A DNA stretch of 64,000 nt from Pseudomonadota bacterium (GTDB lineage Bacteria; Pseudomonadota; Alphaproteobacteria; Sphingomonadales; Govanellaceae). The notes beneath the pieces were generated by a model. It was not told the DNA's origin, ran no database searches, and saw only the letters and a program-made list of their open reading frames with translations. Numbering within the stretch: the first letter of the stretch is position 1; each line of letters starts with the position of its first letter. Positions 1-64,000 of this stretch are shown here, in pieces. The position numbers and the translations under genes were made by a program. Location: assembly GCA_003577275.1 (NCBI GenBank), contig QEVO01000002.1, forward strand, positions 248,001-312,000. The letters run 5' to 3'.

Positions 1-2553
1 GCGCACGCCGAGCAAATCGAGCAGCGGCCGCGTCGTCTCCCGGTCGAGGAGGCCGTGCACGAATGGCTCGACATCCATGAGCGATTCCGTCTCCGGCGTC
101 CTCCGGAGCAGATCAGCAGGGACATGGATCATGTCGCGCGTATCGGGAAGGCAGGGCTTCGATCTGAGCTTCAGCAGCCAGTCCGCCAGCAGGGACTCTG
201 ACGTCAGCGAACGGGTCGACCCTGTGGTCGCGACCTGCGACAGGCGCGCACTTGAGGCACGGGACCAGTAGCTGTCCCGCTGCTCCAAAACCCGCCCGGC
301 GACCTTGGCCCAAATCCGTGGGTCGGACTTCGACAGCGCCTCCCAGTGCCGCCAGTACTCCGCTGGGAAATCCCAATCCTCAACGACGAACTGGCTCGTC
401 ACATAGGGGTAGTAGAGCGCGCCGCGAAGGCCGCGCTTTTGGGCCTCGGAGTCAACCTGCTGGCGCCCATAGACGTTTGTCCGCTTTGCAGTCAGCGGCG
501 CGAAGGTCTGTAGTCCCGAACGGCCGGACGACACCCACCGCAGCCAATCCTCGCGCGAACAGGAGGAGAAGCTGGCCACATAATCGGGGTGCAGGAGCTG
601 CGTCTGCTGGGCGGTCTCCGGCAACAGGGCTTCAAGCGCGCCGTCTTCGTCATACAGAATCGCCTTGGCGATCGGTCGAAGCTTCAGATCGGAGCATGCG
701 TAGCGGAATGATTCGCCCGCCGTCGCACCGAGCTTTGCGGCGATCTGGGCAAGCTGGACGCACTCGGCCAGCTTGATGCCGCTTGATCCAAAGAAATCAG
801 CAGCAACTCGTTCGATCACCGCATTGACGTCGCTCGTGTCGTCGAGGCCGATTTTTTTCAGCACCGCAAAGGCGGCTTGGGTCGGGTCAGCTCGGCCATC
901 GCCGTCGCCCTTGTCCCGGCGTTGCTCCGCCAGAAAGCGGGTCCAGTTCTGATTGAGGACAATCAGATGCCCCGCGAGAAACTCCCAGTCATCATTGGAC
1001 TGGAGCAGCTTCTTCTCCCCGAGCCGCACCACCTCAGACGCCGAATAGAGCACTTCCTTGCCCTGGACGGGAACGATGCGGAGTCGCTCCGGTTGTTGGC
1101 TCTGCCATCCCGTCACCTCGGGCGCGATGTAAGTCCAAAGGTTCAGCAGATGCCGCCATGTGGACGGCCGAGGCAAGTGGCTTGTGCGGAGGCGAGCGAG
1201 AAGATCGCTCTTCGAAAACTCCTCGACCAGGTTCCAGTGAACCAGTTTGGTCCGGTCGGCGGCCGAGACATGCCGACACAAGGCGGGGCGCGACTTCTCA
1301 TCCAACAGAGCCATCGCCTGCTCCGCCGGCCAGATATCGAAGATCGGCAGCGGGATCACGATCGCCGCGTCGGCGGCAACCAGCTTGCCCTCATCGGTCA
1401 GCAGGATCGGCCGGTCCTCGACCGCATCGGCGAACGCCAACTCGACGATGGCCGCGCAAGAGCCCTCAAGCGTGCTGGCCTCTCGGTCAACGTCAGGCAG
1501 CAGGCCATAGGCCGCAGCTCGATCCAGAACACCGGTCTTGGTCTGTTCGAGCCATTCCACCATCGCCTTGGCCGCGAGTTCGCCGGCACGTTTCAGCAGC
1601 CAGCGGTTTGTCGGCGAGGTCTCGGGGTCCTTGATCTTGAGGCGGGCGGGATCCTGGATGAACGGAGCGTTGCAGGCGAACGGGAGCGGCGTCTCAACCC
1701 CCGTTGGCAGCACGACATAGAGCCGGCCCTTCGCGCCCAGGACGATCTCGACCCGGCAGGGCGGGAAGTCGCCGCCGTCCTCGGCACCGAGCATCCGTTC
1801 CTTACGGATTTCGTCCAGCGCATCAGCGGGGAACACTTCTTCCGCAGACCGGGCCAGGAGGAAGGCGTCATCGCCCTTGTCGTCCAGCGACATCCACTCG
1901 CTCTCGGCGACAGGGCCTGGTCCGAGGCTTTGCCAGTGGACCACCCGATCGCCAATCTGAAGACGGCGGATTTTCTTGAAGAACAGCAGCGAAACCGGGC
2001 TCTTCAGCCATTCTTCGAGGTTCTTCTCAACCTCGCGGCAGAGAAGAGGGTTGGCGATCGCCACCTCGACGCGCGTGACCCCCTGCGTCGTGCGGCGGCC
2101 GTCAATCCAATGCGGCTCCGTGAACCGGTTACGCTCGAAGGCCACAGACAATGTGGGGGTGAACAGCTCGACGCGATCACCCAGGCTGAACGTGCTTTTG
2201 AAGCCGATCCCTCGGAACCCGATGGTGTGAAGGGCGCGCTTGTTCGAGTAGCCGAAGCGGCAGATCGAGGCGAAGTGCGCTTCGACAAAATCTTCGCCGT
2301 TATGCTCAAACACGAAACGCTGGTCTTCGATCGAAACGCGCGCCTCGGTCGCGCCGGCATCGTCGGCATTCTGCAGCAGCTCGGACAGGATGTGGCGCGG
2401 GCTCTGCACCTGCTTGAACAGTTGGTGCCACGGCCCGGCAAGCTCGGGGTCGGCCTCAAGCTGATTCCAGCGCTTCGACGCGCCGTCCCTGATCGCGCGG
2501 AAGTAAACCGGTGGCTCAGCCACAACAGGCGCGGATTGGCGCTCCGCACTCAT
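1..2553 (-). CDS. Sacsin/HSP90-like ATPase protein (partial, C-terminus beyond window)
   Basis: The minus-strand frame stays open from an ATG at 2553 to the window edge, giving 851 visible residues and no stop. The N-terminus carries a GHKL-type ATPase fold: N-box with E58 and N62 in SELLQNADDAGA (57-68), and a glycine-rich lid TIGFRGIGFKS (110-120). This resembles the sacsin/HSP90-like domain of large bacterial defence-associated proteins and of the plant NO VEIN family. The rest is a long region I cannot assign. The start overlaps the stop of the SNF2 helicase gene in an ATGA, so the two are translationally coupled. Likely role (inference): ATP-dependent partner of the helicase in anti-phage or anti-plasmid defence. 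Confidence 0.8.
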   Translation of the reverse strand, partial: MSAERQSAPVVAEPPVYFRAIRDGASKRWNQLEADPELAGPWHQLFKQVQSPRHILSELLQNADDAGATEARVSIEDQRFVFEHNGEDFVEAHFASICRFGYSNKRALHTIGFRGIGFKSTFSLGDRVELFTPTLSVAFERNRFTEPHWIDGRRTTQGVTRVEVAIANPLLCREVEKNLEEWLKSPVSLLFFKKIRRLQIGDRVVHWQSLGPGPVAESEWMSLDDKGDDAFLLARSAEEVFPADALDEIRKERMLGAEDGGDFPPCRVEIVLGAKGRLYVVLPTGVETPLPFACNAPFIQDPARLKIKDPETSPTNRWLLKRAGELAAKAMVEWLEQTKTGVLDRAAAYGLLPDVDREASTLEGSCAAIVELAFADAVEDRPILLTDEGKLVAADAAIVIPLPIFDIWPAEQAMALLDEKSRPALCRHVSAADRTKLVHWNLVEEFSKSDLLARLRTSHLPRPSTWRHLLNLWTYIAPEVTGWQSQQPERLRIVPVQGKEVLYSASEVVRLGEKKLLQSNDDWEFLAGHLIVLNQNWTRFLAEQRRDKGDGDGRADPTQAAFAVLKKIGLDDTSDVNAVIERVAADFFGSSGIKLAECVQLAQIAAKLGATAGESFRYACSDLKLRPIAKAILYDEDGALEALLPETAQQTQLLHPDYVASFSSCSREDWLRWVSSGRSGLQTFAPLTAKRTNVYGRQQVDSEAQKRGLRGALYYPYVTSQFVVEDWDFPAEYWRHWEALSKSDPRIWAKVAGRVLEQRDSYWSRASSARLSQVATTGSTRSLTSESLLADWLLKLRSKPCLPDTRDMIHVPADLLRRTPETESLMDVEPFVHGLLDRETTRPLLDLLGVR

Positions 2554-5500
2554 GATGGCGGCACCGCGCGTTCGAGCAGACGCCGCAGGTCAAACTGAAT
2601 CGCTGTCTCCAGGAACGACGGCTCCCGATCAATCAGCGGGCCGCGCACATATCGCGGCTCGTGCGCAAACCCGCCGTTGACGGCCACGACCGCGAGGATG
2701 AACTTTTCGGGCTCATGCAGGGAGGTGATGATTTCCTGGCGCGTGATCATCAGAGAATCCGCGCCGTCGATCCGGCCCTTGACCTCGATGAAGCGAAGGT
2801 GCCCGGACTTCGGATTGTGCGAGGCGATGTCGTAGCCAATCTTTTGGGCGGAAACATCGAGCGGTTCGTGCCCAAGCGCTCGCTCCGCCGCCATCACAGC
2901 CTGCATGGCCGCGAGCTCGATCTCTCTCCGCGCCGCCGGATCTTCGGCAAAATGATTGGGCACCGTCGGATTCTGCCGGGCGCTGATGAGCCCGCGCGGA
3001 ATGACGACCATGCCGCCGCGGACTCGCGGCGGCTGCGATGAGATGAACCGCTCCCGTTCGAGCTGATCCATCCGACGCTTCTGCCGCTCCGCCAGATCCT
3101 CGGCGCGCCGCTGGGCGTTCTGCCAGCTCAGCCGCGTCTTCTTGCCGGCCTTCTCCTCTTCCTTCAGTTCGAAGGCCCTCGAGTCCCAGTAGTTGATTTC
3201 CTTCTTGAGGCGGGCACGTACCTCCTGCTCGACCTTCTCGATTTCAGGAATTCGGCGCGCCTTCACCTCCGCGACATGTCCTTGCGCCAGCTCCACGGTG
3301 GCGAAGCGGATCGCCGTTTTCTCAAGCTCGGTGGTCAGCCAGTCCTCGTCCAGGAGATCCCGAACTTGGTCGACTTCCTCTGGCGCGGCGGGCCGGAGAT
3401 TGAGATGAGGCGCGATGCCCGCGTTGCTGGCGTTCCCCGCTTTGTCGATCGCGGCAAACTGCAAGCGCTGGGAGATGATATGCGGCTTCCCGGCACTCGT
3501 CGTGCGGGCGTCCTGGACGGTGTGCTCCAGCAGGAAAACGGCAGACAGCGCCTCGCCAGCATCGGTCTCGTCGACCAGAATCGCGCCCTGTCGCATGATC
3601 TGCTCGTACTGCTCCCGGATGAGGCTGATCACAGCCTCCAGCAGCGGATGCCCCGGGCAGATGAACGCGGCGACCGGCTGTTGATTGATCTTGCTCTTCT
3701 CGAAGCAGACCCTCTCGTACTGCTTCTGGATGGGCGCGCCTGTGCCGATCTGGCGATCGCGCTCCCTGATCCGCACTGGCACGTGCGTGATTTCCCAGCG
3801 ACCCTCTTCACGGCGCTTGAGACGGCCGCCCAGATGCTGGAATGCCTCGACGAAGAAGCTCTGAATGTGGTGGGGCTGCAGGCGCAACGCTTCGGCGCGC
3901 TCCATCTCGAGCCGCAGTTCCTCGACCTTGGCCTGGGGCATGGTGTCGTTTGTGAGCGCACGCCGACGCAGAAGTTCTAGCAGGTGCGTCTGGTCGACCG
4001 CGCCATCGACTTGGCGGAACAAGCGCGCCCTCACCTCCTCCTGTTCGCCATACTGGATGGCCTGGAATAGGAGATCTTTCAGCGCCGTTCCTTCGAATAG
4101 CTCGCCAAGCACGTCATAGACGCGCCCACCCAGAGCCTCCCGCGCTGCCTCAAGCTTCTCGAGCAGACGCCCATAGACCTCGCCCTCTCGCGTGTCGGCC
4201 GCCACAAGATTCCAGAGGTGGCAAACCTCGGTCTGCCCGATGCGATGGATGCGGCCGAAGCGCTGCTCGATCTTGTTGGGGTTCCAAGGCAGGTCGTAGT
4301 TCACCATCAAGTGGCCGCGCTGGAGGTTCACGCCCTCGCCCGCCGCATCGTTGGCGATAAGCACAAGCAGGTCCTTGTCCTGCATGAAGCGCTCGATCAC
4401 CTTCCTGCGCTCCTCGCGCGACACCCCGCCATGGATCACGTCCACGGCTTCGGGGCTTCCGAGGCGCGCGCGCACCTTGTCGAGTAGGTAGTGAAGCGTG
4501 TCCTTGGGCTCGGTGAAGATAATCAGCTTCCGGCGATTTCCGGCGCCGTCGATCATGAGATCGTCGTCGAGAATGCGGTTCAACTGGGTCCACTTGGTGT
4601 CGACACCGGAGCGCAGGACGCCGAGCGCCATCGACTCCAGCCCCTTGAGCGTGTCGACTTCGAGAGCGAGCTGCTCGACAGTCTCCGCCGTCGTCGAGCC
4701 GGTCGAAATCAGCTCTTCGAGCTCATCGATTTCATCCTGTCCGTACTCGTCGATGTTGCCGAGAACATCGGAGCTCACTGACGGCTCGCCGATACCGGCA
4801 CGCCGTCCCTTGGCCGCGAGCCTCGCTTCGCCCAGCTCGGTCTCGAGGCGTTCACGGCGACGTTTCAGCGACTGGTAGATGGCAGCCGGTGAGGAAGCGA
4901 GGCGACGCTGAAGGATCTGCAGGGCGAATCCGACATTATTGCGCTTCTTGCCATCTCCCTCGGCAAACCGCTGAACCCGGTTCATCTCGGTTCGCACATA
5001 TTCGGTAACGGCGGCGTAGAGCGCGGCCTCGCCTTCCGAGAGCTGGTATTTGACCGTGCGGGCTCGGCGCTCGGGAAAGAGCGGCCGACCGTCAAACCTC
5101 AGCAGCTCTTCCTTCGTCAGGCGCCGCATCATGTCTTCCGTATCGGCATAGTGGACGCCATCACGGAAACGCCCCTCGAACCGATCGCCGTCGAGCAGCG
5201 CCATGAAGAGCTGAAAGTCCTCTTCCTTGCCGTTATGCGGCGTCGCCGACATAAGCAGCAGATGCCGGCAGACTTGGCCGAGCTTCTGACCAACCTGATA
5301 TCGCCGCGTGTATTTGACCTCGCCACCGAAATAGGTTGCCGACATCCGGTGGGCTTCGTCGCAGATGACGAGGTCCCACTCGCGGGCGCTCATGAGCTTT
5401 TCTTGCAGGTCTTCGTTGCGGGCCAGCACGTCGAGGCGGACGATGAGGCGGTCGCGGTCGTTGAACGGGTTCCCCGAACGAGACGTCTCGATCATGTCAC

Positions 5501-6053
5501 GCGTCAGAATGTCGAACTCGAGATTGAACTTCTGACCCAGTTCATCTTGCCACTGCTCGACCAGGCTGCCGGGGGCGACTACGAGGCAACGCTCGAGGTC
5601 GCTCCGCGCGATGAGTTCCTTGATCAGCAAGCCCGCCATGATCGTCTTGCCGGCGCCAGGATCGTCTGCGAGCAGAAACCGCAACGGCTGCCGCGGAAGC
5701 ATCTCGCCATAGACCGCCGAAATCTGATGAGGCAGCGGATCGACGAGGCTGGTGTGGATGGCCAGATAAGGATCGAAAAAATGGGCAAGCTTGATGCGGT
5801 TGGCTTCGGTCACCAATCGAAGCAGCGAACCATCCGCGTCGAACGACCACGGCCGCCCGTCCTGCTCGACCTCGAGACGATGCTCGTCGTCCCGGTAGAG
5901 AACAGACTCCGCGACCGAGCCGTTGTGGTCGCGGTAGACGACATTGATCGCCTGATCTCCGATCCAGTCCACCGACACGATCTGCACGGGCTGCGCAGAC
6001 GCGATGCCGCGGACGGAGGCGCCGTTCTTGATGCTTTCGAGCTTGGCGGTCAT
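2550..6053 (-). CDS. SNF2-family helicase with C-terminal DUF3883 domain
   Basis: About 1167 aa. Walker A DPGAGKT lies at residues 131-137 and the DEAH box at 232-235; motif III (LMSATPHNG) and the C-terminal helicase signature QRFGRIHRIGQ follow. A charged coiled-coil-like stretch (EIEKVEQEVRARLKKE) precedes a C-terminal DUF3883-like domain (IGYDIASHNPKSGHLRFIEVKG), a nuclease-fold-like module found in NO VEIN and bacterial defence proteins. I chose ATG 6053 because a GGGGGAG Shine-Dalgarno sits 9 nt upstream; a GTG at 6071 is possible. It lies 25 nt after the WYL regulator and overlaps the sacsin-like gene by 4 nt. Probably a DNA translocase sensing or remodelling foreign DNA. It resembles DISARM DrmD in the helicase core, but no DISARM methylase or DrmABC is present. 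Confidence 0.88.
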   Translation of the reverse strand: MTAKLESIKNGASVRGIASAQPVQIVSVDWIGDQAINVVYRDHNGSVAESVLYRDDEHRLEVEQDGRPWSFDADGSLLRLVTEANRIKLAHFFDPYLAIHTSLVDPLPHQISAVYGEMLPRQPLRFLLADDPGAGKTIMAGLLIKELIARSDLERCLVVAPGSLVEQWQDELGQKFNLEFDILTRDMIETSRSGNPFNDRDRLIVRLDVLARNEDLQEKLMSAREWDLVICDEAHRMSATYFGGEVKYTRRYQVGQKLGQVCRHLLLMSATPHNGKEEDFQLFMALLDGDRFEGRFRDGVHYADTEDMMRRLTKEELLRFDGRPLFPERRARTVKYQLSEGEAALYAAVTEYVRTEMNRVQRFAEGDGKKRNNVGFALQILQRRLASSPAAIYQSLKRRRERLETELGEARLAAKGRRAGIGEPSVSSDVLGNIDEYGQDEIDELEELISTGSTTAETVEQLALEVDTLKGLESMALGVLRSGVDTKWTQLNRILDDDLMIDGAGNRRKLIIFTEPKDTLHYLLDKVRARLGSPEAVDVIHGGVSREERRKVIERFMQDKDLLVLIANDAAGEGVNLQRGHLMVNYDLPWNPNKIEQRFGRIHRIGQTEVCHLWNLVAADTREGEVYGRLLEKLEAAREALGGRVYDVLGELFEGTALKDLLFQAIQYGEQEEVRARLFRQVDGAVDQTHLLELLRRRALTNDTMPQAKVEELRLEMERAEALRLQPHHIQSFFVEAFQHLGGRLKRREEGRWEITHVPVRIRERDRQIGTGAPIQKQYERVCFEKSKINQQPVAAFICPGHPLLEAVISLIREQYEQIMRQGAILVDETDAGEALSAVFLLEHTVQDARTTSAGKPHIISQRLQFAAIDKAGNASNAGIAPHLNLRPAAPEEVDQVRDLLDEDWLTTELEKTAIRFATVELAQGHVAEVKARRIPEIEKVEQEVRARLKKEINYWDSRAFELKEEEKAGKKTRLSWQNAQRRAEDLAERQKRRMDQLERERFISSQPPRVRGGMVVIPRGLISARQNPTVPNHFAEDPAARREIELAAMQAVMAAERALGHEPLDVSAQKIGYDIASHNPKSGHLRFIEVKGRIDGADSLMITRQEIITSLHEPEKFILAVVAVNGGFAHEPRYVRGPLIDREPSFLETAIQFDLRRLLERAVPPS

Positions 6054-6078
6054 CAGCCGGCGCTCCCCCACAATATCG

Positions 6079-6963
6079 TCATATCAAAAGCTCCGCCTTG
6101 TTCAGCGCAGCCTCGGTTTCCTTGCGGTTTAGCGCGACAATATGCTGTGTGCGAGCACTCTGCTTTGCGGCGTCCCCAAGCAGGCCAAGTCGCTTCAGAA
6201 CATAGAAAAGCATCGCATACCGAACGGACAGCACACCATTGCCTTGGTCCAGCCCATAGTCCTTGGCGACCACCTTCTTCTGACTTTCCGTCAAATCCGG
6301 ATGGGGTCCGATGACTACATCGAAGAAGTTGTTCCAGAGCCAATCTTGCTCGCCGGTCGCCCCAGGCTTGCCCTTACCCCGCACCTCGAGGATCCGTGGC
6401 AGCAGGAAGTCCTTGAACCTGTTCTCGAGGTGGCAATAGGCACGCGCATGCCACCGGAAGCCGTCGAAACCGAAGGCATGCGGTGTGATTCGGCGCCAGA
6501 TGGGATCTGGTCGAACCTTATTCATCGACTGATAGAAGATTTCCAGCGACTCCCTCTCTCGCACCGCGTCCAGCACACGGCGCAAGACCTGGATGTCGAT
6601 GTCCCGTTTTGGGGTTAGCGCCACATCCGCATTCGGCAGAGTGGCGATCCAAGAATCGTGAGTTGGCACCGTGCCTTCGGCGACCGATCGAAGCTGCGCA
6701 AGATAGACATACGGGTCGGGATCAAGAAAACGCAGGACGAACTTGTCGGCCGCTACATACCGTTTCCCACGCGTGTCGTAGTCCACGTTTCCAGGCGCGC
6801 GCTCCTGATAGAGGGTTAGGTCTTTCGACGCTTGAGGAACGGAAACGCCGAAGAATTCAACGAGATCGGCGCGATTGATCGACCCCTCCCAGAACAGCCG
6901 GAACTCGATGAACTCGAGGCGGCGCTCCACCCCCCACTTTAAGGCCGCTGCAGCCGCTCTCAT
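6079..6963 (-). CDS. BrxR/CapW-like WYL-domain transcriptional regulator
   Basis: 294 aa from ATG 6963; an upstream in-frame ATG at 7041 would place the promoter elements inside the gene, so I reject it. The N-terminal winged helix (VERRLEFIEFRLFWEG, FGVSVPQASKDL) and the WYL core (RRITPHAFGFDGFRWHARAY) match the BrxR/CapW architecture of defence-island repressors: wHTH, WYL, then a C-terminal dimerisation region. It is the first gene of the leftward operon with the SNF2 helicase and the sacsin-like ATPase. A perfect 7-bp inverted repeat 37 nt upstream is a likely operator. WYL repressors of this type are thought to sense a ligand and derepress defence genes; autoregulation here is inference. 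Confidence 0.88.
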   Translation of the reverse strand: MRAAAAALKWGVERRLEFIEFRLFWEGSINRADLVEFFGVSVPQASKDLTLYQERAPGNVDYDTRGKRYVAADKFVLRFLDPDPYVYLAQLRSVAEGTVPTHDSWIATLPNADVALTPKRDIDIQVLRRVLDAVRERESLEIFYQSMNKVRPDPIWRRITPHAFGFDGFRWHARAYCHLENRFKDFLLPRILEVRGKGKPGATGEQDWLWNNFFDVVIGPHPDLTESQKKVVAKDYGLDQGNGVLSVRYAMLFYVLKRLGLLGDAAKQSARTQHIVALNRKETEAALNKAELLI

Positions 6964-6997
6964 TGCATTCCGCCTCCGCCGCCCGTGAGCATCAAAA

Positions 6998-7031
6998 CTA
7001 TATGGACAGATCCATATGATGCGTGTAATTA
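6998..7031. promoter_or_regulatory. Divergent promoter region with a shared palindromic operator
   Basis: A perfect inverted repeat ATATGGA-CAGA-TCCATAT occupies 7000-7017. On the minus strand TATAGT (7003-6998) is a good -10 for the WYL operon, without a clear -35. On the plus strand TGGACA (7003-7008), a 17-bp spacer and TAATTA (7026-7031) form a promoter facing the 47-aa gene and the AddAB-like pair. The palindrome overlaps the leftward -10 and the rightward -35, so one bound WYL dimer could repress both directions. Confidence 0.6.
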
Positions 7032-7091
7032 TTAGTCCCATCAGGGCGACGGGTCAATGGTCAATGAGGACCCAGATTTCGGGAGCAAGCG

Positions 7092-7235
7092 ATGCCAAAA
7101 CGCGGATCCAATAGTGAAGTCACCAGCAAGCGGGCGGCCAGCGCCGCAGCGAAAGTCCTGCGCGACCCGAAGAGCAGCAAAGCCGCGAAGACTGCCGCCG
7201 CCTCAGCGCTGACTCAGCGCTCGAACCGCAAGTGA
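7092..7235 (+). CDS. Small basic Ala/Lys/Ser-rich protein, unknown function
   Basis: 47 aa, starting MPKRGSNSEVTSKRAA and ending LTQRSNRK. GGGAG lies 6 nt before the ATG. The sequence is rich in Ala, Lys, Ser and Arg and has no Cys, Trp, Phe or Tyr, resembling small nucleic-acid-binding or histone-tail-like proteins. It is first in the rightward operon, ending 20 nt before the nuclease start. I recall similar small proteins in proteobacterial accessory DNA but know no function. A structural or regulatory partner of the nuclease-helicase pair is possible (inference). Confidence 0.6.
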   Translation: MPKRGSNSEVTSKRAASAAAKVLRDPKSSKAAKTAAASALTQRSNRK

Positions 7236-7255
7236 TTTCTGAGAGGTTGGCGGTC

Positions 7256-9910
7256 ATGGCAGGCGCAAATCGATCCACCCTTGTCGTTCACGGTCGTCTC
7301 GCCATGCGGGAGCGCCGGCTGGCGGCTGGCCGTGACCGTCGTCACGGCCTTCAGATCATGTCGTTCGAGCAGGCCGCCGTCCGACTGGCTGGCGGCTTCG
7401 TTCGCCCTATCGACGAAGAGAGCCTGCGTGCGGCCATCCAGGCCGTCCTGCCCGCCACGCCGATGGGCGAACTTGAAGGCATCAAAGCTCTTCCCGGCAT
7501 GATCGGCGCGGCGGCCGACACGCTCCACAAAGTCTGGCGCGCGGGGGTCGATCTTGCCGCATGCGCGGGCGTCCATCCGCGTCTCGCCGCCATCGCGCGC
7601 CTAGAATCGGCCGTCCTCGACCAGCTTCCGCCCGGGATGATGCGGCCTCACGACATCGTTGCAGCCGCGACCGCCCGCATCGCTCATGCGCCAGCCGTCC
7701 TCGGACCGATGGAAATCGTCGGTCTTACCGAACTCTCGCCCTGCTGGCGGCCACTGCTCCAGGACCTAACTGCCCATATCCCGGTGCAGTGGACGGCCGG
7801 CCCGAGAAGCGTTCCCGCCTGGCTTGACGGCATCGGCGTCACGGTCGCGCATGCACCGGCGCAAACGCCAGGGATCAGAGCCGTCAGCGCCGCGACCGCC
7901 TATCATGAGGCCATCGAGGCGATGCGCTGGGCGCGCAGCCTGCTCGCCAATGGCGTCTCGCCCTCGGATATCGCCATCGCGACCGCATCGCCCGCCGACT
8001 ATGACGATCATTTCCTGGCCCTGCGCGCCGACGCCAATATCGACCTGCACTTCGTCCACGGCGTCCGCACGGTCACCACCCGCGAGGGCCAGACGGCCGC
8101 AGCGCTGGCCGACATCGTGGTCCGTGGCCTGTCGCAATCGCGGCTGCGTCGCCTCGCGGCGCTCTGCCGTGACAGCGCGCCATTCGAGACCCTGCCTGAA
8201 GGCTGGCTGCGTGTCCTGCCGACCGATGCGCCGCTCTCGACGCTGGGCGCCTGGAACCGCCTCCTGAGCCGGTTGGCACCCGAAGACTGGCCCGACGGCG
8301 CCGACCATGTTCCGGCGCTGCGCACGGCGGTCGAGACCCTTGTGAAAGGATCGGAGGCCGCCAGCGAGATCGGAGAAGCCTTCCTCAAGGGCCGCGCGCT
8401 CGCGATCTGGCGCAAGGCTCTGCTCGCCGGCCCCGCCGCCTCGATCGACGCCACGCTGGAAACCCTGAAGCAGGACGACGGGCTGGAAGCATGCGTCTGC
8501 GTCGCCTGGATGCCGGCCAGCGCGCTCGCGGCGTCGCCCCGCCGCTTCGTGCGGCTCCTCGGGCTTAATTCCTCGCGCTGGCCGCGCGGGATCGCCGAAG
8601 ACCGACTGATCCCGGACCATATCATCCCGACTCCGGTGCTCGATCCGCTGCCGGTCAACCTCGCCGACCGCCGCGACTTCGAGACGATCCTCGCCACGAC
8701 GGCCGACACCGTCGTTCTGTCGCGCGCCCGGCGCGACAGCGACGGGCGTCTCCTGGGTCGCAGCCCTCTGCTCGCCGGGCGTGGTGACGAAACCTATCTG
8801 CGCCGCAACGCGAAGCCGGCGCACGCCTTCAGCGAAACAGACCGCCTCATGGCCCGGCCTCAGGAGTTCGCAGCCGATCCGCAAGCGGTCGGTGCGCAGG
8901 GCTGCTGGCGCGACTGGCGGCAGGCCGAGATTACTCCCCATGACGGGCTCGTGCGGGCAGATCATCCACTCGTTCTCGCCATCCTCGGCCGCACCCAGTC
9001 GGCCAGCTCGCTGCGCCGCCTGCTGCGCAATCCGCTGAGTTTCGTGTGGGTCTATGCGTTCGGATGGCGTGAACCGCAGAGCAGCGCTGAACCGCTCGTG
9101 CTCGACGCGCTCGGGATCGGCGATCTCGTTCACTTGGTTCTCGACCGCGCCTTGCGCGACCTCGAAACCGGAGATGGTCTAGCCTCCGCCGACGCCGAGA
9201 CCATCGAAGCCGCGGTGGCGCGGGCCGCGCAAGCCGTCGCCGCCGATTGGGAAAGCGAGCGTCCGGTTCCGCCGGCCGTCATCTGGAGCCGCACGATCGA
9301 CGACGCCCGCGTGATGGCGGGCCGAGCCCTTTCTTATGGTGAAGATGTCCTGCCGGGCGCACGCTCCTACGGAGAGGTGCCCTTCGGTGGATCGGAGCCA
9401 AAATCCGACGCGGAAACGCCTTGGGATGCGCGCAAGCCGGTCACGATTCCCGGCACGGGCTTCAACATCGCCGGTTATATTGATCGGCTCGACATCTCGG
9501 GCGACGGCAAACGTGCGCTGGTGCGCGACTACAAGACAGGCCGCCCCCCGCGGAGCGACATCCGGCTGAACGGCGGGCGGGAGCTTCAACGCTGCCTCTA
9601 TGCTTTCGCGGTGAAGGCGCTCCTCGGCGACGACGTCGCCATCAGCGCCTCGCTGCTCTATCCGCGCGAGCCCGTGGATCTTCAGCTCGACGATCCCGAA
9701 GCCGTGCTGGCCGACATCACAGGCTATCTGCGCGCGGCAAGGGCGAGTCTCGCCGGCGGTGCGGCACTGCCTGGCCCGGACACCGGCGGCGACTATGACG
9801 ATCTCGCCTTCGCCCTGCCGGCCAACGCGGGCGCCACCTATTGCAAACGCAAAATGCCGGCAGCCACGGAGCGGCTTGGCGAGGTCGCTCAGGTCTGGGA
9901 GGCGGAATGA
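7256..9910 (+). CDS. AddB-like PD-(D/E)XK nuclease protein
   Basis: 884 aa from ATG 7256, which has GAGAGG 9 nt upstream; a GTG at 7232 overlapping the preceding stop is an alternative. The layout is that of AddB/RecB-family proteins: a degenerate N-terminal helicase-like region with VVHGRLAMRERR where a Walker A would be, and a C-terminal nuclease with GYIDRLD followed by VRDYKTG (D758, K760). The four-cysteine iron-sulphur cluster of canonical AddB is not visible; only one Cys (YCKRK) lies near the C-terminus. The stop overlaps the helicase start in ATGA. It probably forms a dimeric helicase-nuclease with the next gene. It could repair DNA ends or degrade invading DNA; its island context favours the latter (inference). 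Confidence 0.82.
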   Translation: MAGANRSTLVVHGRLAMRERRLAAGRDRRHGLQIMSFEQAAVRLAGGFVRPIDEESLRAAIQAVLPATPMGELEGIKALPGMIGAAADTLHKVWRAGVDLAACAGVHPRLAAIARLESAVLDQLPPGMMRPHDIVAAATARIAHAPAVLGPMEIVGLTELSPCWRPLLQDLTAHIPVQWTAGPRSVPAWLDGIGVTVAHAPAQTPGIRAVSAATAYHEAIEAMRWARSLLANGVSPSDIAIATASPADYDDHFLALRADANIDLHFVHGVRTVTTREGQTAAALADIVVRGLSQSRLRRLAALCRDSAPFETLPEGWLRVLPTDAPLSTLGAWNRLLSRLAPEDWPDGADHVPALRTAVETLVKGSEAASEIGEAFLKGRALAIWRKALLAGPAASIDATLETLKQDDGLEACVCVAWMPASALAASPRRFVRLLGLNSSRWPRGIAEDRLIPDHIIPTPVLDPLPVNLADRRDFETILATTADTVVLSRARRDSDGRLLGRSPLLAGRGDETYLRRNAKPAHAFSETDRLMARPQEFAADPQAVGAQGCWRDWRQAEITPHDGLVRADHPLVLAILGRTQSASSLRRLLRNPLSFVWVYAFGWREPQSSAEPLVLDALGIGDLVHLVLDRALRDLETGDGLASADAETIEAAVARAAQAVAADWESERPVPPAVIWSRTIDDARVMAGRALSYGEDVLPGARSYGEVPFGGSEPKSDAETPWDARKPVTIPGTGFNIAGYIDRLDISGDGKRALVRDYKTGRPPRSDIRLNGGRELQRCLYAFAVKALLGDDVAISASLLYPREPVDLQLDDPEAVLADITGYLRAARASLAGGAALPGPDTGGDYDDLAFALPANAGATYCKRKMPAATERLGEVAQVWEAE

Positions 9911-12900
9911 TGAGCAGCGTGTCCAAGGTGCTGAAGGACGACGGCGCGCGCCGCGATGCGATCAGCCTGCATGATCGCTCGATCTTGGTCGAGGCCGGCG
10001 CAGGTTCGGGCAAGACTGCCGTCATGGCTGGCCGCATCGCTGCGATGCTGGCCGAAGGCGTCGCGCCGCGTTCCATCGCCGCCGTCACCTTCACCGAACT
10101 CGCCGCGAGCGAGCTACTGTCGCGTGTCCGCGAGTTCGTCGCCGATCTCTCGGCCGGCACGATCGCGACCGAGCTGCGCGTGGCGCTGCCCGATGGGCTG
10201 TCCCAAGCCCATCGCGACAATCTCGCCGCCGCCAGCGCCGCGATCGACGAGATCACGTGCTCGACCATCCACGGCTTCTGCCAGCGCCTCATTAAGCCCT
10301 ATCCCGCGGAGGCCAACATCGATCCCGGCGCAGGGGTCATGGATCGCAACCAGGCCGACCTCACCTTCCTTGAGATTGTTGATGTCTGGCTGCGCGAACG
10401 CCTGTCCGGCGGTCAGGGCGGTATCCTGGCCGAGATGGTGCTGCACAGCCCCGGCGAGACCGTGGCGCTCATCCACAAGATCGCCGAGAATCTGCGCCGT
10501 CGCCCCACGCTCGCGGCCCCGGCCGTCTCCCCGCTTGACGGCCACCTGACGGCGTTCCGGCAGGCCGCTGCGGATTTCAAAGGCTTCATGGATGGTGTGA
10601 CTGCGGCAGAGCCGGAAACGGCGGCGATCGTCGAGCGGCTGGCCGAGATGGCGACCGCCTTGGCCAACGGTCCCGATCCCGCAACGCCTGCGGGCCTCGT
10701 CCGCCTCGTGACCTTGCGGCCACATCCGGACCTTTGCACCAAAGCCGGGGCCTTCGCCTCCTACCGCAAGAAGGGCAAATGGGCCGCCGCGGCGAAAGAG
10801 GTCGGCCTCTCCAAGGCCGACGGCGATCGGCTGAACGACGCCGCCGAGGTCCACTACACCGCCTGCTGCGGCGCCTGGGTCTCGCTTGTGCAGGCCGCCG
10901 CCAGCCACGCCCTGGCGGCGCTTATCGACGAAGCGCGTCCGATCCTGCAGCGCTATCGCGACCACAAGCGCGCCAGCGCTCAGCTCGATTTCGACGATCT
11001 GATTTTCGCCGCGCGCGACCTGCTGCGCGACCATGACGACGTTCGCCGAGCGCTCGGGCAGCGTTTCGCCCACGTCCTCGTCGACGAGTTCCAGGACACC
11101 GATCCCCTGCAAACCGAGATCTTCTGGCGCCTTTGCGGCGAACCGGCCGATGGCGATGACGACTGGACCGGGTTCCGCATCCGGCCGGGCGCGCTCTTCC
11201 TGGTCGGCGACCCCAAGCAGGCGATCTATCGCTTCCGGGGCGCCGATGTCGGCGCCTATGTGCAGGCGCGCGACGCCTTCCGCGACCAGGACCCCGGCAG
11301 CCTCCTGTCGATCTCCACCAATTTCCGCTCCTGCGCCTCGATCCTCACCTTCGTCAACGAGCGCTTCGAGGTCGCGCTCTCAGCCGATGGGCAGCCCGGC
11401 TTCACCGCGCTCGACCCGTTCCATGACGATCGCGGCGGCCTGTGCGTGGCGGCCCTCGACATCGCCGTGGCCGATGAAAACGGCAAGGCCAGCGCCGAGC
11501 AGCAGCGCGATGCCGAGGCCGACGCCATCGCCGATCTGTGCGCCCGGCTGATCGAAAGCCACCCAATCATCGACCGTCGCAGCGGCGTCGAGCGCCCCTG
11601 CCAGCCGGGCGACATCGCCTTGCTGGCGCCAACCGGCGCGGAGCTGTGGCGCTATGAGGAAGCCTTGGAACGCCGCGGCATCCCTGTCGCGACCCAAGCC
11701 GGCAAGGGGCTGTTCCGCCGCCAGGAGGTCCAGGATCTGATCGCGCTGACCCGCGTTCTGGCCGACCGCCGCGACACCCTGGCGCTCGGCGCGTTGCTGC
11801 GCGGCCCTCTGGTCGGCCTCACCGAAGAAAACCTGCTGGATATCATCTGGGGACTTCCGCGCTCGGAGGAACAGCCGGATCGGATTCCGCGCCTGGATCT
11901 CAGCATCGATCCCGCCGTCATCGCGCACCCGCTCGCGCGCGACGTCATCGAGCGGCTGCAATCGCTCTCCCGGCGCGGCAACAGCACGACCCCGCATGAG
12001 CTGCTGTCGCAGGCCGTGGACGTGATGCGCGTCCGTCCGCTCCTCCTCGAGCGCCATCGCGGCCAGGCCGAGCGCGCGCTCGCCAATGTCGATCTCTATC
12101 TCAGCCTGTCGACCGGCTACGCCGTGCGCGGTTTGCGCGCCTTCGCCGAGGCGATGACAGCGGCGTGGTCCGACGAGGCCCGCGCCGTCGAGGGACGGCC
12201 CGATGCCCAGGAGGAAGCGGTCGCGCTCTTCACCATGCACGCGGCCAAGGGGCTGGAATGGCCGATCGTCATTCCGGTCAACACCATGACAGGCGTCATG
12301 GCGCCCGACAGCGCCGTCATCGACCGCCAGGCCGAGACCTTCTACTGCCCGGTCCTGGGCGTCACGCCTGAGGGCTACGAAACCGCCCGCCAAGCGGAAA
12401 AGGAGGAGCTGGACCGCGAACGCATCCGGCTCTGGTATGTCGCAGCCACCCGCGCTCGCGAACTCCTCGTCCTTCCCCGGCTCGACGCCACACCGTCGAA
12501 ATCGGCCTGGATCGGCCTCGTCGATCTGTCGCTCGCCGGCTTGCCCGGACTGGACGTCTCTCACCTGCCTGCCGGCCTCACGGCGGCGGGTGCTGGCGCG
12601 GGCAACACCCAAACGCGCGCTAGCTTCGCCGCCGAAGCCGAAGCCATCGCAGCCGCGCAGACGCGGTTGACCCGGCTTGCACCCAGTCGCGATGAAAGCG
12701 CCGCCCAGACCGTCTTACGGGAAGAAGAAGGCGCGCTCTGGACGGGGGCGGCCGACGAGCAGCCTCCCGAATTGGAAGCCGCGACTCTCGTGCAGGGCGG
12801 CCGCGAACGTGGGCTGATCCTCCATAAGCTCATGGAAGAGGTTCTGACCGGCGAAATCCTGGAAACGGAGGCTGCCCTCATCGAACGGGCAGCCGAACTT

Positions 12901-13278
12901 ATCCGTGCTCTCGGCCATTCTCCGGTCGCCGACCCGGCGACGGGGCTGTCTGCTGAGGAACTGGCTGCCTGTGTCGCCCGGACCTTGGCCTTGCCCGACA
13001 TCGCGGCCTTGCGGCCGGGTCTTCTGGCCGAATTTCCTGTCTATTCCGCACAAGTCAACGACGGCGTGGAACACGTAACGGCCGGGATCGCCGATGCCCT
13101 GACCCTGACGGCCGAGGGTCAACCCGCGGTTGTCGTGGACTGGAAAAGCGATGTGACGCCGACGCCGGGAACGCTCGATCACTATCGGGCGCAGGTGCGG
13201 GCCTATCTCGACGTGACCGGTGCCGAGCGCGGGCTGATCGTGCTGATGACCTCCGGCACCGTCGTTCCCGTCCTATGA
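9907..13278 (+). CDS. AddA-like UvrD/Rep helicase-nuclease
   Basis: 1123 aa from ATG 9907. Superfamily 1A helicase motifs are intact: Walker A GAGSGKT (31-37), motif II VDEFQDTD (about 391-398), motif III GDPKQAIYRFRGAD, motif V FTMHAAKGLEWPIV and motif VI WYVAATRARELL. A RecB-like nuclease ends the protein, with GIADAL, then VVVDWKSD (D1078) and RAQVRAYLD. This is the AddA plan of a helicase plus nuclease. The gene is translationally coupled to the AddB-like protein. Chromosomes of this group normally carry their own addAB, so this second, divergent pair is probably an accessory system rather than the housekeeping one (inference). Confidence 0.88.
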   Translation: MMSSVSKVLKDDGARRDAISLHDRSILVEAGAGSGKTAVMAGRIAAMLAEGVAPRSIAAVTFTELAASELLSRVREFVADLSAGTIATELRVALPDGLSQAHRDNLAAASAAIDEITCSTIHGFCQRLIKPYPAEANIDPGAGVMDRNQADLTFLEIVDVWLRERLSGGQGGILAEMVLHSPGETVALIHKIAENLRRRPTLAAPAVSPLDGHLTAFRQAAADFKGFMDGVTAAEPETAAIVERLAEMATALANGPDPATPAGLVRLVTLRPHPDLCTKAGAFASYRKKGKWAAAAKEVGLSKADGDRLNDAAEVHYTACCGAWVSLVQAAASHALAALIDEARPILQRYRDHKRASAQLDFDDLIFAARDLLRDHDDVRRALGQRFAHVLVDEFQDTDPLQTEIFWRLCGEPADGDDDWTGFRIRPGALFLVGDPKQAIYRFRGADVGAYVQARDAFRDQDPGSLLSISTNFRSCASILTFVNERFEVALSADGQPGFTALDPFHDDRGGLCVAALDIAVADENGKASAEQQRDAEADAIADLCARLIESHPIIDRRSGVERPCQPGDIALLAPTGAELWRYEEALERRGIPVATQAGKGLFRRQEVQDLIALTRVLADRRDTLALGALLRGPLVGLTEENLLDIIWGLPRSEEQPDRIPRLDLSIDPAVIAHPLARDVIERLQSLSRRGNSTTPHELLSQAVDVMRVRPLLLERHRGQAERALANVDLYLSLSTGYAVRGLRAFAEAMTAAWSDEARAVEGRPDAQEEAVALFTMHAAKGLEWPIVIPVNTMTGVMAPDSAVIDRQAETFYCPVLGVTPEGYETARQAEKEELDRERIRLWYVAATRARELLVLPRLDATPSKSAWIGLVDLSLAGLPGLDVSHLPAGLTAAGAGAGNTQTRASFAAEAEAIAAAQTRLTRLAPSRDESAAQTVLREEEGALWTGAADEQPPELEAATLVQGGRERGLILHKLMEEVLTGEILETEAALIERAAELIRALGHSPVADPATGLSAEELAACVARTLALPDIAALRPGLLAEFPVYSAQVNDGVEHVTAGIADALTLTAEGQPAVVVDWKSDVTPTPGTLDHYRAQVRAYLDVTGAERGLIVLMTSGTVVPVL

Positions 13279-13375
13279 CGGCAGCGAATCCTAGCCTCGG
13301 CTGGGCTGATACTGCAGATAATGACCACGGGCCGCTAATCTTGTAATTCATAAAGCGAACAGAAGGATAGGTGAG

Positions 13376-14590
13376 TTGGATACAGTACATAATCCTGATC
13401 GTTTTATGGCCGATCTCCGCCAAATCCTGTCACAGGGGCGCAAGCGCATTGGTATTCTAATTGGTGCCGGCGGCCCCCTTTCGGTGCGCGTCGACACAAG
13501 TGGCAAGCTTGACCCGAAGGGTCAGGCGCTGATCCCAGGCGTAAACGATTTGACTAACCAGGCATTGCAAAAACTAAGTGGTAATGAAGCAGCGGCAGCG
13601 GCGGAAATTCGAAAGTCTCTACCGGATGGCGGCAATATTGAAACCATATTGTCCAAGGTTCGCTTGCTCCAAACTGCGCTTGGGAACACGACTGTTCATG
13701 GTCTTGACAGCGCAGGCTATGCTGCATTGGGAAGGGCGATCTGTGAAGCGATCGGCGGGATCGTCGGCGCAAAGCTACCGGAAGGAAGAACTCCATACCA
13801 CGAACTTGTCTCCTGGGTCAGCGGAACGCAGCGAGCACACTCGGTCGAGATATTCACCACCAACTATGACCTGTTGATTGAAACCGCCTTCGAACAAGCA
13901 AAAGCACCGTATTTTGATGGTTTCACCGGCGGGCACGCACCGTTTTTTGACCCGGTCACGGTGGCGGGCAATGACTTGCCACCGCGCTGGTCCCGCGTTT
14001 GGAAGCTTCATGGATCGCTGGGTTGGAAAAGCGAAAACGGTGCGGTCGTCCGCTGCGGCGGTGCGGACTCCACCGAACTCGTCTACCCTGACCATCTCAA
14101 ATACGATCTGACACAGAAGCAACCCTATGCCGCGCTGTTCGAGCGATTGAAACGGTTTCTGCTTACACCCGACACAGTGCTTCTAACGACAGGCTTTTCA
14201 TTCCGCGACGCACACATCTGCGCAGTTCTAGGCGAGGCACTCGCGATGAATGCCAATGCTGCGGTGATCGCATTGCAATTTCAGACGCTTGCCGAAGAGG
14301 ATCCGGCACGTAAGCTTGCATTCGAACATCCAAATCTCTCAGTCTACGCCAGCGACGCAGCTGTGATCGGTGGCATTTCAGGTCCGTGGCGTTTGGGCGA
14401 CTTGCCCAAAAATTGGGGCGAAATTCGTTCGAGCTTCTGGGGTAAACGCGGCAGCAACGACGCATTCCTTTTAGGCGACTTTGCGAAGTTTTGCCGGTTT
14501 TGTGCGCTTTCCTACTCGCCCGATCTTGCTCGCCCGACTGAGGCGGCGATTCCGGTCGATGGACCCGACTCCGCTACGGTGTCAGCATGA
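13376..14590 (+). CDS. sir2: SIR2-domain NADase (SIR2-HerA defence system)
   Basis: 404 aa. TTG 13376 is the chosen start because AAGGA lies 8 nt upstream; ATG 13406 is an alternative. SIR2 motifs are clear: GAG (30-32) in the nucleotide-binding loop, TTNYD (161-165) with N163 and D165, and H212 in LHGSLGW as the likely catalytic base. The family hydrolyses NAD+ when activated by phage infection, causing growth arrest or death. The stop overlaps the HerA start (ATGA), the usual arrangement of SIR2-HerA pairs, which assemble into a large mixed complex. Base composition is visibly less GC-rich than in flanking genes, suggesting separate acquisition. Confidence 0.9.
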   Translation: MDTVHNPDRFMADLRQILSQGRKRIGILIGAGGPLSVRVDTSGKLDPKGQALIPGVNDLTNQALQKLSGNEAAAAAEIRKSLPDGGNIETILSKVRLLQTALGNTTVHGLDSAGYAALGRAICEAIGGIVGAKLPEGRTPYHELVSWVSGTQRAHSVEIFTTNYDLLIETAFEQAKAPYFDGFTGGHAPFFDPVTVAGNDLPPRWSRVWKLHGSLGWKSENGAVVRCGGADSTELVYPDHLKYDLTQKQPYAALFERLKRFLLTPDTVLLTTGFSFRDAHICAVLGEALAMNANAAVIALQFQTLAEEDPARKLAFEHPNLSVYASDAAVIGGISGPWRLGDLPKNWGEIRSSFWGKRGSNDAFLLGDFAKFCRFCALSYSPDLARPTEAAIPVDGPDSATVSA

Positions 14591-16422
14591 CTGCGACAGA
14601 CCCAACCTATCTCGGCCACGTAAGCGCCGTTTCTGGCTCGACAATAACGGTAAGGCTGGCCGAGTCCCTCTCCTCTGGTCTAGCTATGATCGATGGTCAT
14701 ACCTACCGTGTCGGTCAGGTAGGCAGCTTCGTCCGCATCCCTTTGGGCTATCAAGATCTATATGGCGTTGTCGCAGAGATCGGTGCTGCGGCCGCACCCC
14801 AGCATGTCGTTGTTGCAGATGTCGACGGCCAGGACACCGGCCGCTGGATGCGCGTCGAGTTGGCAGGCGAAGCAACCGGCGATCACTTTGAGCGCGGTCT
14901 CAGTCAGCATCCCAACGTCGATGACGCGGTGCACTTGGTCACCCAAAAGGATCTTCGGCGCATCTACGGTGGCGCAGAGGAAGATCAGATCGAAATCGGC
15001 ACGCTTTCGAGCGCCGAGAATATCGTCGTGCGCTTGTCACTCGACGCCTTGGTCACGCGACACAGCGCCATCGTCGGTTCCACGGGCTCAGGTAAGTCAA
15101 CTACGGTTGCGAGCTTGCTTCGTTCCGTAGTGCGTACCGCCGAAAACGTAAGCGCCAGCGGCGCACGCATCCTTCTCTTGGACGTGCATGGGGAATATTC
15201 CGCCGCACTCGGAGATCTCGCCAAAACATTCAGCGCTTCGCCCATGCCTGGCGAAGAGCCTCTATTCGTTCCTTACTGGGCGTTGGAGGCCGGTGAGTTA
15301 CTTGACTTCATCGCTGGTGGGCTAAGCGATAATCATTTGATCGCGTTTACCGACAAGATACAGGAGTTGAAAGAAAGCCGACTGGGCGCTGGCCCGCTTC
15401 CGGGGCTCGACCTGCAGTCACTCACTGTTGACAGTCCTGTGCCTTTTTCGCTGAAAAAGCTTTGGTATGACCTGATTGAATTCGAGACAGCTACATTTAC
15501 AGGGCCGCAACGTGACCAGCCTGCGCTTGAGGCTGCTGGTGACCCCGCGACCCTGACTCCTCCCCGCTATACGCCGCACGCAATGGGAGCCGCTGGTCCG
15601 TTCCTTAATCAGGCCGCGAAAGGTATCCGCCGGCAACTTAATCTGGTGCGCTCTCGTCTTCTCGATCGACGCTACGACTTCATCCTGCACCCTGGCCCTT
15701 GGGAGCCGGACCTGACCGGACAGACGGCACAGGACCTTGATACGCTGTTGGCTGGCTGGCTCGGCCATGACCGTCCAATCACTATCCTCGACCTCTCAGG
15801 CGTGCCTAGCAGTGTCTTGGTCCGGCTCATTGGCTCCATACTGCGCATTGTTTACGAAGCCCTCTATTGGAGTCGGGAGAAGACAGAGGGTGGCATCCTG
15901 CGCCCACTACTGATCGTGATGGAAGAAGCGCACCGTTATGTTAGTCCCGATAGCGGAAATGTCGCTGCCGATGTTGTAAAGCGCATAGCAAAGGAAGGTC
16001 GCAAATACGGGGTTGGTGCCATGCTGGTCTCTCAACGTCCGTCGGAGATCGATGAAACTATACTCTCCCAGTGCGGAACCCTCATAGCATTGAGGCTATC
16101 CAATCCAGCCGACCGCGGACGGGTGAAGGGCGCGCTTCCTGATAATCTATCAGGCCTCATGGATCTTCTGCCGGTACTACGGACTGGCGAGACCATCATT
16201 TCCGGTGAAGCCGCGAGATTACCCGTGCGCTGCCGTGTTTCGCTACCGCCCGCGGATCGCTTGCCCCGCAGTTCTGACCCCGAAGTCAGCAGAGCCTGGC
16301 GGACCCGCCGCGTAGCAGAAGGCTATGACCGCATGGTCGCGTCATGGCGAGCGCAACGAACCACTGCGGTCGTGCTAGATCTTGCTATCCAACGGACCCC
16401 CATCAACGAAGATGAACAGTAG
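14587..16422 (+). CDS. herA: HerA-like hexameric ATPase/translocase (SIR2-HerA system)
   Basis: 611 aa. The N-terminal HAS-barrel (GHVSAVSGSTITVRL) is followed by an FtsK/HerA ATPase core: Walker A GSTGSGKS (164-171), Walker B LLIVMEEAHRY (about 441-451), a sensor region AMLVSQRPSEID and an arginine-finger region near NPADRGRVKGALPD. In known SIR2-HerA systems the HerA hexamer scaffolds the SIR2 subunits and controls NAD+ hydrolysis and DNA cleavage. It is coupled to sir2 by a 4-nt overlap and followed after 8 nt by a KTSC protein. Codon use is softer than in the backbone, as for sir2. Confidence 0.9.
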   Translation: MTATDPTYLGHVSAVSGSTITVRLAESLSSGLAMIDGHTYRVGQVGSFVRIPLGYQDLYGVVAEIGAAAAPQHVVVADVDGQDTGRWMRVELAGEATGDHFERGLSQHPNVDDAVHLVTQKDLRRIYGGAEEDQIEIGTLSSAENIVVRLSLDALVTRHSAIVGSTGSGKSTTVASLLRSVVRTAENVSASGARILLLDVHGEYSAALGDLAKTFSASPMPGEEPLFVPYWALEAGELLDFIAGGLSDNHLIAFTDKIQELKESRLGAGPLPGLDLQSLTVDSPVPFSLKKLWYDLIEFETATFTGPQRDQPALEAAGDPATLTPPRYTPHAMGAAGPFLNQAAKGIRRQLNLVRSRLLDRRYDFILHPGPWEPDLTGQTAQDLDTLLAGWLGHDRPITILDLSGVPSSVLVRLIGSILRIVYEALYWSREKTEGGILRPLLIVMEEAHRYVSPDSGNVAADVVKRIAKEGRKYGVGAMLVSQRPSEIDETILSQCGTLIALRLSNPADRGRVKGALPDNLSGLMDLLPVLRTGETIISGEAARLPVRCRVSLPPADRLPRSSDPEVSRAWRTRRVAEGYDRMVASWRAQRTTAVVLDLAIQRTPINEDEQ

Positions 16423-16430
16423 GAAATCCC

Positions 16431-16643
16431 ATGCTTCGAGACCGTGTCGCCTCTAGCAACATTGCTTCGATCGGCTACGACCCGGGCAGTGAAACGCTTG
16501 AGATCGAGTTCACCAACGGCTCGATCTACCAATATTTCAATGTGCCGTCTGGATTGTACGAGCAACTCATGGCCGCTCCGTCCAAGGGGCAATTTCTCAA
16601 CATCTACATTCGGAATGCTTATCCGTACTCCAGGGTCGGATAG
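16431..16643 (+). CDS. KTSC-domain small protein
   Basis: 70 aa. The sequence (IASIGYDPGSETLEIEFTNG, then YQYFNVPSGLYEQLMAA) matches the KTSC domain (PF13619), a small fold named for its C-terminal Lys-Thr-Ser-Cys motif and often found alone or fused to nucleic-acid enzymes. Here the C-terminus is RNAYPYSRVG, so the motif itself is altered. It begins 8 nt after herA and so belongs to the SIR2-HerA operon. A role in sensing or regulating the pair is possible; none is established to my knowledge. Confidence 0.75.
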   Translation: MLRDRVASSNIASIGYDPGSETLEIEFTNGSIYQYFNVPSGLYEQLMAAPSKGQFLNIYIRNAYPYSRVG

Positions 16644-17031
16644 GAACCCTGAGTTGTCTTCGATCAACCTTCAAGATCATTTAACTTCATGAAAAATTGG
16701 TCCGAGCATCGGGGCCGCCCACCTGCCATTTGCAGTCGTAAAGTAGGCCGCTGCCCATGCGGCTGGATGATATCACGACTAAAATTATGAGCTTCTTGCA
16801 GGTTCGCCGTTATCACCACCATGCTTGATCCGCCCCATTGAGCGGCTTCACCCATGATCACCACTGCCTCGGCAGATTTGTAGTCAATGGTCCGCTGATT
16901 GGTATCGTGAGCATCCCCAGGATCTGAGGGAAACGCCTCCCCCTGCGGCCGAGCATTGTCTCTGTCGCCCCTTGTCGAGCGGGAAGCGCCCCCGCAACGG
17001 CCCCGAGAGTGAAAGTGCAGGCCGGGTGTTC
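16644..17031. other. Intergenic, no supported gene
   Basis: The gap between the SIR2-HerA-KTSC unit and ardC. A 194-codon minus-strand frame crosses it but overlaps the ardC leader and start and has no recognisable domain. Part of its C-terminal half (VVITANLQEAHNFSRDI) looks protein-like and could be a decayed accessory gene. The right end joins the conserved ardC leader. This is the probable right boundary of the defence island. Confidence 0.4.
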
Positions 17032-17087
17032 CGTGACGGGTTGAAGGCTGGGAGAGAGGCTTCCGGCGCCTGTCGCGGAGACCCGCG
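17032..17087 (+). promoter_or_regulatory. Conserved 5' leader of ardC (copy 1)
   Basis: The 56 nt before ardC are nearly identical to the 57 nt before parB. Shared blocks include CGTGACGGGTTG, GGGAGAGAGGCT and GTCGCGGAGACC. GGGAG...CTTCC can pair as a small hairpin with an AGAGG loop, and GCGGAG serves as ribosome binding site. It is probably a shared cis-regulatory leader RNA or protein-binding site coordinating early transfer genes. Confidence 0.55.
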
Positions 17088-18056
17088 ATGTCGAAACGTG
17101 ATCCACGCGGCCGGCCGAGCGCCGACCGGACGAGCCTGTATGACGAAATCACCGGCAAGATCCTGGCCGAACTAGAGGCCGGACGGTTACCCTGGGTCCA
17201 ACCTTGGGGGACGGCCGCGGCCAAGGCGCCACTCGCGATGCCGACCAACGTCGCTACCGGGCGCGGCTACTCGGGGGTCAACGTACTGATCCTCTGGGGC
17301 GCTGTGATCTCTCATGGTTTCCCGAGCCAGGGCTGGCTCACCTTCCGCCAGGCCCTTTCGCTCGGCGGCAATGTCCGCAAGGGCGAGCGCGGCACCACCG
17401 TGGTCTATGCCGACCGCTTCGTGCCGGACGATGAACGCCGTCGTGCGCGAGAGACCGGCGATGAGGCACAGGCGATCCCGTTCCTGAAGCGCTTCACGGT
17501 CTTCAACGTCGCTCAGTGTGACGGCCTGCCGGCGGACCTCGTGGCCGCCGTGCCGGCGCCCGAACCCGGGCTGATCGAGCCCACGGTCGACGCGCTGATC
17601 CGGGCGAGCGGGATCGACTTTCGCATCGGCGGCGACCGGGCTTACTACGCGCCGGCGCCTGACTATGTGATGGTGCCGCCGCCCCAGGCCTTCTTCGAGC
17701 CCATCAACTGGCATCGCACGGCGCTGCATGAATGCGCCCATGCCAGCGGCGCGGCCCATCGGCTGGGACGCGATCTCACAGGATCGTTCGGCTCCAAGAA
17801 ATACGCGTTCGAGGAACTGGTGGCCGAGATCGCCTCGGCCTTCTGCTGCGCCGCCCTCGGCATCGCCCCGACCGTCCGCCACGCCGACTACATCGGATCC
17901 TGGGCCGAGGTCCTGCGCGAGGACAATCGCGCCATAGTCCGTGCAGCCAGTCAGGCAAGCAAGGCAGCGGACTGGTTGCTGGCCTTCGCCCCAAATGCGG
18001 GCGAACCGGGTCAGGCAATTGCCACCACCCCCGAGGCCGCACGCCAGGCGGCCTGA
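17088..18056 (+). CDS. ardC: ArdC-type antirestriction protein / zincin-like metallopeptidase
   Basis: 322 aa. The N-terminal half (YDEITGKILAELEAGRLPWVQPW, NVATGRGYSGVN) is the ArdC ssDNA-binding domain (DUF1738). The C-terminal half is a zincin-like domain with HECAHASG supplying the HExxH zinc ligands and EELVAEIASAF as the downstream glutamate helix. Family proteins protect incoming single-stranded conjugative DNA from restriction in the new host. It opens the backbone block of conserved element genes and shares its leader with the ParB-like gene. Confidence 0.92.
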   Translation: MSKRDPRGRPSADRTSLYDEITGKILAELEAGRLPWVQPWGTAAAKAPLAMPTNVATGRGYSGVNVLILWGAVISHGFPSQGWLTFRQALSLGGNVRKGERGTTVVYADRFVPDDERRRARETGDEAQAIPFLKRFTVFNVAQCDGLPADLVAAVPAPEPGLIEPTVDALIRASGIDFRIGGDRAYYAPAPDYVMVPPPQAFFEPINWHRTALHECAHASGAAHRLGRDLTGSFGSKKYAFEELVAEIASAFCCAALGIAPTVRHADYIGSWAEVLREDNRAIVRAASQASKAADWLLAFAPNAGEPGQAIATTPEAARQAA

Positions 18057-18159
18057 CCCACTCGCTACCGCTTCAAGCATCGGCGCAGTCCCGTCTTCCC
18101 GGCTCTACGGCGTTCCGGCTGTCCGGAAGCGATGAGAGGAAGAGGGCTGCGCCGATTTT

Positions 18160-18216
18160 CGTGACGGGTTGGAGGTCGGGAGAGAGGCTCCCGGCCGCCC
18201 GTCGCGGAGACCTGTC
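18160..18216 (+). promoter_or_regulatory. Conserved 5' leader of the ParB-like gene (copy 2)
   Basis: Matches the ardC leader over its whole length with a few substitutions. Here the hairpin GGGAG-AGAGG-CTCCC is perfectly paired, whereas the ardC copy has one G-T pair; this variation keeps pairing, supporting a structured RNA. GCGGAGACC sits just before the ATG at 18217, which decides the start over an in-frame upstream codon at 18169. Confidence 0.55.
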
Positions 18217-20361
18217 ATGGCCACTGCCATTCAGAAGATCACCCTGTCGCCGTCGCGCGACATCCCCTTCAACAAGCTCACGCTCTCGCAGGCGAACGTC
18301 CGGCGCATCAAAGCCGGCATTTCGATCGAGGAACTGGCCGAGGACATCGCGCGCCGCGGTCTCCTGCAGAGCCTCAACGTCCGGCCCGTCCTCGATGCCG
18401 ACGGCGCAGAGACCGGCCTGTACGAAATCCCGGCCGGCGGGCGTCGCTACCGGGCGCTCGAGCGTCTGGTGAAGCAGAAGCGCCTCGCCAAGACTGCTCC
18501 CGTGCCGTGCGTGGTGCGCGATCCCGCGACGCCGATCCTGGCCGAAGACGACTCCCTCGCGGAGAACCTTCAGCGTGCCCCGCTCCACCCGCTAGATCAG
18601 TTCCGGGCGTTCCAGGCGCTGCGCGACAAGGGACAGTCCGAGGAAGACATCGCCGCGGCTTTCTTCACCTCCGCCCATGTCGTGAAGCAGCGTCTGCGCC
18701 TTGCCGGCGTCTCACCGAAGCTTCTCGACATCTATGCCGAGGACGGCATGACGCTGGAGCAGCTGATGGCCTTCACGGTCAGCGCCGACCATCAAAGGCA
18801 GGAACAGGTCTGGGAGACGATCGCAGGCTCCTGGTCCAAGGAGCCTTATCAGATCCGCCGGATGCTGACCGAGAAGACGGTGCGCGCGTCGGACCGCCGC
18901 GCCATGTTCGTCGGGCTCGATGCCTATGAAGCCGCTGGCGGCACGGTCCTGCGCGATCTCTTCCAACAGGACGATGGCGGCTGGCTCGCCGATGTCGCCC
19001 TGCTCGATACCCTGGTTGCCGCCAAGCTGAAGACAGAGGCCGAGGCCATCGCGGCCGAAGGCTGGAAGTGGATCGAGGTCGCTACCGACTTCCCCTACGG
19101 TCACACCCACGGTCTGCGCCAGATCGAGGGCGTCGCCGCCGAACGATCGGCTGACGAGGCGGCCACGATCGACGCACTCAACGCCGAGTATCAGCGGCTC
19201 GAGGCCGAGTATGAAGATGCGGACGAACTGCCCGACGAGGTCGATGCGCGGCTCGGCGAGATCGAGGCCCTACTTGGCGAGCTCGACAACCGGCCGGTGA
19301 TCTTTGATCCGAGCGACATCACCCGTGCAGGCGTCTTCGTCAGCATCGGCGCGGACGGCAGGCCCGTGGCCGACCGCGGCTATGTTCGCCCGGACGACGA
19401 GGCGCCCCTCGTCCTGCCCGATGCCGAGACCGATGGCGCTACGGCGGCGACCAGCGGCCAAGCCGGCGAACCCGGACCGAGTGGCACATCCCGCACCGTC
19501 ATCACGGTCGGCGGGCAGCCGATCGAAAGCGAGGACGACGAGGACGACGTGATCAAGCCGTTGCCCGAGCGCCTGGTGATCGAATTGACCGCCCATCGCA
19601 CGCTTGCGCTGCGCGACGCCGTGGCGAGCAACCCGCAGATCGCGTTGACGGCGCTGCTGCACAAGCTCGTCATCGACACGTTCCAGCGCACCAACACCGG
19701 GGGCGGATGCCTCGAAGCGTCCGTGCGGCACGTCTTCTTCCCAGCGCAGGCCGCCGACCTCAAGGACAGCCCCTCCGCACGCGCGATCGCGGAGCGTCAG
19801 GACGCCTGGAAGGCCGATCTTCCGCAGGACGATCGGGCGCTCTGGGACTGGCTGTCGGCACTCGACGATGCGAGCCGACTCGCGCTGCTCGCTCATTGCG
19901 TGAGCTTCGGCGTCAACGCACTTTACGAGAAGCCGAACCCCTACGGGGGGAACGGCGTGTCCCAGCACGGGCTCCAACGCCGTCTCACCCAGGCCGACCG
20001 GCTCGCGCGGGCGACTGGTCTCGACATGGTGGAGGCCGGATGGCGTCCTTCGGTCGACAATTATCTCGGCCGGGTGCCGAAGCGTCGCATCGTCGAGGCC
20101 GTGCGTGAGGGCGCGGGAGACCGGGCGGCGCAGCTCATCGAGCATCTGAAGAAGGCTGAGATGGCCAAGGAAGCCGAACGCCTTCTCGCCGACGCCCGGT
20201 GGCTCCCCGAGCCGCTGCGGCTCGCTGAGACGCACACATCGTCCGAAGCGGGCGAACCCGAAGCTCAGGCAAGCTCCATGGATCTTCCGGCGTTTCTGTC
20301 TGGCGACGAGGAAGCCTCGGACGAGGATGCGGAGCCGCTCCCGGCCATTGCCGCCGAGTAG
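18217..20361 (+). CDS. ParB/RepB/Spo0J-family nuclease-like protein
   Basis: 714 aa. The ParB N-terminal domain is clear: LTLSQANVRRIKAG, YEIPAGGRRYRALERL and DSLAENLQRAPLHPLDQFRAF, followed by a KorB/ParB-like HTH (EEDIAAAFFTSAHVVKQRL). A long acidic middle (EDADELPDEVDARLGEIEALLGEL as helix) and a C-terminal part of unknown fold follow. It is about twice the length of segregation ParBs; such long versions are standard on alphaproteobacterial conjugative elements and have no ParA beside them. It may act in DNA binding or processing during transfer rather than segregation, which the separate ParA at 45.5 kb probably handles. Confidence 0.88.
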   Translation: MATAIQKITLSPSRDIPFNKLTLSQANVRRIKAGISIEELAEDIARRGLLQSLNVRPVLDADGAETGLYEIPAGGRRYRALERLVKQKRLAKTAPVPCVVRDPATPILAEDDSLAENLQRAPLHPLDQFRAFQALRDKGQSEEDIAAAFFTSAHVVKQRLRLAGVSPKLLDIYAEDGMTLEQLMAFTVSADHQRQEQVWETIAGSWSKEPYQIRRMLTEKTVRASDRRAMFVGLDAYEAAGGTVLRDLFQQDDGGWLADVALLDTLVAAKLKTEAEAIAAEGWKWIEVATDFPYGHTHGLRQIEGVAAERSADEAATIDALNAEYQRLEAEYEDADELPDEVDARLGEIEALLGELDNRPVIFDPSDITRAGVFVSIGADGRPVADRGYVRPDDEAPLVLPDAETDGATAATSGQAGEPGPSGTSRTVITVGGQPIESEDDEDDVIKPLPERLVIELTAHRTLALRDAVASNPQIALTALLHKLVIDTFQRTNTGGGCLEASVRHVFFPAQAADLKDSPSARAIAERQDAWKADLPQDDRALWDWLSALDDASRLALLAHCVSFGVNALYEKPNPYGGNGVSQHGLQRRLTQADRLARATGLDMVEAGWRPSVDNYLGRVPKRRIVEAVREGAGDRAAQLIEHLKKAEMAKEAERLLADARWLPEPLRLAETHTSSEAGEPEAQASSMDLPAFLSGDEEASDEDAEPLPAIAAE

Positions 20362-20370
20362 CCGATCCAG

Positions 20371-20397
20371 GCGGGACCGCTCCGGCGGTCCCGCATC
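20371..20397 (+). terminator. Hairpin after the ParB-like gene
   Basis: A perfect 10-bp stem GCGGGACCGC / GCGGTCCCGC with a TCCG loop ends at 20394 and is followed by ATCTTT. The T-run is weak, so it may be an attenuator or RNA 3' end stabiliser. Confidence 0.5.
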
Positions 20398-20420
20398 TTT
20401 CCTCACACGCCCGTTCCATC

Positions 20421-20445
20421 AGCCCGGTCGCCACGCCGGGCTTTT
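20421..20445 (+). terminator. Rho-independent terminator-like hairpin
   Basis: AGCCCGG (20421-20427) pairs with CCGGGCT (20436-20442) and runs into TTTT. It lies 22 nt before the next gene, so it may attenuate read-through from parB. Confidence 0.55.
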
Positions 20446-20466
20446 CCATGTTCGTGGGAGACTGTC

Positions 20467-20883
20467 ATGGCAGACTATTTCACGCACTTCTCCTGCCTGC
20501 TCGACGTCGGCACGCCACAAAATGCCGCGCGTGCGCTCGATCTCTACAATGCCTTGTCCGAGGCTGGCGCGTCAGAAGAACCGCCGTCGGAAGGCTTCCT
20601 TCTCTCCATCCAGCCGGAGCATGGCGGCTCGCAGCTCTGGCTACGGGATGACGTCTCCGGCGATCCCGAACGGCTGATCCAGTTCGTGAAACTCTGCGCG
20701 GCGGAATTCAGCCTGAAAGGCCGTTGGGGCTTCCAATACGCCAATACCTGCTCGCGCCCCCGGCTCGGTGCGTTTGGCGGCGGCGCGCACGTCCTCGACC
20801 TCGGGACGGGCGAGACCGTCGGATGGATCGACACCGATGGCTGGCTCGCCGCAACGGTGGATGGAGGTGATTCCGATGCCTGA
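20467..20883 (+). CDS. Conserved hypothetical protein of conjugative elements
   Basis: 138 aa, starting MADYFTHFSCLLDVGTPQNAARAL. GGGAG precedes the ATG. Features are aromatic and acidic (PEHGGSQLWLRDDVSGDPERLIQFV; GRWGFQYANTCSRPRLGAFGGGAHVLDL), reading as a compact soluble domain. I recall such proteins as constant neighbours of parB and strawberry-notch genes on alphaproteobacterial elements, without known function. Its end overlaps the start of the next gene by 8 nt, so the two are probably co-translated. Confidence 0.75.
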   Translation: MADYFTHFSCLLDVGTPQNAARALDLYNALSEAGASEEPPSEGFLLSIQPEHGGSQLWLRDDVSGDPERLIQFVKLCAAEFSLKGRWGFQYANTCSRPRLGAFGGGAHVLDLGTGETVGWIDTDGWLAATVDGGDSDA

Positions 20884-21520
20884 GATCATCGAAACCATCG
20901 TCTATCGCCTCGCCGAACTTTCCGATGCGGCGAAGGGCGCCGCGCGCCAATGGTACCGCGAGGGCGGCTTCGATTATGACTGGTTCGAGTTCATCTATGA
21001 CGACTTCGAACGTATCTGCGCGATCCTCGGCATCAGCCTCCGGACGCGCTCCGTCCGGCTGATCGGCGGCGGCACCCGCTCGAAACCCTGCATCTGGTTT
21101 TCGGGCTTCTGGAGCCAGGGCGATGGGGCCTGCTTCGAGGGCGACTACAGGCATACGAGATCCGCCGCCCGCCGCATCCGGGCCTATGCGCCAACGGATA
21201 CCGCGCTTCACCGGATCGCCGACACCCTCCACACCGTTCAGCGGCGCAACTTCTACCAGCTCCGGGCCACCCTGACCCACCGGGGGCGCTATTATCACGA
21301 GCATTGCATGGCGATCGCGGTCGATCGCGACAGTCCCGTGGGTCAGGACATGACAGCCGATGCGGAAGATGCCGTCTCGGAAGCGCTCCGAGATCTTGCC
21401 CGCTGGCTCTACCGCCAGCTCGAACGGGAATATGAGCATCTGACCTCGGACGAGGTGGTCGACGAGGGGATTGCGGCGAACGGCTACACCTTCACCGAAG
21501 CGGGCCGGCGCTTCGGCTGA
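20876..21520 (+). CDS. Conserved hypothetical protein, antitoxin-like annotation family
   Basis: 214 aa from ATG 20876, with GGAGGTGA 5 nt upstream deciding this start. Sequence: MPEIIETIVYRLAELSDAAKGAARQWYREG, a Trp/Tyr/Asp-rich block (FDYDWFEFIYDDFERICAIL) and CIWFSGFWSQGDGACFEGDY. Homologues are commonly labelled as stability-system antitoxins, but I see no antitoxin DNA-binding fold. Glycine- and aromatic-rich GDGACFEGDY suggests a small enzyme-like or binding domain. It is coupled to the preceding gene. Confidence 0.72.
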   Translation: MPEIIETIVYRLAELSDAAKGAARQWYREGGFDYDWFEFIYDDFERICAILGISLRTRSVRLIGGGTRSKPCIWFSGFWSQGDGACFEGDYRHTRSAARRIRAYAPTDTALHRIADTLHTVQRRNFYQLRATLTHRGRYYHEHCMAIAVDRDSPVGQDMTADAEDAVSEALRDLARWLYRQLEREYEHLTSDEVVDEGIAANGYTFTEAGRRFG

Positions 21521-21552
21521 TTCAGCCTGCTGCTCTTACGTCGAGAGGCAGA

Positions 21553-21638
21553 GGAGGCCGGGACGGGTTTGAGCCCGGACGGTCGAGAGAGAGCGCCCAA
21601 GGGCTCGCCCTTTTCCCGCTCTCCTCGAGGTCTTCCCC
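21553..21638 (+). promoter_or_regulatory. Leader of the strawberry-notch gene, related to the ardC/parB leader
   Basis: It contains GACGGGTTTGAGCCCGG and GGTCGAGAGAGAG, echoing the GACGGGTTG and GGGAGAGAGG blocks of the other two leaders, followed by GCGCCCAAGGGCTCGCCC which can fold. The match is partial, so kinship is only probable. Confidence 0.35.
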
Positions 21639-24600
21639 ATGCACGATCGTTCCGCATCTTGCGCGCAAGAACATATGCCGGCATCTTATCCGCAACGTGT
21701 CGACCGGACGGCCGCCCTGCTCGATGCCGCCCGATCCATTCTCGTCCATCTCGAAGCAGGCCGACGTGTCGACGCCACCCTGCTTCGTGACGCGATGGAA
21801 GCGAGCTTCAACGCGAGCGACGCAACCGGAGCCTGGGACTGGAAGCTGGCCTACGACGCCTGCGAGGCAGCGACTGTTCTCTTCCTCCGCAAATACGGCA
21901 AAGTGCTTTTGCACAAAGCCGGCTCTCCGGCAGCAGCCCTGCCGCTTTTCGCGAAAGTCGCCGGCCTGCTCCCCACGCATACCCGCCGCTCCCTCGAAAG
22001 CGAGACGTTCCAGCAATTCTCAACGCCCATGCCGCTCGGATTCATCGCGTTGCGCGCGGCCGACATCACATCTGCCGACTGCGTGCTCGAACCGTCCGCC
22101 GGGACCGGCCTGCTCGCCGTCCTGTCCGAGATCGCAGGCGCGACGCTGATCCTCAACGAACTGGCGGAAACCCGCGCCAGCCTCCTCTCCTCCCTCTTCC
22201 CGGCCGTGCCCGTCTCGCGCTTCGACGCGGCGCAGATCGACGATCATCTGCACCCGGCCGTGGTCCCGTCGGTCGTGCTGATGAACCCGCCATTCTCGGC
22301 GATGACGAACGTCTCCGGTCGCATGGCCGACGCAGCGCTGCGACACATCGCATCCGCGCTCGCCCGCCTCGCCGAGGGCGGGCGCTTGGTGGCCATCACC
22401 GGCGCCAATGTCAGCCCGGAGCATCCAGCCTGGCGCGACGCGTTCATCCGACTGCAGGAGCGCGGGCGCATCGTATTCACCGCGAGTATCGACGGCACCG
22501 TCTACGCCAAGCACGGCACAACCATCGAGACACGGCTCACCGTCTTCGACAAGCTGCCAGCAGACGATCCGGCCCGGTTTCCCGCATCACAGGGTCAAGC
22601 ACCCGACACGCAGACGCTTATGGGATGGGTCACGGAACACGTTCCCCCACGGCTCACACTGGCCGGTTCGGTCGCCCTGCCGGCACCGTCGGCGATGGCG
22701 CCGAAGCAGGTTGCCTGTCCGATTGCGCGCAGCACCGCGACCGCGCCGCAGAGGTCATCACTCGAGGAGCCGGTTTACCTGGACCTCGCCTATGAGACCC
22801 TTGACTGGAAGCCGGCCGAGGGCGGTCGGCTGACCGACGCCATCTACGAAGAATATGGACTTCAGACGATCCATATTCCCGGCTCTCAGGCCCATCCGAC
22901 CAAGCTCGTGCAATCGGCGGCCATGGCGTCGGTCGCGCCGCCCAAGCCAAGCTATCGTCCACGCCTGCCCGAACGGCTCATCAACGAGGGCATACTGTCG
23001 GACGCACAGCTCGAAACCGTGATCTATGCCGGCGAGGCGCATACGGGCTTCTTCAGCGGCGCCTGGACTGTCGACGCGACGTTCGATGTCGTCTCTGCCG
23101 CGCCTGACGAGGCGGCATCCGCCGTCCGCTTCCGGCGCGGTTTCATGCTCGGCGACGGCACAGGCGCGGGCAAGGGGCGCCAGTCCGCCGCCATAATCCT
23201 CGACAACTGGCTGCACGGTCGGCGCAAGGCCGTCTGGATCTCGAAGTCGGACAAGCTGATCGAGGATGCGCAGCGCGACTGGTCGGCCCTGGGCATGGAG
23301 CGCCTGCTCGTGACGCCGCTCTCCCGCTTCCCGCAGGGACGGCCGATCACACTGCCGGAAGGCGTCCTATTCACCACCTATGCCACGCTGCGGTCCGATG
23401 AGAAGGCCGACAAGGTTTCGCGCGTCCGCCAGATCGTCGATTGGTTGGGCTCCGATTTCGACGGAGTGATCATCTTCGACGAGAGCCATGCCATGCAAAA
23501 CGCCGGCGGCGGAAAGGGAGAACGAGGCGATGTCGCGCCGTCGCAGCAGGGCCGTGCCGGCTTGCGGCTCCAGCACGCCCTCCCCGGCGCTCGAATCGTC
23601 TACGTCTCGGCGACAGGCGCCACCACCGTCCACAATCTCGCCTATGCCCAGCGTCTCGGCCTGTGGGGCGGCGAGGATTTCCCGTTCGCCACCAGGGCCG
23701 AATTCGTCGCTGCCATCGAGGCCGGCGGTATCGCAGCGATGGAGGTGCTGGCCCGCGATCTTCGCGCCCTCGGCCTCTATACCGCCAGATCCCTGTCCTA
23801 TGACGGGGTCGAGTACGAGCTGGTTGAGCACGCGCTCACCGACGAGCAACGCCGCATCTATGACGCCTATGCTGGCGCGTTCTCGATCATCCACAACAAC
23901 CTCGATGCGGCGATGCGCGCCGCGAACATCACCAGCGAGACCGGCACTCTCAACCCGCGCGCCAAATCTGCCGCCCGTTCGGCCTTCGAAAGCACCAAGC
24001 AGCGCTTCTTCGGGCACCTGCTGACCTCGATGAAGACCCCAACGCTGATCCGCTCGATCCAGCGCGATCTCGACGACGGGCACGCGGCTGTCGTCCAGAT
24101 CGTCTCCACCGGCGAGGCACTGATGGAGCGGCGACTGGCCGAGGTGCCGACAGAGGAATGGAACGACGTGCGCGTCGACATCACGCCGCGCGAATATGTG
24201 CTGTCTTACCTTCAACACTCCTTCCCGGTGCAGCTCTACGAGCCGTTCACCGACGCGGATGGCAATCTCTCTTCGCGACCTGTCACCCGCGACGGCCAGC
24301 CCGTCGAAAGCCGTAAAGCGGTCGCCCGGCGTGACCGGCTAATCGAGAAACTCGCAAGCCTGCCGCCGGTGCCTGGCGCGCTCGATCAGATCGTCCAGCG
24401 CTTCGGAGTGGACTTGGTTGCCGAGGTGACCGGGCGATCGCGGCGCATCATCAGCAAGGGTGATCGGCTCATGGTCCAGAACCGTCCGGGCTCCGCCAAC
24501 CTCGCCGAGACCGCTGCCTTCATGGATGATGCCAAGCGCATCCTCGTGTTCAGTGATGCTGGCGGCACCGGGCGCAGCTATCACGCCGATCTCGCGGCGC

Positions 24601-25973
24601 GTAACCAGCGCCTTCGCGTCCACTATCTCCTCGAGCCGGGCTGGAAAGCCGACGCCGCCATTCAGGGCCTTGGTCGCACCAACCGCACCAACCAGGCGCA
24701 GCCGCCGCTGTTTCGTCCGATCGCAACCGACGTGAAAGCCGAGAAGCGCTTCCTGTCGACCATTGCCCGCCGGCTCGACACGCTCGGGGCAATTACCCGC
24801 GGCCAGCGCCAGACCGGCGGACAGGGCCTCTTCAGACCCGAGGACAATCTCGAAAGCCCCCACGCGCGCGACGCGCTGCGCCAACTTTACCTGCTGATCG
24901 TCCGCGGCAAGGTCGATAACTGCCCGCTCCAGCTCTTCGAGAGCGCCACCGGCCTCAGCCTGATGGACGACACGGGCATCCGCGACGAACTGCCGCCGAT
25001 CACGACCTTTCTCAATAGATTGCTGGCGCTGACGATCGACCTGCAGGGCATATTGTTCACCGCCTTCGAGCAGCTTCTCAATGCCCGGATTGCCGGAGCA
25101 CTGGCCAGTGGCACCTATGACATCGGGCTGGAAACGCTGAAGGCCGAAAGCTTCGTCGTCACCGACCGGCACACCATCTACACGCATCCCGCCACTCGCG
25201 CGGAAACCCGCTTGCTGACGATCACCCAGCGCGAGCGGAACCGGCCCCTGTCGCTCGACCAAGCCTTCGAGCTCCTCGCCGATCCACGTGCAGCTCTGCT
25301 GATTAACGAGCGATCCGCCAGGGCGGCGGTTCAGGTGCCTGCCCCGAGCATCATGCTGGATGATGGCGAAATCGAACGCCGGGTGCGCTTGCTCCGGCCG
25401 ATGGAACATCACCATGCATCGCTTGCGTCGATGGCGGAAACCCATTGGCGGGCGGCCGATCGCGAGGTCTTCGCGGCGGCGTGGCAGCGCGAACTGGGGC
25501 AGATTCCCGAGTTCACCGACAGCACGATCCATGTCGTCGCCGGGCTCCTGCTCCCGATCTGGAAGCGTCTCCCGGAGGAGTGCACGCGTGTCTATCGCCT
25601 CCAGACGGACGACGGCGAACGCATTATCGGGCGACGCGTTTCTGCAGCCTGGGCGGCCAACGCGCTCGCGATCGGAGCGCCCACGCTGACGGCTGCCGAT
25701 GCCTTTGCAGCCTTGGTGGCAGGCAGCACCGTCCTCGATCTCACTGAGGGCCTCCAGCTTCATCGCGCGCGGGTAATGGGCGTCCACCGCATCGAGCTAT
25801 CGGGCTTCTCCGACACGATGCGCGATCGCCTCCGCTCCTACGGCCTGTTCCACGAGATCATCTCCTGGAAGCTCAGGATGTTCGTTCCCACCGACGCGAC
25901 CGGCGTGGCCGTCCTTGCCAAGGTGATGGAGCGCTATCCAGTCACGCAGATCTCTGAACGGGAGGCCGCGTGA
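21639..25973 (+). CDS. Methyltransferase-strawberry notch helicase fusion
   Basis: 1444 aa. The N-terminal domain is a class I SAM methyltransferase with motif I EPSAGTG (151-157) and catalytic motif IV NPPF (216-219), the signature of N6-adenine DNA methylases. The C-terminal two-thirds is an SNF2-like strawberry notch helicase: Walker A region LGDGTGAGKGRQSA (around 505-518), box II FDESHAMQNA (around 612), motif III VSATGATTVHNLAY and motif VI GLGRTNRTNQAQ. This fusion is a hallmark backbone gene of Hyphomicrobiales ICEs and plasmids. It probably modifies or remodels the transferring DNA, perhaps protecting it from host restriction. ATG 21639 is kept; an in-frame ATG at 21675 is possible. 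Confidence 0.9.
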   Translation: MHDRSASCAQEHMPASYPQRVDRTAALLDAARSILVHLEAGRRVDATLLRDAMEASFNASDATGAWDWKLAYDACEAATVLFLRKYGKVLLHKAGSPAAALPLFAKVAGLLPTHTRRSLESETFQQFSTPMPLGFIALRAADITSADCVLEPSAGTGLLAVLSEIAGATLILNELAETRASLLSSLFPAVPVSRFDAAQIDDHLHPAVVPSVVLMNPPFSAMTNVSGRMADAALRHIASALARLAEGGRLVAITGANVSPEHPAWRDAFIRLQERGRIVFTASIDGTVYAKHGTTIETRLTVFDKLPADDPARFPASQGQAPDTQTLMGWVTEHVPPRLTLAGSVALPAPSAMAPKQVACPIARSTATAPQRSSLEEPVYLDLAYETLDWKPAEGGRLTDAIYEEYGLQTIHIPGSQAHPTKLVQSAAMASVAPPKPSYRPRLPERLINEGILSDAQLETVIYAGEAHTGFFSGAWTVDATFDVVSAAPDEAASAVRFRRGFMLGDGTGAGKGRQSAAIILDNWLHGRRKAVWISKSDKLIEDAQRDWSALGMERLLVTPLSRFPQGRPITLPEGVLFTTYATLRSDEKADKVSRVRQIVDWLGSDFDGVIIFDESHAMQNAGGGKGERGDVAPSQQGRAGLRLQHALPGARIVYVSATGATTVHNLAYAQRLGLWGGEDFPFATRAEFVAAIEAGGIAAMEVLARDLRALGLYTARSLSYDGVEYELVEHALTDEQRRIYDAYAGAFSIIHNNLDAAMRAANITSETGTLNPRAKSAARSAFESTKQRFFGHLLTSMKTPTLIRSIQRDLDDGHAAVVQIVSTGEALMERRLAEVPTEEWNDVRVDITPREYVLSYLQHSFPVQLYEPFTDADGNLSSRPVTRDGQPVESRKAVARRDRLIEKLASLPPVPGALDQIVQRFGVDLVAEVTGRSRRIISKGDRLMVQNRPGSANLAETAAFMDDAKRILVFSDAGGTGRSYHADLAARNQRLRVHYLLEPGWKADAAIQGLGRTNRTNQAQPPLFRPIATDVKAEKRFLSTIARRLDTLGAITRGQRQTGGQGLFRPEDNLESPHARDALRQLYLLIVRGKVDNCPLQLFESATGLSLMDDTGIRDELPPITTFLNRLLALTIDLQGILFTAFEQLLNARIAGALASGTYDIGLETLKAESFVVTDRHTIYTHPATRAETRLLTITQRERNRPLSLDQAFELLADPRAALLINERSARAAVQVPAPSIMLDDGEIERRVRLLRPMEHHHASLASMAETHWRAADREVFAAAWQRELGQIPEFTDSTIHVVAGLLLPIWKRLPEECTRVYRLQTDDGERIIGRRVSAAWAANALAIGAPTLTAADAFAALVAGSTVLDLTEGLQLHRARVMGVHRIELSGFSDTMRDRLRSYGLFHEIISWKLRMFVPTDATGVAVLAKVMERYPVTQISEREAA

Positions 25974-27034
25974 TGGCCAGCTTGGACGCATCCGATCTTG
26001 CGGCCCGCCTCGCCGGCCAGGCCGAAGCCGTGTGCCGGCACTATCTGTCCAACGGCACAAGGCAGGGAGGCTACTGGCTGGTCGGCGACGCTCGCAACAC
26101 GCCGGGCCGCTCAATGTTCGTGCGGCTCAAGGGGCCGCAGACGGGTAAGGGCGCCGCCGGCAAGTGGACCGACGCCGCCACCGGCGAGCATGGCGATCTA
26201 CTCGATGTCATTCGCGAAACCTGCGGCCTTCCCGACTTCAAGCAGGTCGCCGAGGAGGCGCGGCGCTTCTTGAGCCTCCCGCATCCAGAACCCGCACGAG
26301 AGTCGCGGCGAGCTAGGACGTTCGCGGCGCCAATGGGTTCGCCAGACGCCGCGAGGCGTCTCTTCGCGATGGCACAGCCTATCAGCCGTACACTCGCCGA
26401 GACGTATCTGCGCGCACGCGGCATTACGTCTTTGCACGAAACCGGATCGCTGCGCTTCCATCCCCGCTGCTTCTTCCGCCCCGACGAGCATTCCCCGACC
26501 GAGATCTGGCCGGCGATCATCGCCTCCGTCACGGATCTCAATGGCGAGCTCACCGGCGCACACCGCACCTGGCTGGACCCCGACGGCTTCAACGAAGCGA
26601 CCTTAGGCAAGGCGCCCGTCGAGACACCGAGACGGGCGATGGGCAATCTCCTCGGGTCTGCCGTGCGCTTCGGACTGCCGGGCTCGGTGATGGCGGCCGG
26701 CGAAGGCGTCGAGACCATGCTGTCGCTGCGCTGCGCACTGCCGACCATGCCAATGGCGGCCGCGCTGTCGGCGGCGCATCTCGCTGCTATCCAGTTCCCC
26801 GACACCCTGCACCGGTTGTATGTCGCGCGTGATGACGATCCCGCCGGCGATGCAGCGATAACGACCTTGATGACCCGCGCGGAGGAAGCGGGCATCGAGG
26901 CGGTCATCCTGTCTCCGACGCTTGGCGACTTCAATGAAGACCTCCGGCTGATAGGGCTCGCGGCGCTCCGGGCGGCCATCCGTGTCCAGATCGCGCCCCA
27001 GGACGTCGCACGCTTCATAGAGCATGCAGCCTAA
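25973..27034 (+). CDS. TOPRIM/primase-like protein (DUF7146)
   Basis: 353 aa from ATG 25973, 7 nt after GGAGG and overlapping the previous stop. The N-terminal region (GYWLVGDARNTPGRSMFVRL, GKWTDAATGEHGDLLDVI) is a DUF7146-type primase/zinc-finger-like module lacking cysteine pairs. The C-terminal TOPRIM part has the acidic E in VMAAGEGVETMLSL and DxD-like YVARDDDPAGDAA. It is probably a primase for lagging-strand priming of transferred or replicating element DNA. It is coupled to the strawberry notch gene, and the pair is conserved together. Confidence 0.88.
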   Translation: MASLDASDLAARLAGQAEAVCRHYLSNGTRQGGYWLVGDARNTPGRSMFVRLKGPQTGKGAAGKWTDAATGEHGDLLDVIRETCGLPDFKQVAEEARRFLSLPHPEPARESRRARTFAAPMGSPDAARRLFAMAQPISRTLAETYLRARGITSLHETGSLRFHPRCFFRPDEHSPTEIWPAIIASVTDLNGELTGAHRTWLDPDGFNEATLGKAPVETPRRAMGNLLGSAVRFGLPGSVMAAGEGVETMLSLRCALPTMPMAAALSAAHLAAIQFPDTLHRLYVARDDDPAGDAAITTLMTRAEEAGIEAVILSPTLGDFNEDLRLIGLAALRAAIRVQIAPQDVARFIEHAA

Positions 27035-27389
27035 CCGGGACGGAGGCAGGTGGCGGTCGGTCGAGCATTTCGATCAACGCTCGCATCTGGGATGACCGTT
27101 TCGCCAGAGGACCGCGCCCCGGCCTTCCAGAGGGCGATCGGCCATCAGACGGACCATCCAGGCAACCTTGTGGCCGACTATTTTCCGGCGGCCCGTTCCA
27201 CCCCACGCGGTCCAGCCGCGCGGGGACCCCGGCTCGGGCCTTTCCATCGCGAGACAAAATAGCCGGCCCCTGCGGTCCTTCGCTCACGCTGCGGCCCCTC
27301 GCTGTCGCTCGGGGTGCCAGTCCAGCCCGTCCGACGGCTTCGTCGCCATGAAGGCCGCGGCGGTCGCGGTCCAGCGAACGGAGCTTTCC
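27035..27389. other. Intergenic, leader region of DUF2493 gene
   Basis: About 355 nt without a supported gene. It holds repetitive CGGCCCC/CGCT-rich sequence (27263-27320) with several short inverted repeats, which could fold as an RNA leader. No clear promoter is identifiable. Confidence 0.35.
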
Positions 27390-28313
27390 ATGAGCGAGCC
27401 TGACGAATTTGAGCCCGACCACATCTCTTCTCCCACCGGCCACGTTCTGACCGAGCTTCAGCTCTACGGCTTCCATCCGCGCGACGATGAACCCGATCCT
27501 CGACCAATCCCGGAAGATCGCGTGATCGCCGGCGCCGTCGCCGACATCTTCGACGCGCTGATCTCCACCATGGCCGATACCGGCCTCGACGCAGATCTCG
27601 ACGACCTGCTGTGGTCAACGGTCAACACCTTCCACCGCGCCGTCGAACGGGTCGAACGCACACTCGACGACAACGAGCAGGCCCAGAAGCAGGGGCAGCG
27701 CGAACAGGATGGCTCCGAGGTGAAGGCTGTGCAGCTCGAAGCGCTGATCGCCACCGGACAGCGGCTCATCGAACGCCGCGACGCCCTCGAACTGCTTCGT
27801 GACACCAGCGCCGACCTTTACCGGAAAACGACCGGCTCGAACTGGTCTCCCCGCCACGGCTCACGCGTCAACCATCGCCAGCTCACCTCTGCGATGATCG
27901 ACAGCCGCGACTTCATCGCCGCGCGCAAACGCGCCGATCGCGAGGTGCTGCTGCCCGCCGGACCGAAGATCGCGCTGACCGGCGGGCTCGACTTCAACGA
28001 CCATCAACTGATCTGGGCCAAGCTCGACCAGGTCCGCATGAAGCATCCCGACATGGTGCTGATGCACGGCAAATCTCCGAAAGGGGCCGAGAAAATCGCC
28101 GCCCGCTGGGCCGACCACCGCGGCGTCACGCAGATCGGTTTTGCCCCCGACTGGACTAGGCACGGCCGTTCAGCCCCGTTCAAGCGCAACGATCAGATGC
28201 TGGACGTGCTGCCGATCGGGGTCATCGTCTTCCCCGGCACCGGCATCCAGGACAACCTGGCCGACAAGGCGAAGAAGCTCGGCATCCCGGTCTGGAGGTT
28301 CGGCGGCGCGTGA
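27390..28313 (+). CDS. DUF2493 (SLOG-like Rossmann) protein
   Basis: 307 aa from ATG 27390, which has GGAG 6 nt upstream; the longer frame from 27168 lacks support. An N-terminal helical part (RAVERVERTLDDNEQAQKQGQR) precedes a C-terminal DUF2493 domain: KIALTGGLDFNDHQLIW, MVLMHGKSPKGAEKIAARWA and PIGVIVFPGTGIQDNLADKA. The GxxGTG-like loop resembles SLOG/DprA-like nucleotide-binding folds. Such proteins are constant on these elements; their ligand is unknown. Binding of nucleotide or DNA is plausible. Confidence 0.88.
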   Translation: MSEPDEFEPDHISSPTGHVLTELQLYGFHPRDDEPDPRPIPEDRVIAGAVADIFDALISTMADTGLDADLDDLLWSTVNTFHRAVERVERTLDDNEQAQKQGQREQDGSEVKAVQLEALIATGQRLIERRDALELLRDTSADLYRKTTGSNWSPRHGSRVNHRQLTSAMIDSRDFIAARKRADREVLLPAGPKIALTGGLDFNDHQLIWAKLDQVRMKHPDMVLMHGKSPKGAEKIAARWADHRGVTQIGFAPDWTRHGRSAPFKRNDQMLDVLPIGVIVFPGTGIQDNLADKAKKLGIPVWRFGGA

Positions 28314-28320
28314 GCGCCGC

Positions 28321-29073
28321 CTATCCCAAATCGACTTTCCAGAACTTCAGAACATTCTCGACCTCAGTCTTCGGATAGTGAAGTAAATTGGCACTGGCGA
28401 GAGCAGACCGAATCTTCGACTTCCGCTTTTCGATTTCGCGTTCGATGCGCGGCGTGAACGGCGCGGTCCCAGGAGGCAAGACGCCACGCCGATCCGCGCT
28501 TGGCCAACTCTTCGAGTAGTCAGGAGGTGTCCAGCCAGATCGCACCTGTTCAGCCTGTTCGGCGACCGCCTCGTGCTCGCATGCCCATCCGTACAGATGG
28601 AAAGCGCATACGCGCAGCATGGCTTTGATTTCAGGAAGTGTGTCGGTGAAGCCCTTCAGCGAGGTGGGCAGCCACACCATGTTCGCGACACAGGAGAAAT
28701 AGCGTGGATCCTGCACCACGCTGCTGCCCTGCGCGAACGATGGATCGTCGTAACCCCAGATGTGACAGACGGTCCAGTTTTTCGGCCTTGGAGACGCTAC
28801 GTCGAGCGCGGCGACAAGGGCGTTCAGCGCAGCCACATTTCCTTCGAACTTCTCCGCCGTGACGCCGGTCAGCTTGCGCGTGTTCGTGTAACGCCGCGTC
28901 CACCCGGCATCAAAGAGCGGCCGACCGCGCGCAGTGTGCGGTGCCCAGACCGGCAGCGCGCGAAACGTGTCGGGATGTACCCAACGTGCCGTCCGCTCGA
29001 TGAGTTCGACGATGGCAGGAATATCCGACCTCAAGGCCTCGTTGCCATCCGGCACATGGAAACCGCTTGCCAT
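28321..29073 (-). CDS. Hypothetical protein, HNH-like residue pattern
   Basis: 250 aa, convergent with DUF2493 (7-nt gap), the only leftward gene in this backbone block, so probably accessory. The middle holds CHIWGYDDPSF, then CVANMVWLPTSLKGFTD, then CAFHLYGW: His, Asn and His spaced as in some HNH endonucleases with HIW-type active sites. The C-terminus is basic (RIEREIEKRKSKIRSALASANLL). I do not recognise the family; a nuclease role is a weak inference. Upstream sequence to 29367 has no obvious gene. Confidence 0.65.
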   Translation of the reverse strand: MASGFHVPDGNEALRSDIPAIVELIERTARWVHPDTFRALPVWAPHTARGRPLFDAGWTRRYTNTRKLTGVTAEKFEGNVAALNALVAALDVASPRPKNWTVCHIWGYDDPSFAQGSSVVQDPRYFSCVANMVWLPTSLKGFTDTLPEIKAMLRVCAFHLYGWACEHEAVAEQAEQVRSGWTPPDYSKSWPSADRRGVLPPGTAPFTPRIEREIEKRKSKIRSALASANLLHYPKTEVENVLKFWKVDLG

Positions 29074-29367
29074 TTTCCTCCCAGACGAAGTTGTCGCCTC
29101 GTCTGCGCGAGACGTCCGGTTGAGGTCTTGGCGGCAAGGCTGTTGAGAACATCACAGCTACCATTTCAGACCGGCCGACACACCCCCGCTTATCTGCGCT
29201 GATCCTTGGTCAGACTGATCTCTTAACGCCATCAACCCGTAAAGGGTCGGCTATGCGAGCATGCCGCCGCTTCGGCTGCGCCTGCGCGGTGATTGCAGCG
29301 TTCAGTCCGACACTTCGGGCGCCTGTCAGCGGGGGATGGTCCTCCGCTCGGAACAGGAGCCGGACCG

Positions 29368-29532
29368 ATGCCCCTCGACGTCGCTTATGCCTTCGCAAAC
29401 AGCCTCGCTGGCACTCTGATGGTCGCCATCATCATCTTCCGAGCGGGCGACGGCACGCTATCTGTCACTCCCTGCAACGAGTTTGACGGCGATGCCGAGG
29501 TCGTGGCCGAGATCGATCCGTTCGACGTCTGA
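29368..29532 (+). CDS. Small conserved protein with hydrophobic N-terminus
   Basis: 54 aa: MPLDVAYAFANSLAGTLMVA, then an acidic C-terminus ending EVVAEIDPFDV. AGGAG lies 8 nt before ATG 29368. The first 25 residues could form a short membrane-associated helix. No function is known to me. Confidence 0.55.
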   Translation: MPLDVAYAFANSLAGTLMVAIIIFRAGDGTLSVTPCNEFDGDAEVVAEIDPFDV

Positions 29533-29673
29533 AGTCTGGCGGAACAACTTCGCGGGCGGAGATCGGTTCGATTTCCGCTCCCGAAGCGCATCGAATTTCG
29601 CTATACTCTGCATCGCGCCTTGGTGGTGGTGGTCGGCGCACCCGTCAGACCTATTCTCACGGAGGCCACCACC

Positions 29674-30114
29674 ATGATCGTCTTCGCCATTCTCGGTTCG
29701 CTCGTCGCCATCGGCGTGCTTTGCTGGCTTTTGTTCACGCTCGCCGTCTTTGCGCTTCCAGCTTTCATCGGCGTCAGCGCGGGCATCTGGGCGCATCAGA
29801 CCGGCGCCGGCCCGCTCGGTGCCATCGTCATCGGCGCCGTTGGTGCCGGTATCACACTCGGCGTCGGCCAGCTTCTGCTCGCCATCCTGCGGCCGGCGTG
29901 GCTGAAAATCCTTGTCGCATTGGCTTTCGTCGCGCCCGCAGCCATCGCGGGCTTTCACGCGACCCATGGCATCGTGAAGCACACCATGCCGTCGGAAACC
30001 TGGCAGCTCGTATTCTCGGTCATCGGGGCGATTGCCGTTGCAGTCACGACCTTTGTCCGCGTGACGTCACTCACCCCGCCAGGATCGACCAGCCGGGGCG
30101 TTGCCAATGCCTGA
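29674..30114 (+). CDS. Small integral membrane protein, unknown function
   Basis: 146 aa from ATG 29674, with GGAGG 8 nt upstream; the frame opens earlier at 29620 without a ribosome binding site. Four hydrophobic segments are visible: VFAILGSLVAIGVLCWLLFT, LPAFIGVSAGIWA with GAIVIGAVGAGITLGVGQLL, ILVALAFVAPAAIAGF and VFSVIGAIAVAVTTFV. It belongs to small membrane proteins found near DUF736 on conjugative elements. A role in mating-pair membrane or entry exclusion is possible but unsupported. Confidence 0.7.
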   Translation: MIVFAILGSLVAIGVLCWLLFTLAVFALPAFIGVSAGIWAHQTGAGPLGAIVIGAVGAGITLGVGQLLLAILRPAWLKILVALAFVAPAAIAGFHATHGIVKHTMPSETWQLVFSVIGAIAVAVTTFVRVTSLTPPGSTSRGVANA

Positions 30115-30724
30115 ATGCCGAACTGACCGCAGAGCCGGACCAGAAAGCGGACGTGCACCACGCACCAACCATCGACCGACCTGATGTGGGATCGAGCGAA
30201 AGGGCGCGCACGTCAGCGCGCAACCTGTCATGGCGCAGGGCTCGCTGATCGTCTGATCCCAGGCTGCTCATTCGCCGACTGACCAAACGCAGGCTGACGG
30301 GCGTCACCGGTCAGGCGCCCCTCATCAGCAGGACGAGACGTGTCAGCTCAGAGCTCAGAAACGCCGATCACGTGAACCGCGCGTGCCAATTCGGCCGATG
30401 CCTTGCGCCGCCACGTCATCCCCTCGGGATCTAGCCAGATCGAGCGCACCCGAGCGGCCTCTTCAATGGCCTGATCTGGCCGAAGACCGGCTCACGCCTC
30501 GCTCGCCTATGGCGCAACAGCGGCGTCACAACTTTCTTCCCCTGCCGGCTGCGCCGTCATTCCTCGCGGAACAAGAAAGTTCCTCCTTTGCTGTCAGGCC
30601 CCAAGCCTACCCCAGCGAGCTGGGGCCCCGAGGCTGGGGTGCGCCGCCGAGCGTCTCCGGCCCGTCGATCGCCATCGAGGCCGCAATGGTGCGGGCTCGA
30701 GACTTCAGATCGAGGAGAAATGAC
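30115..30724. other. Intergenic with possible decayed minus-strand ORF
   Basis: About 610 nt. On the minus strand a frame ending with a stop at 30348 reads SIWLDPEGMTWRRKASAELA and ends VHVIGVSEL, protein-like but closed upstream by a stop near 30488, so it looks like the tail of a lost gene. The rest, up to the DUF736 ribosome binding site, has GC-rich short repeats (30608-30640) and no supported gene. Confidence 0.35.
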
Positions 30725-31051
30725 ATGGCCACCATCGGCACCTTCAAGAAGACCGGCACGAACGAGTTCACCGGCGAGATCGTCACCCTGAGCGTTCAGG
30801 CCAAGAACGTCCGCATCGTCCCCGAGACCCGGGCCACCGGCGAGAACGCCCCCAGCCACCGCGTCCTGGTCGGTCGCGCCGAGATCGGCGCCGCCTGGTC
30901 CAAGCGCTCCAACGAGGGCCGCGACTATCTTGGTCTCAAGCTGGACGACCCGAGCTTCAACGCCCCGATCTACGCCAACCTGTTCGACGACGAGGACGGC
31001 GAAGCTTTCAGCCTCATCTGGTCCCGCCCCAGCCGCCGCAACGGCGACTGA
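30725..31051 (+). CDS. DUF736 protein (first copy)
   Basis: 108 aa from ATG 30725, preceded by GAGGAG. It reads MATIGTFKKTGTNEFTGEIV, with RVLVGRAEIGAAWSKRS and YLGLKLDDPSFNAPIYANL, a compact beta-rich DUF736 protein typical of Hyphomicrobiales conjugative elements; a second, diverged copy lies at 47497-47835. The function is unknown, and ssDNA or transfer-related binding has been suggested only by context. It closes the first backbone block before the metal-resistance cargo. Confidence 0.92.
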   Translation: MATIGTFKKTGTNEFTGEIVTLSVQAKNVRIVPETRATGENAPSHRVLVGRAEIGAAWSKRSNEGRDYLGLKLDDPSFNAPIYANLFDDEDGEAFSLIWSRPSRRNGD

Positions 31052-31064
31052 GACTCCGGCGACG

Positions 31065-31095
31065 CCCCGTCCGGTCGATCCGGACGGGGTCTTCG
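31065..31095 (+). terminator. Terminator-like hairpin after DUF736
   Basis: A perfect 10-bp stem CCCCGTCCGG / CCGGACGGGG (31065-31074 with 31080-31089) around a 5-nt loop, followed by TCTTCG. It marks the end of the backbone transcript and the start of cargo. Confidence 0.6.
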
Positions 31096-31257
31096 TCGGC
31101 CAAAGCATCCGAATCAGGTTGCGGCCTGAACTACTCGAACGACCGCAATAGACGCTCTTCAGTCTGGCCCGAGAAGCCAAGAACGACTATTATAGATGGG
31201 GTATTCGGGCACTCCCTAGCCAACAAAGTCGTGGATGTTCCTGAATTCCTCAGCGAT

Positions 31258-31671
31258 TCAGGGGGCATCATGCGAGTTGGGTGAGTCAGCTAAAACTTCT
31301 ATGATCCGGCACGATGCGACTTTCCCATTGTCGCACGATTTGATCATCCGAGTGAGCTCGCTCTTAAGTCCGAGAAGGCGTCGGATCCGCACCTCGACGG
31401 CTTCGAGCTGATCGGTGGCAATTCGGCTCACCTGCTCACAAGAGGACTCTGGCCTTTCCTGCAGAGCGAGCATCGTCTTGATAGCCGGGATGTCGAAGCC
31501 GAGATCCCTGGAATGGCGTATGAACGTCAGTCGCCGAACATCCTCTGCTTCATAGAGGCGCCGCCTGCTCTCTGTGCGGGGCGGCGGCGGGATGAGATTG
31601 ATCCGCTCGTAGTAGCGGATTGTCTCGATATTGACGCCTGTCCGTTGTGACAAGGCTCCGATGGTGATCAT
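31258..31671 (-). CDS. MerR-family metal regulator (PbrR/CadR-like)
   Basis: 137 aa from ATG 31671. The N-terminal MerR HTH (TIGALSQRTGVNIETIRYYE) is followed by a long dimerisation helix. Cysteines C78, C113 and C121 match the three-cysteine site of PbrR/CadR sensors for Pb(II)/Cd(II) rather than the ZntR pattern. It probably binds the CTGTAG-N3-CTACAG palindromes at 33945 and 34667, both inside 19-bp promoter spacers, and activates the MAPEG and P-type ATPase genes. It lies downstream of nadE on the same strand, separate from its targets by 2.3 kb. Confidence 0.85.
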   Translation of the reverse strand: MITIGALSQRTGVNIETIRYYERINLIPPPPRTESRRRLYEAEDVRRLTFIRHSRDLGFDIPAIKTMLALQERPESSCEQVSRIATDQLEAVEVRIRRLLGLKSELTRMIKSCDNGKVASCRIIEVLADSPNSHDAP

Positions 31672-31785
31672 GGCGAATTCATTCCGTAACGGTGGTTCGA
31701 GTAGGGATAACAACTGGGCGGAAGCGTCATCGGCATCCGTGCGCCGATTGCCGTTGGCCGCTGAGCGCCAACCCTCAGGGCACGT

Positions 31786-33831
31786 TCATTCCGACGGCGT
31801 GTGAGCGCGCAACTCCTCCAACCAGAGGCGGGCGTTGCCATCCGACGGAGCGCGCCAATCGCCGCGCGGCGACAGCGAGCCGCCAGCAGTGACTTTGGGG
31901 CCGTTCGGCGACGCCGAGCGCTTGAACTGGCTGATCGTGAAGAAGCGGTAGAGGAACACCTCCATCCACGATCTGATTGTGGGCAGATCATATGCGCGAC
32001 GGCGCTCTTCCGGATACTGTGGAGGCCAAGCTCCGGCGGTGGCGTCACGCCAGGCATGGAAGGCCAGGAAAGCGATCTTCGACGGCTTCAGGCCATAGCG
32101 CGTCAAATAAAACAGGGTAAAATCCTGCAGTTCATAAGGCCCAATCTTCTCCTCCGTACTTTGTAAGGCGCCGCCTTCGCCGGCCGGCACGAGTTCTGGC
32201 GAAATCACAGTGTCAAGAATGGAGAGCAACGTGCCGTTCGTTACCTCATCGAAGGCGGCTGACTGTGCCACCCAGCGGATCAAATGCTGGATGAGTGTTT
32301 TCGGCACCGACGCGTTGACGTTGTAGTGGCTCATATGGTCGCCGACACCGTAGGCCGACCAGCCGAGCGCGATTTCGGACAGATCGCCAGTGCCAAGCAC
32401 CATGGCGCCTCGCTGGTTGGCTGCACGGAACAAGATGTCCGTGCGCAGGCCCGCCTGCACGTTCTCGAACGTCACGTCGTAAACCGGCTCGCCTTGCGCG
32501 AACGGATGCTGAAGTGACGCCAGCATCTGCTGCGCCAACGGCTTGATGTCGATCTCCTCGGCGGTGACGCCGAGACTACGCATCAGCGTCCAGGCATTTG
32601 CCTTGGTGGCCTCCCCCGTCGCGAAGCCCGGCATCGTGAAGCCGAGAATGTCGGACCGGGGCCAGCCTAGCCGGTCGAACGCTTTCGCCGCCACGATCAG
32701 CGCGTGAGTGGAGTCCAGACCACCGGAGACCCCGATGCAGACGCGGCGGATGCCCGTCGCCTGAAGGCGCTTCATCAACCCCTGGACCTGGATGCTGTAG
32801 GCCTCATAACAGTCCTGGTCGAGGCGTGCCGGATCGGCTGGAGCATAGGGGAAGCGCGCGACGGCCCTGCGCAGCCCGAGGTCCGTCATCGACGGCTCGA
32901 ACCGGAAGCCGATACGCCGGAACCTGTCTTCAGGCATAGCTTGTGCGATGGCCGCCTCGTTGAAGGTGCCGGTGCGCAGGCGCTCCAGTCTGAGCCTATC
33001 AACGTCGACATCGGCGATGGCCATTTGCGAGTCCTGCGGGAACCGTTCGGTCTCTGCCAGCAGCTGCCCGAGTTCATAAATGCAGGCTTGACCGTCCCAA
33101 GCGAGGTCCGTCGTCGACTCGCCCGGACCGGCCGCGGAATAGATGTATGCAGCCCAGCACCGCGCCGATTGGGTTGCGCAGAGCAGCCGGCGGGTTTCGG
33201 CCTTGCCGACAGTGATGTTGCTGGCCGAGAGGTTGGTAAGGATGAGAGCGCCAGCGAGCGCGGCAAAGTCGCTGGGCGGAGCCGGTCCCCATACGTCCTC
33301 GCACAGCTCGACGTGGAAGACGAAGCCTGGCAAATCCTCGGCCGCGAAAATCATATCCATTCCGAAGGGGACGGACTGACCAGCGATCTCGATGGTAGCG
33401 CCTTTCAAGTTTCGGCCCGAAGCGAACCAACGCTTTTCGTAGAATTCCCGATAATTCGGCAGATGTCCTTTGGGAACAACACCCAAAATGCGCCCACGAT
33501 GGACGGCGACAGCGCAATTGTAGAGTCGTCCTTCCCGCACCAGCGGCGCGCCGATGAGCAGAACCGGCGAAAGCTCGCGGCTCGCGGCCGCGACTTCCTC
33601 GATCGCTTGTTTCACCCGCTGCAGCAACGCGGCTTGGCCGAGAAGATCGTCAATCGCGTAACCGCAGAGGCCCAATTCCGGGAACACCATCAGCGCAACA
33701 CCCTGGCGCGCACCGTCGCGGGCGAGCGCGAGCGTCTCAGCGACATTGTAGCTGGGATCGGCGACTTCGCATTTCGGTGTACAGGCAGCCACGCGAACGA
33801 AACCCTGCTGATAAATCGAATAGAAGCTCAT
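31786..33831 (-). CDS. nadE: Glutamine-dependent NAD+ synthetase
   Basis: 681 aa. The N-terminal nitrilase-type glutaminase has the Glu-Lys-Cys triad in [18 protein letters not shown] and VELCEDVWG. The C-terminal synthetase has the PP-loop SGGLDSTHA and the NaAD/ATP-binding [12 protein letters not shown]. It makes NAD+ from deamido-NAD+, ATP and glutamine in the cytoplasm. It is unusual cargo, since the chromosome normally has its own nadE. Here it precedes the MerR gene on the same strand and diverges from the MAPEG gene. It may replenish NAD+ during metal stress or under SIR2 activity (inference). Confidence 0.93.
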
Positions 33832-33938
33832 CCGCCGGTCTCATCTCCTGTTCTTGCGGTGCCCGATCTCGGCACCAAGTGGCCGTGACCGCTGTTACGG
33901 CGACCGGGTTCAGTCACGGCCTCGACCCCTCGCAAGGG

Positions 33939-33969
33939 TTGATTCTGTAGTTACTACAGGATTTATATA
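33939..33969 (+). promoter_or_regulatory. MerR-type promoter/operator upstream of MAPEG gene
   Basis: -35 TTGATT (33939-33944), a 19-bp spacer and -10 TATATA (33964-33969). The spacer contains a perfect palindrome CTGTAG-TTA-CTACAG (33945-33959). A lengthened spacer with a central dyad is the hallmark of promoters untwisted by MerR activators. The same dyad occurs at 34667. Confidence 0.8.
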
Positions 33970-34067
33970 CCTATGATCGGGGCGTGTGAACCCACGCGCG
34001 ATGAGTGGTCGCCCCCGGTCTTTCATCACCACAGGCAGGCGGCGGAGGACGACAAGGAGCAAGGACA

Positions 34068-34616
34068 GTGTTCAAGAGGCTCAGTTCTGACCAGGTGGGC
34101 ATTGTCCGAGCCTCAGCCGTCGCGCTCGCCTTCGCGGCGGTCGTCCTTGTGGTTGGCTATGCCTGGCTGCCTCCTGAATTGTTCGGCCTCAGCCCAGAGA
34201 TGGACTTCGGTGAGCGGATCGCGTTCACGTTGAAGGCGAGTATTCTCATGTTTCTCTGGCTGGCCGGCTGCGTCGGCGCGGTGAGCAGAGGCAGGTTCTA
34301 TTCGCCGGCGGATATACGGGGCTCGGCGTTCGGCAAACCCAGCCCGGCAATCGCCGTGCGTGCCGCGGTGCTGCAGAATTCATTGGAGCAGACAGTACTG
34401 GCTTTTGGCGCACATCTGACCCTAGCAGCGCTTCTGCGAGAAACCGAACTGGTGCTCATACCGCTGCTGGTTGCTCTGTTTCTGGTTGGCCGCATCACCT
34501 TTGCATTCGGCTACGCCAAACGAGTCTCAGGCCGGGCTTTTGGCATGGCGCTCACCGGCGCCTCAATAATCGCGAGCTATGGAATTGTGGTCGGGCTGAT
34601 AGCCGCCGGACGCTGA
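34068..34616 (+). CDS. MAPEG-family membrane protein
   Basis: 182 aa from GTG 34068, with AAGGAG 8 nt upstream. Four transmembrane segments are visible (ASAVALAFAAVVLVVGYAWL; FTLKASILMFLWLAGC; TVLAFGAHLTLAAL; VLIPLLVALFLVGRITFAFG). The RAAVLQNSLEQTVLAF and GRITFAFGYAKR signatures are typical of MAPEG proteins, glutathione-binding membrane enzymes. It sits between two MerR-type promoters, upstream of the P-type ATPase, so it is probably metal-induced. Glutathione conjugation or peroxide handling under metal stress is an inference. Confidence 0.78.
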   Translation: MFKRLSSDQVGIVRASAVALAFAAVVLVVGYAWLPPELFGLSPEMDFGERIAFTLKASILMFLWLAGCVGAVSRGRFYSPADIRGSAFGKPSPAIAVRAAVLQNSLEQTVLAFGAHLTLAALLRETELVLIPLLVALFLVGRITFAFGYAKRVSGRAFGMALTGASIIASYGIVVGLIAAGR

Positions 34617-34660
34617 CGTCTGTCGCTCGCTTGGACGGCAAAAAACGATTGAAAGGCCTC

Positions 34661-34691
34661 TTGCTCCTGTAGCCACTACAGAATGTATGGT
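34661..34691 (+). promoter_or_regulatory. MerR-type promoter/operator upstream of the P-type ATPase
   Basis: -35 TTGCTC (34661-34666), a 19-bp spacer and -10 TATGGT (34686-34691). The spacer holds CTGTAG-CCA-CTACAG (34667-34681), the same dyad as at 33945 with only the central three bases changed. Both are probable sites of the MerR protein encoded at 31258-31671. Confidence 0.82.
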
Positions 34692-34745
34692 GCGTGAAAG
34701 GATTCGAGCCGGGCTCGAGAGAATAAGCAAATTTAGGAGACCGCA

Positions 34746-37700
34746 ATGACTATTGAAGCCGAGGCTAGAAGCACCTTAGGCACGTTACGCTTCAAGGTTG
34801 AGGGCTTGGATTGTCAGAACGAAGTTCGGATGCTTCGTGCCGCGGTCGGTCCCGTCGTCGGTGGCGAGGACAAGTTGTCGTTCGACACCAAGGGCGGTGT
34901 CATGGAGGTCGCGGGCCTGACCGCTCCGGCACTCGATACCATTGAGCAGGCGGTCGCTACCACTGGAATGAGGGCACAATTGCTGGCTGAGCTGGATAAG
35001 TCCTCCGCGTCGGCGTGGCTGTTCAAGGTCGAGGGCCTCGATTGCAAAAACGAGGTCGCGATGCTCAAGCGCGAAATCGGCCCTCTGGTTGGCGGTGAGG
35101 ACTGGCTCGCCTTCGACACAGCAAAGGGGTTGATGACGGTCGCGCCTCAGCACCGTGCCTCGATCGACGAACTCGTGAGCGGCATCTCAAGAACCGGGAT
35201 GTCAGGCTCTCTCATCCAGGATGGTTCGGCCGAAACCATGCTCCTGCGTGTGCGCGGCCTCGACTGCAAGAATGAGGTGGCTGCTCTGACCAGGGAACTG
35301 GGACCGCTCGTTGGCGAGGATAAGCTCGCCTTCGACACTTCGCAGGGTGCGATGACCATTGCACCTCAGAGCGGGACAACCCTCCAAGAGATCGAACAGG
35401 CGGTCGCGCGAACCGGGATGCGGGCTGAGCTGTGGACAGCGCCGGCGGTTGCTGAGCAGGCAACCTGCGATGCCGCAGGATCCGCGTGCGGTTGCGCGAC
35501 CAACGTGAAGGAAGCCCTCAGCCCGCCGCCGATCAATCTGCCTGGCGGCGTTGTCTATCGAATCCATGGCATGGATTGTGCCGACGAGATCGCCGCCCTG
35601 AAGCGCGAAGTCGGCCCGCTCGTTGGTGAGGACAAGCTCGCTTTCGACCTTCTTAACGGCCGCATGTCGATCGACATGGCGCCTGACGCCGCCTTGGAGG
35701 CCAAGATCGAGAAGGCCGTTGTACGCGCCGGCCTGCAGGCGGAGCCCTGGACCGAGGGCGCCACCAGCGAAGGGGCACGGGCAGAAGAGCGGCGCAGACG
35801 CATTCAATCATGGCTGACTGCTGCGAGCGGCCTGTTCGTCGCGATCGGATTTGCGGTTCACGCCTGGGTCGGAGGTGGAATCATCGCGGCCTTCGAGGCA
35901 GGCGAACATGGTGCAGGTGCAACGCCGCTGCTAAGCGTCATTCTCTATACGCTCGCCGCGCTTTGTGCTGTGCGTTACGTGGCCCCGAAGGCTTGGCTCG
36001 CGGCCAGGCGCCTGCGTCCCGACATGAACCTCCTGATGGTGATCGCCGTCGTGGGTGCGATCGGAATTGGCGCTTGGTTCGAAGCCGCAACGGTTTCGTT
36101 CTTCTTCGCGCTCGCCCTTGCTCTCGAGGCCTGGAGCCTCGGCCGAGCGCGGCGGGCCGTGGCGGCCCTGATGGAGCTCGCGCCGCCGACCGCGCGCATC
36201 ATGCTTGAAGACGGCACGGAGAGAGACGTGCCGGCAGCCGAAGTCCGTGTCGGTTCGCACATCATTATTCGACCTGGCGATAAAGTACCGCTCGACGGCC
36301 GTGTGGCCGCCGGAGAGAGTGAGGTCAACCAGGCACCGATCACCGGCGAAAGCGTCCCGGTCTTCAAATCGGAAGGAGACGACGTTTTTGCAGGCACCAT
36401 CAACGGCGAAGGCGCGCTGGACGTCGTGACCACCAAGGCGTCAAGCGATACCACGCTCGCGCAGATCATCCGCATGGTCGGCTCCGCGCAGGGCCGGCGG
36501 GCTCCCAGCGAGCAGTGGGTCGAGAAATTTGCACGCGTCTATACGCCCGTCGTTATGGCGCTCGCGATAGCCGTTTTTTTGGTGCCGCCGCTGTTGCTCG
36601 GTGGTGGCTGGGAGGTTTGGTTCTATCGCGCCCTCGTATTGCTCGTGATCGCCTGCCCCTGCGCCCTTGTCATCTCGACGCCCGTGACCATTGTGGCTGC
36701 CCTTGCGGGAGCTGCGAAGCAGGGCGTGTTGGTGAAAGGCGGCGTCCATCTCGAGACGCCGGCGCGCTTGAAAGCAATCGCCATGGACAAGACGGGGACG
36801 CTCACCGAAGGACGTCCTCAGGTCGTGGAGATCTTGGCGCTCGGCAGCCGAAACGAGGATGACCTTCTTCGGTTAGCAGCAGCCCTCGAGGCGCGCAGCG
36901 AGCACCCCATCGCCCGCGCTATTTTGGCGAGGGCAACAGAAAACGGCATTGCCGCACAACCGGCCGAGGCCGTCCAGGCCATCACGGGTCGCGGCATGAC
37001 CGGCCGCGTCTCCGGTCGCGAAGTCTGGCTTGGGTCACGCCGCTACCTCGATGAACGCGCGGTCGGCTCACCGGCCATCCTGGAACGCGCCGACACACTT
37101 TCCGGCGCTGGCCGGACCATTGTCGCCGTTGGCGACGGCCAGGAAGTCTGGGGACTGATCGCTGTTGCCGATGCTGTGAGGGCTGAAGCCAAGGATATCG
37201 TCACCGCGCTGCATCGGGCGGGCGTGGAAAAAGTGGTGATGCTGACAGGCGACAATCGGGCCACCGCCGAGGCGATTGCCAAGCAGACCGGCATTGATGA
37301 AGTTCGCGCGGAACTTCTGCCCGGCGACAAGGTCACGGCCGTCGAGGACCTGGTTCGGCGCTATGGCGTCGTCGCCATGGTGGGTGACGGGGTCAATGAC
37401 GCCCCTGCCATGGGCCGCGCCAATCTCGGCATTGCCATGGGCGCAATGGGGAGCGACGCAGCCATCGAAACGGCAGACGTCGCCCTGATGTCGGACGACC
37501 TCTCCAGACTTCCCTGGCTCGTGCGCCATTCACGAGCCACGCTCGCCGTCATTCGGCAGAATATCGCCTTCTCGATCGCCGTGAAGCTGTTGTTCACAGT
37601 GCTGACGGTGATCGGTCTCGCATCCCTTTGGGGCGCGATCGCCGCCGATGTTGGGGCCTCCCTGCTGGTCGTTCTCAACGGTTTGCGGCTCCTCAATCGG

Positions 37701-37799
37701 GAACAGCGCCAGAGAGATGGTGGCCCAGTCGGCGGCGCAAAGGTTCGAGCACAGGAGCGCCAGCATTCCACTGTGGCTCGCCCTGCAACTGCGCATTGA
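34746..37799 (+). CDS. P1B-type heavy-metal ATPase with four N-terminal metal-binding repeats
   Basis: 1017 aa. Four tandem HMA-like repeats carry GLDCQNE (C23), GLDCKNE (C100), GLDCKNE (C174) and GMDCADE (C278): each has CxxE instead of the usual CxxC. A cysteine cluster CDAAGSACGC (241-250) separates repeats 3 and 4. The core is complete: TGES actuator loop, CPC in VIACPCALVIS, the phosphorylated DKTGTLTEG, SEHPIARAI and GDGVNDAPAMG. CPC plus CxxE-type domains point to Zn/Cd/Pb export (CadA/ZntA/PbrA type) from the cytoplasm. It follows a MerR-type promoter and is the main exporter of the cluster. Confidence 0.93.
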   Translation: MTIEAEARSTLGTLRFKVEGLDCQNEVRMLRAAVGPVVGGEDKLSFDTKGGVMEVAGLTAPALDTIEQAVATTGMRAQLLAELDKSSASAWLFKVEGLDCKNEVAMLKREIGPLVGGEDWLAFDTAKGLMTVAPQHRASIDELVSGISRTGMSGSLIQDGSAETMLLRVRGLDCKNEVAALTRELGPLVGEDKLAFDTSQGAMTIAPQSGTTLQEIEQAVARTGMRAELWTAPAVAEQATCDAAGSACGCATNVKEALSPPPINLPGGVVYRIHGMDCADEIAALKREVGPLVGEDKLAFDLLNGRMSIDMAPDAALEAKIEKAVVRAGLQAEPWTEGATSEGARAEERRRRIQSWLTAASGLFVAIGFAVHAWVGGGIIAAFEAGEHGAGATPLLSVILYTLAALCAVRYVAPKAWLAARRLRPDMNLLMVIAVVGAIGIGAWFEAATVSFFFALALALEAWSLGRARRAVAALMELAPPTARIMLEDGTERDVPAAEVRVGSHIIIRPGDKVPLDGRVAAGESEVNQAPITGESVPVFKSEGDDVFAGTINGEGALDVVTTKASSDTTLAQIIRMVGSAQGRRAPSEQWVEKFARVYTPVVMALAIAVFLVPPLLLGGGWEVWFYRALVLLVIACPCALVISTPVTIVAALAGAAKQGVLVKGGVHLETPARLKAIAMDKTGTLTEGRPQVVEILALGSRNEDDLLRLAAALEARSEHPIARAILARATENGIAAQPAEAVQAITGRGMTGRVSGREVWLGSRRYLDERAVGSPAILERADTLSGAGRTIVAVGDGQEVWGLIAVADAVRAEAKDIVTALHRAGVEKVVMLTGDNRATAEAIAKQTGIDEVRAELLPGDKVTAVEDLVRRYGVVAMVGDGVNDAPAMGRANLGIAMGAMGSDAAIETADVALMSDDLSRLPWLVRHSRATLAVIRQNIAFSIAVKLLFTVLTVIGLASLWGAIAADVGASLLVVLNGLRLLNREQRQRDGGPVGGAKVRAQERQHSTVARPATAH

Positions 37800-37805
37800 G
37801 CCAAT

Positions 37806-37834
37806 AGCGGCCGCCCTGTATTGGGGCGGCCGCT
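37806..37834 (+). other. Intercistronic perfect hairpin
   Basis: AGCGGCCGCCC (37806-37816) pairs perfectly with GGGCGGCCGCT (37824-37834) around a 7-nt loop, seven nt after the ATPase stop. There is no T-run, so it more likely stabilises the upstream mRNA or reduces read-through to lspA than terminates fully. Confidence 0.55.
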
Positions 37835-37880
37835 GACGACAGAAATGCCGATCAGAACCCGAAGAACACAAGGAATCATC

Positions 37881-38405
37881 GTGGCCGAACGCTCCGCTAG
37901 AAATATCGCGATATGGGTTGGCGGCGCATTTGTGGCCGCGCTTCTTTTCGACGTTGCTACGAAGTGGTTGATCATAAATGCCGTCATGGTCCCGCCACGC
38001 GTGATCGAGGTTGTGCCCTTTTTCAACCTGACGCTCGGCTTCAACACCGGAGTCAGCTTCGGGATGTTCCAAGATGTCTTCCTCGAGCATCCGTTGGTGT
38101 TGGCCGGGATCAAAGTGGCGATCACGGTCGGTCTTCTCGTTTGGGCAATGCGGACCCGCAGGACCATTGAAGCAACGGCTCTCGGTTTGATCGCCGGCGG
38201 CGCCGCCGGCAACATCGTTGACCGCGTGCATCAAGGCGCGGTGACAGACTTTCTCGATTTTCACATAGGCAACTGGCATTGGCCGACCTTCAACATGGCG
38301 GATGTTGCAATCAGCATTGGCGTCGCGCTGCTCCTGGCTGGATCGCTTTTTTCGACCCAACCGGTGCTTCGCACGCAGGAGCCGCTTAGCAACGGGAAGC
38401 GCTGA
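37881..38405 (+). CDS. lspA: Signal peptidase II-like (LspA/PbrC-like)
   Basis: 174 aa from GTG 37881, with AAGGA 7 nt upstream; ATG 37845 in the same frame is possible. Signatures of lipoprotein signal peptidase are present: DVATKWL, NTGVSFGMF, and the two catalytic aspartates in GNIVDRVHQG and FNMADVAIS. In the Cupriavidus pbr operon PbrC is an LspA homologue accompanying the lead exporter and a phosphatase. Its presence next to a P1B ATPase and UppP recalls that system; it might also process a secreted lipoprotein. Confidence 0.87.
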   Translation: MAERSARNIAIWVGGAFVAALLFDVATKWLIINAVMVPPRVIEVVPFFNLTLGFNTGVSFGMFQDVFLEHPLVLAGIKVAITVGLLVWAMRTRRTIEATALGLIAGGAAGNIVDRVHQGAVTDFLDFHIGNWHWPTFNMADVAISIGVALLLAGSLFSTQPVLRTQEPLSNGKR

Positions 38406-38407
38406 GC

Positions 38408-39142
38408 ATGGCGGCGCTGGAAATATCGTTGCTCGGGCTGGCGACAGCGGCCGCTGCCGGCGCTATCTCCTTCCTTTCACCCTGCGTCCTGCCGCTCGTG
38501 CCGGGCTACCTGTCCTATGTCGCTGGTGGCGCCGGCACGACCGGCAGCAGTGATGCGGTATCCCGGCTTCACATCTTCCGCCCTGCGCTGCTGTTCGTGC
38601 TCGGGTTCACGACCATATTCGTGCTGCTTGGAGTCAGCGCGATGGCCCTCGGCGGCCTTCTCCAACGCTTCCAGATGGAAACCAACCTGATCGGCGGAGC
38701 TCTGGTCATTGTCTTCGGTTTGGCGATGACGGGGCTCCTTCGCCTCCCGATACTCATGACCGACCGCCGATGGAACGGACCGCGCCAGGTCAATGGACCG
38801 GTCGGCGCCTTCCTGCTGGGTGTCGCCTTTGCCTTCGGCTGGACGCCCTGCATTGGCCCGGTATTGGGCTCCATCCTCACGGTAACCGCGACGTCATCAG
38901 GCAACGGCGCGATTCTTCTCGGAACTTACGGCCTCGGCCTCGGTGTGCCGTTTCTCCTCACGGCCCTCTTCATGGGAAACGCGGCAGCCGCATTGAAGCG
39001 CATGCGCCGCGTCGGTGCCGCGCTGAACATCGGCGGTGGTGCGGTCATGATCGGCGTCGGCGTTTTGATGATGACCGGGAGGTTGCAGGAGATCGCCATT
39101 TGGATGCTGATGACGTTTCCGATGCTGGGAGCGATCGGTTGA
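38408..39142 (+). CDS. ccdA: CcdA/DsbD-like thiol-disulfide membrane transporter
   Basis: 244 aa, two nt after the lspA stop, so part of the same transcript. The CcdA signature is clear: FLSPCVLPLVPGYLSYVAG and FGWTPCIGPVLGSIL, each with the reactive cysteine before a proline-rich turn, in a six-helix membrane protein. It transfers reducing equivalents across the inner membrane. Here it may keep periplasmic thiols reduced during Pb/Cd stress or support maturation of a metal-binding periplasmic protein (inference). Confidence 0.88.
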   Translation: MAALEISLLGLATAAAAGAISFLSPCVLPLVPGYLSYVAGGAGTTGSSDAVSRLHIFRPALLFVLGFTTIFVLLGVSAMALGGLLQRFQMETNLIGGALVIVFGLAMTGLLRLPILMTDRRWNGPRQVNGPVGAFLLGVAFAFGWTPCIGPVLGSILTVTATSSGNGAILLGTYGLGLGVPFLLTALFMGNAAAALKRMRRVGAALNIGGGAVMIGVGVLMMTGRLQEIAIWMLMTFPMLGAIG

Positions 39143-39260
39143 GGGACTCGCTGGCTGCCGCGAATTGCTGCGACTCGTCAGTCGGCTTCAGAACCCCCGC
39201 CGAACTTTGGCGCGTGATTCATCGGGGCGCGCCCGCGCCGCGCAACAACCGGGAGCCAGA

Positions 39261-40133
39261 ATGACGGGAGCGTGTACTCAAGGCGTCGACACCGGATTCG
39301 TGGCGCTAGGCTATGGCAAGGTCGCCCTGCTCGGACTTGTCCAAGGCATCACCGAGTTGCTACCGATCTCTTCGACCGCCCATATGCGGATCGTGCCTGC
39401 GCTGCTCGGTTGGCAGGATCCTGGCTCAGCCTTTTCAGCCGCCATGCAGCTTGCAGCGCTTACTGCAGTCGTCAGTTATTTCTGGAGCGACGTGAGCCAA
39501 CTAGCCACCAATTCGCTGCGTGCCGTCGCAAATCGGGATTTCCGAGATCGACACTTCCGCTTCTCGGTCGGAATTCTCCTTGCCACGATCCCGATCGGTA
39601 TTGCCGGCCTTTCCTTGTCTGGAGCGTTGAACGCGTGCGGCTCGCCGCTTCGTACTCTCGAAGTCATCGGCTGGGCGTGCATCGTCATGGCTGTCCTCCT
39701 GGCGCTCGCGGAGATTTTTGCCCGGCACCGACGAACGCTTGAGAACACATCGGCCATCGATGCAATGATCGTGGGAATTGCTCAAATCGGAGCGCTGATT
39801 CCTGGCGTTTCGCGTTCAGGCTCGACTTTGACTGCGGCGCTCGCCCTCGGCCTGAAGCGAGAGGAGGCGGCGCGGTTCTCATTCCTTCTTGGCCTGCCGG
39901 CAATCGCCCTGGCTGGCTTCAAGGAGCTCTGGGAACTCCACAAAGTGCAGCTTTCCGCCGACGGCTGGTCACTACTTCTTGTCGGGCTCGTCGTGGCTTC
40001 TATTTCCGCGTTCTGTGCGATTTGGGGGCTGATGCGCGTTCTCGAGCGTTTTTCCGCCTGGCCGTTTGTTATTTACCGAGGTGTTCTCGGTATCGTACTC
40101 ATCTGGGCGGTTGCTTTGGGCTATTTCACTTGA
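39261..40133 (+). CDS. uppP: Undecaprenyl-diphosphate phosphatase (UppP/PbrB-like)
   Basis: 290 aa from ATG 39261, with GGGAG 6 nt upstream. Motifs GLVQGITELLPISSTAH (Glu-rich site) and PGVSRSGST (phosphate-binding) are both intact in a multi-helix membrane protein. UppP releases inorganic phosphate from undecaprenyl diphosphate. In lead resistance, the PbrB homologue supplies periplasmic phosphate that precipitates exported Pb(II). With the ATPase and LspA here, a pbr-like detoxification route is likely. Confidence 0.9.
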   Translation: MTGACTQGVDTGFVALGYGKVALLGLVQGITELLPISSTAHMRIVPALLGWQDPGSAFSAAMQLAALTAVVSYFWSDVSQLATNSLRAVANRDFRDRHFRFSVGILLATIPIGIAGLSLSGALNACGSPLRTLEVIGWACIVMAVLLALAEIFARHRRTLENTSAIDAMIVGIAQIGALIPGVSRSGSTLTAALALGLKREEAARFSFLLGLPAIALAGFKELWELHKVQLSADGWSLLLVGLVVASISAFCAIWGLMRVLERFSAWPFVIYRGVLGIVLIWAVALGYFT

Positions 40134-40156
40134 GATGCAAAATATCGGAAACGTGT

Positions 40157-40813
40157 ATGAGTGAAAAACAACAAGAAGAAGGTGAAATCGAGCTTGACGC
40201 GAGCAATGCCGCCGAACGCAGGACTCTTATCTGGGTTCTTGCCATAAACTTCTTGCAGGTGATCGTGGCCGGTGTCGTCGGCGTTATCGCAGACTCGACA
40301 GGTCTCTTGGGTGCCGCCCTGGATAATTTGGGAGATGCCGGCGTTTATGCCGTCAGCCTTTATGCCGTCGGCCGGACGATCGTGGCAAAGGTGCGAGTGG
40401 CGCGTCTTTCGGGTTTGCTTCTGATCGCCTTTGGACTTGCATTGTTCGTGGAGGTGCTTCGCCGTTTCTTCGTGGGTGCCGAGCCAATCGGCCTCGCCAT
40501 GATCGTCACGGCTCTCGCCAATGCCGCGCTGAATGTAGTTTGCTTAAAACTGCTGCGGTCGCATCGGGATCGAGGTGTGCATCTCAAAGCGTCCTGGATC
40601 TTTACGACGAACGATATGCTGGCGAACGCCGGCATTGTCGCGTCGGGTGCCGCGGTCATGTTCTTCGCGTCCCCGCTGCCTGACCTAATCATCGGGTTGC
40701 TGGTTGGCGGCATCGTGCTCAAGGGTGGCTGGAATATCCTGAAGGAGGCGCACGATGCAATAGGTGATGGCTCGTCGCGGCCCAAGGGCCAGTCTAGTCC
40801 CGAGAACGACTGA
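40157..40813 (+). CDS. Cation diffusion facilitator-like transporter
   Basis: 218 aa from ATG 40157. Six hydrophobic segments with CDF-like placing: DSTGLLGAALDNLGDAGVYA in TM2 and TTNDMLANAG in TM5. The metal-site HxxxD pairs of zinc CDFs are replaced by D-N-L-G-D and N-D-M-L-A-N, so specificity may differ from zinc (Co, Fe or Pb possible). The C-terminal cytosolic domain is short. It is the last gene of the metal cluster, just before the IS110 element. Confidence 0.8.
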   Translation: MSEKQQEEGEIELDASNAAERRTLIWVLAINFLQVIVAGVVGVIADSTGLLGAALDNLGDAGVYAVSLYAVGRTIVAKVRVARLSGLLLIAFGLALFVEVLRRFFVGAEPIGLAMIVTALANAALNVVCLKLLRSHRDRGVHLKASWIFTTNDMLANAGIVASGAAVMFFASPLPDLIIGLLVGGIVLKGGWNILKEAHDAIGDGSSRPKGQSSPEND

Positions 40814-40887
40814 AATAGTCGTAGTTTACAAAATGGTCTGTAGATTGGTTATGAGACGTGTCGACTCTTGATTCGGAGGAGTTCGGC

Positions 40888-41934
40888 ATGTCTCAAAGCT
40901 ATTATATTGGGCTGGATGTTTCCGCCCGAACAATCAATCTCTGCGTTGTCAACGCCGATGGGCAGGTAGCGCATGAACGAAAGCTTTCATCCAATCCGGA
41001 AGAGATTGCGCAGCATATCCTGTCGCTCCCGCTTCCAGTCGTCCGCGTCGGTCTCGAAGCAGGGATGCTGTCTCAGCACATTTATGGGCATTTAGCCGAA
41101 GCCGGCATTCCCATCGTGTGTGTAGAGACCCGGCACATGAAGGCGGCTCTCTCCGCGCAACTCAACAAGACCGACCGGCATGATGCGCGCGGAATCGCGC
41201 AGATGATGCGCGTCGGCCTCTTCAAACCCGTCCACGTCAAGACGCCGACAAGCCAGCGCCTTCGGACCGTCCTGACGGCCCGCCAACTCCTGCGAAACAA
41301 GCTCCAGGATGTTGAAAATGAAATCCGTGGTCTCATCCGAAACTTCGGATATCACCTCGGCAAAGTCACGGCGCGCGATTTCGAGCCGCGAGTACGGGAA
41401 CTGATCGCAGGAAGCGACCTACACATAGTCGCTGATACGCTCCTGTTGGCGCGGCGATCGCTGCGGGAGCAGTTCGGTCGGTTGGACGATTTGCTTGTCC
41501 GTCTCGCGCGGGACGACACTGTTTCGCGCCGGTTTATGACGGTGCCGGGGGTCGGCCCGCTCGTAGCGCTCATCTTCCGGGCAACGGTCGATGTCCCATC
41601 TCGCTTCACTCGGTCGCGAACCGTTGGTGCCCATTTTGGTCTGACGCCGCGCAAGCACCAATCCGGCGAAGTGGATCGCACCGGCCGCATTTCGAGATGG
41701 GGTGACGCCATGACGCGCAGCGCGCTCTACGAGGCAGCACAGGTGCTACTGACTCGCGTAAAACGCTGGTCCACCCTAAAGGCTTGGGCTGCTCAGGTCT
41801 CGCGACGTCGAGGCCACAAGAAGGCGATCGTCGCCCTCGCTCGCCGCATCGGTGTCATTCTGCATCGCATGTGGGTGGATGGAACTGAGTTCGACTGGGG
41901 TAAGCAGCCAGAGGCCGCCGCTCCTCTGACATAG
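40888..41934 (+). CDS. IS110-family transposase
   Basis: 348 aa from ATG 40888, with GGAGG 8 nt upstream. The N-terminal DEDD RuvC-like domain (YIGLDVSARTINLCV, GLEAGMLSQHIY, NKTDRHDARGIAQMM) and the C-terminal Transposase_20 (RFMTVPGVGPLVALIF, GAHFGLTPRKHQSG) are intact, so it may be active. IS110 elements lack classical inverted repeats, and I cannot fix the ends; 41935-42133 may contain the right non-coding end, where bridge-RNA-type sequences are expected. It marks the border between metal cargo and backbone. Confidence 0.92.
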   Translation: MSQSYYIGLDVSARTINLCVVNADGQVAHERKLSSNPEEIAQHILSLPLPVVRVGLEAGMLSQHIYGHLAEAGIPIVCVETRHMKAALSAQLNKTDRHDARGIAQMMRVGLFKPVHVKTPTSQRLRTVLTARQLLRNKLQDVENEIRGLIRNFGYHLGKVTARDFEPRVRELIAGSDLHIVADTLLLARRSLREQFGRLDDLLVRLARDDTVSRRFMTVPGVGPLVALIFRATVDVPSRFTRSRTVGAHFGLTPRKHQSGEVDRTGRISRWGDAMTRSALYEAAQVLLTRVKRWSTLKAWAAQVSRRRGHKKAIVALARRIGVILHRMWVDGTEFDWGKQPEAAAPLT

Positions 41935-42133
41935 GTTCGGTCAGGCGCAAGTCTGACTGAGGCGTCTCCCTGCGAGGGGACGAGGGACGGTGAGTTCGCA
42001 AATACGACTTGGCAGCGTCGGCATGTCCAACGCGAAGCCGCATTATAGATTGCTCCGCCGGCTCTTCTGATCCCATCCTGTGGCGGCCTCGTGCCGACCA
42101 CGAAGAGAAGCATGATCCTCGCGGGAATACGGC

Positions 42134-42352
42134 TCAAAGCTGATCGTCGGGCCGGACCAATTCCATGTGGCTGACGCCGAGGGCCTGAGCCAATTCATAA
42201 AGCGTGATCACGGTCGGGTTCCTCCGGCCGCGTTCAAGGCTGCTGAGATACTGTTGACTGAAACCGGAGCGCGCTTCGACCTCTTCCTGGGTCAGGCCTT
42301 TCTCCCGACGCAGGCGGGCGAAGTTCCGGCCGACCAATTTGCGCATATCCAT
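42134..42352 (-). CDS. XRE-family HTH regulator
   Basis: 72 aa, one HTH domain: NFARLRREKGLTQEEVEARS followed by GFSQQYLSSLERGRRNPTV. It is transcribed leftwards from the promoter region that also faces the rightward regulators at 42507 onwards. A 10-bp inverted repeat at 42370-42406 is a likely operator, so it may repress itself and the divergent transfer-control genes. It is similar in size to phage-type and C-protein-like repressors. Confidence 0.85.
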   Translation of the reverse strand: MDMRKLVGRNFARLRREKGLTQEEVEARSGFSQQYLSSLERGRRNPTVITLYELAQALGVSHMELVRPDDQL

Positions 42353-42369
42353 GCGCAGGAGGATCGTGA

Positions 42370-42406
42370 TTTACATACTTTGAGTTTATCAACTATAGTA
42401 TGTAAA
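42370..42406. promoter_or_regulatory. Divergent promoter/operator with 10-bp inverted repeat
   Basis: TTTACATACT (42370-42379) and AGTATGTAAA (42397-42406) are perfect inverted copies. On the plus strand TTTACA (42370-42375), 18 bp and TATAGT (42394-42399) form a promoter towards 42507. The arms overlap both promoter boxes, as expected for a repressor site. Confidence 0.7.
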
Positions 42407-42496
42407 TGAGCCAGCGGAGCGCGCGGGAAGCCTCGCTATCCGATTGGCCCGAATAGAGAAGCCGTAGTTCTGGCGTGCGCTGAGGTCCGAGTGGAG

Positions 42497-42514
42497 GTGA
42501 TCATGCATGATCAC
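42497..42514. promoter_or_regulatory. 18-bp perfect palindrome over the start of the second HTH gene
   Basis: GTGATCATG/CATGATCAC is fully symmetric and covers the start codon at 42507 and the end of its GGAGG ribosome site. A regulator bound here, or an RNA hairpin, would block expression of this gene; autorepression by its own HTH product is plausible. Confidence 0.6.
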
Positions 42515-42770
42515 CGCCCGACTGTCGCGGGCCGCACGCGCGCTGCTGGGTTGGACACAGGAGACGCTCGCTGACGAAGCCCGTGTATCACTGACCGCGC
42601 TCAAGCGCCTCGAGTCGGAGAGCGACTTGAAGGTCTACGAGAGCACGCGCGATCAGGTGCGCCGGGCATTTGAAGCGCATGGCATCGTCCTCTTGCAGTC
42701 CGACCAAGGTGAAGGGGTGATGCTCGTCCATGGCCGAAAAGCCGCCAGCGACATGCGGAAGAGAAAGTAG
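42507..42770 (+). CDS. Small XRE-like HTH regulator (QseC-like position)
   Basis: 87 aa. HTH: LSRAARALLGWTQETLADEA and VSLTALKRLESES. A GGAGG lies 9 nt upstream. It precedes the DUF2285 antiactivator-like gene in the same direction, the arrangement of qseC-qseM on ICEMlSym-type elements, where the HTH protein controls the antiactivator. Sequence identity to QseC cannot be judged here, so the name is by position only. A palindrome overlaps its own start codon. Confidence 0.78.
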   Translation: MITARLSRAARALLGWTQETLADEARVSLTALKRLESESDLKVYESTRDQVRRAFEAHGIVLLQSDQGEGVMLVHGRKAASDMRKRK

Positions 42771-42890
42771 CGCCGTTCCACGACGGCCAACCCGCGTTGC
42801 GAGCCAGCAGCCATACCAGTTGCCGTCGAAGTCGGGCTTGGTTAACGCCATGCCGACACGCAGGGGCTCTGTGATTCCAGGTGGGGCGTC

Positions 42891-43157
42891 GTGACCAAGG
42901 CAGACTTTCTCGAACGACCGCCGGAGAGCGCGTCGATCACCGACTATGATCGGGCGCACATGACGCTCTACCTCCGTCTCCTTGATGCCGCGTCGGACGG
43001 CGCTGCTTGGGAAGAGGCCGTGTCAATCCTGTTCGGCATAGACCCGGCCGCCGAACCGGAGCGGGCCCGCCGCATCCATGACAGCCATCTCGATCGTGCC
43101 AAATGGATGACCCAGCACGGCTACCGCGAGCTCGCACACGAGCACCCGCGTCGCTGA
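42891..43157 (+). CDS. qseM: DUF2285-type antiactivator-like protein (QseM-like)
   Basis: 88 aa from GTG 42891. The sequence (SITDYDRAHMTLYLRLLDAA, AVSILFGIDPAAEPERARRI, HDSHLDRAKWMTQHGY) is a short DUF2285-type HTH variant. On ICEMlSym, QseM of this family binds and inhibits the activators TraR and FseA, preventing excision and transfer in most cells. Its place between the small HTH gene and the frameshifted FseA-like gene supports the same role. Assignment rests on family and context. Confidence 0.75.
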   Translation: MTKADFLERPPESASITDYDRAHMTLYLRLLDAASDGAAWEEAVSILFGIDPAAEPERARRIHDSHLDRAKWMTQHGYRELAHEHPRR

Positions 43158-43272
43158 TGCGGGGGTGATGCCGCAGCGGCATCGCCCGTTTCCATTTCTC
43201 CGGCTTCCGCTTGCGCTTGCGTGGCGGAATCCTGCGTAGCGAAGCTGCTGCAGGTTTGCTGGCGGAGGATTC

Positions 43273-44047
43273 ATGACCCCCGACATCTCGCACTGGCGAT
43301 CATCCGAGCGCTACGAATACGTCGAAGGCCTCGTCTCGCCCGAACTCGCCTGGGAATGGCTGCGCCGGAACGAAGACTATCAGCGCGACTTCGAGGCCGC
43401 TCAGCTGGAACCGAACGCCGACACCGCAGCAACCGAGGCGACGAGGTCTCGATGGGGGCTGCGATTTCCTGTTGTCGCCGGCCCTCGACGCCAAAGAGGC
43501 CGCGCCCATCTGGGCACCCACCGTGAACACTGGCGTCGTACTACTGACCGCACCGCCTGCCATCCTGCCGAAGGACGGCACGTCACAATCCATTGACGCG
43601 CAGGCGTCCGGCCAATCAGACGCGCAAGGCTCCCACTTCGTTCACACCCTCAAGAACGGCGAACGGCTCCAGATCCTGCGCCTCAGCGGATTAGGCGCGG
43701 ACGAAGGCGCGGCGGCCGTCATCCCGCTCGGCCCCGAAGGCTTCGATCGGCTCGAGGCCGTCGCCCGTCTCCTGAGTTCGCTTCATGGTCGCGCGATCCC
43801 TGCCGACACGCGGCTCACGCGGCAGCAACGTCAACGTGCGCGACGGATGTTGCAGGCCGTGGACGGTCGTCTCAGCGGCGCCAGCTACCGCGAAATCGCC
43901 GTGACACTGTTCGGCACGCGCGACCTTGCTGATGAACCGTGGAAAACATCCTCGCGCAGGTTTGCGACGATGGACCTCGTGCGCGGCGGCCTCGCCATGA
44001 TCGCCGGCGGCTATCGACGCCTGCTGAGCCATCGCCGTCGACGCTAG
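43273..44047 (+). CDS. fseA: FseA-like excision activator encoded in two frames (+1 frameshift)
   Basis: The first frame (43273-43596) gives DISHWRSSERYEYVEGLVSP and WGLRFP, a DUF6499 transcriptional-regulator-like domain. The second frame continues as PALDAKEAAPIWAPTVNTGVV and a complete C-terminal DUF2285 HTH (SYREIAVTLFGTRDL, GGYRRLL) ending at 44047. A +1 shift near 43465-43475 makes one 257-aa protein. On ICEMlSym the homologous genes msi172/msi171 are fused by programmed +1 ribosomal frameshifting to make FseA, which activates rdfS. Here rdfS is the next gene, so the frameshift is probably functional rather than a mutation. Confidence 0.8.
43462..43476 (+). other. Probable programmed +1 frameshift site
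   Basis: Frame 1 reads CGA-TTT-CCT-GTT; frame 2 resumes at TTG-TCG-CCG-GCC, the in-register continuation by family pattern. Skipping one base at CCT-G joins the two. There is no stop in frame 1 until 43596, so the shift would compete with a longer frame-1 product. Confidence 0.55.
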
Positions 44048-44172
44048 CACGCCTGGTGTGGGGATTTGCTCCCGCCAGCTTCCCACTCCCTCCGCAACTT
44101 CGCGGTCCGCCAGGGTAGCCGCCAACCGCCGCTGTCCCCCTGCGGCTCTCGCGCAAACTCGGAGGCCCGATC

Positions 44173-44454
44173 ATGTCACCCAATGGCGCCGGCGTGCCGC
44201 AACGCTTTCTCCGCACGCCTGAAGCGGCCCGCTTCCTCGGTCTCTCGGATCGCACGCTCGAGAAGCACCGGACCTACGGCACCGGTCCCGCCTATCGCAA
44301 GCTTGGCGGGCGCGTGGTCTACGCGCTCGAGGACCTGAAAGCGTGGGCCGATCGCGGCTTCGTCACTTCGACGTCCGATCCGCGCGGGAGTGTCCTTCCC
44401 GCCAAGCGCCACGCCGCCGTCACGCCTGCCTTCGGCGGCGGCCAAGCCCGCTGA
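44173..44454 (+). CDS. rdfS: RdfS-like excisionase (recombination directionality factor)
   Basis: 93 aa. A MerR-like/HTH_17 winged helix: FLRTPEAARFLGLSDRTLEK, then YRKLGGRVVYALEDLKAWAD. Such small proteins bend DNA at att sites and turn the integrase towards excision. It lies 125 nt after the FseA-like gene and just before repA. In ICEMlSym rdfS is the first gene of the transfer operon activated by FseA. The cognate integrase is outside the window. Confidence 0.85.
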   Translation: MSPNGAGVPQRFLRTPEAARFLGLSDRTLEKHRTYGTGPAYRKLGGRVVYALEDLKAWADRGFVTSTSDPRGSVLPAKRHAAVTPAFGGGQAR

Positions 44455-44464
44455 GCCGTCCGAC

Positions 44465-45526
44465 ATGTCCCCGCGGCAGCGCCCCCTCTCCTTGAGCGAA
44501 CGATCGCGGCTCGACCCGTTTGTCGTCGCCACCGGCGACGCCAGTCCGCGCGACCAGCGCGATCTGATGGAGCGGCCCTTCTTCTCGCTCGCCAAGGCCA
44601 AGCGTACCTCACCGATCCACTACGAAGCCGGCGACGTCCGCGTCGAAGTCTTCGCGGTCCCGGAGCATGGCATGGCGACCATCTGGGATGCCGACATCCT
44701 GATCTGGGCCGCGAGCCAGATCGTCGAGGCCGCAAACCTCGGCTTTCAAACGTCACGCTTCCTGCGCTTCACGCCATATCAACTCCTGACCGCCATCGGG
44801 CGCCAGACCGGATCGCGCGACTATCGGCTCCTCAAGGGCGCTCTGGCACGCCTTCAGTCGACGGTCATCCGCACCACGATCCGCAACGGCGAGCATTGGC
44901 GGCGCCAGCAATTCTCCTGGATCAACGAGTGGGGGGAATGCACGACGCGCGACGGCCGCGTAGAGGGCATGGAGTTCGTCCTGCCCGACTGGCTCTATCG
45001 CGGTGTCATTGACCGCTCGCTCGTCCTCGCCATCGATCCCGCCTATTTCCGACTGACCGGCGGCATCGAGCGCTGGCTCTACCGGGTCGCCCGGAAGCAT
45101 GCCGGCCGTCAGCCAGCGGGCTGGACCTTCGAAATCGCGCACCTGCACGCCAAATCGGGCAGCCAGGCGCGTGTTTCCGACTTCGCCATCGACATCCGCC
45201 GCATCGTCGCCCGCCAGCCGCTGCCCGGCTATCGCTTGGCTCTGGAGCGCACCGGTCGTCAAGAACGCCTTCACATCCGCCCCATCAACTTGTCCACAGG
45301 CCCTGTGGATGGTGTTGTGGATGCGATCGGGACTTCGGGCGCAAATGGTATCGGGATTTCGGGCGTTGCCGGCTCGGGACTTCGGGCGCGGAAATCGCAA
45401 CTAACCCTCTGGCCTGAAACGGCGATTCCGAGCCTTAACTTTGAGTCTAACAAGGAATCTAACTTCTTGTTGGAGCGGGGCGACGGTGGAAAACCACCCC
45501 GCGGCCGACGGAGCGCGCGGTCATGA
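44465..45526 (+). CDS. repA: Replication initiator protein A (RPA family)
   Basis: 353 aa from ATG 44465, 10 nt after rdfS. The RPA-type initiator (PF10134) signature is present: DLMERPFFSLAKAKRTSPI, FLRFTPYQLLTAIGRQTGSR and VLAIDPAYFRLTGGIERWLY. It would open the element origin for theta replication, either as a plasmid or to maintain the excised ICE. Its 3' end contains DnaA-box-like and iteron-like repeats (see origin entry), as in repC-type genes that enclose their origin. It is coupled to parA by ATGA. Confidence 0.9.
   Translation: MSPRQRPLSLSERSRLDPFVVATGDASPRDQRDLMERPFFSLAKAKRTSPIHYEAGDVRVEVFAVPEHGMATIWDADILIWAASQIVEAANLGFQTSRFLRFTPYQLLTAIGRQTGSRDYRLLKGALARLQSTVIRTTIRNGEHWRRQQFSWINEWGECTTRDGRVEGMEFVLPDWLYRGVIDRSLVLAIDPAYFRLTGGIERWLYRVARKHAGRQPAGWTFEIAHLHAKSGSQARVSDFAIDIRRIVARQPLPGYRLALERTGRQERLHIRPINLSTGPVDGVVDAIGTSGANGIGISGVAGSGLRARKSQLTLWPETAIPSLNFESNKESNFLLERGDGGKPPRGRRSARS
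45290..45388. other. oriV: Candidate replication origin: DnaA boxes plus iterons inside repA
   Basis: DnaA-box-like sites TTGTCCACA (45290-45298), TGTGGATGG (45304-45312) and TGTGGATGC (45316-45324) are followed by three direct repeats of TCGGGAYTTCGGGCG at 45327, 45351 and 45374, a 23-24 bp period (about two helical turns). A less GC-rich stretch follows at 45430-45475. This arrangement is typical of iteron origins; its function is inferred. Confidence 0.6.
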
Positions 45527-46161
45527 TCGTCGCGTTGCTCAACCAGAAAGGCGGCGTCGGCAAAACGACGCTCGCCCTACATCTCGCCGGCGAATGGGCC
45601 AACCGCCATCAACGCGTCATGCTCATCGATGCCGATCCGCAGGGTTCCGCACTCGACTGGTCCGAAGCCCGCGCCCATGAAGGCCTGCCCCGCCGGTTCG
45701 CCGTCATCGGTCTGGCGCGCGACAACTTGCACCGCGAAGCGCCCGAACTGGCGCGCGGCGCCGATCATGTGGTGATCGATGGCCCCCCGCGGGTCGCCGG
45801 CCTCATGCGCTCGGCCCTGCTCGCCGCCGATCTCGTCCTCATCCCGGTTCAGCCGTCGCCCTTCGACGGATGGGCGTCAGCCGAGATGCTGGCACTGCTC
45901 CGCGAGGCACGCCTGTTCCGCCCGTCGCTTGTCGCCCGGCTCGTGCTCAACCGCTGTGGCGCGCGCACCATCATCGCACGCGAGACCGCCAAGGCGCTCG
46001 CCGAACACGATCCGCCGGTGCTGGCGAGCGCGATAGGCCAACGCGTCGGCTTCGCGGATGCCGCGCAATCCGGCCGCCTGATCTCGGAGCTCGATGGCCA
46101 GCGTGCCGGCACGCGCGAGATCGCAGCGCTTTGCGCCGAAGTTGGAAGGCTCGCACCATGA
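45523..46161 (+). CDS. parA: ParA-family partition ATPase
   Basis: 212 aa. Deviant Walker A KGGVGKTTLAL (12-22) and Walker B-like DHVVIDGPPRVAG are intact; the protein lacks the N-terminal HTH of larger ParAs, so it is a small type Ib ParA (ParF-like). It partitions the replicating element. It is translationally coupled to repA upstream and to a small RHH protein downstream, which probably plays the ParG/centromere-binding role. Confidence 0.92.
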   Translation: MIVALLNQKGGVGKTTLALHLAGEWANRHQRVMLIDADPQGSALDWSEARAHEGLPRRFAVIGLARDNLHREAPELARGADHVVIDGPPRVAGLMRSALLAADLVLIPVQPSPFDGWASAEMLALLREARLFRPSLVARLVLNRCGARTIIARETAKALAEHDPPVLASAIGQRVGFADAAQSGRLISELDGQRAGTREIAALCAEVGRLAP

Positions 46162-46397
46162 CCAGGCGCAGCTTCGCCGCGCGGCCCGGCGACCCGGACA
46201 CCTGGATCAAGGCCGCCGACGATCCGCGCGGCCGCAGGGCTGACGCCATCGCCTACACCGCGCGCCTCACGATCGACGTCACGCCGGACCTGCGCGGCCG
46301 GATCAAGGTCACCGCGTTCCAGCGCGGCCAAACCGTCGCGGACATGCTGCGCGAGCTCCTCGCGGGCGCGTTTCCTGCCGAGGGGGACGCGCCATGA
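46158..46397 (+). CDS. Small ribbon-helix-helix protein, probable ParG-like partner
   Basis: 79 aa from ATG 46158, overlapping the parA stop. YTARLTIDVTPDLRGRIKVT as beta strand and helix, then FQRGQTVADMLRELLAGAF is a ribbon-helix-helix C-terminal domain after a flexible basic N-terminus. With a ParF-type ParA this is the usual centromere-binding partner and autorepressor of the operon. The longer same-frame reading from 45870 is an artefact. Confidence 0.75.
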   Translation: MTRRSFAARPGDPDTWIKAADDPRGRRADAIAYTARLTIDVTPDLRGRIKVTAFQRGQTVADMLRELLAGAFPAEGDAP

Positions 46398-46909
46398 GCG
46401 CCTTGGCAATTCATGGCGCAGCGGGCGTTCGGCCGTCATCACCTCCGGGTCGGCTCACCGAGGTCGAACTGGTCTGGCGCGAGAAGCAGATCGAGCACTG
46501 GATCCGCTTCGGCCATGCGGTCCACGAACAGATCCTCGACCGACGGCGCCGCGTCCTCAGCTTCCCCGCCGGGGCTGTCTTCGCCTTCGTCCGCTGGGCA
46601 TCGAATGGCTTTGGCACCGTCGTCTCGCGCATCGACATCCTGCGCGCCGTCAGCGCGAGCGAAGGCTATCAGACGCTACCCTCGGTGCGGCCCGGTGGTG
46701 AAATCCTGCTGCAAACGAGCGGCTGGCCGAGCGTCGAACGGGTGCTGCTTCTGATCGACGCGATCGAAGCGCTCGACATCGACCCCGCCGAAGCTGCGCC
46801 TGACTATTGGCGCCATGTCCATAACCGGCTCGCCGCCGGGGACGCCCCGCGTTCCTACTCCCGACAGCAGCACCGCGCCTGGCGCCTGCGCCAGAGAGCC
46901 GAGCCATGA
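46394..46909 (+). CDS. DUF2840 protein
   Basis: 171 aa. DUF2840 sequence (LTEVELVWREKQIEHWIRFG, FAFVRWASNGFGTVVSRIDI) is always found between the partition genes and traF on Hyphomicrobiales conjugative elements. No catalytic motif is apparent; the function is unknown, probably linked to transfer. It overlaps its neighbours on both sides by 4 nt, so it is part of the tight parA-traF operon. Confidence 0.9.
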   Translation: MSALAIHGAAGVRPSSPPGRLTEVELVWREKQIEHWIRFGHAVHEQILDRRRRVLSFPAGAVFAFVRWASNGFGTVVSRIDILRAVSASEGYQTLPSVRPGGEILLQTSGWPSVERVLLLIDAIEALDIDPAEAAPDYWRHVHNRLAAGDAPRSYSRQQHRAWRLRQRAEP

Positions 46910-47451
46910 CGCGCGCCGGCTACCTGCTGACGGCCACGGGCGCCGCGCTCCTGCTGATCACGCTGGCGATGGTGCACGTTGCACCGCGGCTCGTCTGGAA
47001 CGCATCGGCCAGCGTCCCGGTCGGCCTCTATGAGATCGGTTCGGCGACGCCGCTCGAGGTCACCGACCTTGTCGCGGTCAATGCGCCGGAGCCGCTTGCC
47101 GCCTTCCTCGCGGACCGGGGTTATCTGCCGCGCGGCGTGCCGCTCTTGAAGCGCGTTGCCGCACTTCCCGGGCAGACGGTCTGCCGTGCGGGTGCCGCCA
47201 TCACCGTCGACGGAATCGCCCTCGGCAATGCGCTCGACCGCGACCGTCTGGGGCGCACGCTGCCCATCTGGAAGGGCTGCCACCAGATCGGCGCGAACGA
47301 ACTCTTCCTCATGAACATCGGCGTCCTAGACAGCCTCGACGGCCGCTACTTCGGGCCTCTCGCCGTCACCACCGTGATCGGGCGGGCCACGCCTCTCTAC
47401 ACCGACGAAGACGGCGACGGTCGCTTCGTTTGGCGCGCGCCGACGCGGTGA
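46906..47451 (+). CDS. traF: TraF, S26-family conjugal pilin peptidase
   Basis: 181 aa. One N-terminal membrane helix (LLTATGAALLLITLAMVHVA) is followed by the S26 peptidase core: the Ser in ASVPVGLYEI and the Lys in LLKRVAALPGQTVCRAG. In IncP-type systems TraF cleaves and cyclises the TrbC pilin; trbC lies at 60762-61094. The gene is coupled to DUF2840 upstream. Confidence 0.92.
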   Translation: MTRAGYLLTATGAALLLITLAMVHVAPRLVWNASASVPVGLYEIGSATPLEVTDLVAVNAPEPLAAFLADRGYLPRGVPLLKRVAALPGQTVCRAGAAITVDGIALGNALDRDRLGRTLPIWKGCHQIGANELFLMNIGVLDSLDGRYFGPLAVTTVIGRATPLYTDEDGDGRFVWRAPTR

Positions 47452-47496
47452 CGGCGCAGCCATGACCCGTTCCACCGCATCGCCAAGGAGGTTGCC

Positions 47497-47835
47497 ATGA
47501 GCCTGATCGGAGAATTCACCCGCACCAAGAGCGGCTATGGCGGCCGCATTCGCACGCTCGCCCTCGACGCCGCTCTGGTGCTCGTGCCGGCGGAGCACTC
47601 CGACGCCGAGAACGCGCCCGACTATCGCGTTCACCTCGGCGACGACGCCGATGGGCCTGAAGTGGGCGCGGGATGGAAGCGTACCGGCGAGAAGGCCGGC
47701 GAGTATGTGTCGTTGCAGCTCGACGATCCGACCTTCGCACAGCCGATCCGGGCCAACCTGTTCCAGTCGGCCGACGACAAGTCAGCATGGGGTCTCTACT
47801 GGAACCGGCCGATCAAGCGCAGCGAGCGGGACTGA
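47497..47835 (+). CDS. DUF736 protein (second copy)
   Basis: 112 aa, with AAGGAGG 6 nt upstream. MSLIGEFTRTKSGYGGRIRT and YVSLQLDDPTFAQPIRANLF show the DUF736 core, related to but clearly diverged from the copy at 30725. It lies between traF and the lytic transglycosylase, the standard position in these transfer clusters. Confidence 0.92.
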   Translation: MSLIGEFTRTKSGYGGRIRTLALDAALVLVPAEHSDAENAPDYRVHLGDDADGPEVGAGWKRTGEKAGEYVSLQLDDPTFAQPIRANLFQSADDKSAWGLYWNRPIKRSERD

Positions 47836-47838
47836 CCG

Positions 47839-48603
47839 ATGCGCGTCTCCCATCGCCAGCCCGCTGCTGGAGCGAAAGGGGCCGCCCGCCGACTGCCCTT
47901 CCTTCTCCTTTCCGGCCTGGCCTTTGCTGGCGCGATGCCCACGCCGTCTCTGGCGCAGCCCTCGGTCGTCGAGCGACCCGCTGCAGGCTCGCCCTACACG
48001 CAAGCGGTCGCCGAGGCAGCGCAGCGGTTCGGCATTCCCGAGCGCTGGATCTGGGCAGTCATGCGCCTCGAGAGCGGCGGTCGTGTCCGCGCGGTCTCGC
48101 CCAAAGGCGCGATGGGACTCATGCAGATCATGCCCGCGACCTGGGCGGATCTGCGGGCGCGCCACGGTCTGGGCGCCGATCCCTTTGACCCGCGCGACAA
48201 CATCCTGGCTGGTGCTGCCTATCTGCGCGAAATGCACGACCGCTACGGCGCGCCGGGCTTCCTTGCGGCCTACAATGCCGGCCCCGGGCGCTACGATGAC
48301 TATCTCTCGGCTGGCCGCGCGCTGCCCGCCGAGACCATCGCCTACGTGGCCGCGATCGCGCCGTTGATCGGCAGTGAGCCGCTCGCTGCCGGCGTTGCTG
48401 TCGCGACCGTCGACCCGCTCGCCTGGACTCGGTCTCCGTTGTTCGTCGCGCGCTCCAACGGCAGCGTTGCAGCAAACCGATCGCAGCCCAATCGTCAAAG
48501 GAACGACCGCCGAACGGCAGATCCGCAGCAACCCCCAATCGCCGCTTCGACGCAGACGGCAGGCATCTTCGTGGCCCGCGCCGATGATGGGGGGCGCCCA
48601 TGA
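47839..48603 (+). CDS. Lytic transglycosylase (conjugation-associated)
   Basis: 254 aa, three nt after DUF736. An N-terminal signal sequence (RLPFLLLSGLAFAGAMPTPS, SLAQ cleavage region) precedes an SLT domain with catalytic Glu in RLESGG, MGLMQIMPATW and YNAGPGRYDDYL. It would cut peptidoglycan locally so the Trb channel can cross the wall. The C-terminal 80 residues are unstructured and of varied sequence. Confidence 0.92.
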   Translation: MRVSHRQPAAGAKGAARRLPFLLLSGLAFAGAMPTPSLAQPSVVERPAAGSPYTQAVAEAAQRFGIPERWIWAVMRLESGGRVRAVSPKGAMGLMQIMPATWADLRARHGLGADPFDPRDNILAGAAYLREMHDRYGAPGFLAAYNAGPGRYDDYLSAGRALPAETIAYVAAIAPLIGSEPLAAGVAVATVDPLAWTRSPLFVARSNGSVAANRSQPNRQRNDRRTADPQQPPIAASTQTAGIFVARADDGGRP

Positions 48604-48715
48604 CCAGAATCGCATTCCGGCGCGGTGTAGCGAGTTCCCGGAAAGAGGCGGCATGGGGCGGTTGGGGCGAAGCACACACGACCAACAGACGGCGAGATAA
48701 AAGCGGCTCGCCACT

Positions 48716-48824
48716 CACGTGCAAGCCATTGCTTTCGCATGGCTTTTCACGTGCCGGTCGGTCGGGGACAGTGCCGCTTCCGGCTATTTTCCACGCTATT
48801 TCAAGGACATTGCCGGCACTGTCC
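48716..48824. other. oriT: Candidate oriT with two inverted-repeat sets
   Basis: Between the lytic transglycosylase and the relaxase lies a hairpin CACGTG-C-AAGCCAT / ATGGCTT-TT-CACGTG (48716-48753), then a perfect 11-bp inverted repeat GGACAGTGCCG / CGGCACTGTCC (48766-48776 with 48814-48824). The intervening segment has two similar GCTATTT blocks. Inverted repeats next to a relaxase gene are the normal build of oriT; the nic site is not identified. Confidence 0.6.
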
Positions 48825-48850
48825 GGCGCTTGGCCTGCCGGAGGCCGGCG

Positions 48851-50614
48851 ATGAGCGGCGGCGACAGCGACTTTCGGGTCCGGCCGGGCCGTATCGGTTC
48901 GACGCGGGCGCCGAAGCCCAAGAGCTTCATCAACCAGGTCCTGCGCGCCGCCAAGCGCTCGGGGCATGTCGGCACCGGCGGCGGTCCGGGCCGCAAGGCA
49001 TCCTGCTATGGCCGTTCGAGCTTCGGGCGCGGACGGATCGCGTTCAGCCGCGCGCGGCTTTTCAGCTCGTCGCGCCGGGTCGTCGTCAAGGCGCGGATCG
49101 CCCGCCACCAGGGCCGGGCCTTCCGGTCTGCGCCGCTCAATGCCCACCTCTCCTATCTCAAACGCGACGGCGTCACGCGCGACGGTGAAAAGGCCGTGAT
49201 GTTCGATGCCGACAGCGACCGCGCCGACGACGCTGGTTTCGCCGCGCGCTCCAAGAACGACCGGCACCATTTCCGCTTCATCATCTCGCCCGAGGACGCC
49301 GGCGAGATGACAGACCTGCGCGCCTTCACCCGCGACCTCGCGCGCCAAATGGAAGCCGATCTCGGGACCCGGCTCGATTGGGTCGCGGTCGATCACTGGA
49401 ACACCGACAATCCCCACGTCCACCTGCTGGTGCGAGGCGTCGACACCCAAGGCGCCGACCTCGTCATCTCACGCGACTACATCAGCCGCGGCTTGCGATC
49501 CCGGGCCGAGGATCTCGTGTCGATCGAACTCGGCCCGAAGCCGGAGCACGAGATCAAGACGGCGCTCGAGCGCGAAATCACGGCCGAGCGCTGGACGCGC
49601 CTCGATGTCGAGATTCGCATCGCCGCCGACGAAACCGGCTTCATCGACCTTCGTCCCGAGCAAACCGGCACCGCTGATCCCCAGACCCGCCGGCTCATGA
49701 TCGGCCGGCTCCAGCACCTGGAGAAGATGGGCCTTGCGTCATCCGCCAGCCCCGGCGAGTGGACGGTCGGCCTCGACGCCGAACGCCATTTGCGCGATCT
49801 CGGGCTTCGCGGTGACATCATCAAGACCATGCACCGCGCCTTTGCCGAGCGCGGTGAAGATCGCGCCGTCGCCGACTATGTCATCGAAGGCGGGAGCGGC
49901 CAGGCACCGATCATCGGGCGGCTGGTCGATCGCGGCCTGCACGACGAGCTGACGGGCGAAGCCTATGCGGTGATCGACGGCACCGACGGCCGCGCCCACC
50001 ACGTCCGGTTCCGCGGTATCGAAGCCTTCGAGCATGCGCCTGCGATCGGCGGCATCGTTGAGGTTCGGCGCTTTGGCCGAGCCGATGAGCCGCGCCCGAC
50101 GCTTGTTCTCGCGAGCCGGTCAGACCTCGAACTCGGCCAGCAGATCAAGGCGCCGGGGGCCACCTGGCTGGACCATCGGCTCGTGGAGGCGGACCCCATG
50201 CCGCTGTCGATGGGAGGCTTTGGGCGAGAGGTGCGCGACGCCATGCAGGCACGGGCCGAGCATCTCGCCGACCAAGGCCTCGGTCGCCGCCAAGGCCAGC
50301 GGATCATCCTGCAACGCGACCTCCTCGCCACGCTGCGGCGGCGCGAACTGGATGCGGTCGGGGCGCGCCTCTCCGCCGAGACCGGTCTGGCGCACATGAA
50401 ACCGACCGCCGGTGATCAGGTCGCGGGCACCTATCGCCAGCGTCTCGACCTCTCCTCCGGCCGCTTCGCGATGATCGACAATGGCCTCGGCTTCCAGCTC
50501 GTGCCCTGGTCCCGCGAGATCGAGCGCAAGCTCGGCCAGCATGTCGCCGGCGCCGTGAAGGACGGCGGCGGCATCGAATGGGGCCTCGGTCGCAAGCGCG
50601 GGCTCGCCCTCTAG
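48851..50614 (+). CDS. rlxS: RlxS-type relaxase (VirD2-like, DUF3363)
   Basis: 587 aa from ATG 48851; a longer frame from 48719 would cover the oriT repeats and is rejected. The N-terminus has the MOBP-type relaxase motif I region (NAHLSYLKRDGV) and motif III HWNTDNPHVHLLVRG with the HUH histidines, around residues 182-194. A DUF3363 C-terminal domain follows. It nicks oriT, stays bound to the 5' end and leads the strand to the recipient. The homologue is essential for transfer of ICEMlSym. Confidence 0.92.
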   Translation: MSGGDSDFRVRPGRIGSTRAPKPKSFINQVLRAAKRSGHVGTGGGPGRKASCYGRSSFGRGRIAFSRARLFSSSRRVVVKARIARHQGRAFRSAPLNAHLSYLKRDGVTRDGEKAVMFDADSDRADDAGFAARSKNDRHHFRFIISPEDAGEMTDLRAFTRDLARQMEADLGTRLDWVAVDHWNTDNPHVHLLVRGVDTQGADLVISRDYISRGLRSRAEDLVSIELGPKPEHEIKTALEREITAERWTRLDVEIRIAADETGFIDLRPEQTGTADPQTRRLMIGRLQHLEKMGLASSASPGEWTVGLDAERHLRDLGLRGDIIKTMHRAFAERGEDRAVADYVIEGGSGQAPIIGRLVDRGLHDELTGEAYAVIDGTDGRAHHVRFRGIEAFEHAPAIGGIVEVRRFGRADEPRPTLVLASRSDLELGQQIKAPGATWLDHRLVEADPMPLSMGGFGREVRDAMQARAEHLADQGLGRRQGQRIILQRDLLATLRRRELDAVGARLSAETGLAHMKPTAGDQVAGTYRQRLDLSSGRFAMIDNGLGFQLVPWSREIERKLGQHVAGAVKDGGGIEWGLGRKRGLAL

Positions 50615-50641
50615 CCAACAAGGAAGAAAGGACCGCCGCCG

Positions 50642-52630
50642 ATGTCTGCGACGAAAATCCTCTGGGGTCAGATCACCACCGTGTTCCTCATCGTGCTGCT
50701 CACGACCTGGGGCGCGACCCAATGGACTGCCTGGCGGCTTGGCTTTCAGGCGCAGCTCGGCACGCCCTGGTTCGAGCTGGCGGGTTGGCCGGTCTACTAC
50801 CCCCCCGCCTTCTTCTGGTGGTGGTATTTCTACGACGCCTATGCCCCTCCGATCTTTGTCGAAGGCGCGGTGATCGCCGCCTCAGGCGGCTTCATCTCCA
50901 TCGCCGTCGCCATCGCAATGTCGGTATGGCGTGCCCGTGAGGCGAGAAACGTGGAGACCTACGGCTCGGCCCGCTGGGCTGAACTCCGGGAGGTGAAGGC
51001 AGCGGGCCTGCTCGGACCCGATGGCGTCGTCCTCGGCAAGCTCGGCGACGCCTATCTCCGGCACGACGGGCCTGAGCATGTCCTGTGCTTCGCGCCGACC
51101 CGATCGGGCAAGGGTGTCGGCCTCGTCGTTCCCACGCTCCTCACCTGGCCGGGCTCTGCCATCGTCCACGACATCAAGGGCGAGAACTGGCAGCTGACCG
51201 CCGGCTTTCGCGCCAGGCACGGCCGCGTCCTGCTGTTCGATCCCACCAACGCCAAGTCGGCCGCTTACAATCCGCTGCTTGAAGTGCGGCGCGGCGAGTG
51301 GGAAGTCCGCGACGTGCAGAACGTCGCCGATGTTCTCGTCGACCCCGAGGGCTCACTCGACAAGCGCAATCACTGGGAGAAGACGAGCCATTCTTTGCTC
51401 GTCGGCGCCATCCTTCATGTCCTCTATGCAGAAGAGGAGAAAACGCTTGCCGGTGTCGCCGCCTTCTTGTCGGACCCACGCCGTCCGATCGAGGCAACCC
51501 TGAAGGCGATGATGACGACGCCGCATCTCGGACCGGGCGGCCCTCATCCGGTCGTTGCGTCGACGGCGCGTGAGCTCCTCAACAAGAGCGACAACGAGCG
51601 CTCGGGCGTTCTGTCCACCGCCATGTCGTTCTTGGGCCTCTATCGCGACCCGGTGGTGGCGGAGGTGACGCGCCGGTGCGACTGGCGGATCGCCGACCTG
51701 ATCGCCGACGAGAAGCCGGCGACGCTCTACCTCGTGGTTCCGCCATCCGACATCTCCCGGACGAAGCCGTTGATCCGGCTCGTGCTCAACCAGATCGGCC
51801 GACGCCTGACCGAGGATCTGCATGCGCGAGACCGGCGGCATCGCGTGCTGATGATGCTGGACGAGTTCCCGGCGCTCGGCCGCCTCGACTTCTTCGAGAG
51901 CGCACTCGCTTTCATGGCCGGCTACGGCCTGAAATCGTTTCTCATCGCGCAATCGCTGAACCAGATCGAAAAGGCCTATGGCCCGAACAACGCGATCCTC
52001 GATAACTGCCATGTGCGCGTGAGCTTTGCCACCAATGACGAGCGCACCGCCAAGCGCGTGAGCGACGCCCTCGGTACGGCGACCGAGATGAAAGCGATGC
52101 GGAACTATGCCGGGCACCGGCTCAGCCCCTGGCTCGGCCACCTGATGGTCTCGCGCTCGGAGACGGCGCGGCCCCTCCTCACACCCGGCGAGGTGATGCA
52201 GCTGCCCGCTACAGACGAGATCGTCATGGCCGCTGGTGTCCATCCCATCCGAGCCAAGAAGGCCCGTTACTTCGAGGATCGCCGCTTCAAGGAGCGCATC
52301 CTGCCATCGCCCGACCCAGCGAAATGCGGGCGCTCGACCCGAAAGGACGCCTGGTCCGAGTTGAAGCCGCAGCGGCCGGACGCAGAGCTCGCGGCAGAGC
52401 TCGACAAGGCGGAAGATGCCGCCAATGGCGGGCTGCGGCGCGAGCCCGAACTGCCCGACCATGTCGCGATCGCCAAGGAAACAACCGGACCTGTCGCAGC
52501 CGACGAGTTTTCCATCATGCTGGACGATGAGCCGGAAGACGCGGCGCGGCAGCGGCAGGCGCTGCGCCAGCAGATGCGCGGCGTGGCGCGACAGGTCGCG
52601 CTCGATCCGAATGATGGCATCGATCTGTGA
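50642..52630 (+). CDS. traG: TraG/VirD4-type coupling protein
   Basis: 662 aa. Two N-terminal membrane helices (about 8-28 and 76-92) precede the ATPase core: Walker A APTRSGKGVGLVVP (about 151-164), Walker B VLMMLDEFPALGRL and the AQSLNQIEKAYGPNNAILDN segment. It links the relaxase-DNA complex with the Trb type IV channel and powers export. It begins 27 nt after rlxS, in the normal order. Confidence 0.94.
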   Translation: MSATKILWGQITTVFLIVLLTTWGATQWTAWRLGFQAQLGTPWFELAGWPVYYPPAFFWWWYFYDAYAPPIFVEGAVIAASGGFISIAVAIAMSVWRAREARNVETYGSARWAELREVKAAGLLGPDGVVLGKLGDAYLRHDGPEHVLCFAPTRSGKGVGLVVPTLLTWPGSAIVHDIKGENWQLTAGFRARHGRVLLFDPTNAKSAAYNPLLEVRRGEWEVRDVQNVADVLVDPEGSLDKRNHWEKTSHSLLVGAILHVLYAEEEKTLAGVAAFLSDPRRPIEATLKAMMTTPHLGPGGPHPVVASTARELLNKSDNERSGVLSTAMSFLGLYRDPVVAEVTRRCDWRIADLIADEKPATLYLVVPPSDISRTKPLIRLVLNQIGRRLTEDLHARDRRHRVLMMLDEFPALGRLDFFESALAFMAGYGLKSFLIAQSLNQIEKAYGPNNAILDNCHVRVSFATNDERTAKRVSDALGTATEMKAMRNYAGHRLSPWLGHLMVSRSETARPLLTPGEVMQLPATDEIVMAAGVHPIRAKKARYFEDRRFKERILPSPDPAKCGRSTRKDAWSELKPQRPDAELAAELDKAEDAANGGLRREPELPDHVAIAKETTGPVAADEFSIMLDDEPEDAARQRQALRQQMRGVARQVALDPNDGIDL

Positions 52631-52637
52631 GGCGGCA

Positions 52638-53060
52638 ATGCGCGACCGGATGAACGTCTATTTCCCGCCCGAGATGCTCCGCCAGATCGCCGATCTCGCC
52701 GACCGCAAGAAGCTCTCCCGCTCCGCGATCGTCGAGGCAGCGGTTGCGTCGTTCCTGTCGCCCGATGGCGCGGACAAGCGCGAGGCCGCGTTCGCGCGCC
52801 GCCTTGATCGGCTGTCGCGTCAGGTCCAGCGTCTCGAGCGCGACCTCGGCGTCACCGCAGAAACCCTCGCCCTGTTCGTCCGGTTCTGGCTGACGATCAC
52901 GCCGCCTTTGCCGAACGATGCTCAAGCGTCAGCACAGGCCAAAGGGCGGGAACGCTATGAAGGCTTCATCGAGACGCTGGGGCGACGCCTGCAGAAGGGG
53001 CAGACCTTCTTGAGGGAGATCCCGGACGACATCAGCGGCGGGGACACATCAGATGGATAA
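52638..53060 (+). CDS. RHH (CopG-like) transfer-associated protein
   Basis: 140 aa from ATG 52638. The N-terminal ribbon-helix-helix RMNVYFPPEMLRQIADLADR, KKLSRSAIVEAAVASFL is followed by a coiled-coil-like helix (LDRLSRQVQRLERDLGVTAE) and a hydrophobic patch. It is a constant neighbour of traG and normally lies directly before trbB; here the cargo operon separates the two. It probably acts as accessory or regulatory DNA-binding protein of transfer. Confidence 0.85.
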   Translation: MRDRMNVYFPPEMLRQIADLADRKKLSRSAIVEAAVASFLSPDGADKREAAFARRLDRLSRQVQRLERDLGVTAETLALFVRFWLTITPPLPNDAQASAQAKGRERYEGFIETLGRRLQKGQTFLREIPDDISGGDTSDG

Positions 53061-53316
53061 TATAACATTCGGAATGGTTTATGCTGTTCCGCTCAGCGCC
53101 CTCACCTCGGTCATCGCTGACGATTCTTCAAACGCCCGAAGTCGACATCTTTGTCGAAGCTGGGACTCCAGCGGAGTCGGATAGTTCGGCAAGTTTCTGG
53201 CCAGGCTGACCTCCTACCGATGCTCGATCAGCTCTGGCTGATTTCGGGCTGGCATAAGGGCTCGCCTTCGCTGGGTACTGCCCAGTGCGAAGGAAGTGCA
53301 GTCGGGCACCTACGGC
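53061..53316. other. Intergenic, left border of the cargo insertion
   Basis: 256 nt between the RHH gene and the 3' end of the leftward cargo operon. It begins with a locally AT-rich stretch (GATAATATAACATTCGG near 53055). No gene or clear repeat matching the right side of the cargo is seen; the boundary of insertion probably lies here. Confidence 0.35.
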
Positions 53317-56300
53317 CTACAGCGTCTCGGACGGGTCCGCTGACGGGCTAGCGACCGATCCAAGTGCGGGGAGATCGACCGACCCAAACGCTAGGATGGC
53401 GTCGAGATGGCGCATGACGTGCTCGAAATCGGAGCCGAGCACCGGCGGACGATCCCCGACCGTTTCAGCAAACGCACGGTGCAGAAGGACCCGCGAACGC
53501 GCGTTTGGGGTTCGGTATGCAAACGCGACCTTCTCCGGTGAATCGACACCCCGACGGATCGCGTAGGCGAAGATTTCGAGCACTGCAGGATTCGCAGCGA
53601 TCTTCTCCTTAGCCGTCAGCGTTTGGCGGATAACCTCTGCGGCCGCTGCGGCGACCATGTAGAGTTGTCGATTGGCGATCCGATTGATCAGGTCGCGCGT
53701 ACGCTTGCAGACACCGATCTTGGCCGCGGGAACGCCAAGTGAAGCCTCGATGCGATCGAAGGGTTCGCCTTTGAGCCACGCAGTCAGCGCGGTCTTGAGT
53801 AGCGTCATTTCCGCAGCCGTGCTGTCGCCGCCGGTCTTCTTGCCGCGAGTGACAGCCTTGACCGTCTCGACAGCTGATCCAAACAGCAAGGCGTAGCTTG
53901 TGCGATCGGCGGTCATGAAATCGATTAGCCATTCCATCCAATCGCATACGGTCGAGGGTAACGAGTCGATTTCCGCCTCAACTTTCGCCGCAATGGCCGC
54001 TAGTGGCTCGACCGCAAGACCCGTGAAGGCAGCGATCTGTATCACGGGCACCGACGTCTGTTCAGTGGCCGTGTCAAGCGCGGTCCTCAACGCACCGAGT
54101 TTCTCGTCGAAAGCGGCATCCTGCTTGGCTTGCCGCGCCTGGTATCCGGCAAAGGAACGGCTGATCATCTTGACCGCCATTTCGACGGCCGTGTCTTCCG
54201 CTTCGCCCGCCCTAAGTCGGCTCAGGAGGTAGCGCACACCCGCACCAGAGAGTTCGCCGGCCTGAATGCGGTCAAGCAACGGAGTCAGCGGATCGTCGAT
54301 CGTCACGCATTGATCGTTCTCCGGCAGCACCGCCTTAAGCATCTCGAAGGCTTCGCTTTCGGGGACGGAATTCGCGTCGAATTGCACCACTGGTTCCGGA
54401 ATCAGGAGCACTGTACCGTTCGCCAGATGGCCGGCGCGTCCGGCACGACCGGCTGCGTTCAATATCTCATGGCCTTCGAGCGGTTTGCGGCCATCTTCAT
54501 TGTGCCGCATCGTGCCTGCCAAGATCGCGATTTGCGCGGGAAGGTTCATGCCCTGCGCCAGCGTCGGGGTCGCGACGATGACGTTGACGCCTCCGGCCTT
54601 CTTGAAGACCGATTCGGCGAGCCGTCGCTCGAGCGGGATCATGTCTCCGTTATGTGGGATTGCGGGCGCAGTTGGGTCGAACAGCGAGCAGCATTCAGCA
54701 CCGAGTTCAGCCACCGTGTCGACCCAGAGGCTATTTTCGGTTTCAGTGAGAGCGGGCGGAGACGGCAGCTTGCCACGAAGCCGCTTCGCCGTGGTCGGCG
54801 CGTGGTCGGCTTGCTGTACGAACATGATGGTCTTCAGTCCAGCAACAGCCGCGTTCTTGGCCAAAGCTGCCCCGACATCATTCGCGTTGGGGCTTGCTCC
54901 GCCCGTCCCACGCCCGAGTACGACGGGCACATCGGAAAGCCGCACGAGCCGCATGTCGGTCGGAACGGTTTTAAGCCAGGCATGGTGCAGCCCGAACAAT
55001 GCATATGCGTCGGCATTGAGCGGTGGTGCCTTGTAGGACGCTTTGAGCCGTTTCTTACGCCGGACGATCATGTTTGCGGCATCGACTTGCGCCTTCGGAT
55101 AGATCACCACGCCGCGTGCCTGCCGGCTCGGCTTCCAGGGATCATGAAAACCGACACAGGCACGCCCGGTAATCGTGGCAAGCCAATCGGCCACCTCTCC
55201 AGCATTCTTCAGCATCGCAGAGAGCAAAAGGAGATCGGCGTTTGGTGCGCGTTTGATAGCATGGAGCAAACACAGCATTGCGTCCACGCTACGGGACCCG
55301 CCGCCATCGGGGCTCAACAGATGGCATTCATCGAAGACCAACAGGCCAAGATCGCTCATGTCGGTGTCGGTGAAGCTCAGCAGCGCAAGGCATCGCTCGG
55401 GAGTCATCACTTCGATCGACTCGAGCTCTGGTCCGCGGATCATCGCGGTGAGATCGCCATCGGCCGACACCACGCTCTCTATCAGACTCTCTGGAAAGCT
55501 CTCGGCAAGATCATCACGAAGCTGATCGACCAGAGCCAAGGTCGGGACGAGGAAGATGACCTTCTTGCCGGCCGACAAGGTCGAGGCGATCTTCAACTCT
55601 GAAAGCGTGGTTTTGCCCGCGCCGGTGGGCAGTACCAGCACCGCTGACTTTCCAACATCCAGAAAATGCGTAGCCAGAGCGGCGCGGTGATTCGGCCAAA
55701 GCACCGGTTTGCTCGACGCGCGATGGCGAACCCACAGCTTCCAAGAATTCTCTTCCGCACCCGCGGGCGGTGGGATTCGAGTGACGCCAACGTCCTCAAG
55801 TCCGTCTGCGACGTGCATAAGCAACCGCGCCAGATGACGCGGTCCCGCATAGCTGGAGGTAATGTTGAGGCCAGTGTCCGGAAGATTCAGCGGACGGGTT
55901 GCGAGTTCCACCACTCGGGCGAAGGCATGCTGAGGGGTTTCGAACGATTGATAGGCGAGCTCGACACGAGGACGATCGAGCAACCGTGCTACCATTTGCA
56001 CCAGACCGCTCCAGCACAATCCGTACAACGCCTGCGTCGCTCGTTCATCAAACGGCGCATCGGCCCCAGGCCGCAATCCTGCCAAACGGTTGGCACGCTC
56101 GAGGATCGCTTCAAATCGTTCCAAGGCAAGGTCTTCGACGCTTTCTACCAAAGCGCCGCGATGAATATCTTCAAGACGGGGGCCTGCGAGCTCGCGAGCG
56201 GCTTCACGCGCGTCAGGGCTCTGTTCAGCAATCAGGAACAGAAGTGGTGCCGATACGCGCGGGTCAATGGCCCGCGTGGTCAGGAGTTCATCGCGCTCCT

Positions 56301-56598
56301 CGAGATCCGGGCGGATACGGGCCAGAAGCTGATAGGCGGTCGCTGCGACGAAGGCGGCGGCCCGGCGTTCGTGATCTTCTGCACCGCGGTCGACGAGCGC
56401 TTCGTAGATAGTCGCGATCCGCTCGATACGCGCGAGTTGGGCGAGGTAGTCGGGCTGCTCGGCTAGCGATGCCGCACGCAGCCTGAGGCCGGCCAGTTCG
56501 GCATAGATACCGGTCAGTTCTTGCGGCAGCATCGACGGGTCGACGCCCTCAAGAGCCGGCGCGCTCCGGATCAAGGCTGCGGTTTGCGCGTCAAACAT
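53317..56598 (-). CDS. DExH helicase of a Hachiman-like nuclease-helicase pair (HamB-like)
   Basis: 1093 aa from ATG 56598, which overlaps the preceding stop by 8 nt. A long N-terminal helical region (about 300 aa) is followed by a Ski2-like helicase: Walker A LPTGAGKTTLSELK, box II VFDECHLLSP, motif III LLLSAM, motif V NVIVATPTLAQGMNLPAQ and motif VI ILNAAGRAGRAGHL. A C-terminal helical part follows. With the upstream nuclease-like gene this matches the Hachiman plan (HamA effector, HamB DNA-sensing helicase); AbpAB is an alternative. It lies last in a five-gene operon headed by hipBA. Confidence 0.78.
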   Translation of the reverse strand: MFDAQTAALIRSAPALEGVDPSMLPQELTGIYAELAGLRLRAASLAEQPDYLAQLARIERIATIYEALVDRGAEDHERRAAAFVAATAYQLLARIRPDLEERDELLTTRAIDPRVSAPLLFLIAEQSPDAREAARELAGPRLEDIHRGALVESVEDLALERFEAILERANRLAGLRPGADAPFDERATQALYGLCWSGLVQMVARLLDRPRVELAYQSFETPQHAFARVVELATRPLNLPDTGLNITSSYAGPRHLARLLMHVADGLEDVGVTRIPPPAGAEENSWKLWVRHRASSKPVLWPNHRAALATHFLDVGKSAVLVLPTGAGKTTLSELKIASTLSAGKKVIFLVPTLALVDQLRDDLAESFPESLIESVVSADGDLTAMIRGPELESIEVMTPERCLALLSFTDTDMSDLGLLVFDECHLLSPDGGGSRSVDAMLCLLHAIKRAPNADLLLLSAMLKNAGEVADWLATITGRACVGFHDPWKPSRQARGVVIYPKAQVDAANMIVRRKKRLKASYKAPPLNADAYALFGLHHAWLKTVPTDMRLVRLSDVPVVLGRGTGGASPNANDVGAALAKNAAVAGLKTIMFVQQADHAPTTAKRLRGKLPSPPALTETENSLWVDTVAELGAECCSLFDPTAPAIPHNGDMIPLERRLAESVFKKAGGVNVIVATPTLAQGMNLPAQIAILAGTMRHNEDGRKPLEGHEILNAAGRAGRAGHLANGTVLLIPEPVVQFDANSVPESEAFEMLKAVLPENDQCVTIDDPLTPLLDRIQAGELSGAGVRYLLSRLRAGEAEDTAVEMAVKMISRSFAGYQARQAKQDAAFDEKLGALRTALDTATEQTSVPVIQIAAFTGLAVEPLAAIAAKVEAEIDSLPSTVCDWMEWLIDFMTADRTSYALLFGSAVETVKAVTRGKKTGGDSTAAEMTLLKTALTAWLKGEPFDRIEASLGVPAAKIGVCKRTRDLINRIANRQLYMVAAAAAEVIRQTLTAKEKIAANPAVLEIFAYAIRRGVDSPEKVAFAYRTPNARSRVLLHRAFAETVGDRPPVLGSDFEHVMRHLDAILAFGSVDLPALGSVASPSADPSETL

Positions 56599-57379
56599 CG
56601 AACGTCGAAATCCGCGCCCAGACGCGATCCGCGAAATCAGCAAACCAGGCCCGAACGTCGTCTAGCGGGAGCGTGTTACCGCCGCGCTTGTCCAAAGCCA
56701 CCTGAAGAGAATCATAGTCCTTGAACAACGCGACGCATTTGGCCGCTGGAAACTGCGATGGCGAAACAGTCAGCGATGCTTCAAACGCCAGCGGGCGTGT
56801 CTGAATCAGCGTGTCATATGCCGTCTTGAGCTCGTATCCATTGAAGCCGTAGCTTTCCAGCAAGGCGAGAACGGCTTGAGCCAGCTGATTATCGCGCTTG
56901 CCAGAAATATACTCACGAAACGACTTCAACACCTGACTCTGGAATTTTTGCCGGGCATGGATCGTGCATTTGTACTCGTAGACGGTCGCCTTCGTCAGCG
57001 TCTTCGTCGCTGGATCGACCGTAATCTTGACGCCATCAGTGCCCTGGTTGGTCGCCTTAAGGTGCGAATTGTCGATCTTTTCATCGCCCGTCTTGCCCTT
57101 TCGGGCAGCGACCCAGCAAATGATCTCAAATAAAAGACCATCGCGATGTTCGATACCCTTTTCCGTCGTAGGATGCAGATCTTTGTCGAGCGTATCTTTC
57201 AGCCCTGCCGTGATTTTCGGCGGCGCTAATTGCGTGCCCACAAGGATCAGTGCCGCGTGGAATGCCTGACCGACCAACACCAGCGCGACAAGCTGCGCGA
57301 GATCGTCAGGGGCGTCGACGCTCCATTGTTCTCCCTCGCATTGGGGGAGCGCCGACATAGGATTAAGAGTGATCGGCAC
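56591..57379 (-). CDS. PD-(D/E)XK nuclease-like protein (HamA-like)
   Basis: 262 aa from GTG 57379, two nt after the previous stop; ATG 57358 is an alternative. A nuclease-type pattern is visible: GLLFEIICWVAARKG (Glu), NQGTDGVKITVD (Asp) and TVYEYKCTIHARQKFQ (E-x-K), similar to DUF1837/HamA effectors of Hachiman that cleave DNA when released by the helicase. The 8-nt overlap with the helicase gene implies a joint complex. Assignment to HamA is by pattern and neighbour, not by alignment. Confidence 0.65.
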   Translation of the reverse strand: MPITLNPMSALPQCEGEQWSVDAPDDLAQLVALVLVGQAFHAALILVGTQLAPPKITAGLKDTLDKDLHPTTEKGIEHRDGLLFEIICWVAARKGKTGDEKIDNSHLKATNQGTDGVKITVDPATKTLTKATVYEYKCTIHARQKFQSQVLKSFREYISGKRDNQLAQAVLALLESYGFNGYELKTAYDTLIQTRPLAFEASLTVSPSQFPAAKCVALFKDYDSLQVALDKRGGNTLPLDDVRAWFADFADRVWARISTFDV

Positions 57380-57381
57380 GC

Positions 57382-57918
57382 CTATCCCAGACCTTCAAGT
57401 AACGTTCGGTAATCTTGGATGCCATGCTCTCGCATCGCCTTGATGGCTTCGACGCGGGTCCTTCGACCCAATTCGGCATCCTCGACGAAGCGCGTGCCCC
57501 TCAGCGCGGCGACATGAGCTGTGTCCAGCCCATGATATTCGGCGCCGGCAATGACGGTCGCGAGGTACCAATCGAAAGGCCGTAATGTGTGGTCCAACGA
57601 GGTGCCCAGATAGCTGCTCGCCGGAACAGTGCTTCCCTCGATGGCGAAAGTGTCCTCGCGCCGGTAGCCAGAGCCTGCTCCCTCGTGCCGGTCCAACTGC
57701 TCTTGTTCGGCCAGATCAATCTCGAAAATGACCCCGGGAACGGCGGAATTCGGGGCGATAACCAGGGTCGCCTTTCCTGAGCCGTCCTTACTCGCCTTCG
57801 AAAACGCAAGACTCCAGGCGCGTGCAACTCCCGTCCTGACGACCTTCGCCGACGGGCAACGGCCAAGCAGACGTGCCGGCAACATGTTGGAGCCATAAGC
57901 GAAGTAGAGAAATGTCAT
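57382..57918 (-). CDS. Gamma-glutamylcyclotransferase-like protein
   Basis: 178 aa. FAYGSNMLPARLLGRCPSAK is the typical YGSN loop of GGCT/AIG2-like enzymes; GVIFEIDLAEQEQLDRHEGA holds the usual glutamate after the barrel strands. Family members cyclise gamma-glutamyl peptides or amines, or act on gamma-glutamyl groups. It starts at 57918 with a 4-nt overlap of the hipA stop, so it is part of the hipBA operon. An unusual link: it joins a toxin module and a nuclease-helicase pair. Its substrate is unknown. Confidence 0.83.
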   Translation of the reverse strand: MTFLYFAYGSNMLPARLLGRCPSAKVVRTGVARAWSLAFSKASKDGSGKATLVIAPNSAVPGVIFEIDLAEQEQLDRHEGAGSGYRREDTFAIEGSTVPASSYLGTSLDHTLRPFDWYLATVIAGAEYHGLDTAHVAALRGTRFVEDAELGRRTRVEAIKAMREHGIQDYRTLLEGLG

Positions 57919-59234
57919 TGGCCATTGCTCCCTTCGACATTCGCTCCATCGCGCAGTTGGCTGGCCGAGCGGCCGGATTCCGCCACCGTCAGCGCGCAGC
58001 GCGCCGCCCGTTCGCGGACCATCGCGGCGAGGCTTTCGATCGCCTTCCGATCGAAGCCGGGGCGCACCAACTCGGCGGTAACCTCGCCTGTTCGCGCGAT
58101 CACGCCTTTGCTGATCTCCGCGACCCGCCTGCGTATCAGCGGCAGGCCGACACCCGCTTCCGCCGCGAACGCTGCCCAACCCTTCGCATCCAGTTCGGCA
58201 AGCGTCGCTCGTTTCCCGATCTTCATGGCAAATTTCGGCGAGAGATCGGGATAGGCAACGGTCGCAAGCAAATCATACAGCGGGGCTAGGCGTGGGCCTT
58301 CGTCGCCGTAGAGGATCGAAAAATTCTTGCCGTGTGCGTCGGCGTTCCCGGCGATCACATTGAAGATCACCGCATCGAGAAGCTTCAGCACATCCACAGC
58401 GGGCCTTGCGGCGACGCGGCGGAGCAGCGCGAAGCAATCCCTGAAGGTCGGGCCGCCCTCGCTCGCGTATTTGGTCTCCGGTGGCACGCCGAGCGCCTGG
58501 CAGAAATCCTCCTGATGGATGCGGCGCACAAAGCCATCGTCGCCAATGACGCGGTCATAGCGCTGGACCAGCAGAAACGTCCGATCCTGCACGATGCGCG
58601 CTTCTACCGGCGCGACATCGATACCGATCGCGGCGGCAAGGCGCATCACGAACGCCTCGTTCTCGGTCGTCGCCGCGAACCGCGATATCGGCGGTTTGAG
58701 AATATGCGTCGTCGGCTGGCCCGGCGCAGGCAAGGCCACCACGCCATCCACCAGAACCACCGGAACCTTCGATTGCGCGCCAGCGAGAGAGAGACGCAGG
58801 CCTTCCTCGCCAGCCAGCAATGGTCGGACGGGCAGCGCATCCAGAACCCGGATCAACCCTGCATCGTCAAGTGGGGTTGGCCGTTGATCGGGGGCAAGAG
58901 TGGCTGGTACTTCGCCGGGCGGCAGAAGCTGGAGCGCGCCCGCCACATCGCCGCCGAGGCGATCAAGAAGGGCGAAATCATTGGCCCGCGACACGCCGAG
59001 TGCCTGAGCCGCGGCGTCGCGCTGGCTTTCTTCCGGCAGGAGACCGCCGAAAAACGGGCGGCACTCGCGACGACTGAACGGCTCCGCCCGCTTTGGCAGC
59101 GAGGCGGACAATGGCTGCGCCTGCTCATCGTCAAGCCAAGCCGGCGCATAGGCGAAGCCGAGTTCACCGTGCTTGTCCTGCGTCAGCTGGCCTACCAGGC
59201 GCCCGTCCCACCAGATATCGAGGGTGCGCGTCAT
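57915..59234 (-). CDS. hipA: HipA-family serine/threonine kinase toxin
   Basis: 439 aa. The N-terminal subdomain (WDGRLVGQLTQDKHGELGFAY) is followed by the kinase part: P-loop-like LSLAGAQSKVPVVL, the catalytic GNADAHGKNFSILYG with Asp and Asn, and the metal-binding Asp in LAPLYDLLATV. HipA kinases phosphorylate aminoacyl-tRNA synthetases or similar targets and stop growth. It overlaps hipB by 4 nt upstream and the GGCT-like gene downstream. Confidence 0.92.
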   Translation of the reverse strand: MTRTLDIWWDGRLVGQLTQDKHGELGFAYAPAWLDDEQAQPLSASLPKRAEPFSRRECRPFFGGLLPEESQRDAAAQALGVSRANDFALLDRLGGDVAGALQLLPPGEVPATLAPDQRPTPLDDAGLIRVLDALPVRPLLAGEEGLRLSLAGAQSKVPVVLVDGVVALPAPGQPTTHILKPPISRFAATTENEAFVMRLAAAIGIDVAPVEARIVQDRTFLLVQRYDRVIGDDGFVRRIHQEDFCQALGVPPETKYASEGGPTFRDCFALLRRVAARPAVDVLKLLDAVIFNVIAGNADAHGKNFSILYGDEGPRLAPLYDLLATVAYPDLSPKFAMKIGKRATLAELDAKGWAAFAAEAGVGLPLIRRRVAEISKGVIARTGEVTAELVRPGFDRKAIESLAAMVRERAARCALTVAESGRSASQLRDGANVEGSNGQ

Positions 59235-59473
59235 GCCTTCCGCGCTCCTTTGGTGTCGGGCGGCGGTGTGATATCGAGTGAGCAGCCGAGTGCAGCGAGG
59301 ACCTGAAGCGTCTTGCCGATCTGCGCGGTCGGCTTTCCCGCTTCGAGATCGACGATGAAGCGCAGGCCGACGCCAGCTGCGCCGGCAAGCTCGTCCTGCC
59401 GCAAGCCAGCGGCCTTGCGGGTGGTTCGCACAATGTCGCCGATCTCGGCGGTGGTGAGGTTGCGCCTGGCCAT
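59231..59473 (-). CDS. hipB: HipB-family antitoxin
   Basis: 80 aa from ATG 59473. XRE HTH: IGDIVRTTRKAAGLRQDELA, then GAAGVGLRFIVDLEAGKPT, and a C-terminal strand LGCSLDITPPP typical of HipB dimers. It binds HipA and represses the operon through the palindromes immediately upstream (59478-59591). A longer frame to 59614 overlaps the operators and is rejected. Confidence 0.9.
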   Translation of the reverse strand: MARRNLTTAEIGDIVRTTRKAAGLRQDELAGAAGVGLRFIVDLEAGKPTAQIGKTLQVLAALGCSLDITPPPDTKGARKA

Positions 59474-59477
59474 GATA

Positions 59478-59591
59478 TTTACCGAACGGGAAAGTATCAT
59501 GGATTCCTGAAGAATGTCTATAAGAATTTCCCGCTCGGGAAAGCCTGCGTGTTGAGGTAGCTCCCGGGTCTGAATTATTCCCGCTCGGGAA
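59478..59591 (-). promoter_or_regulatory. Three HipB operator palindromes upstream of hipB
   Basis: TTTCCCGCTCGGGAAA (59527-59542) and TTCCCGCTCGGGAA (59578-59591) are perfect palindromes with the same core. TTTACCGAACGGGAAA (59478-59493), next to the start codon, is a weaker third copy. Multiple spaced sites fit cooperative binding of HipB or HipBA to the whole promoter. Confidence 0.85.
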
Positions 59592-59775
59592 AACGCGCCA
59601 ATCAGGAGCCGCAAACGCTGCCGTGGCTCGACGCCGGTCCGCCGATCACCTGTCTTTCTTCGCCACAGTACGATGACCCCTCAACCGTTGTTGCAACGCC
59701 CCAGTTCCTGCCTTTCTTACTCATCCCCGATCCAGGGCCGCGCGTCGCGCGGGCCCGCAAGCGAACGGGGACGAC
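59592..59775. other. Right border of the cargo, upstream of trbB
   Basis: The last part of the 302-nt gap between hipB and trbB. No gene is seen. The sequence just before trbB (GGGGACGAC) supplies a possible ribosome site. In relatives trbB follows the RHH gene directly, so the right junction of the cargo lies here. Confidence 0.4.
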
Positions 59776-60765
59776 GTGGCGGTCAACCATCAGCAATCGG
59801 AAGCAGCCTCCCGCGGCGCACGCATGTTGCGCACCGCCTTGGGGCCTGCGGTCGCCCGATTCCTGGAAGACCCCGCGATCGTCGAGGTCATGCTCAACCC
59901 CGATGGGCGGCTCTGGATCGACCGACTCTCTGACGGCCTGTCCGATACGGGAGAGCGACTTTCGGCAGCCGATGGCGAACGCATCGTCCGCCTTGTCGCC
60001 CATCATGTCGGCGCCGAGGTGCATGACCGTCGCCCGCGCCTCTCGGCCGAGCTCCCCGAAACCGGCGAGCGCTTCGAAGGCCTGCTTCCGCCGGTCGTAA
60101 CGGCACCGGTCTTCGCGATCCGCAAGCCTGCCGTCGCCGTCTTCACGCTCGACGACTATGTCGCCGCCGGCATCATGACGGCGGACCAGGCCGTCATCCT
60201 CCGGCAGGCGGTCGCAGCGCGCGCCAACATCCTCGTGGCCGGAGGAACCAGCACCGGCAAGACCACCCTGACCAACGCCCTGCTAGCCGAGGTCGCGAAG
60301 ACGGCCGACCGAGTCATCGTCATCGAAGACACCCGCGAACTGCAATGCAGGGCGCAGAACATCGTCGCCATGCGCACCAAGGACGGCGTCGCGACCCTAT
60401 CCGACCTGGTGCGCTCCTCGCTGCGGCTGCGGCCGGATCGGATCCCGATCGGTGAAGTGCGTGGGTCTGAGGCGCTCGATCTCCTGAAGGCCTGGGGCAC
60501 CGGCCATCCCGGCGGGATCGGCACGATCCACGCCGGCACCGCACTCGGCGCGCTGCGCCGCCTCGAGCAGCTCATCCAGGAAGCTGTCGTCACCGTCCCC
60601 CGGGCGCTGATCGCCGAGACCATCGATCTGGTGGCTGTGCTCTCCGGCCGCGGCGCTGCGCGGCGTCTCGCCGAACTCGCCCGCGTCGAAGGGCTCGGGA
60701 CGGACACCGACTACCGCCTTTCCCCCGCAACCCAGCCTCCCGACCCACAAGGAGAACCCGCATGA
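59776..60765 (+). CDS. trbB: TrbB, VirB11-like secretion ATPase
   Basis: 329 aa from GTG 59776. Walker [17 protein letters not shown] (about 155-170), the Asp box [30 protein letters not shown] and the His box [13 protein letters not shown] are intact. A hexameric ATPase at the inner membrane that drives pilus assembly and substrate transfer. It starts the trb operon. Its stop overlaps the trbC start. Confidence 0.93.
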
Positions 60766-61094
60766 TCCGACATATCACGCGCGGCCATCAGCGCCTCGCG
60801 ACCGCCGCCACTGCGCTGACCCTGAGCTTTCTTCTGGCGCCCGCCGCCCATGCATCGGGCTCCTCGATGCCCTGGGAAGCGCCACTGCAGTCCATCCTCC
60901 AGTCGATCGAGGGACCGGTCGCCAAGATCATCGCGGTCATCATCATCATCGTCACCGGCCTGACGCTGGCGTTCGGCGACACGAGCGGAGGATTTCGGCG
61001 CCTCATCCAGATCGTCTTCGGCCTGTCGATCGCCTTCGCGGCCTCCAGCTTCTTCCTGTCGTTCTTCTCGTTCGGCGGCGGGGCGCTCGTCTGA
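60762..61094 (+). CDS. trbC: TrbC, major pilin precursor
   Basis: 110 aa. A long signal region (LTLSFLLAPAAHAS) and two hydrophobic helices (KIIAVIIIIVTGLTLAFG; IVFGLSIAFAASSFFLSFF) are typical of VirB2/TrbC pilins. It would be cut and cyclised by TraF (46906-47451). It overlaps trbB and trbD. Confidence 0.92.
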   Translation: MIRHITRGHQRLATAATALTLSFLLAPAAHASGSSMPWEAPLQSILQSIEGPVAKIIAVIIIIVTGLTLAFGDTSGGFRRLIQIVFGLSIAFAASSFFLSFFSFGGGALV

Positions 61095-61375
61095 TGGCGG
61101 GCCTCCTGCATCATCCCGATGAGGTCGCGGGCTTCTCGGTTCCGGTCCACCGCGCGCTGACCGAGCACATCCTGCTGGGCGGCGCACCGCGCAGCATCGC
61201 CATCATGAACGGCACGCTCGCCGGCGCTGTCGGTCTCGGCTTGCGGCTATGGCTGGTCGGTCTCCTCATCTGGGTGATCGGCCATTTCGCCGCCGTCTGG
61301 GCGGCCAAGCGCGATCCGCTCTTTGTCGAAGTCGGCCGCCGGCATCTGCGCATTCCGGGCCATCTCTCGGTCTGA
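61094..61375 (+). CDS. trbD: TrbD, VirB3-like membrane protein
   Basis: 93 aa. VHRALTEHILLGGAPRSIAI followed by two membrane stretches (LAGAVGLGLRLWLVGLLIWV, IGHFAAVWAAKRDPLF) is the VirB3/TrbD signature. A small inner-membrane component that works with TrbE. Its start overlaps the trbC stop by one base. Confidence 0.92.
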   Translation: MAGLLHHPDEVAGFSVPVHRALTEHILLGGAPRSIAIMNGTLAGAVGLGLRLWLVGLLIWVIGHFAAVWAAKRDPLFVEVGRRHLRIPGHLSV

Positions 61376-61384
61376 GGCTTGGCC

Positions 61385-63823
61385 ATGATGAACCTCGCCG
61401 AATACCGCCGTACCGCGACCCGCCTCGCTGATTTCCTGCCATGGGCGGCGCTGGTCGGCGAAGGCGTCGTGCTCAACAAGGATGGCAGCTTCCAGCGCAC
61501 CGCGCGCTTTCGCGGTCCGGATCTCGACTCAGCTGTGGCTGCCGAACTGGTGGCCGTCGCCAGTCGCCTCAACAACGCCTTCCGGCGTCTGGGCTCGGGC
61601 TGGGCGATCTTCGTCGAAGCGCAGCGTCACGAAGCCGCCTCCTATCCGGCAAGCCGCTTCGCGGACGCCGCCTCCGCCCTCGTCGATGCGGAGCGCAAGG
61701 CTGACTTCGAGGAAGCGGGCGCACATTACGAGTCGAGCTACTTCCTGACCTTTCTCTATCTCCCGCCCGCCGAGGACGCCGCGCGGGCTGAACTCTGGCT
61801 CTACGAGGGTCGCCAACAGTCCGGCGTCGATCCCCATGAAGCCCTCGCGGCCTTCATTGACCGCACCAACCGCGTCCTCCAGCTCGTCGATGGCTTCATG
61901 CCGGAATGCCGTTGGCTCGATGACGCCGAGACCCTGACTTACCTGCACGCGACCGTCTCCACAAAGCGCCACCGGGTCCGCGTGCCCGAAACGCCGATCT
62001 ACCTCGATGCGCTTCTCGCCGATGAGCCGCTGACCGGCGGCCTCGAACCGCGGCTCGGCGCCGCCCATCTGCGAGTGCTGACGATCAACGGCTTTCCGAC
62101 CGCGACGACGCCAGGGATTCTCGACGATCTCAACCGGCTCGCCTTTCCCTATCGCTGGTCCACGCGGGCGATCCTTCTCGACAAGACGGACGCCACGAAG
62201 CTGCTGACGCGCATCCGGCGGCAGTGGTTCGCCAAGCGCAAGTCCATCGCCGCGATCCTCAAGGAAGTGATGACCAACGAGGCATCCGCGCTCGTCGACA
62301 CGGATGCTGCGAACAAGGCGGCCGATGCCGACATGGCCTTGCAGGAGCTGGGAGCGGACTATGCCGGTCAGGCCTATGTGACCGCAACCGTCACCGTCTG
62401 GGACGCCGATCCGCGCACCGCCGACGAGAAGCTGCGCCTCGTCGAAAAGGTGATCCAGGGCCGCGACTTCACCGCGATGTCCGAGACCATCAACGCCGTC
62501 GATGCCTGGCTCGGGTCGCTGCCCGGCCACGTCTACGCCAACGTGCGGCAACCACCGATCTCCACCCTGAACCTCGCCCACATGGTTCCGCTATCGGCGG
62601 TCTGGGCCGGGCCGGAACGGGACGAGCATTTCGGTGCGCCGCCACTGCTTTACGGCAAGACGGAGGGCAGCACGCCGTTTCGCTTTTCGCTGCATGTCGG
62701 CGACGTCGGCCACACGCTGGTGGTCGGACCGACAGGCGCGGGCAAGTCCGTGCTGCTCGCGCTCATCGCACTTCAGTTCCGGCGCTATCCGGACGCCCAA
62801 GTCTTCGCCTTCGACTTCGGCGGCTCGATCCGCGCAGCCGCGCTCGCCATGGGAGGCGATTGGCACGACCTCGGCGGCAGCCTGACGGACGGCGCCGCGT
62901 CGTCGGTGTCCCTCCAACCACTCGCGCGCGTTCACGAGACCCATGAGCGTGCCTGGGCAGCCGACTGGATCGCCGCCATCCTAGCCCGCGAGGGCGTCAC
63001 GATTACGCCGGAGGTTAAAGAACATCTTTGGACGGCGCTGACCTCGCTGGCGTCCGCGCCGATCACAGAGCGCACGCTGACGGGCCTCGCCGTCCTCCTC
63101 CAGTCGAACGATCTCAAGCAGGCGCTGCGACCCTATTGCGTGGGCGGTGCATATGGACGGCTGCTGGATGCCGAAGGTGAGCAACTGGGGGAAGCCGCAG
63201 TCCAGGCCTTTGAAACCGAGGGGCTGATCGGCGGCGGCGCGGCGCCAGCGGTTCTCGCTTATCTCTTCCATCGGATCGGCGACCGTCTGGATGGACGGCC
63301 CACGCTTCTGATTGTCGACGAAGGCTGGCTCGCGCTCGACGACGAGGGCTTCGCGGCGCAACTGCGCGAATGGCTGAAGACGCTGCGAAAGAAGAACGCG
63401 TCCGTCGTCTTCGCAACGCAGTCGTTGGCCGACATCGATGGGAGCGCGATCGCTCCGGCTATCATCGAAAGCTGCCAGACGCGCCTTTTGCTGCCGAACG
63501 AACGCGCGATCGAGCCGCAGATCACCGCGATCTACCGGCGCTTCGGCTTGAACGACCGTCAGATCGAGATCCTCAGCCGGGCCACACCCAAGCGCGACTA
63601 TTACTGCCAGTCGCGGCGCGGCAACCGGCTGTTCGAGCTGGGGCTCTCCGAAGTCGCCCTCGCGCTCTGCGCGGCATCCTCGAAAACTGATCAGGCCGCC
63701 ATCGAGGCGATCCTCGCCGAGCATGGCCGCGACGGCTTCCTGCCCGCCTGGCTGCGCGCCCGCGATGTCGGATGGGCTGCCGACCTCATCCCCGACCTCA
63801 CCAACCTGGAGCCCAAGCCATGA
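61385..63823 (+). CDS. trbE: TrbE, VirB4-like secretion ATPase
   Basis: 812 aa from ATG 61385, with GAGG 7 nt upstream. The N-terminal CagE/VirB4 domain is followed by Walker A GPTGAGKSVLLALI (about 448-461), Walker B LLIVDEGWLALDD and FATQSLADIDGSAIAPAI. It energises pilin extraction and channel assembly. Its stop overlaps the trbJ start. Confidence 0.94.
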   Translation: MMNLAEYRRTATRLADFLPWAALVGEGVVLNKDGSFQRTARFRGPDLDSAVAAELVAVASRLNNAFRRLGSGWAIFVEAQRHEAASYPASRFADAASALVDAERKADFEEAGAHYESSYFLTFLYLPPAEDAARAELWLYEGRQQSGVDPHEALAAFIDRTNRVLQLVDGFMPECRWLDDAETLTYLHATVSTKRHRVRVPETPIYLDALLADEPLTGGLEPRLGAAHLRVLTINGFPTATTPGILDDLNRLAFPYRWSTRAILLDKTDATKLLTRIRRQWFAKRKSIAAILKEVMTNEASALVDTDAANKAADADMALQELGADYAGQAYVTATVTVWDADPRTADEKLRLVEKVIQGRDFTAMSETINAVDAWLGSLPGHVYANVRQPPISTLNLAHMVPLSAVWAGPERDEHFGAPPLLYGKTEGSTPFRFSLHVGDVGHTLVVGPTGAGKSVLLALIALQFRRYPDAQVFAFDFGGSIRAAALAMGGDWHDLGGSLTDGAASSVSLQPLARVHETHERAWAADWIAAILAREGVTITPEVKEHLWTALTSLASAPITERTLTGLAVLLQSNDLKQALRPYCVGGAYGRLLDAEGEQLGEAAVQAFETEGLIGGGAAPAVLAYLFHRIGDRLDGRPTLLIVDEGWLALDDEGFAAQLREWLKTLRKKNASVVFATQSLADIDGSAIAPAIIESCQTRLLLPNERAIEPQITAIYRRFGLNDRQIEILSRATPKRDYYCQSRRGNRLFELGLSEVALALCAASSKTDQAAIEAILAEHGRDGFLPAWLRARDVGWAADLIPDLTNLEPKP

Positions 63824-64000
63824 TGATCCGACGCTCTCGCGCGGCGCTGTTCGCCGCAACCATACTCTCGCTGCCCGTCGCCTTCTCGCCCGTGTTTGTC
63901 ACCCCGGCAGCGGCGCAGTGGGTCGTTTATGATCCGACCAACTACGTCCAGAATGTCCTGTCGGCCGCGCGGGCGCTCGAGCAGATCAACAACCAGATCC
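63820..64000 (+). CDS. trbJ: TrbJ, VirB5-like protein (partial, cut by window end)
   Basis: The first 60 codons are visible. A signal peptide (LFAATILSLPVAFSPVFV, cleavage near PAAAQ) precedes VVYDPTNYVQNVLSAARALE and QINNQI, the start of the TrbJ/VirB5 helical domain. A periplasmic minor pilus component; the gene order B-C-D-E-J is canonical. The rest lies beyond the window. Confidence 0.88.
   Translation, partial: MMIRRSRAALFAATILSLPVAFSPVFVTPAAAQWVVYDPTNYVQNVLSAARALEQINNQI

What the first reader, a model, noticed from the sequence alone, without database searches (positions are those of the whole stretch)
53317..59591. Five-gene composite operon: hipB-hipA-GGCT-nuclease-helicase
All junctions are overlaps or 2-nt gaps (4-nt, 4-nt, 2-nt gap, 8-nt overlap), so a HipBA toxin-antitoxin, a gamma-glutamylcyclotransferase-like enzyme and a Hachiman-like nuclease-helicase pair are one transcription and translation unit under HipB operators. 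I know of no described system of this composition. HipB could act as a shared sensor, and the kinase, GGCT-like enzyme and nuclease as layered effectors.
Basis: partly seen in the sequence, partly recalled or inferred. Interest (0 to 1): 0.75.

Follow-up and report, generated by a model that had tools for sequence, protein, structure and literature searches.

The report
Phage-defence cassette behind toxin-antitoxin pair
Five overlapping genes on a bacterial conjugative element join a toxin-antitoxin pair, a small enzyme gene and a nuclease-helicase pair that is predicted to work like the Hachiman antiphage system; relatives carry the parts separately, so this is likely two stacked defence modules sharing one promoter rather than one five-part machine.

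Summary

One co-evolved five-part system is not supported. hipBA occurs alone with operators at the same offsets. ggct-hamAB occurs without hipBA in two genomes. One element at the same site keeps hipB-hipA-ggct and lacks hamAB. hamAB is 97-99% identical between elements whose hipBA and backbone are about 91-95% identical, with the step inside ggct, so hamAB moves as a block.

The new part is the GGCT gene: active site conserved, directly before hamA in a group of HamAB loci, also inside a type III restriction operon and beside some other defence-like genes, though not always. Best reading: a divergent GGCT-Hachiman cassette captured behind hipBA and probably read from the HipB-controlled promoter. 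The GGCT's role is untested.

The parts
59578..59591 (.). operator 1, TTCCCGCTCGGGAA, -118 from hipB start
   Evidence: exact match; same offset in L003, L004, L005, L027 and, with one mismatch, L043; not seen in L040
59528..59541 (.). operator 2, -68 from hipB start
   Evidence: exact match; same offset in all six other loci looked at (L003, L004, L005, L027, L040 exact; L043 one mismatch)
59479..59492 (.). operator 3, one mismatch, -19 from hipB start
   Evidence: same offset in all six other loci with 0-2 mismatches
59231..59473 (-). hipB, HTH antitoxin/autorepressor, 80 aa
   Evidence: TIGR03070 couple_hipB 78.8 bits, cut-off 71.65
57915..59234 (-). hipA, HipA-family Ser/Thr kinase toxin, 439 aa
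   Evidence: HipA_C 182.7 bits, Couple_hipA 92.3 bits; aligns with solved HipA, E 2.7e-38
57928..57935 (-). GAAGGGAG, predicted ribosome-binding site of ggct, inside the codons of the HipA C-terminal extension
   Evidence: identical in the four loci printed: window, L003, L004, L027
57382..57918 (-). ggct, gamma-glutamyl cyclotransferase-like (GGACT/AIG2_2), 178 aa
   Evidence: Pfam above cut-offs; human GGCT E 9.5e-10; GSN and E79 conserved
56591..57379 (-). hamA-like PD-(D/E)XK nuclease, 262 aa, GTG start
53317..56598 (-). hamB-like Ski2-type helicase, 1093 aa
   Evidence: PADLOC HamB E 9.9e-36; HamB entries are Foldseek's top three, best E 1.9e-17, aligned from the N-terminal region on
53400..57550 (-). 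approximate exchanged block: hamB, hamA and the 3' end of ggct, 97-99% identical where its surroundings are about 91-95%
52638..53060 (+). CopG-like gene after traG, left border of the cargo site (start codon chosen by eye)
   Evidence: ORF; annotated CopG family between traG and trbB in Indioceanicola L082
59776..60765 (+). trbB, right border of the cargo site
   Evidence: site empty (174 bp between CopG gene and trbB) in L082

Best explanation
The five overlapping minus-strand genes are likely two defence modules in series: a Hachiman-type cassette (ggct-hamA-hamB) that was probably captured behind a self-sufficient hipBA toxin-antitoxin module of a conjugative element, so that the HipB-repressed promoter would drive all five. 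Predicted working: HipB on its three operators keeps the unit low; HamB, a Ski2-type helicase with a HamB-like N-terminal region, surveys DNA and holds the HamA nuclease; damaged or phage DNA would release HamA to degrade DNA in the cell. The GGCT is predicted to be an active gamma-glutamyl cyclotransferase that serves the nuclease module as an accessory (a modulator or second effector acting on a gamma-glutamyl compound). HipA would act as an ordinary HipBA toxin and stabiliser of the element, not as part of the HamAB circuit. Shown from sequence: gene order, overlaps, operator-like sites, fold matches of models, active-site conservation, separability of the modules. Inferred: transcription as one unit, operator binding, every activity, and the role of GGCT.
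Against: No expression data; one transcript is inferred. HamA has no Pfam, PADLOC or NCBIfam hit, and Foldseek alone gave no match at E 0.001 or better. By VIA-align Z the helicase is tied between HamB and archaeal Hel308/Hjm (21.0 each), and by sequence its best solved relatives are SLH1 and Brr2, HamB coming later at E 4.3e-20. The five-gene form is known here only with one set of flanks, L002-L005 are metagenome bins, and the L003 hamB frame stops at codon 885. L007 has HamAB at 73-78% identity without GGCT, so GGCT is not essential to that lineage. L029, L030, L032, L044, L045 and L087 have no evident defence partner, so GGCT could be metabolic. In the tree 26 of the 40 rows have unknown context, L049 in that clade has no HamAB beside it, the fork that puts L027 beside window and L003 is weak (92/65), and exchange inside ggct blurs it.
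Confidence: 0.66

Rival explanations
1. One integrated five-part abortive-infection system: HipB senses infection or stress and releases HipA, GGCT and HamAB together as layered effectors.
For: Overlapping genes, one operator cluster, string kept in four other genomes, one of them cut off and one with an early stop in hamB; the HipA tail carrying the predicted ggct ribosome-binding site is the same in four loci.
Against: Each half exists without the other; hamAB and hipBA have different synonymous divergence in the same elements; operators lie at the same offsets where hipBA is alone.
Confidence: 0.12
2. hipB-hipA-ggct is a three-part toxin-antitoxin unit in which GGCT acts with HipA, and hamAB is a passenger inserted after it.
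For: L027 keeps exactly hipB-hipA-ggct with dN/dS of 0.2 or less against the window; 38 of 120 listed HipA relatives carry the ggct-type tail.
Against: GGCT precedes hamAB without hipBA in L006 and L050, and nine further HamA/GGCT pairs have equal contig lengths (inference); the hipBA-linked GGCTs are nested inside the clade that holds most hamAB-linked ones; 82 of 120 listed HipA relatives lack the tail.
Confidence: 0.13
3. GGCT is an ordinary metabolic enzyme that hitch-hikes with defence genes and plays no part in immunity.
For: Related genes sit alone, for instance near a dnaK-like gene (L029); human GGCT is a metabolic enzyme (recalled); L007 does without it.
Confidence: 0.25

Closest known systems
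Hachiman (HamAB), E. coli ECOR31, PDB 8VX9
   Same: Two adjacent genes; HamA-fold nuclease with D...E-X-K residues; Ski2-type helicase with the HamB N-terminal region aligned (PMC12278908, passages seen)
   Different: HamA only 12% identical over the structural alignment and outside the Pfam/PADLOC/NCBIfam profiles tested; preceded by a GGCT gene and here by hipBA
Nuclease-protease pairs acquired by Hachiman, AVAST, Lamassu and DRT (PMC12799240, abstract and passages seen)
   Same: A portable accessory gene set joins Hachiman and other unrelated immune systems
   Different: Here the accessory is a GGCT-family enzyme as a separate gene
HipBA type II toxin-antitoxin
   Same: HipB HTH, HipA kinase, operator-like sites upstream
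   Different: HipA C-terminal tail overlaps, and carries the predicted ribosome-binding site of, a third gene, ggct
Human gamma-glutamyl cyclotransferase (2i5t, 2pn7, 3cry)
   Same: YGSN stretch and the glutamate (E79 here) align
   Different: Bacterial AIG2_2 subfamily with conserved RCPSA- and DGSGKATL-like stretches, in several cases next to defence genes (contexts)
Phage GGCT genes with amidoligase and ATP-grasp genes (PMC11945000, passages; PMC11318856, passages)
   Same: GGCT-family gene on a mobile element
   Different: Those papers read them as peptidoglycan-modification or host-metabolism genes of phages; no nuclease partner is named in the passages seen

Membership tests
Hachiman (HamAB) | HamA nuclease fold | tested here: met
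Hachiman (HamAB) | D-E-X-K catalytic residues of HamA | tested here: met
   D115, E135, K137 invariant in 32 of 32 aligned relatives; motif as described in PMC12278908
Hachiman (HamAB) | HamA recognised by HamA/DUF1837 profiles | tested here: not met
   0 families at E <= 0.1 in Pfam, PADLOC and NCBIfam. It is therefore filed as Hachiman-like, outside the profile-defined family
Hachiman (HamAB) | HamB helicase including N-terminal domain | tested here: met
Hachiman (HamAB) | HamA next to HamB | tested here: met
   36 of 37 loci, some with partial hamB; contig end in the other
Hachiman (HamAB) | Phage protection and DNA-damage-triggered nuclease | not testable with these tools
   needs bench work
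HipBA toxin-antitoxin | HipB above couple_hipB cut-off; HipA N- and C-domains | tested here: met
HipBA toxin-antitoxin | kinase residues of HipA | tested here: met
   NADAHGKNFS and PLYD align with GATDGHAKNFS and PFYD of E. coli HipA; which residues are catalytic is recalled
HipBA toxin-antitoxin | palindromic operators upstream of hipB | tested here: met
   three sites at fixed offsets, also in relatives with hipBA alone; binding not tested
gamma-glutamyl cyclotransferase | YGSx loop and catalytic Glu | tested here: met
   GSN in 126 of 126 rows with letters (10 gapped), Tyr in 124 of 126; E79 in 133 of 136; role of the Glu recalled
gamma-glutamyl cyclotransferase | 5-oxoproline-forming activity | not testable with these tools
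   needs enzyme assay

The most novel reading that the evidence does not exclude
GGCT is a portable third component of nuclease-based bacterial immunity: a GGCT-Hachiman type in which a gamma-glutamyl cyclotransferase gates or complements HamAB, swapped between Hachiman, type III restriction and HipBA operons, and in this element wired into a HipB promoter so that toxin release and DNA surveillance rise together.
Probability: 0.25. Interest if true: 0.75.

Novelty: new variant of a known kind. Interest (0 to 1): 0.5.

Why it matters
It extends Hachiman to a lineage that the profile libraries tested here miss, and points to an enzyme class, gamma-glutamyl cyclotransferase, that recurs beside nuclease defence genes; eight full-text searches with GGCT or AIG2 terms (open-licence library) did not show it described in that role. 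L027, which lacks hamAB at the same site, and L006/L050, which lack hipBA, make the test of which genes are needed direct.

Tried and rejected
Scans of viral contigs with the HamA alignment and with GGCT gave no relatives; with the HamB alignment two HamAB loci without GGCT. PDB sequence search with the HamA profile found nothing up to E 10; Foldseek on the HamA model gave no match at E 0.001 or better, so the HamA assignment rests on VIA-align. One of ten equal contig lengths between the HamA and GGCT lists was too short to hold both genes and was dropped. That hamAB was a late insertion behind hipBA-ggct (L027 as ancestor) is disfavoured, not excluded: L027's GGCT sits inside the clade that holds most hamAB-linked ones, but the nearest fork is 92/65. 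That GGCT always marks defence was rejected. Of 23 GGCT places looked at (window, L002-L006, L027-L032, L036, L044, L045, L049-L051, L084-L088), 7 precede hamAB, L027 follows hipBA, L031 and L088 lie with DNA methylases, L049 and L085 after WYL genes (in L085 the GGCT match is in three pieces), L036 after DUF6119; L028 and L051 neighbour a gene of unknown function, 68% identical between them; L084 and L086 are fusions with an unassigned part; L029, L030, L032, L044, L045 and L087 show no partner. Of 13 plasmid records with GGCT I looked at 6. Papers: passages seen of PMC12278908, PMC12799240, PMC8934634, PMC11318856, PMC5126054, PMC11945000, PMC7251935, PMC8649781 and PMC5120126; no whole text was read. 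The last names E. coli ytfP, a GGCT-domain gene, beside the chpSB toxin-antitoxin pair; not followed up.
Full report
Observation. Three palindromes TTCCCGNNCGGGAA (the third with one mismatch) lie 118, 68 and 19 nt before hipB; the window has 3 such matches against 0.41 expected, and the two exact sites are the only exact ones in the held 3.25-Mb genome. The same three offsets occur in L003, L004, L005, L027 and L043, with up to 2 mismatches, and two of the three in L040. L040 and L043 carry hipBA without ggct or hamAB in the stretch held (only 4.3 kb for L043). The minus-strand sigma-70-like sites in 52900-59900, 3 of 3, lie at or just upstream of the hipB start; that is a consensus match, not proof of one transcript.

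Distribution. The genome-contig scan gave 16 loci. Three hold all five genes (L003, L004, L005; the L003 hamB frame stops at codon 885), and L002 holds the string as far as its contig reaches into hipA; the records name Hyphomonadaceae, Reyranella, Phenylobacterium and Roseomonas, all metagenome bins. L003, L004 and L005 share the flanking conjugation genes with the window, L002 as far as the CopG-like gene. L006 (Cohaesibacter) and L050 have ggct-hamA-hamB without hipBA. In the 37 held loci over 4.5 kb with hamA (shorter copies of the same places left out), hamB follows in 36 and ggct directly precedes in 6. Nine pairs of HamA and GGCT entries in the protein searches share the same longest-contig length and would fit on it (inference). 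In 396 genomes of the order, GGCT (E <= 1e-40) was found in 6 and HamA (E <= 1e-20) in 15; only the window's genome and G752 are in both lists. In 385 genomes of the class, HamA (E <= 0.001) was found in 3 and GGCT (E <= 1e-20) in 3, only the window's genome in both.

History. L027 has the same backbone and hipB-hipA-ggct, but window 53078-57372 is absent, and a search of its genome gave no HamA match. In the GGCT tree (58 rows) 12 of 14 hamAB-linked rows lie in one 40-row clade (99/93) and all 14 in a 43-row clade (98/89); the hipBA-linked rows and L027 are nested in a 9-row set (95/84). So ggct-hamAB is probably the older unit, hipBA joined it in one element line, and hamAB was probably later lost in L027; the fork nearest L027 is weak (92/65). 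Between the window and L003/L004, dS is 0.23-0.34 for hipBA but 0.06-0.10 for hamAB. Against L003-L005 identity is 97.2-97.8% for hamA and hamB, 97.0-97.6% for the 3' end of ggct, 90.6-95.3% for its 5' part, 91.3-91.5% for hipA and 92.7-94.9% for trbB; against L002, 99.1% for hamA and hamB and 92.2% for the hipA part held. The step falls inside ggct. Exchange of hamAB as a block would give this. HipA in the composite has a tail whose codons contain GAAGGGAG nine bases before the ggct start, identical in the four loci printed; of the 120 listed HipA relatives (of 7990 found) 38 have such a tail and 82 do not.

GGCT elsewhere. A GGCT sits between mod and res of a type III system with 1-nt and 4-nt overlaps (L031). 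Others lie between a 366-aa and a 498-aa gene of unknown function (L028), 15 nt after DUF6119 (L036), 123 nt after a WYL-nucleotidyltransferase pair (L049), and 74 nt after a DNA methylase (L088). Against this, L029, L030, L032, L044, L045 and L087 show no such neighbour. HamAB relatives carry other upstream genes: a SEC-C protein overlapping hamA by 4 nt (L008, L009, L067), a DUF2326 protein (L035), Fic (L037), and mod-res (L069). This resembles the swapping of accessory genes reported for nuclease-protease pairs (PMC12799240, passages). Phages also carry GGCT genes, with amidoligase and ATP-grasp genes (PMC11945000 and PMC11318856, passages); whether host GGCTs answer such modules is open.

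Judgement. The gene string is genuine and kept, but the evidence favours two separable modules over one machine. The GGCT-Hachiman association is the new element. The searches named above gave no paper that joins GGCT with Hachiman or treats it as part of a nuclease defence system, or joins HipA with Hachiman as one unit, as far as listings and the passages seen go. That library lacks most subscription papers.

Noticed in passing
window 2550-6071 (-): Hma-type helicase: PADLOC HmaA 1599 bits, with NO VEIN C-terminal domain.
   Followed up: partly
window 13376-16422 (+): SIR2-HerA defence pair, overlapping genes, PADLOC 531 and 527 bits.
   Followed up: partly
window 7232-13278 (+): PD-(D/E)XK protein and UvrD helicase in overlapping ORFs, AddAB-like by arrangement.
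   Followed up: no
L008 8565-9998; L009 490-1923; L067 7965-9458: A 477-497 aa SEC-C protein of unknown function overlaps hamA in three HamAB loci: another accessory of the same nuclease-helicase pair.
   Followed up: partly
L069 4934-13158: mod-res-hamA-hamB in one close run: a HamAB relative directly behind a type III restriction pair.
   Followed up: partly
L003 3414-6068: hamB frame ends early at codon 885 in this metagenome bin; natural or a sequencing error is open.
   Followed up: no
L082 4408-7220: CBASS genes between relaxase and traG of a related conjugative plasmid: traG flanks look like a cargo site.
   Followed up: no
L084 3302-4510; L086 3014-4531: GGCT domain at the C-terminus of 402- and 505-aa proteins with an unassigned N-terminal part, the second near Shedu genes.
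   Followed up: no
L028 8564-10060; L051 7093-8625: A ~500-aa protein family without Pfam or PADLOC hit, 68% identical between the two, sits next to a GGCT in both.
   Followed up: partly
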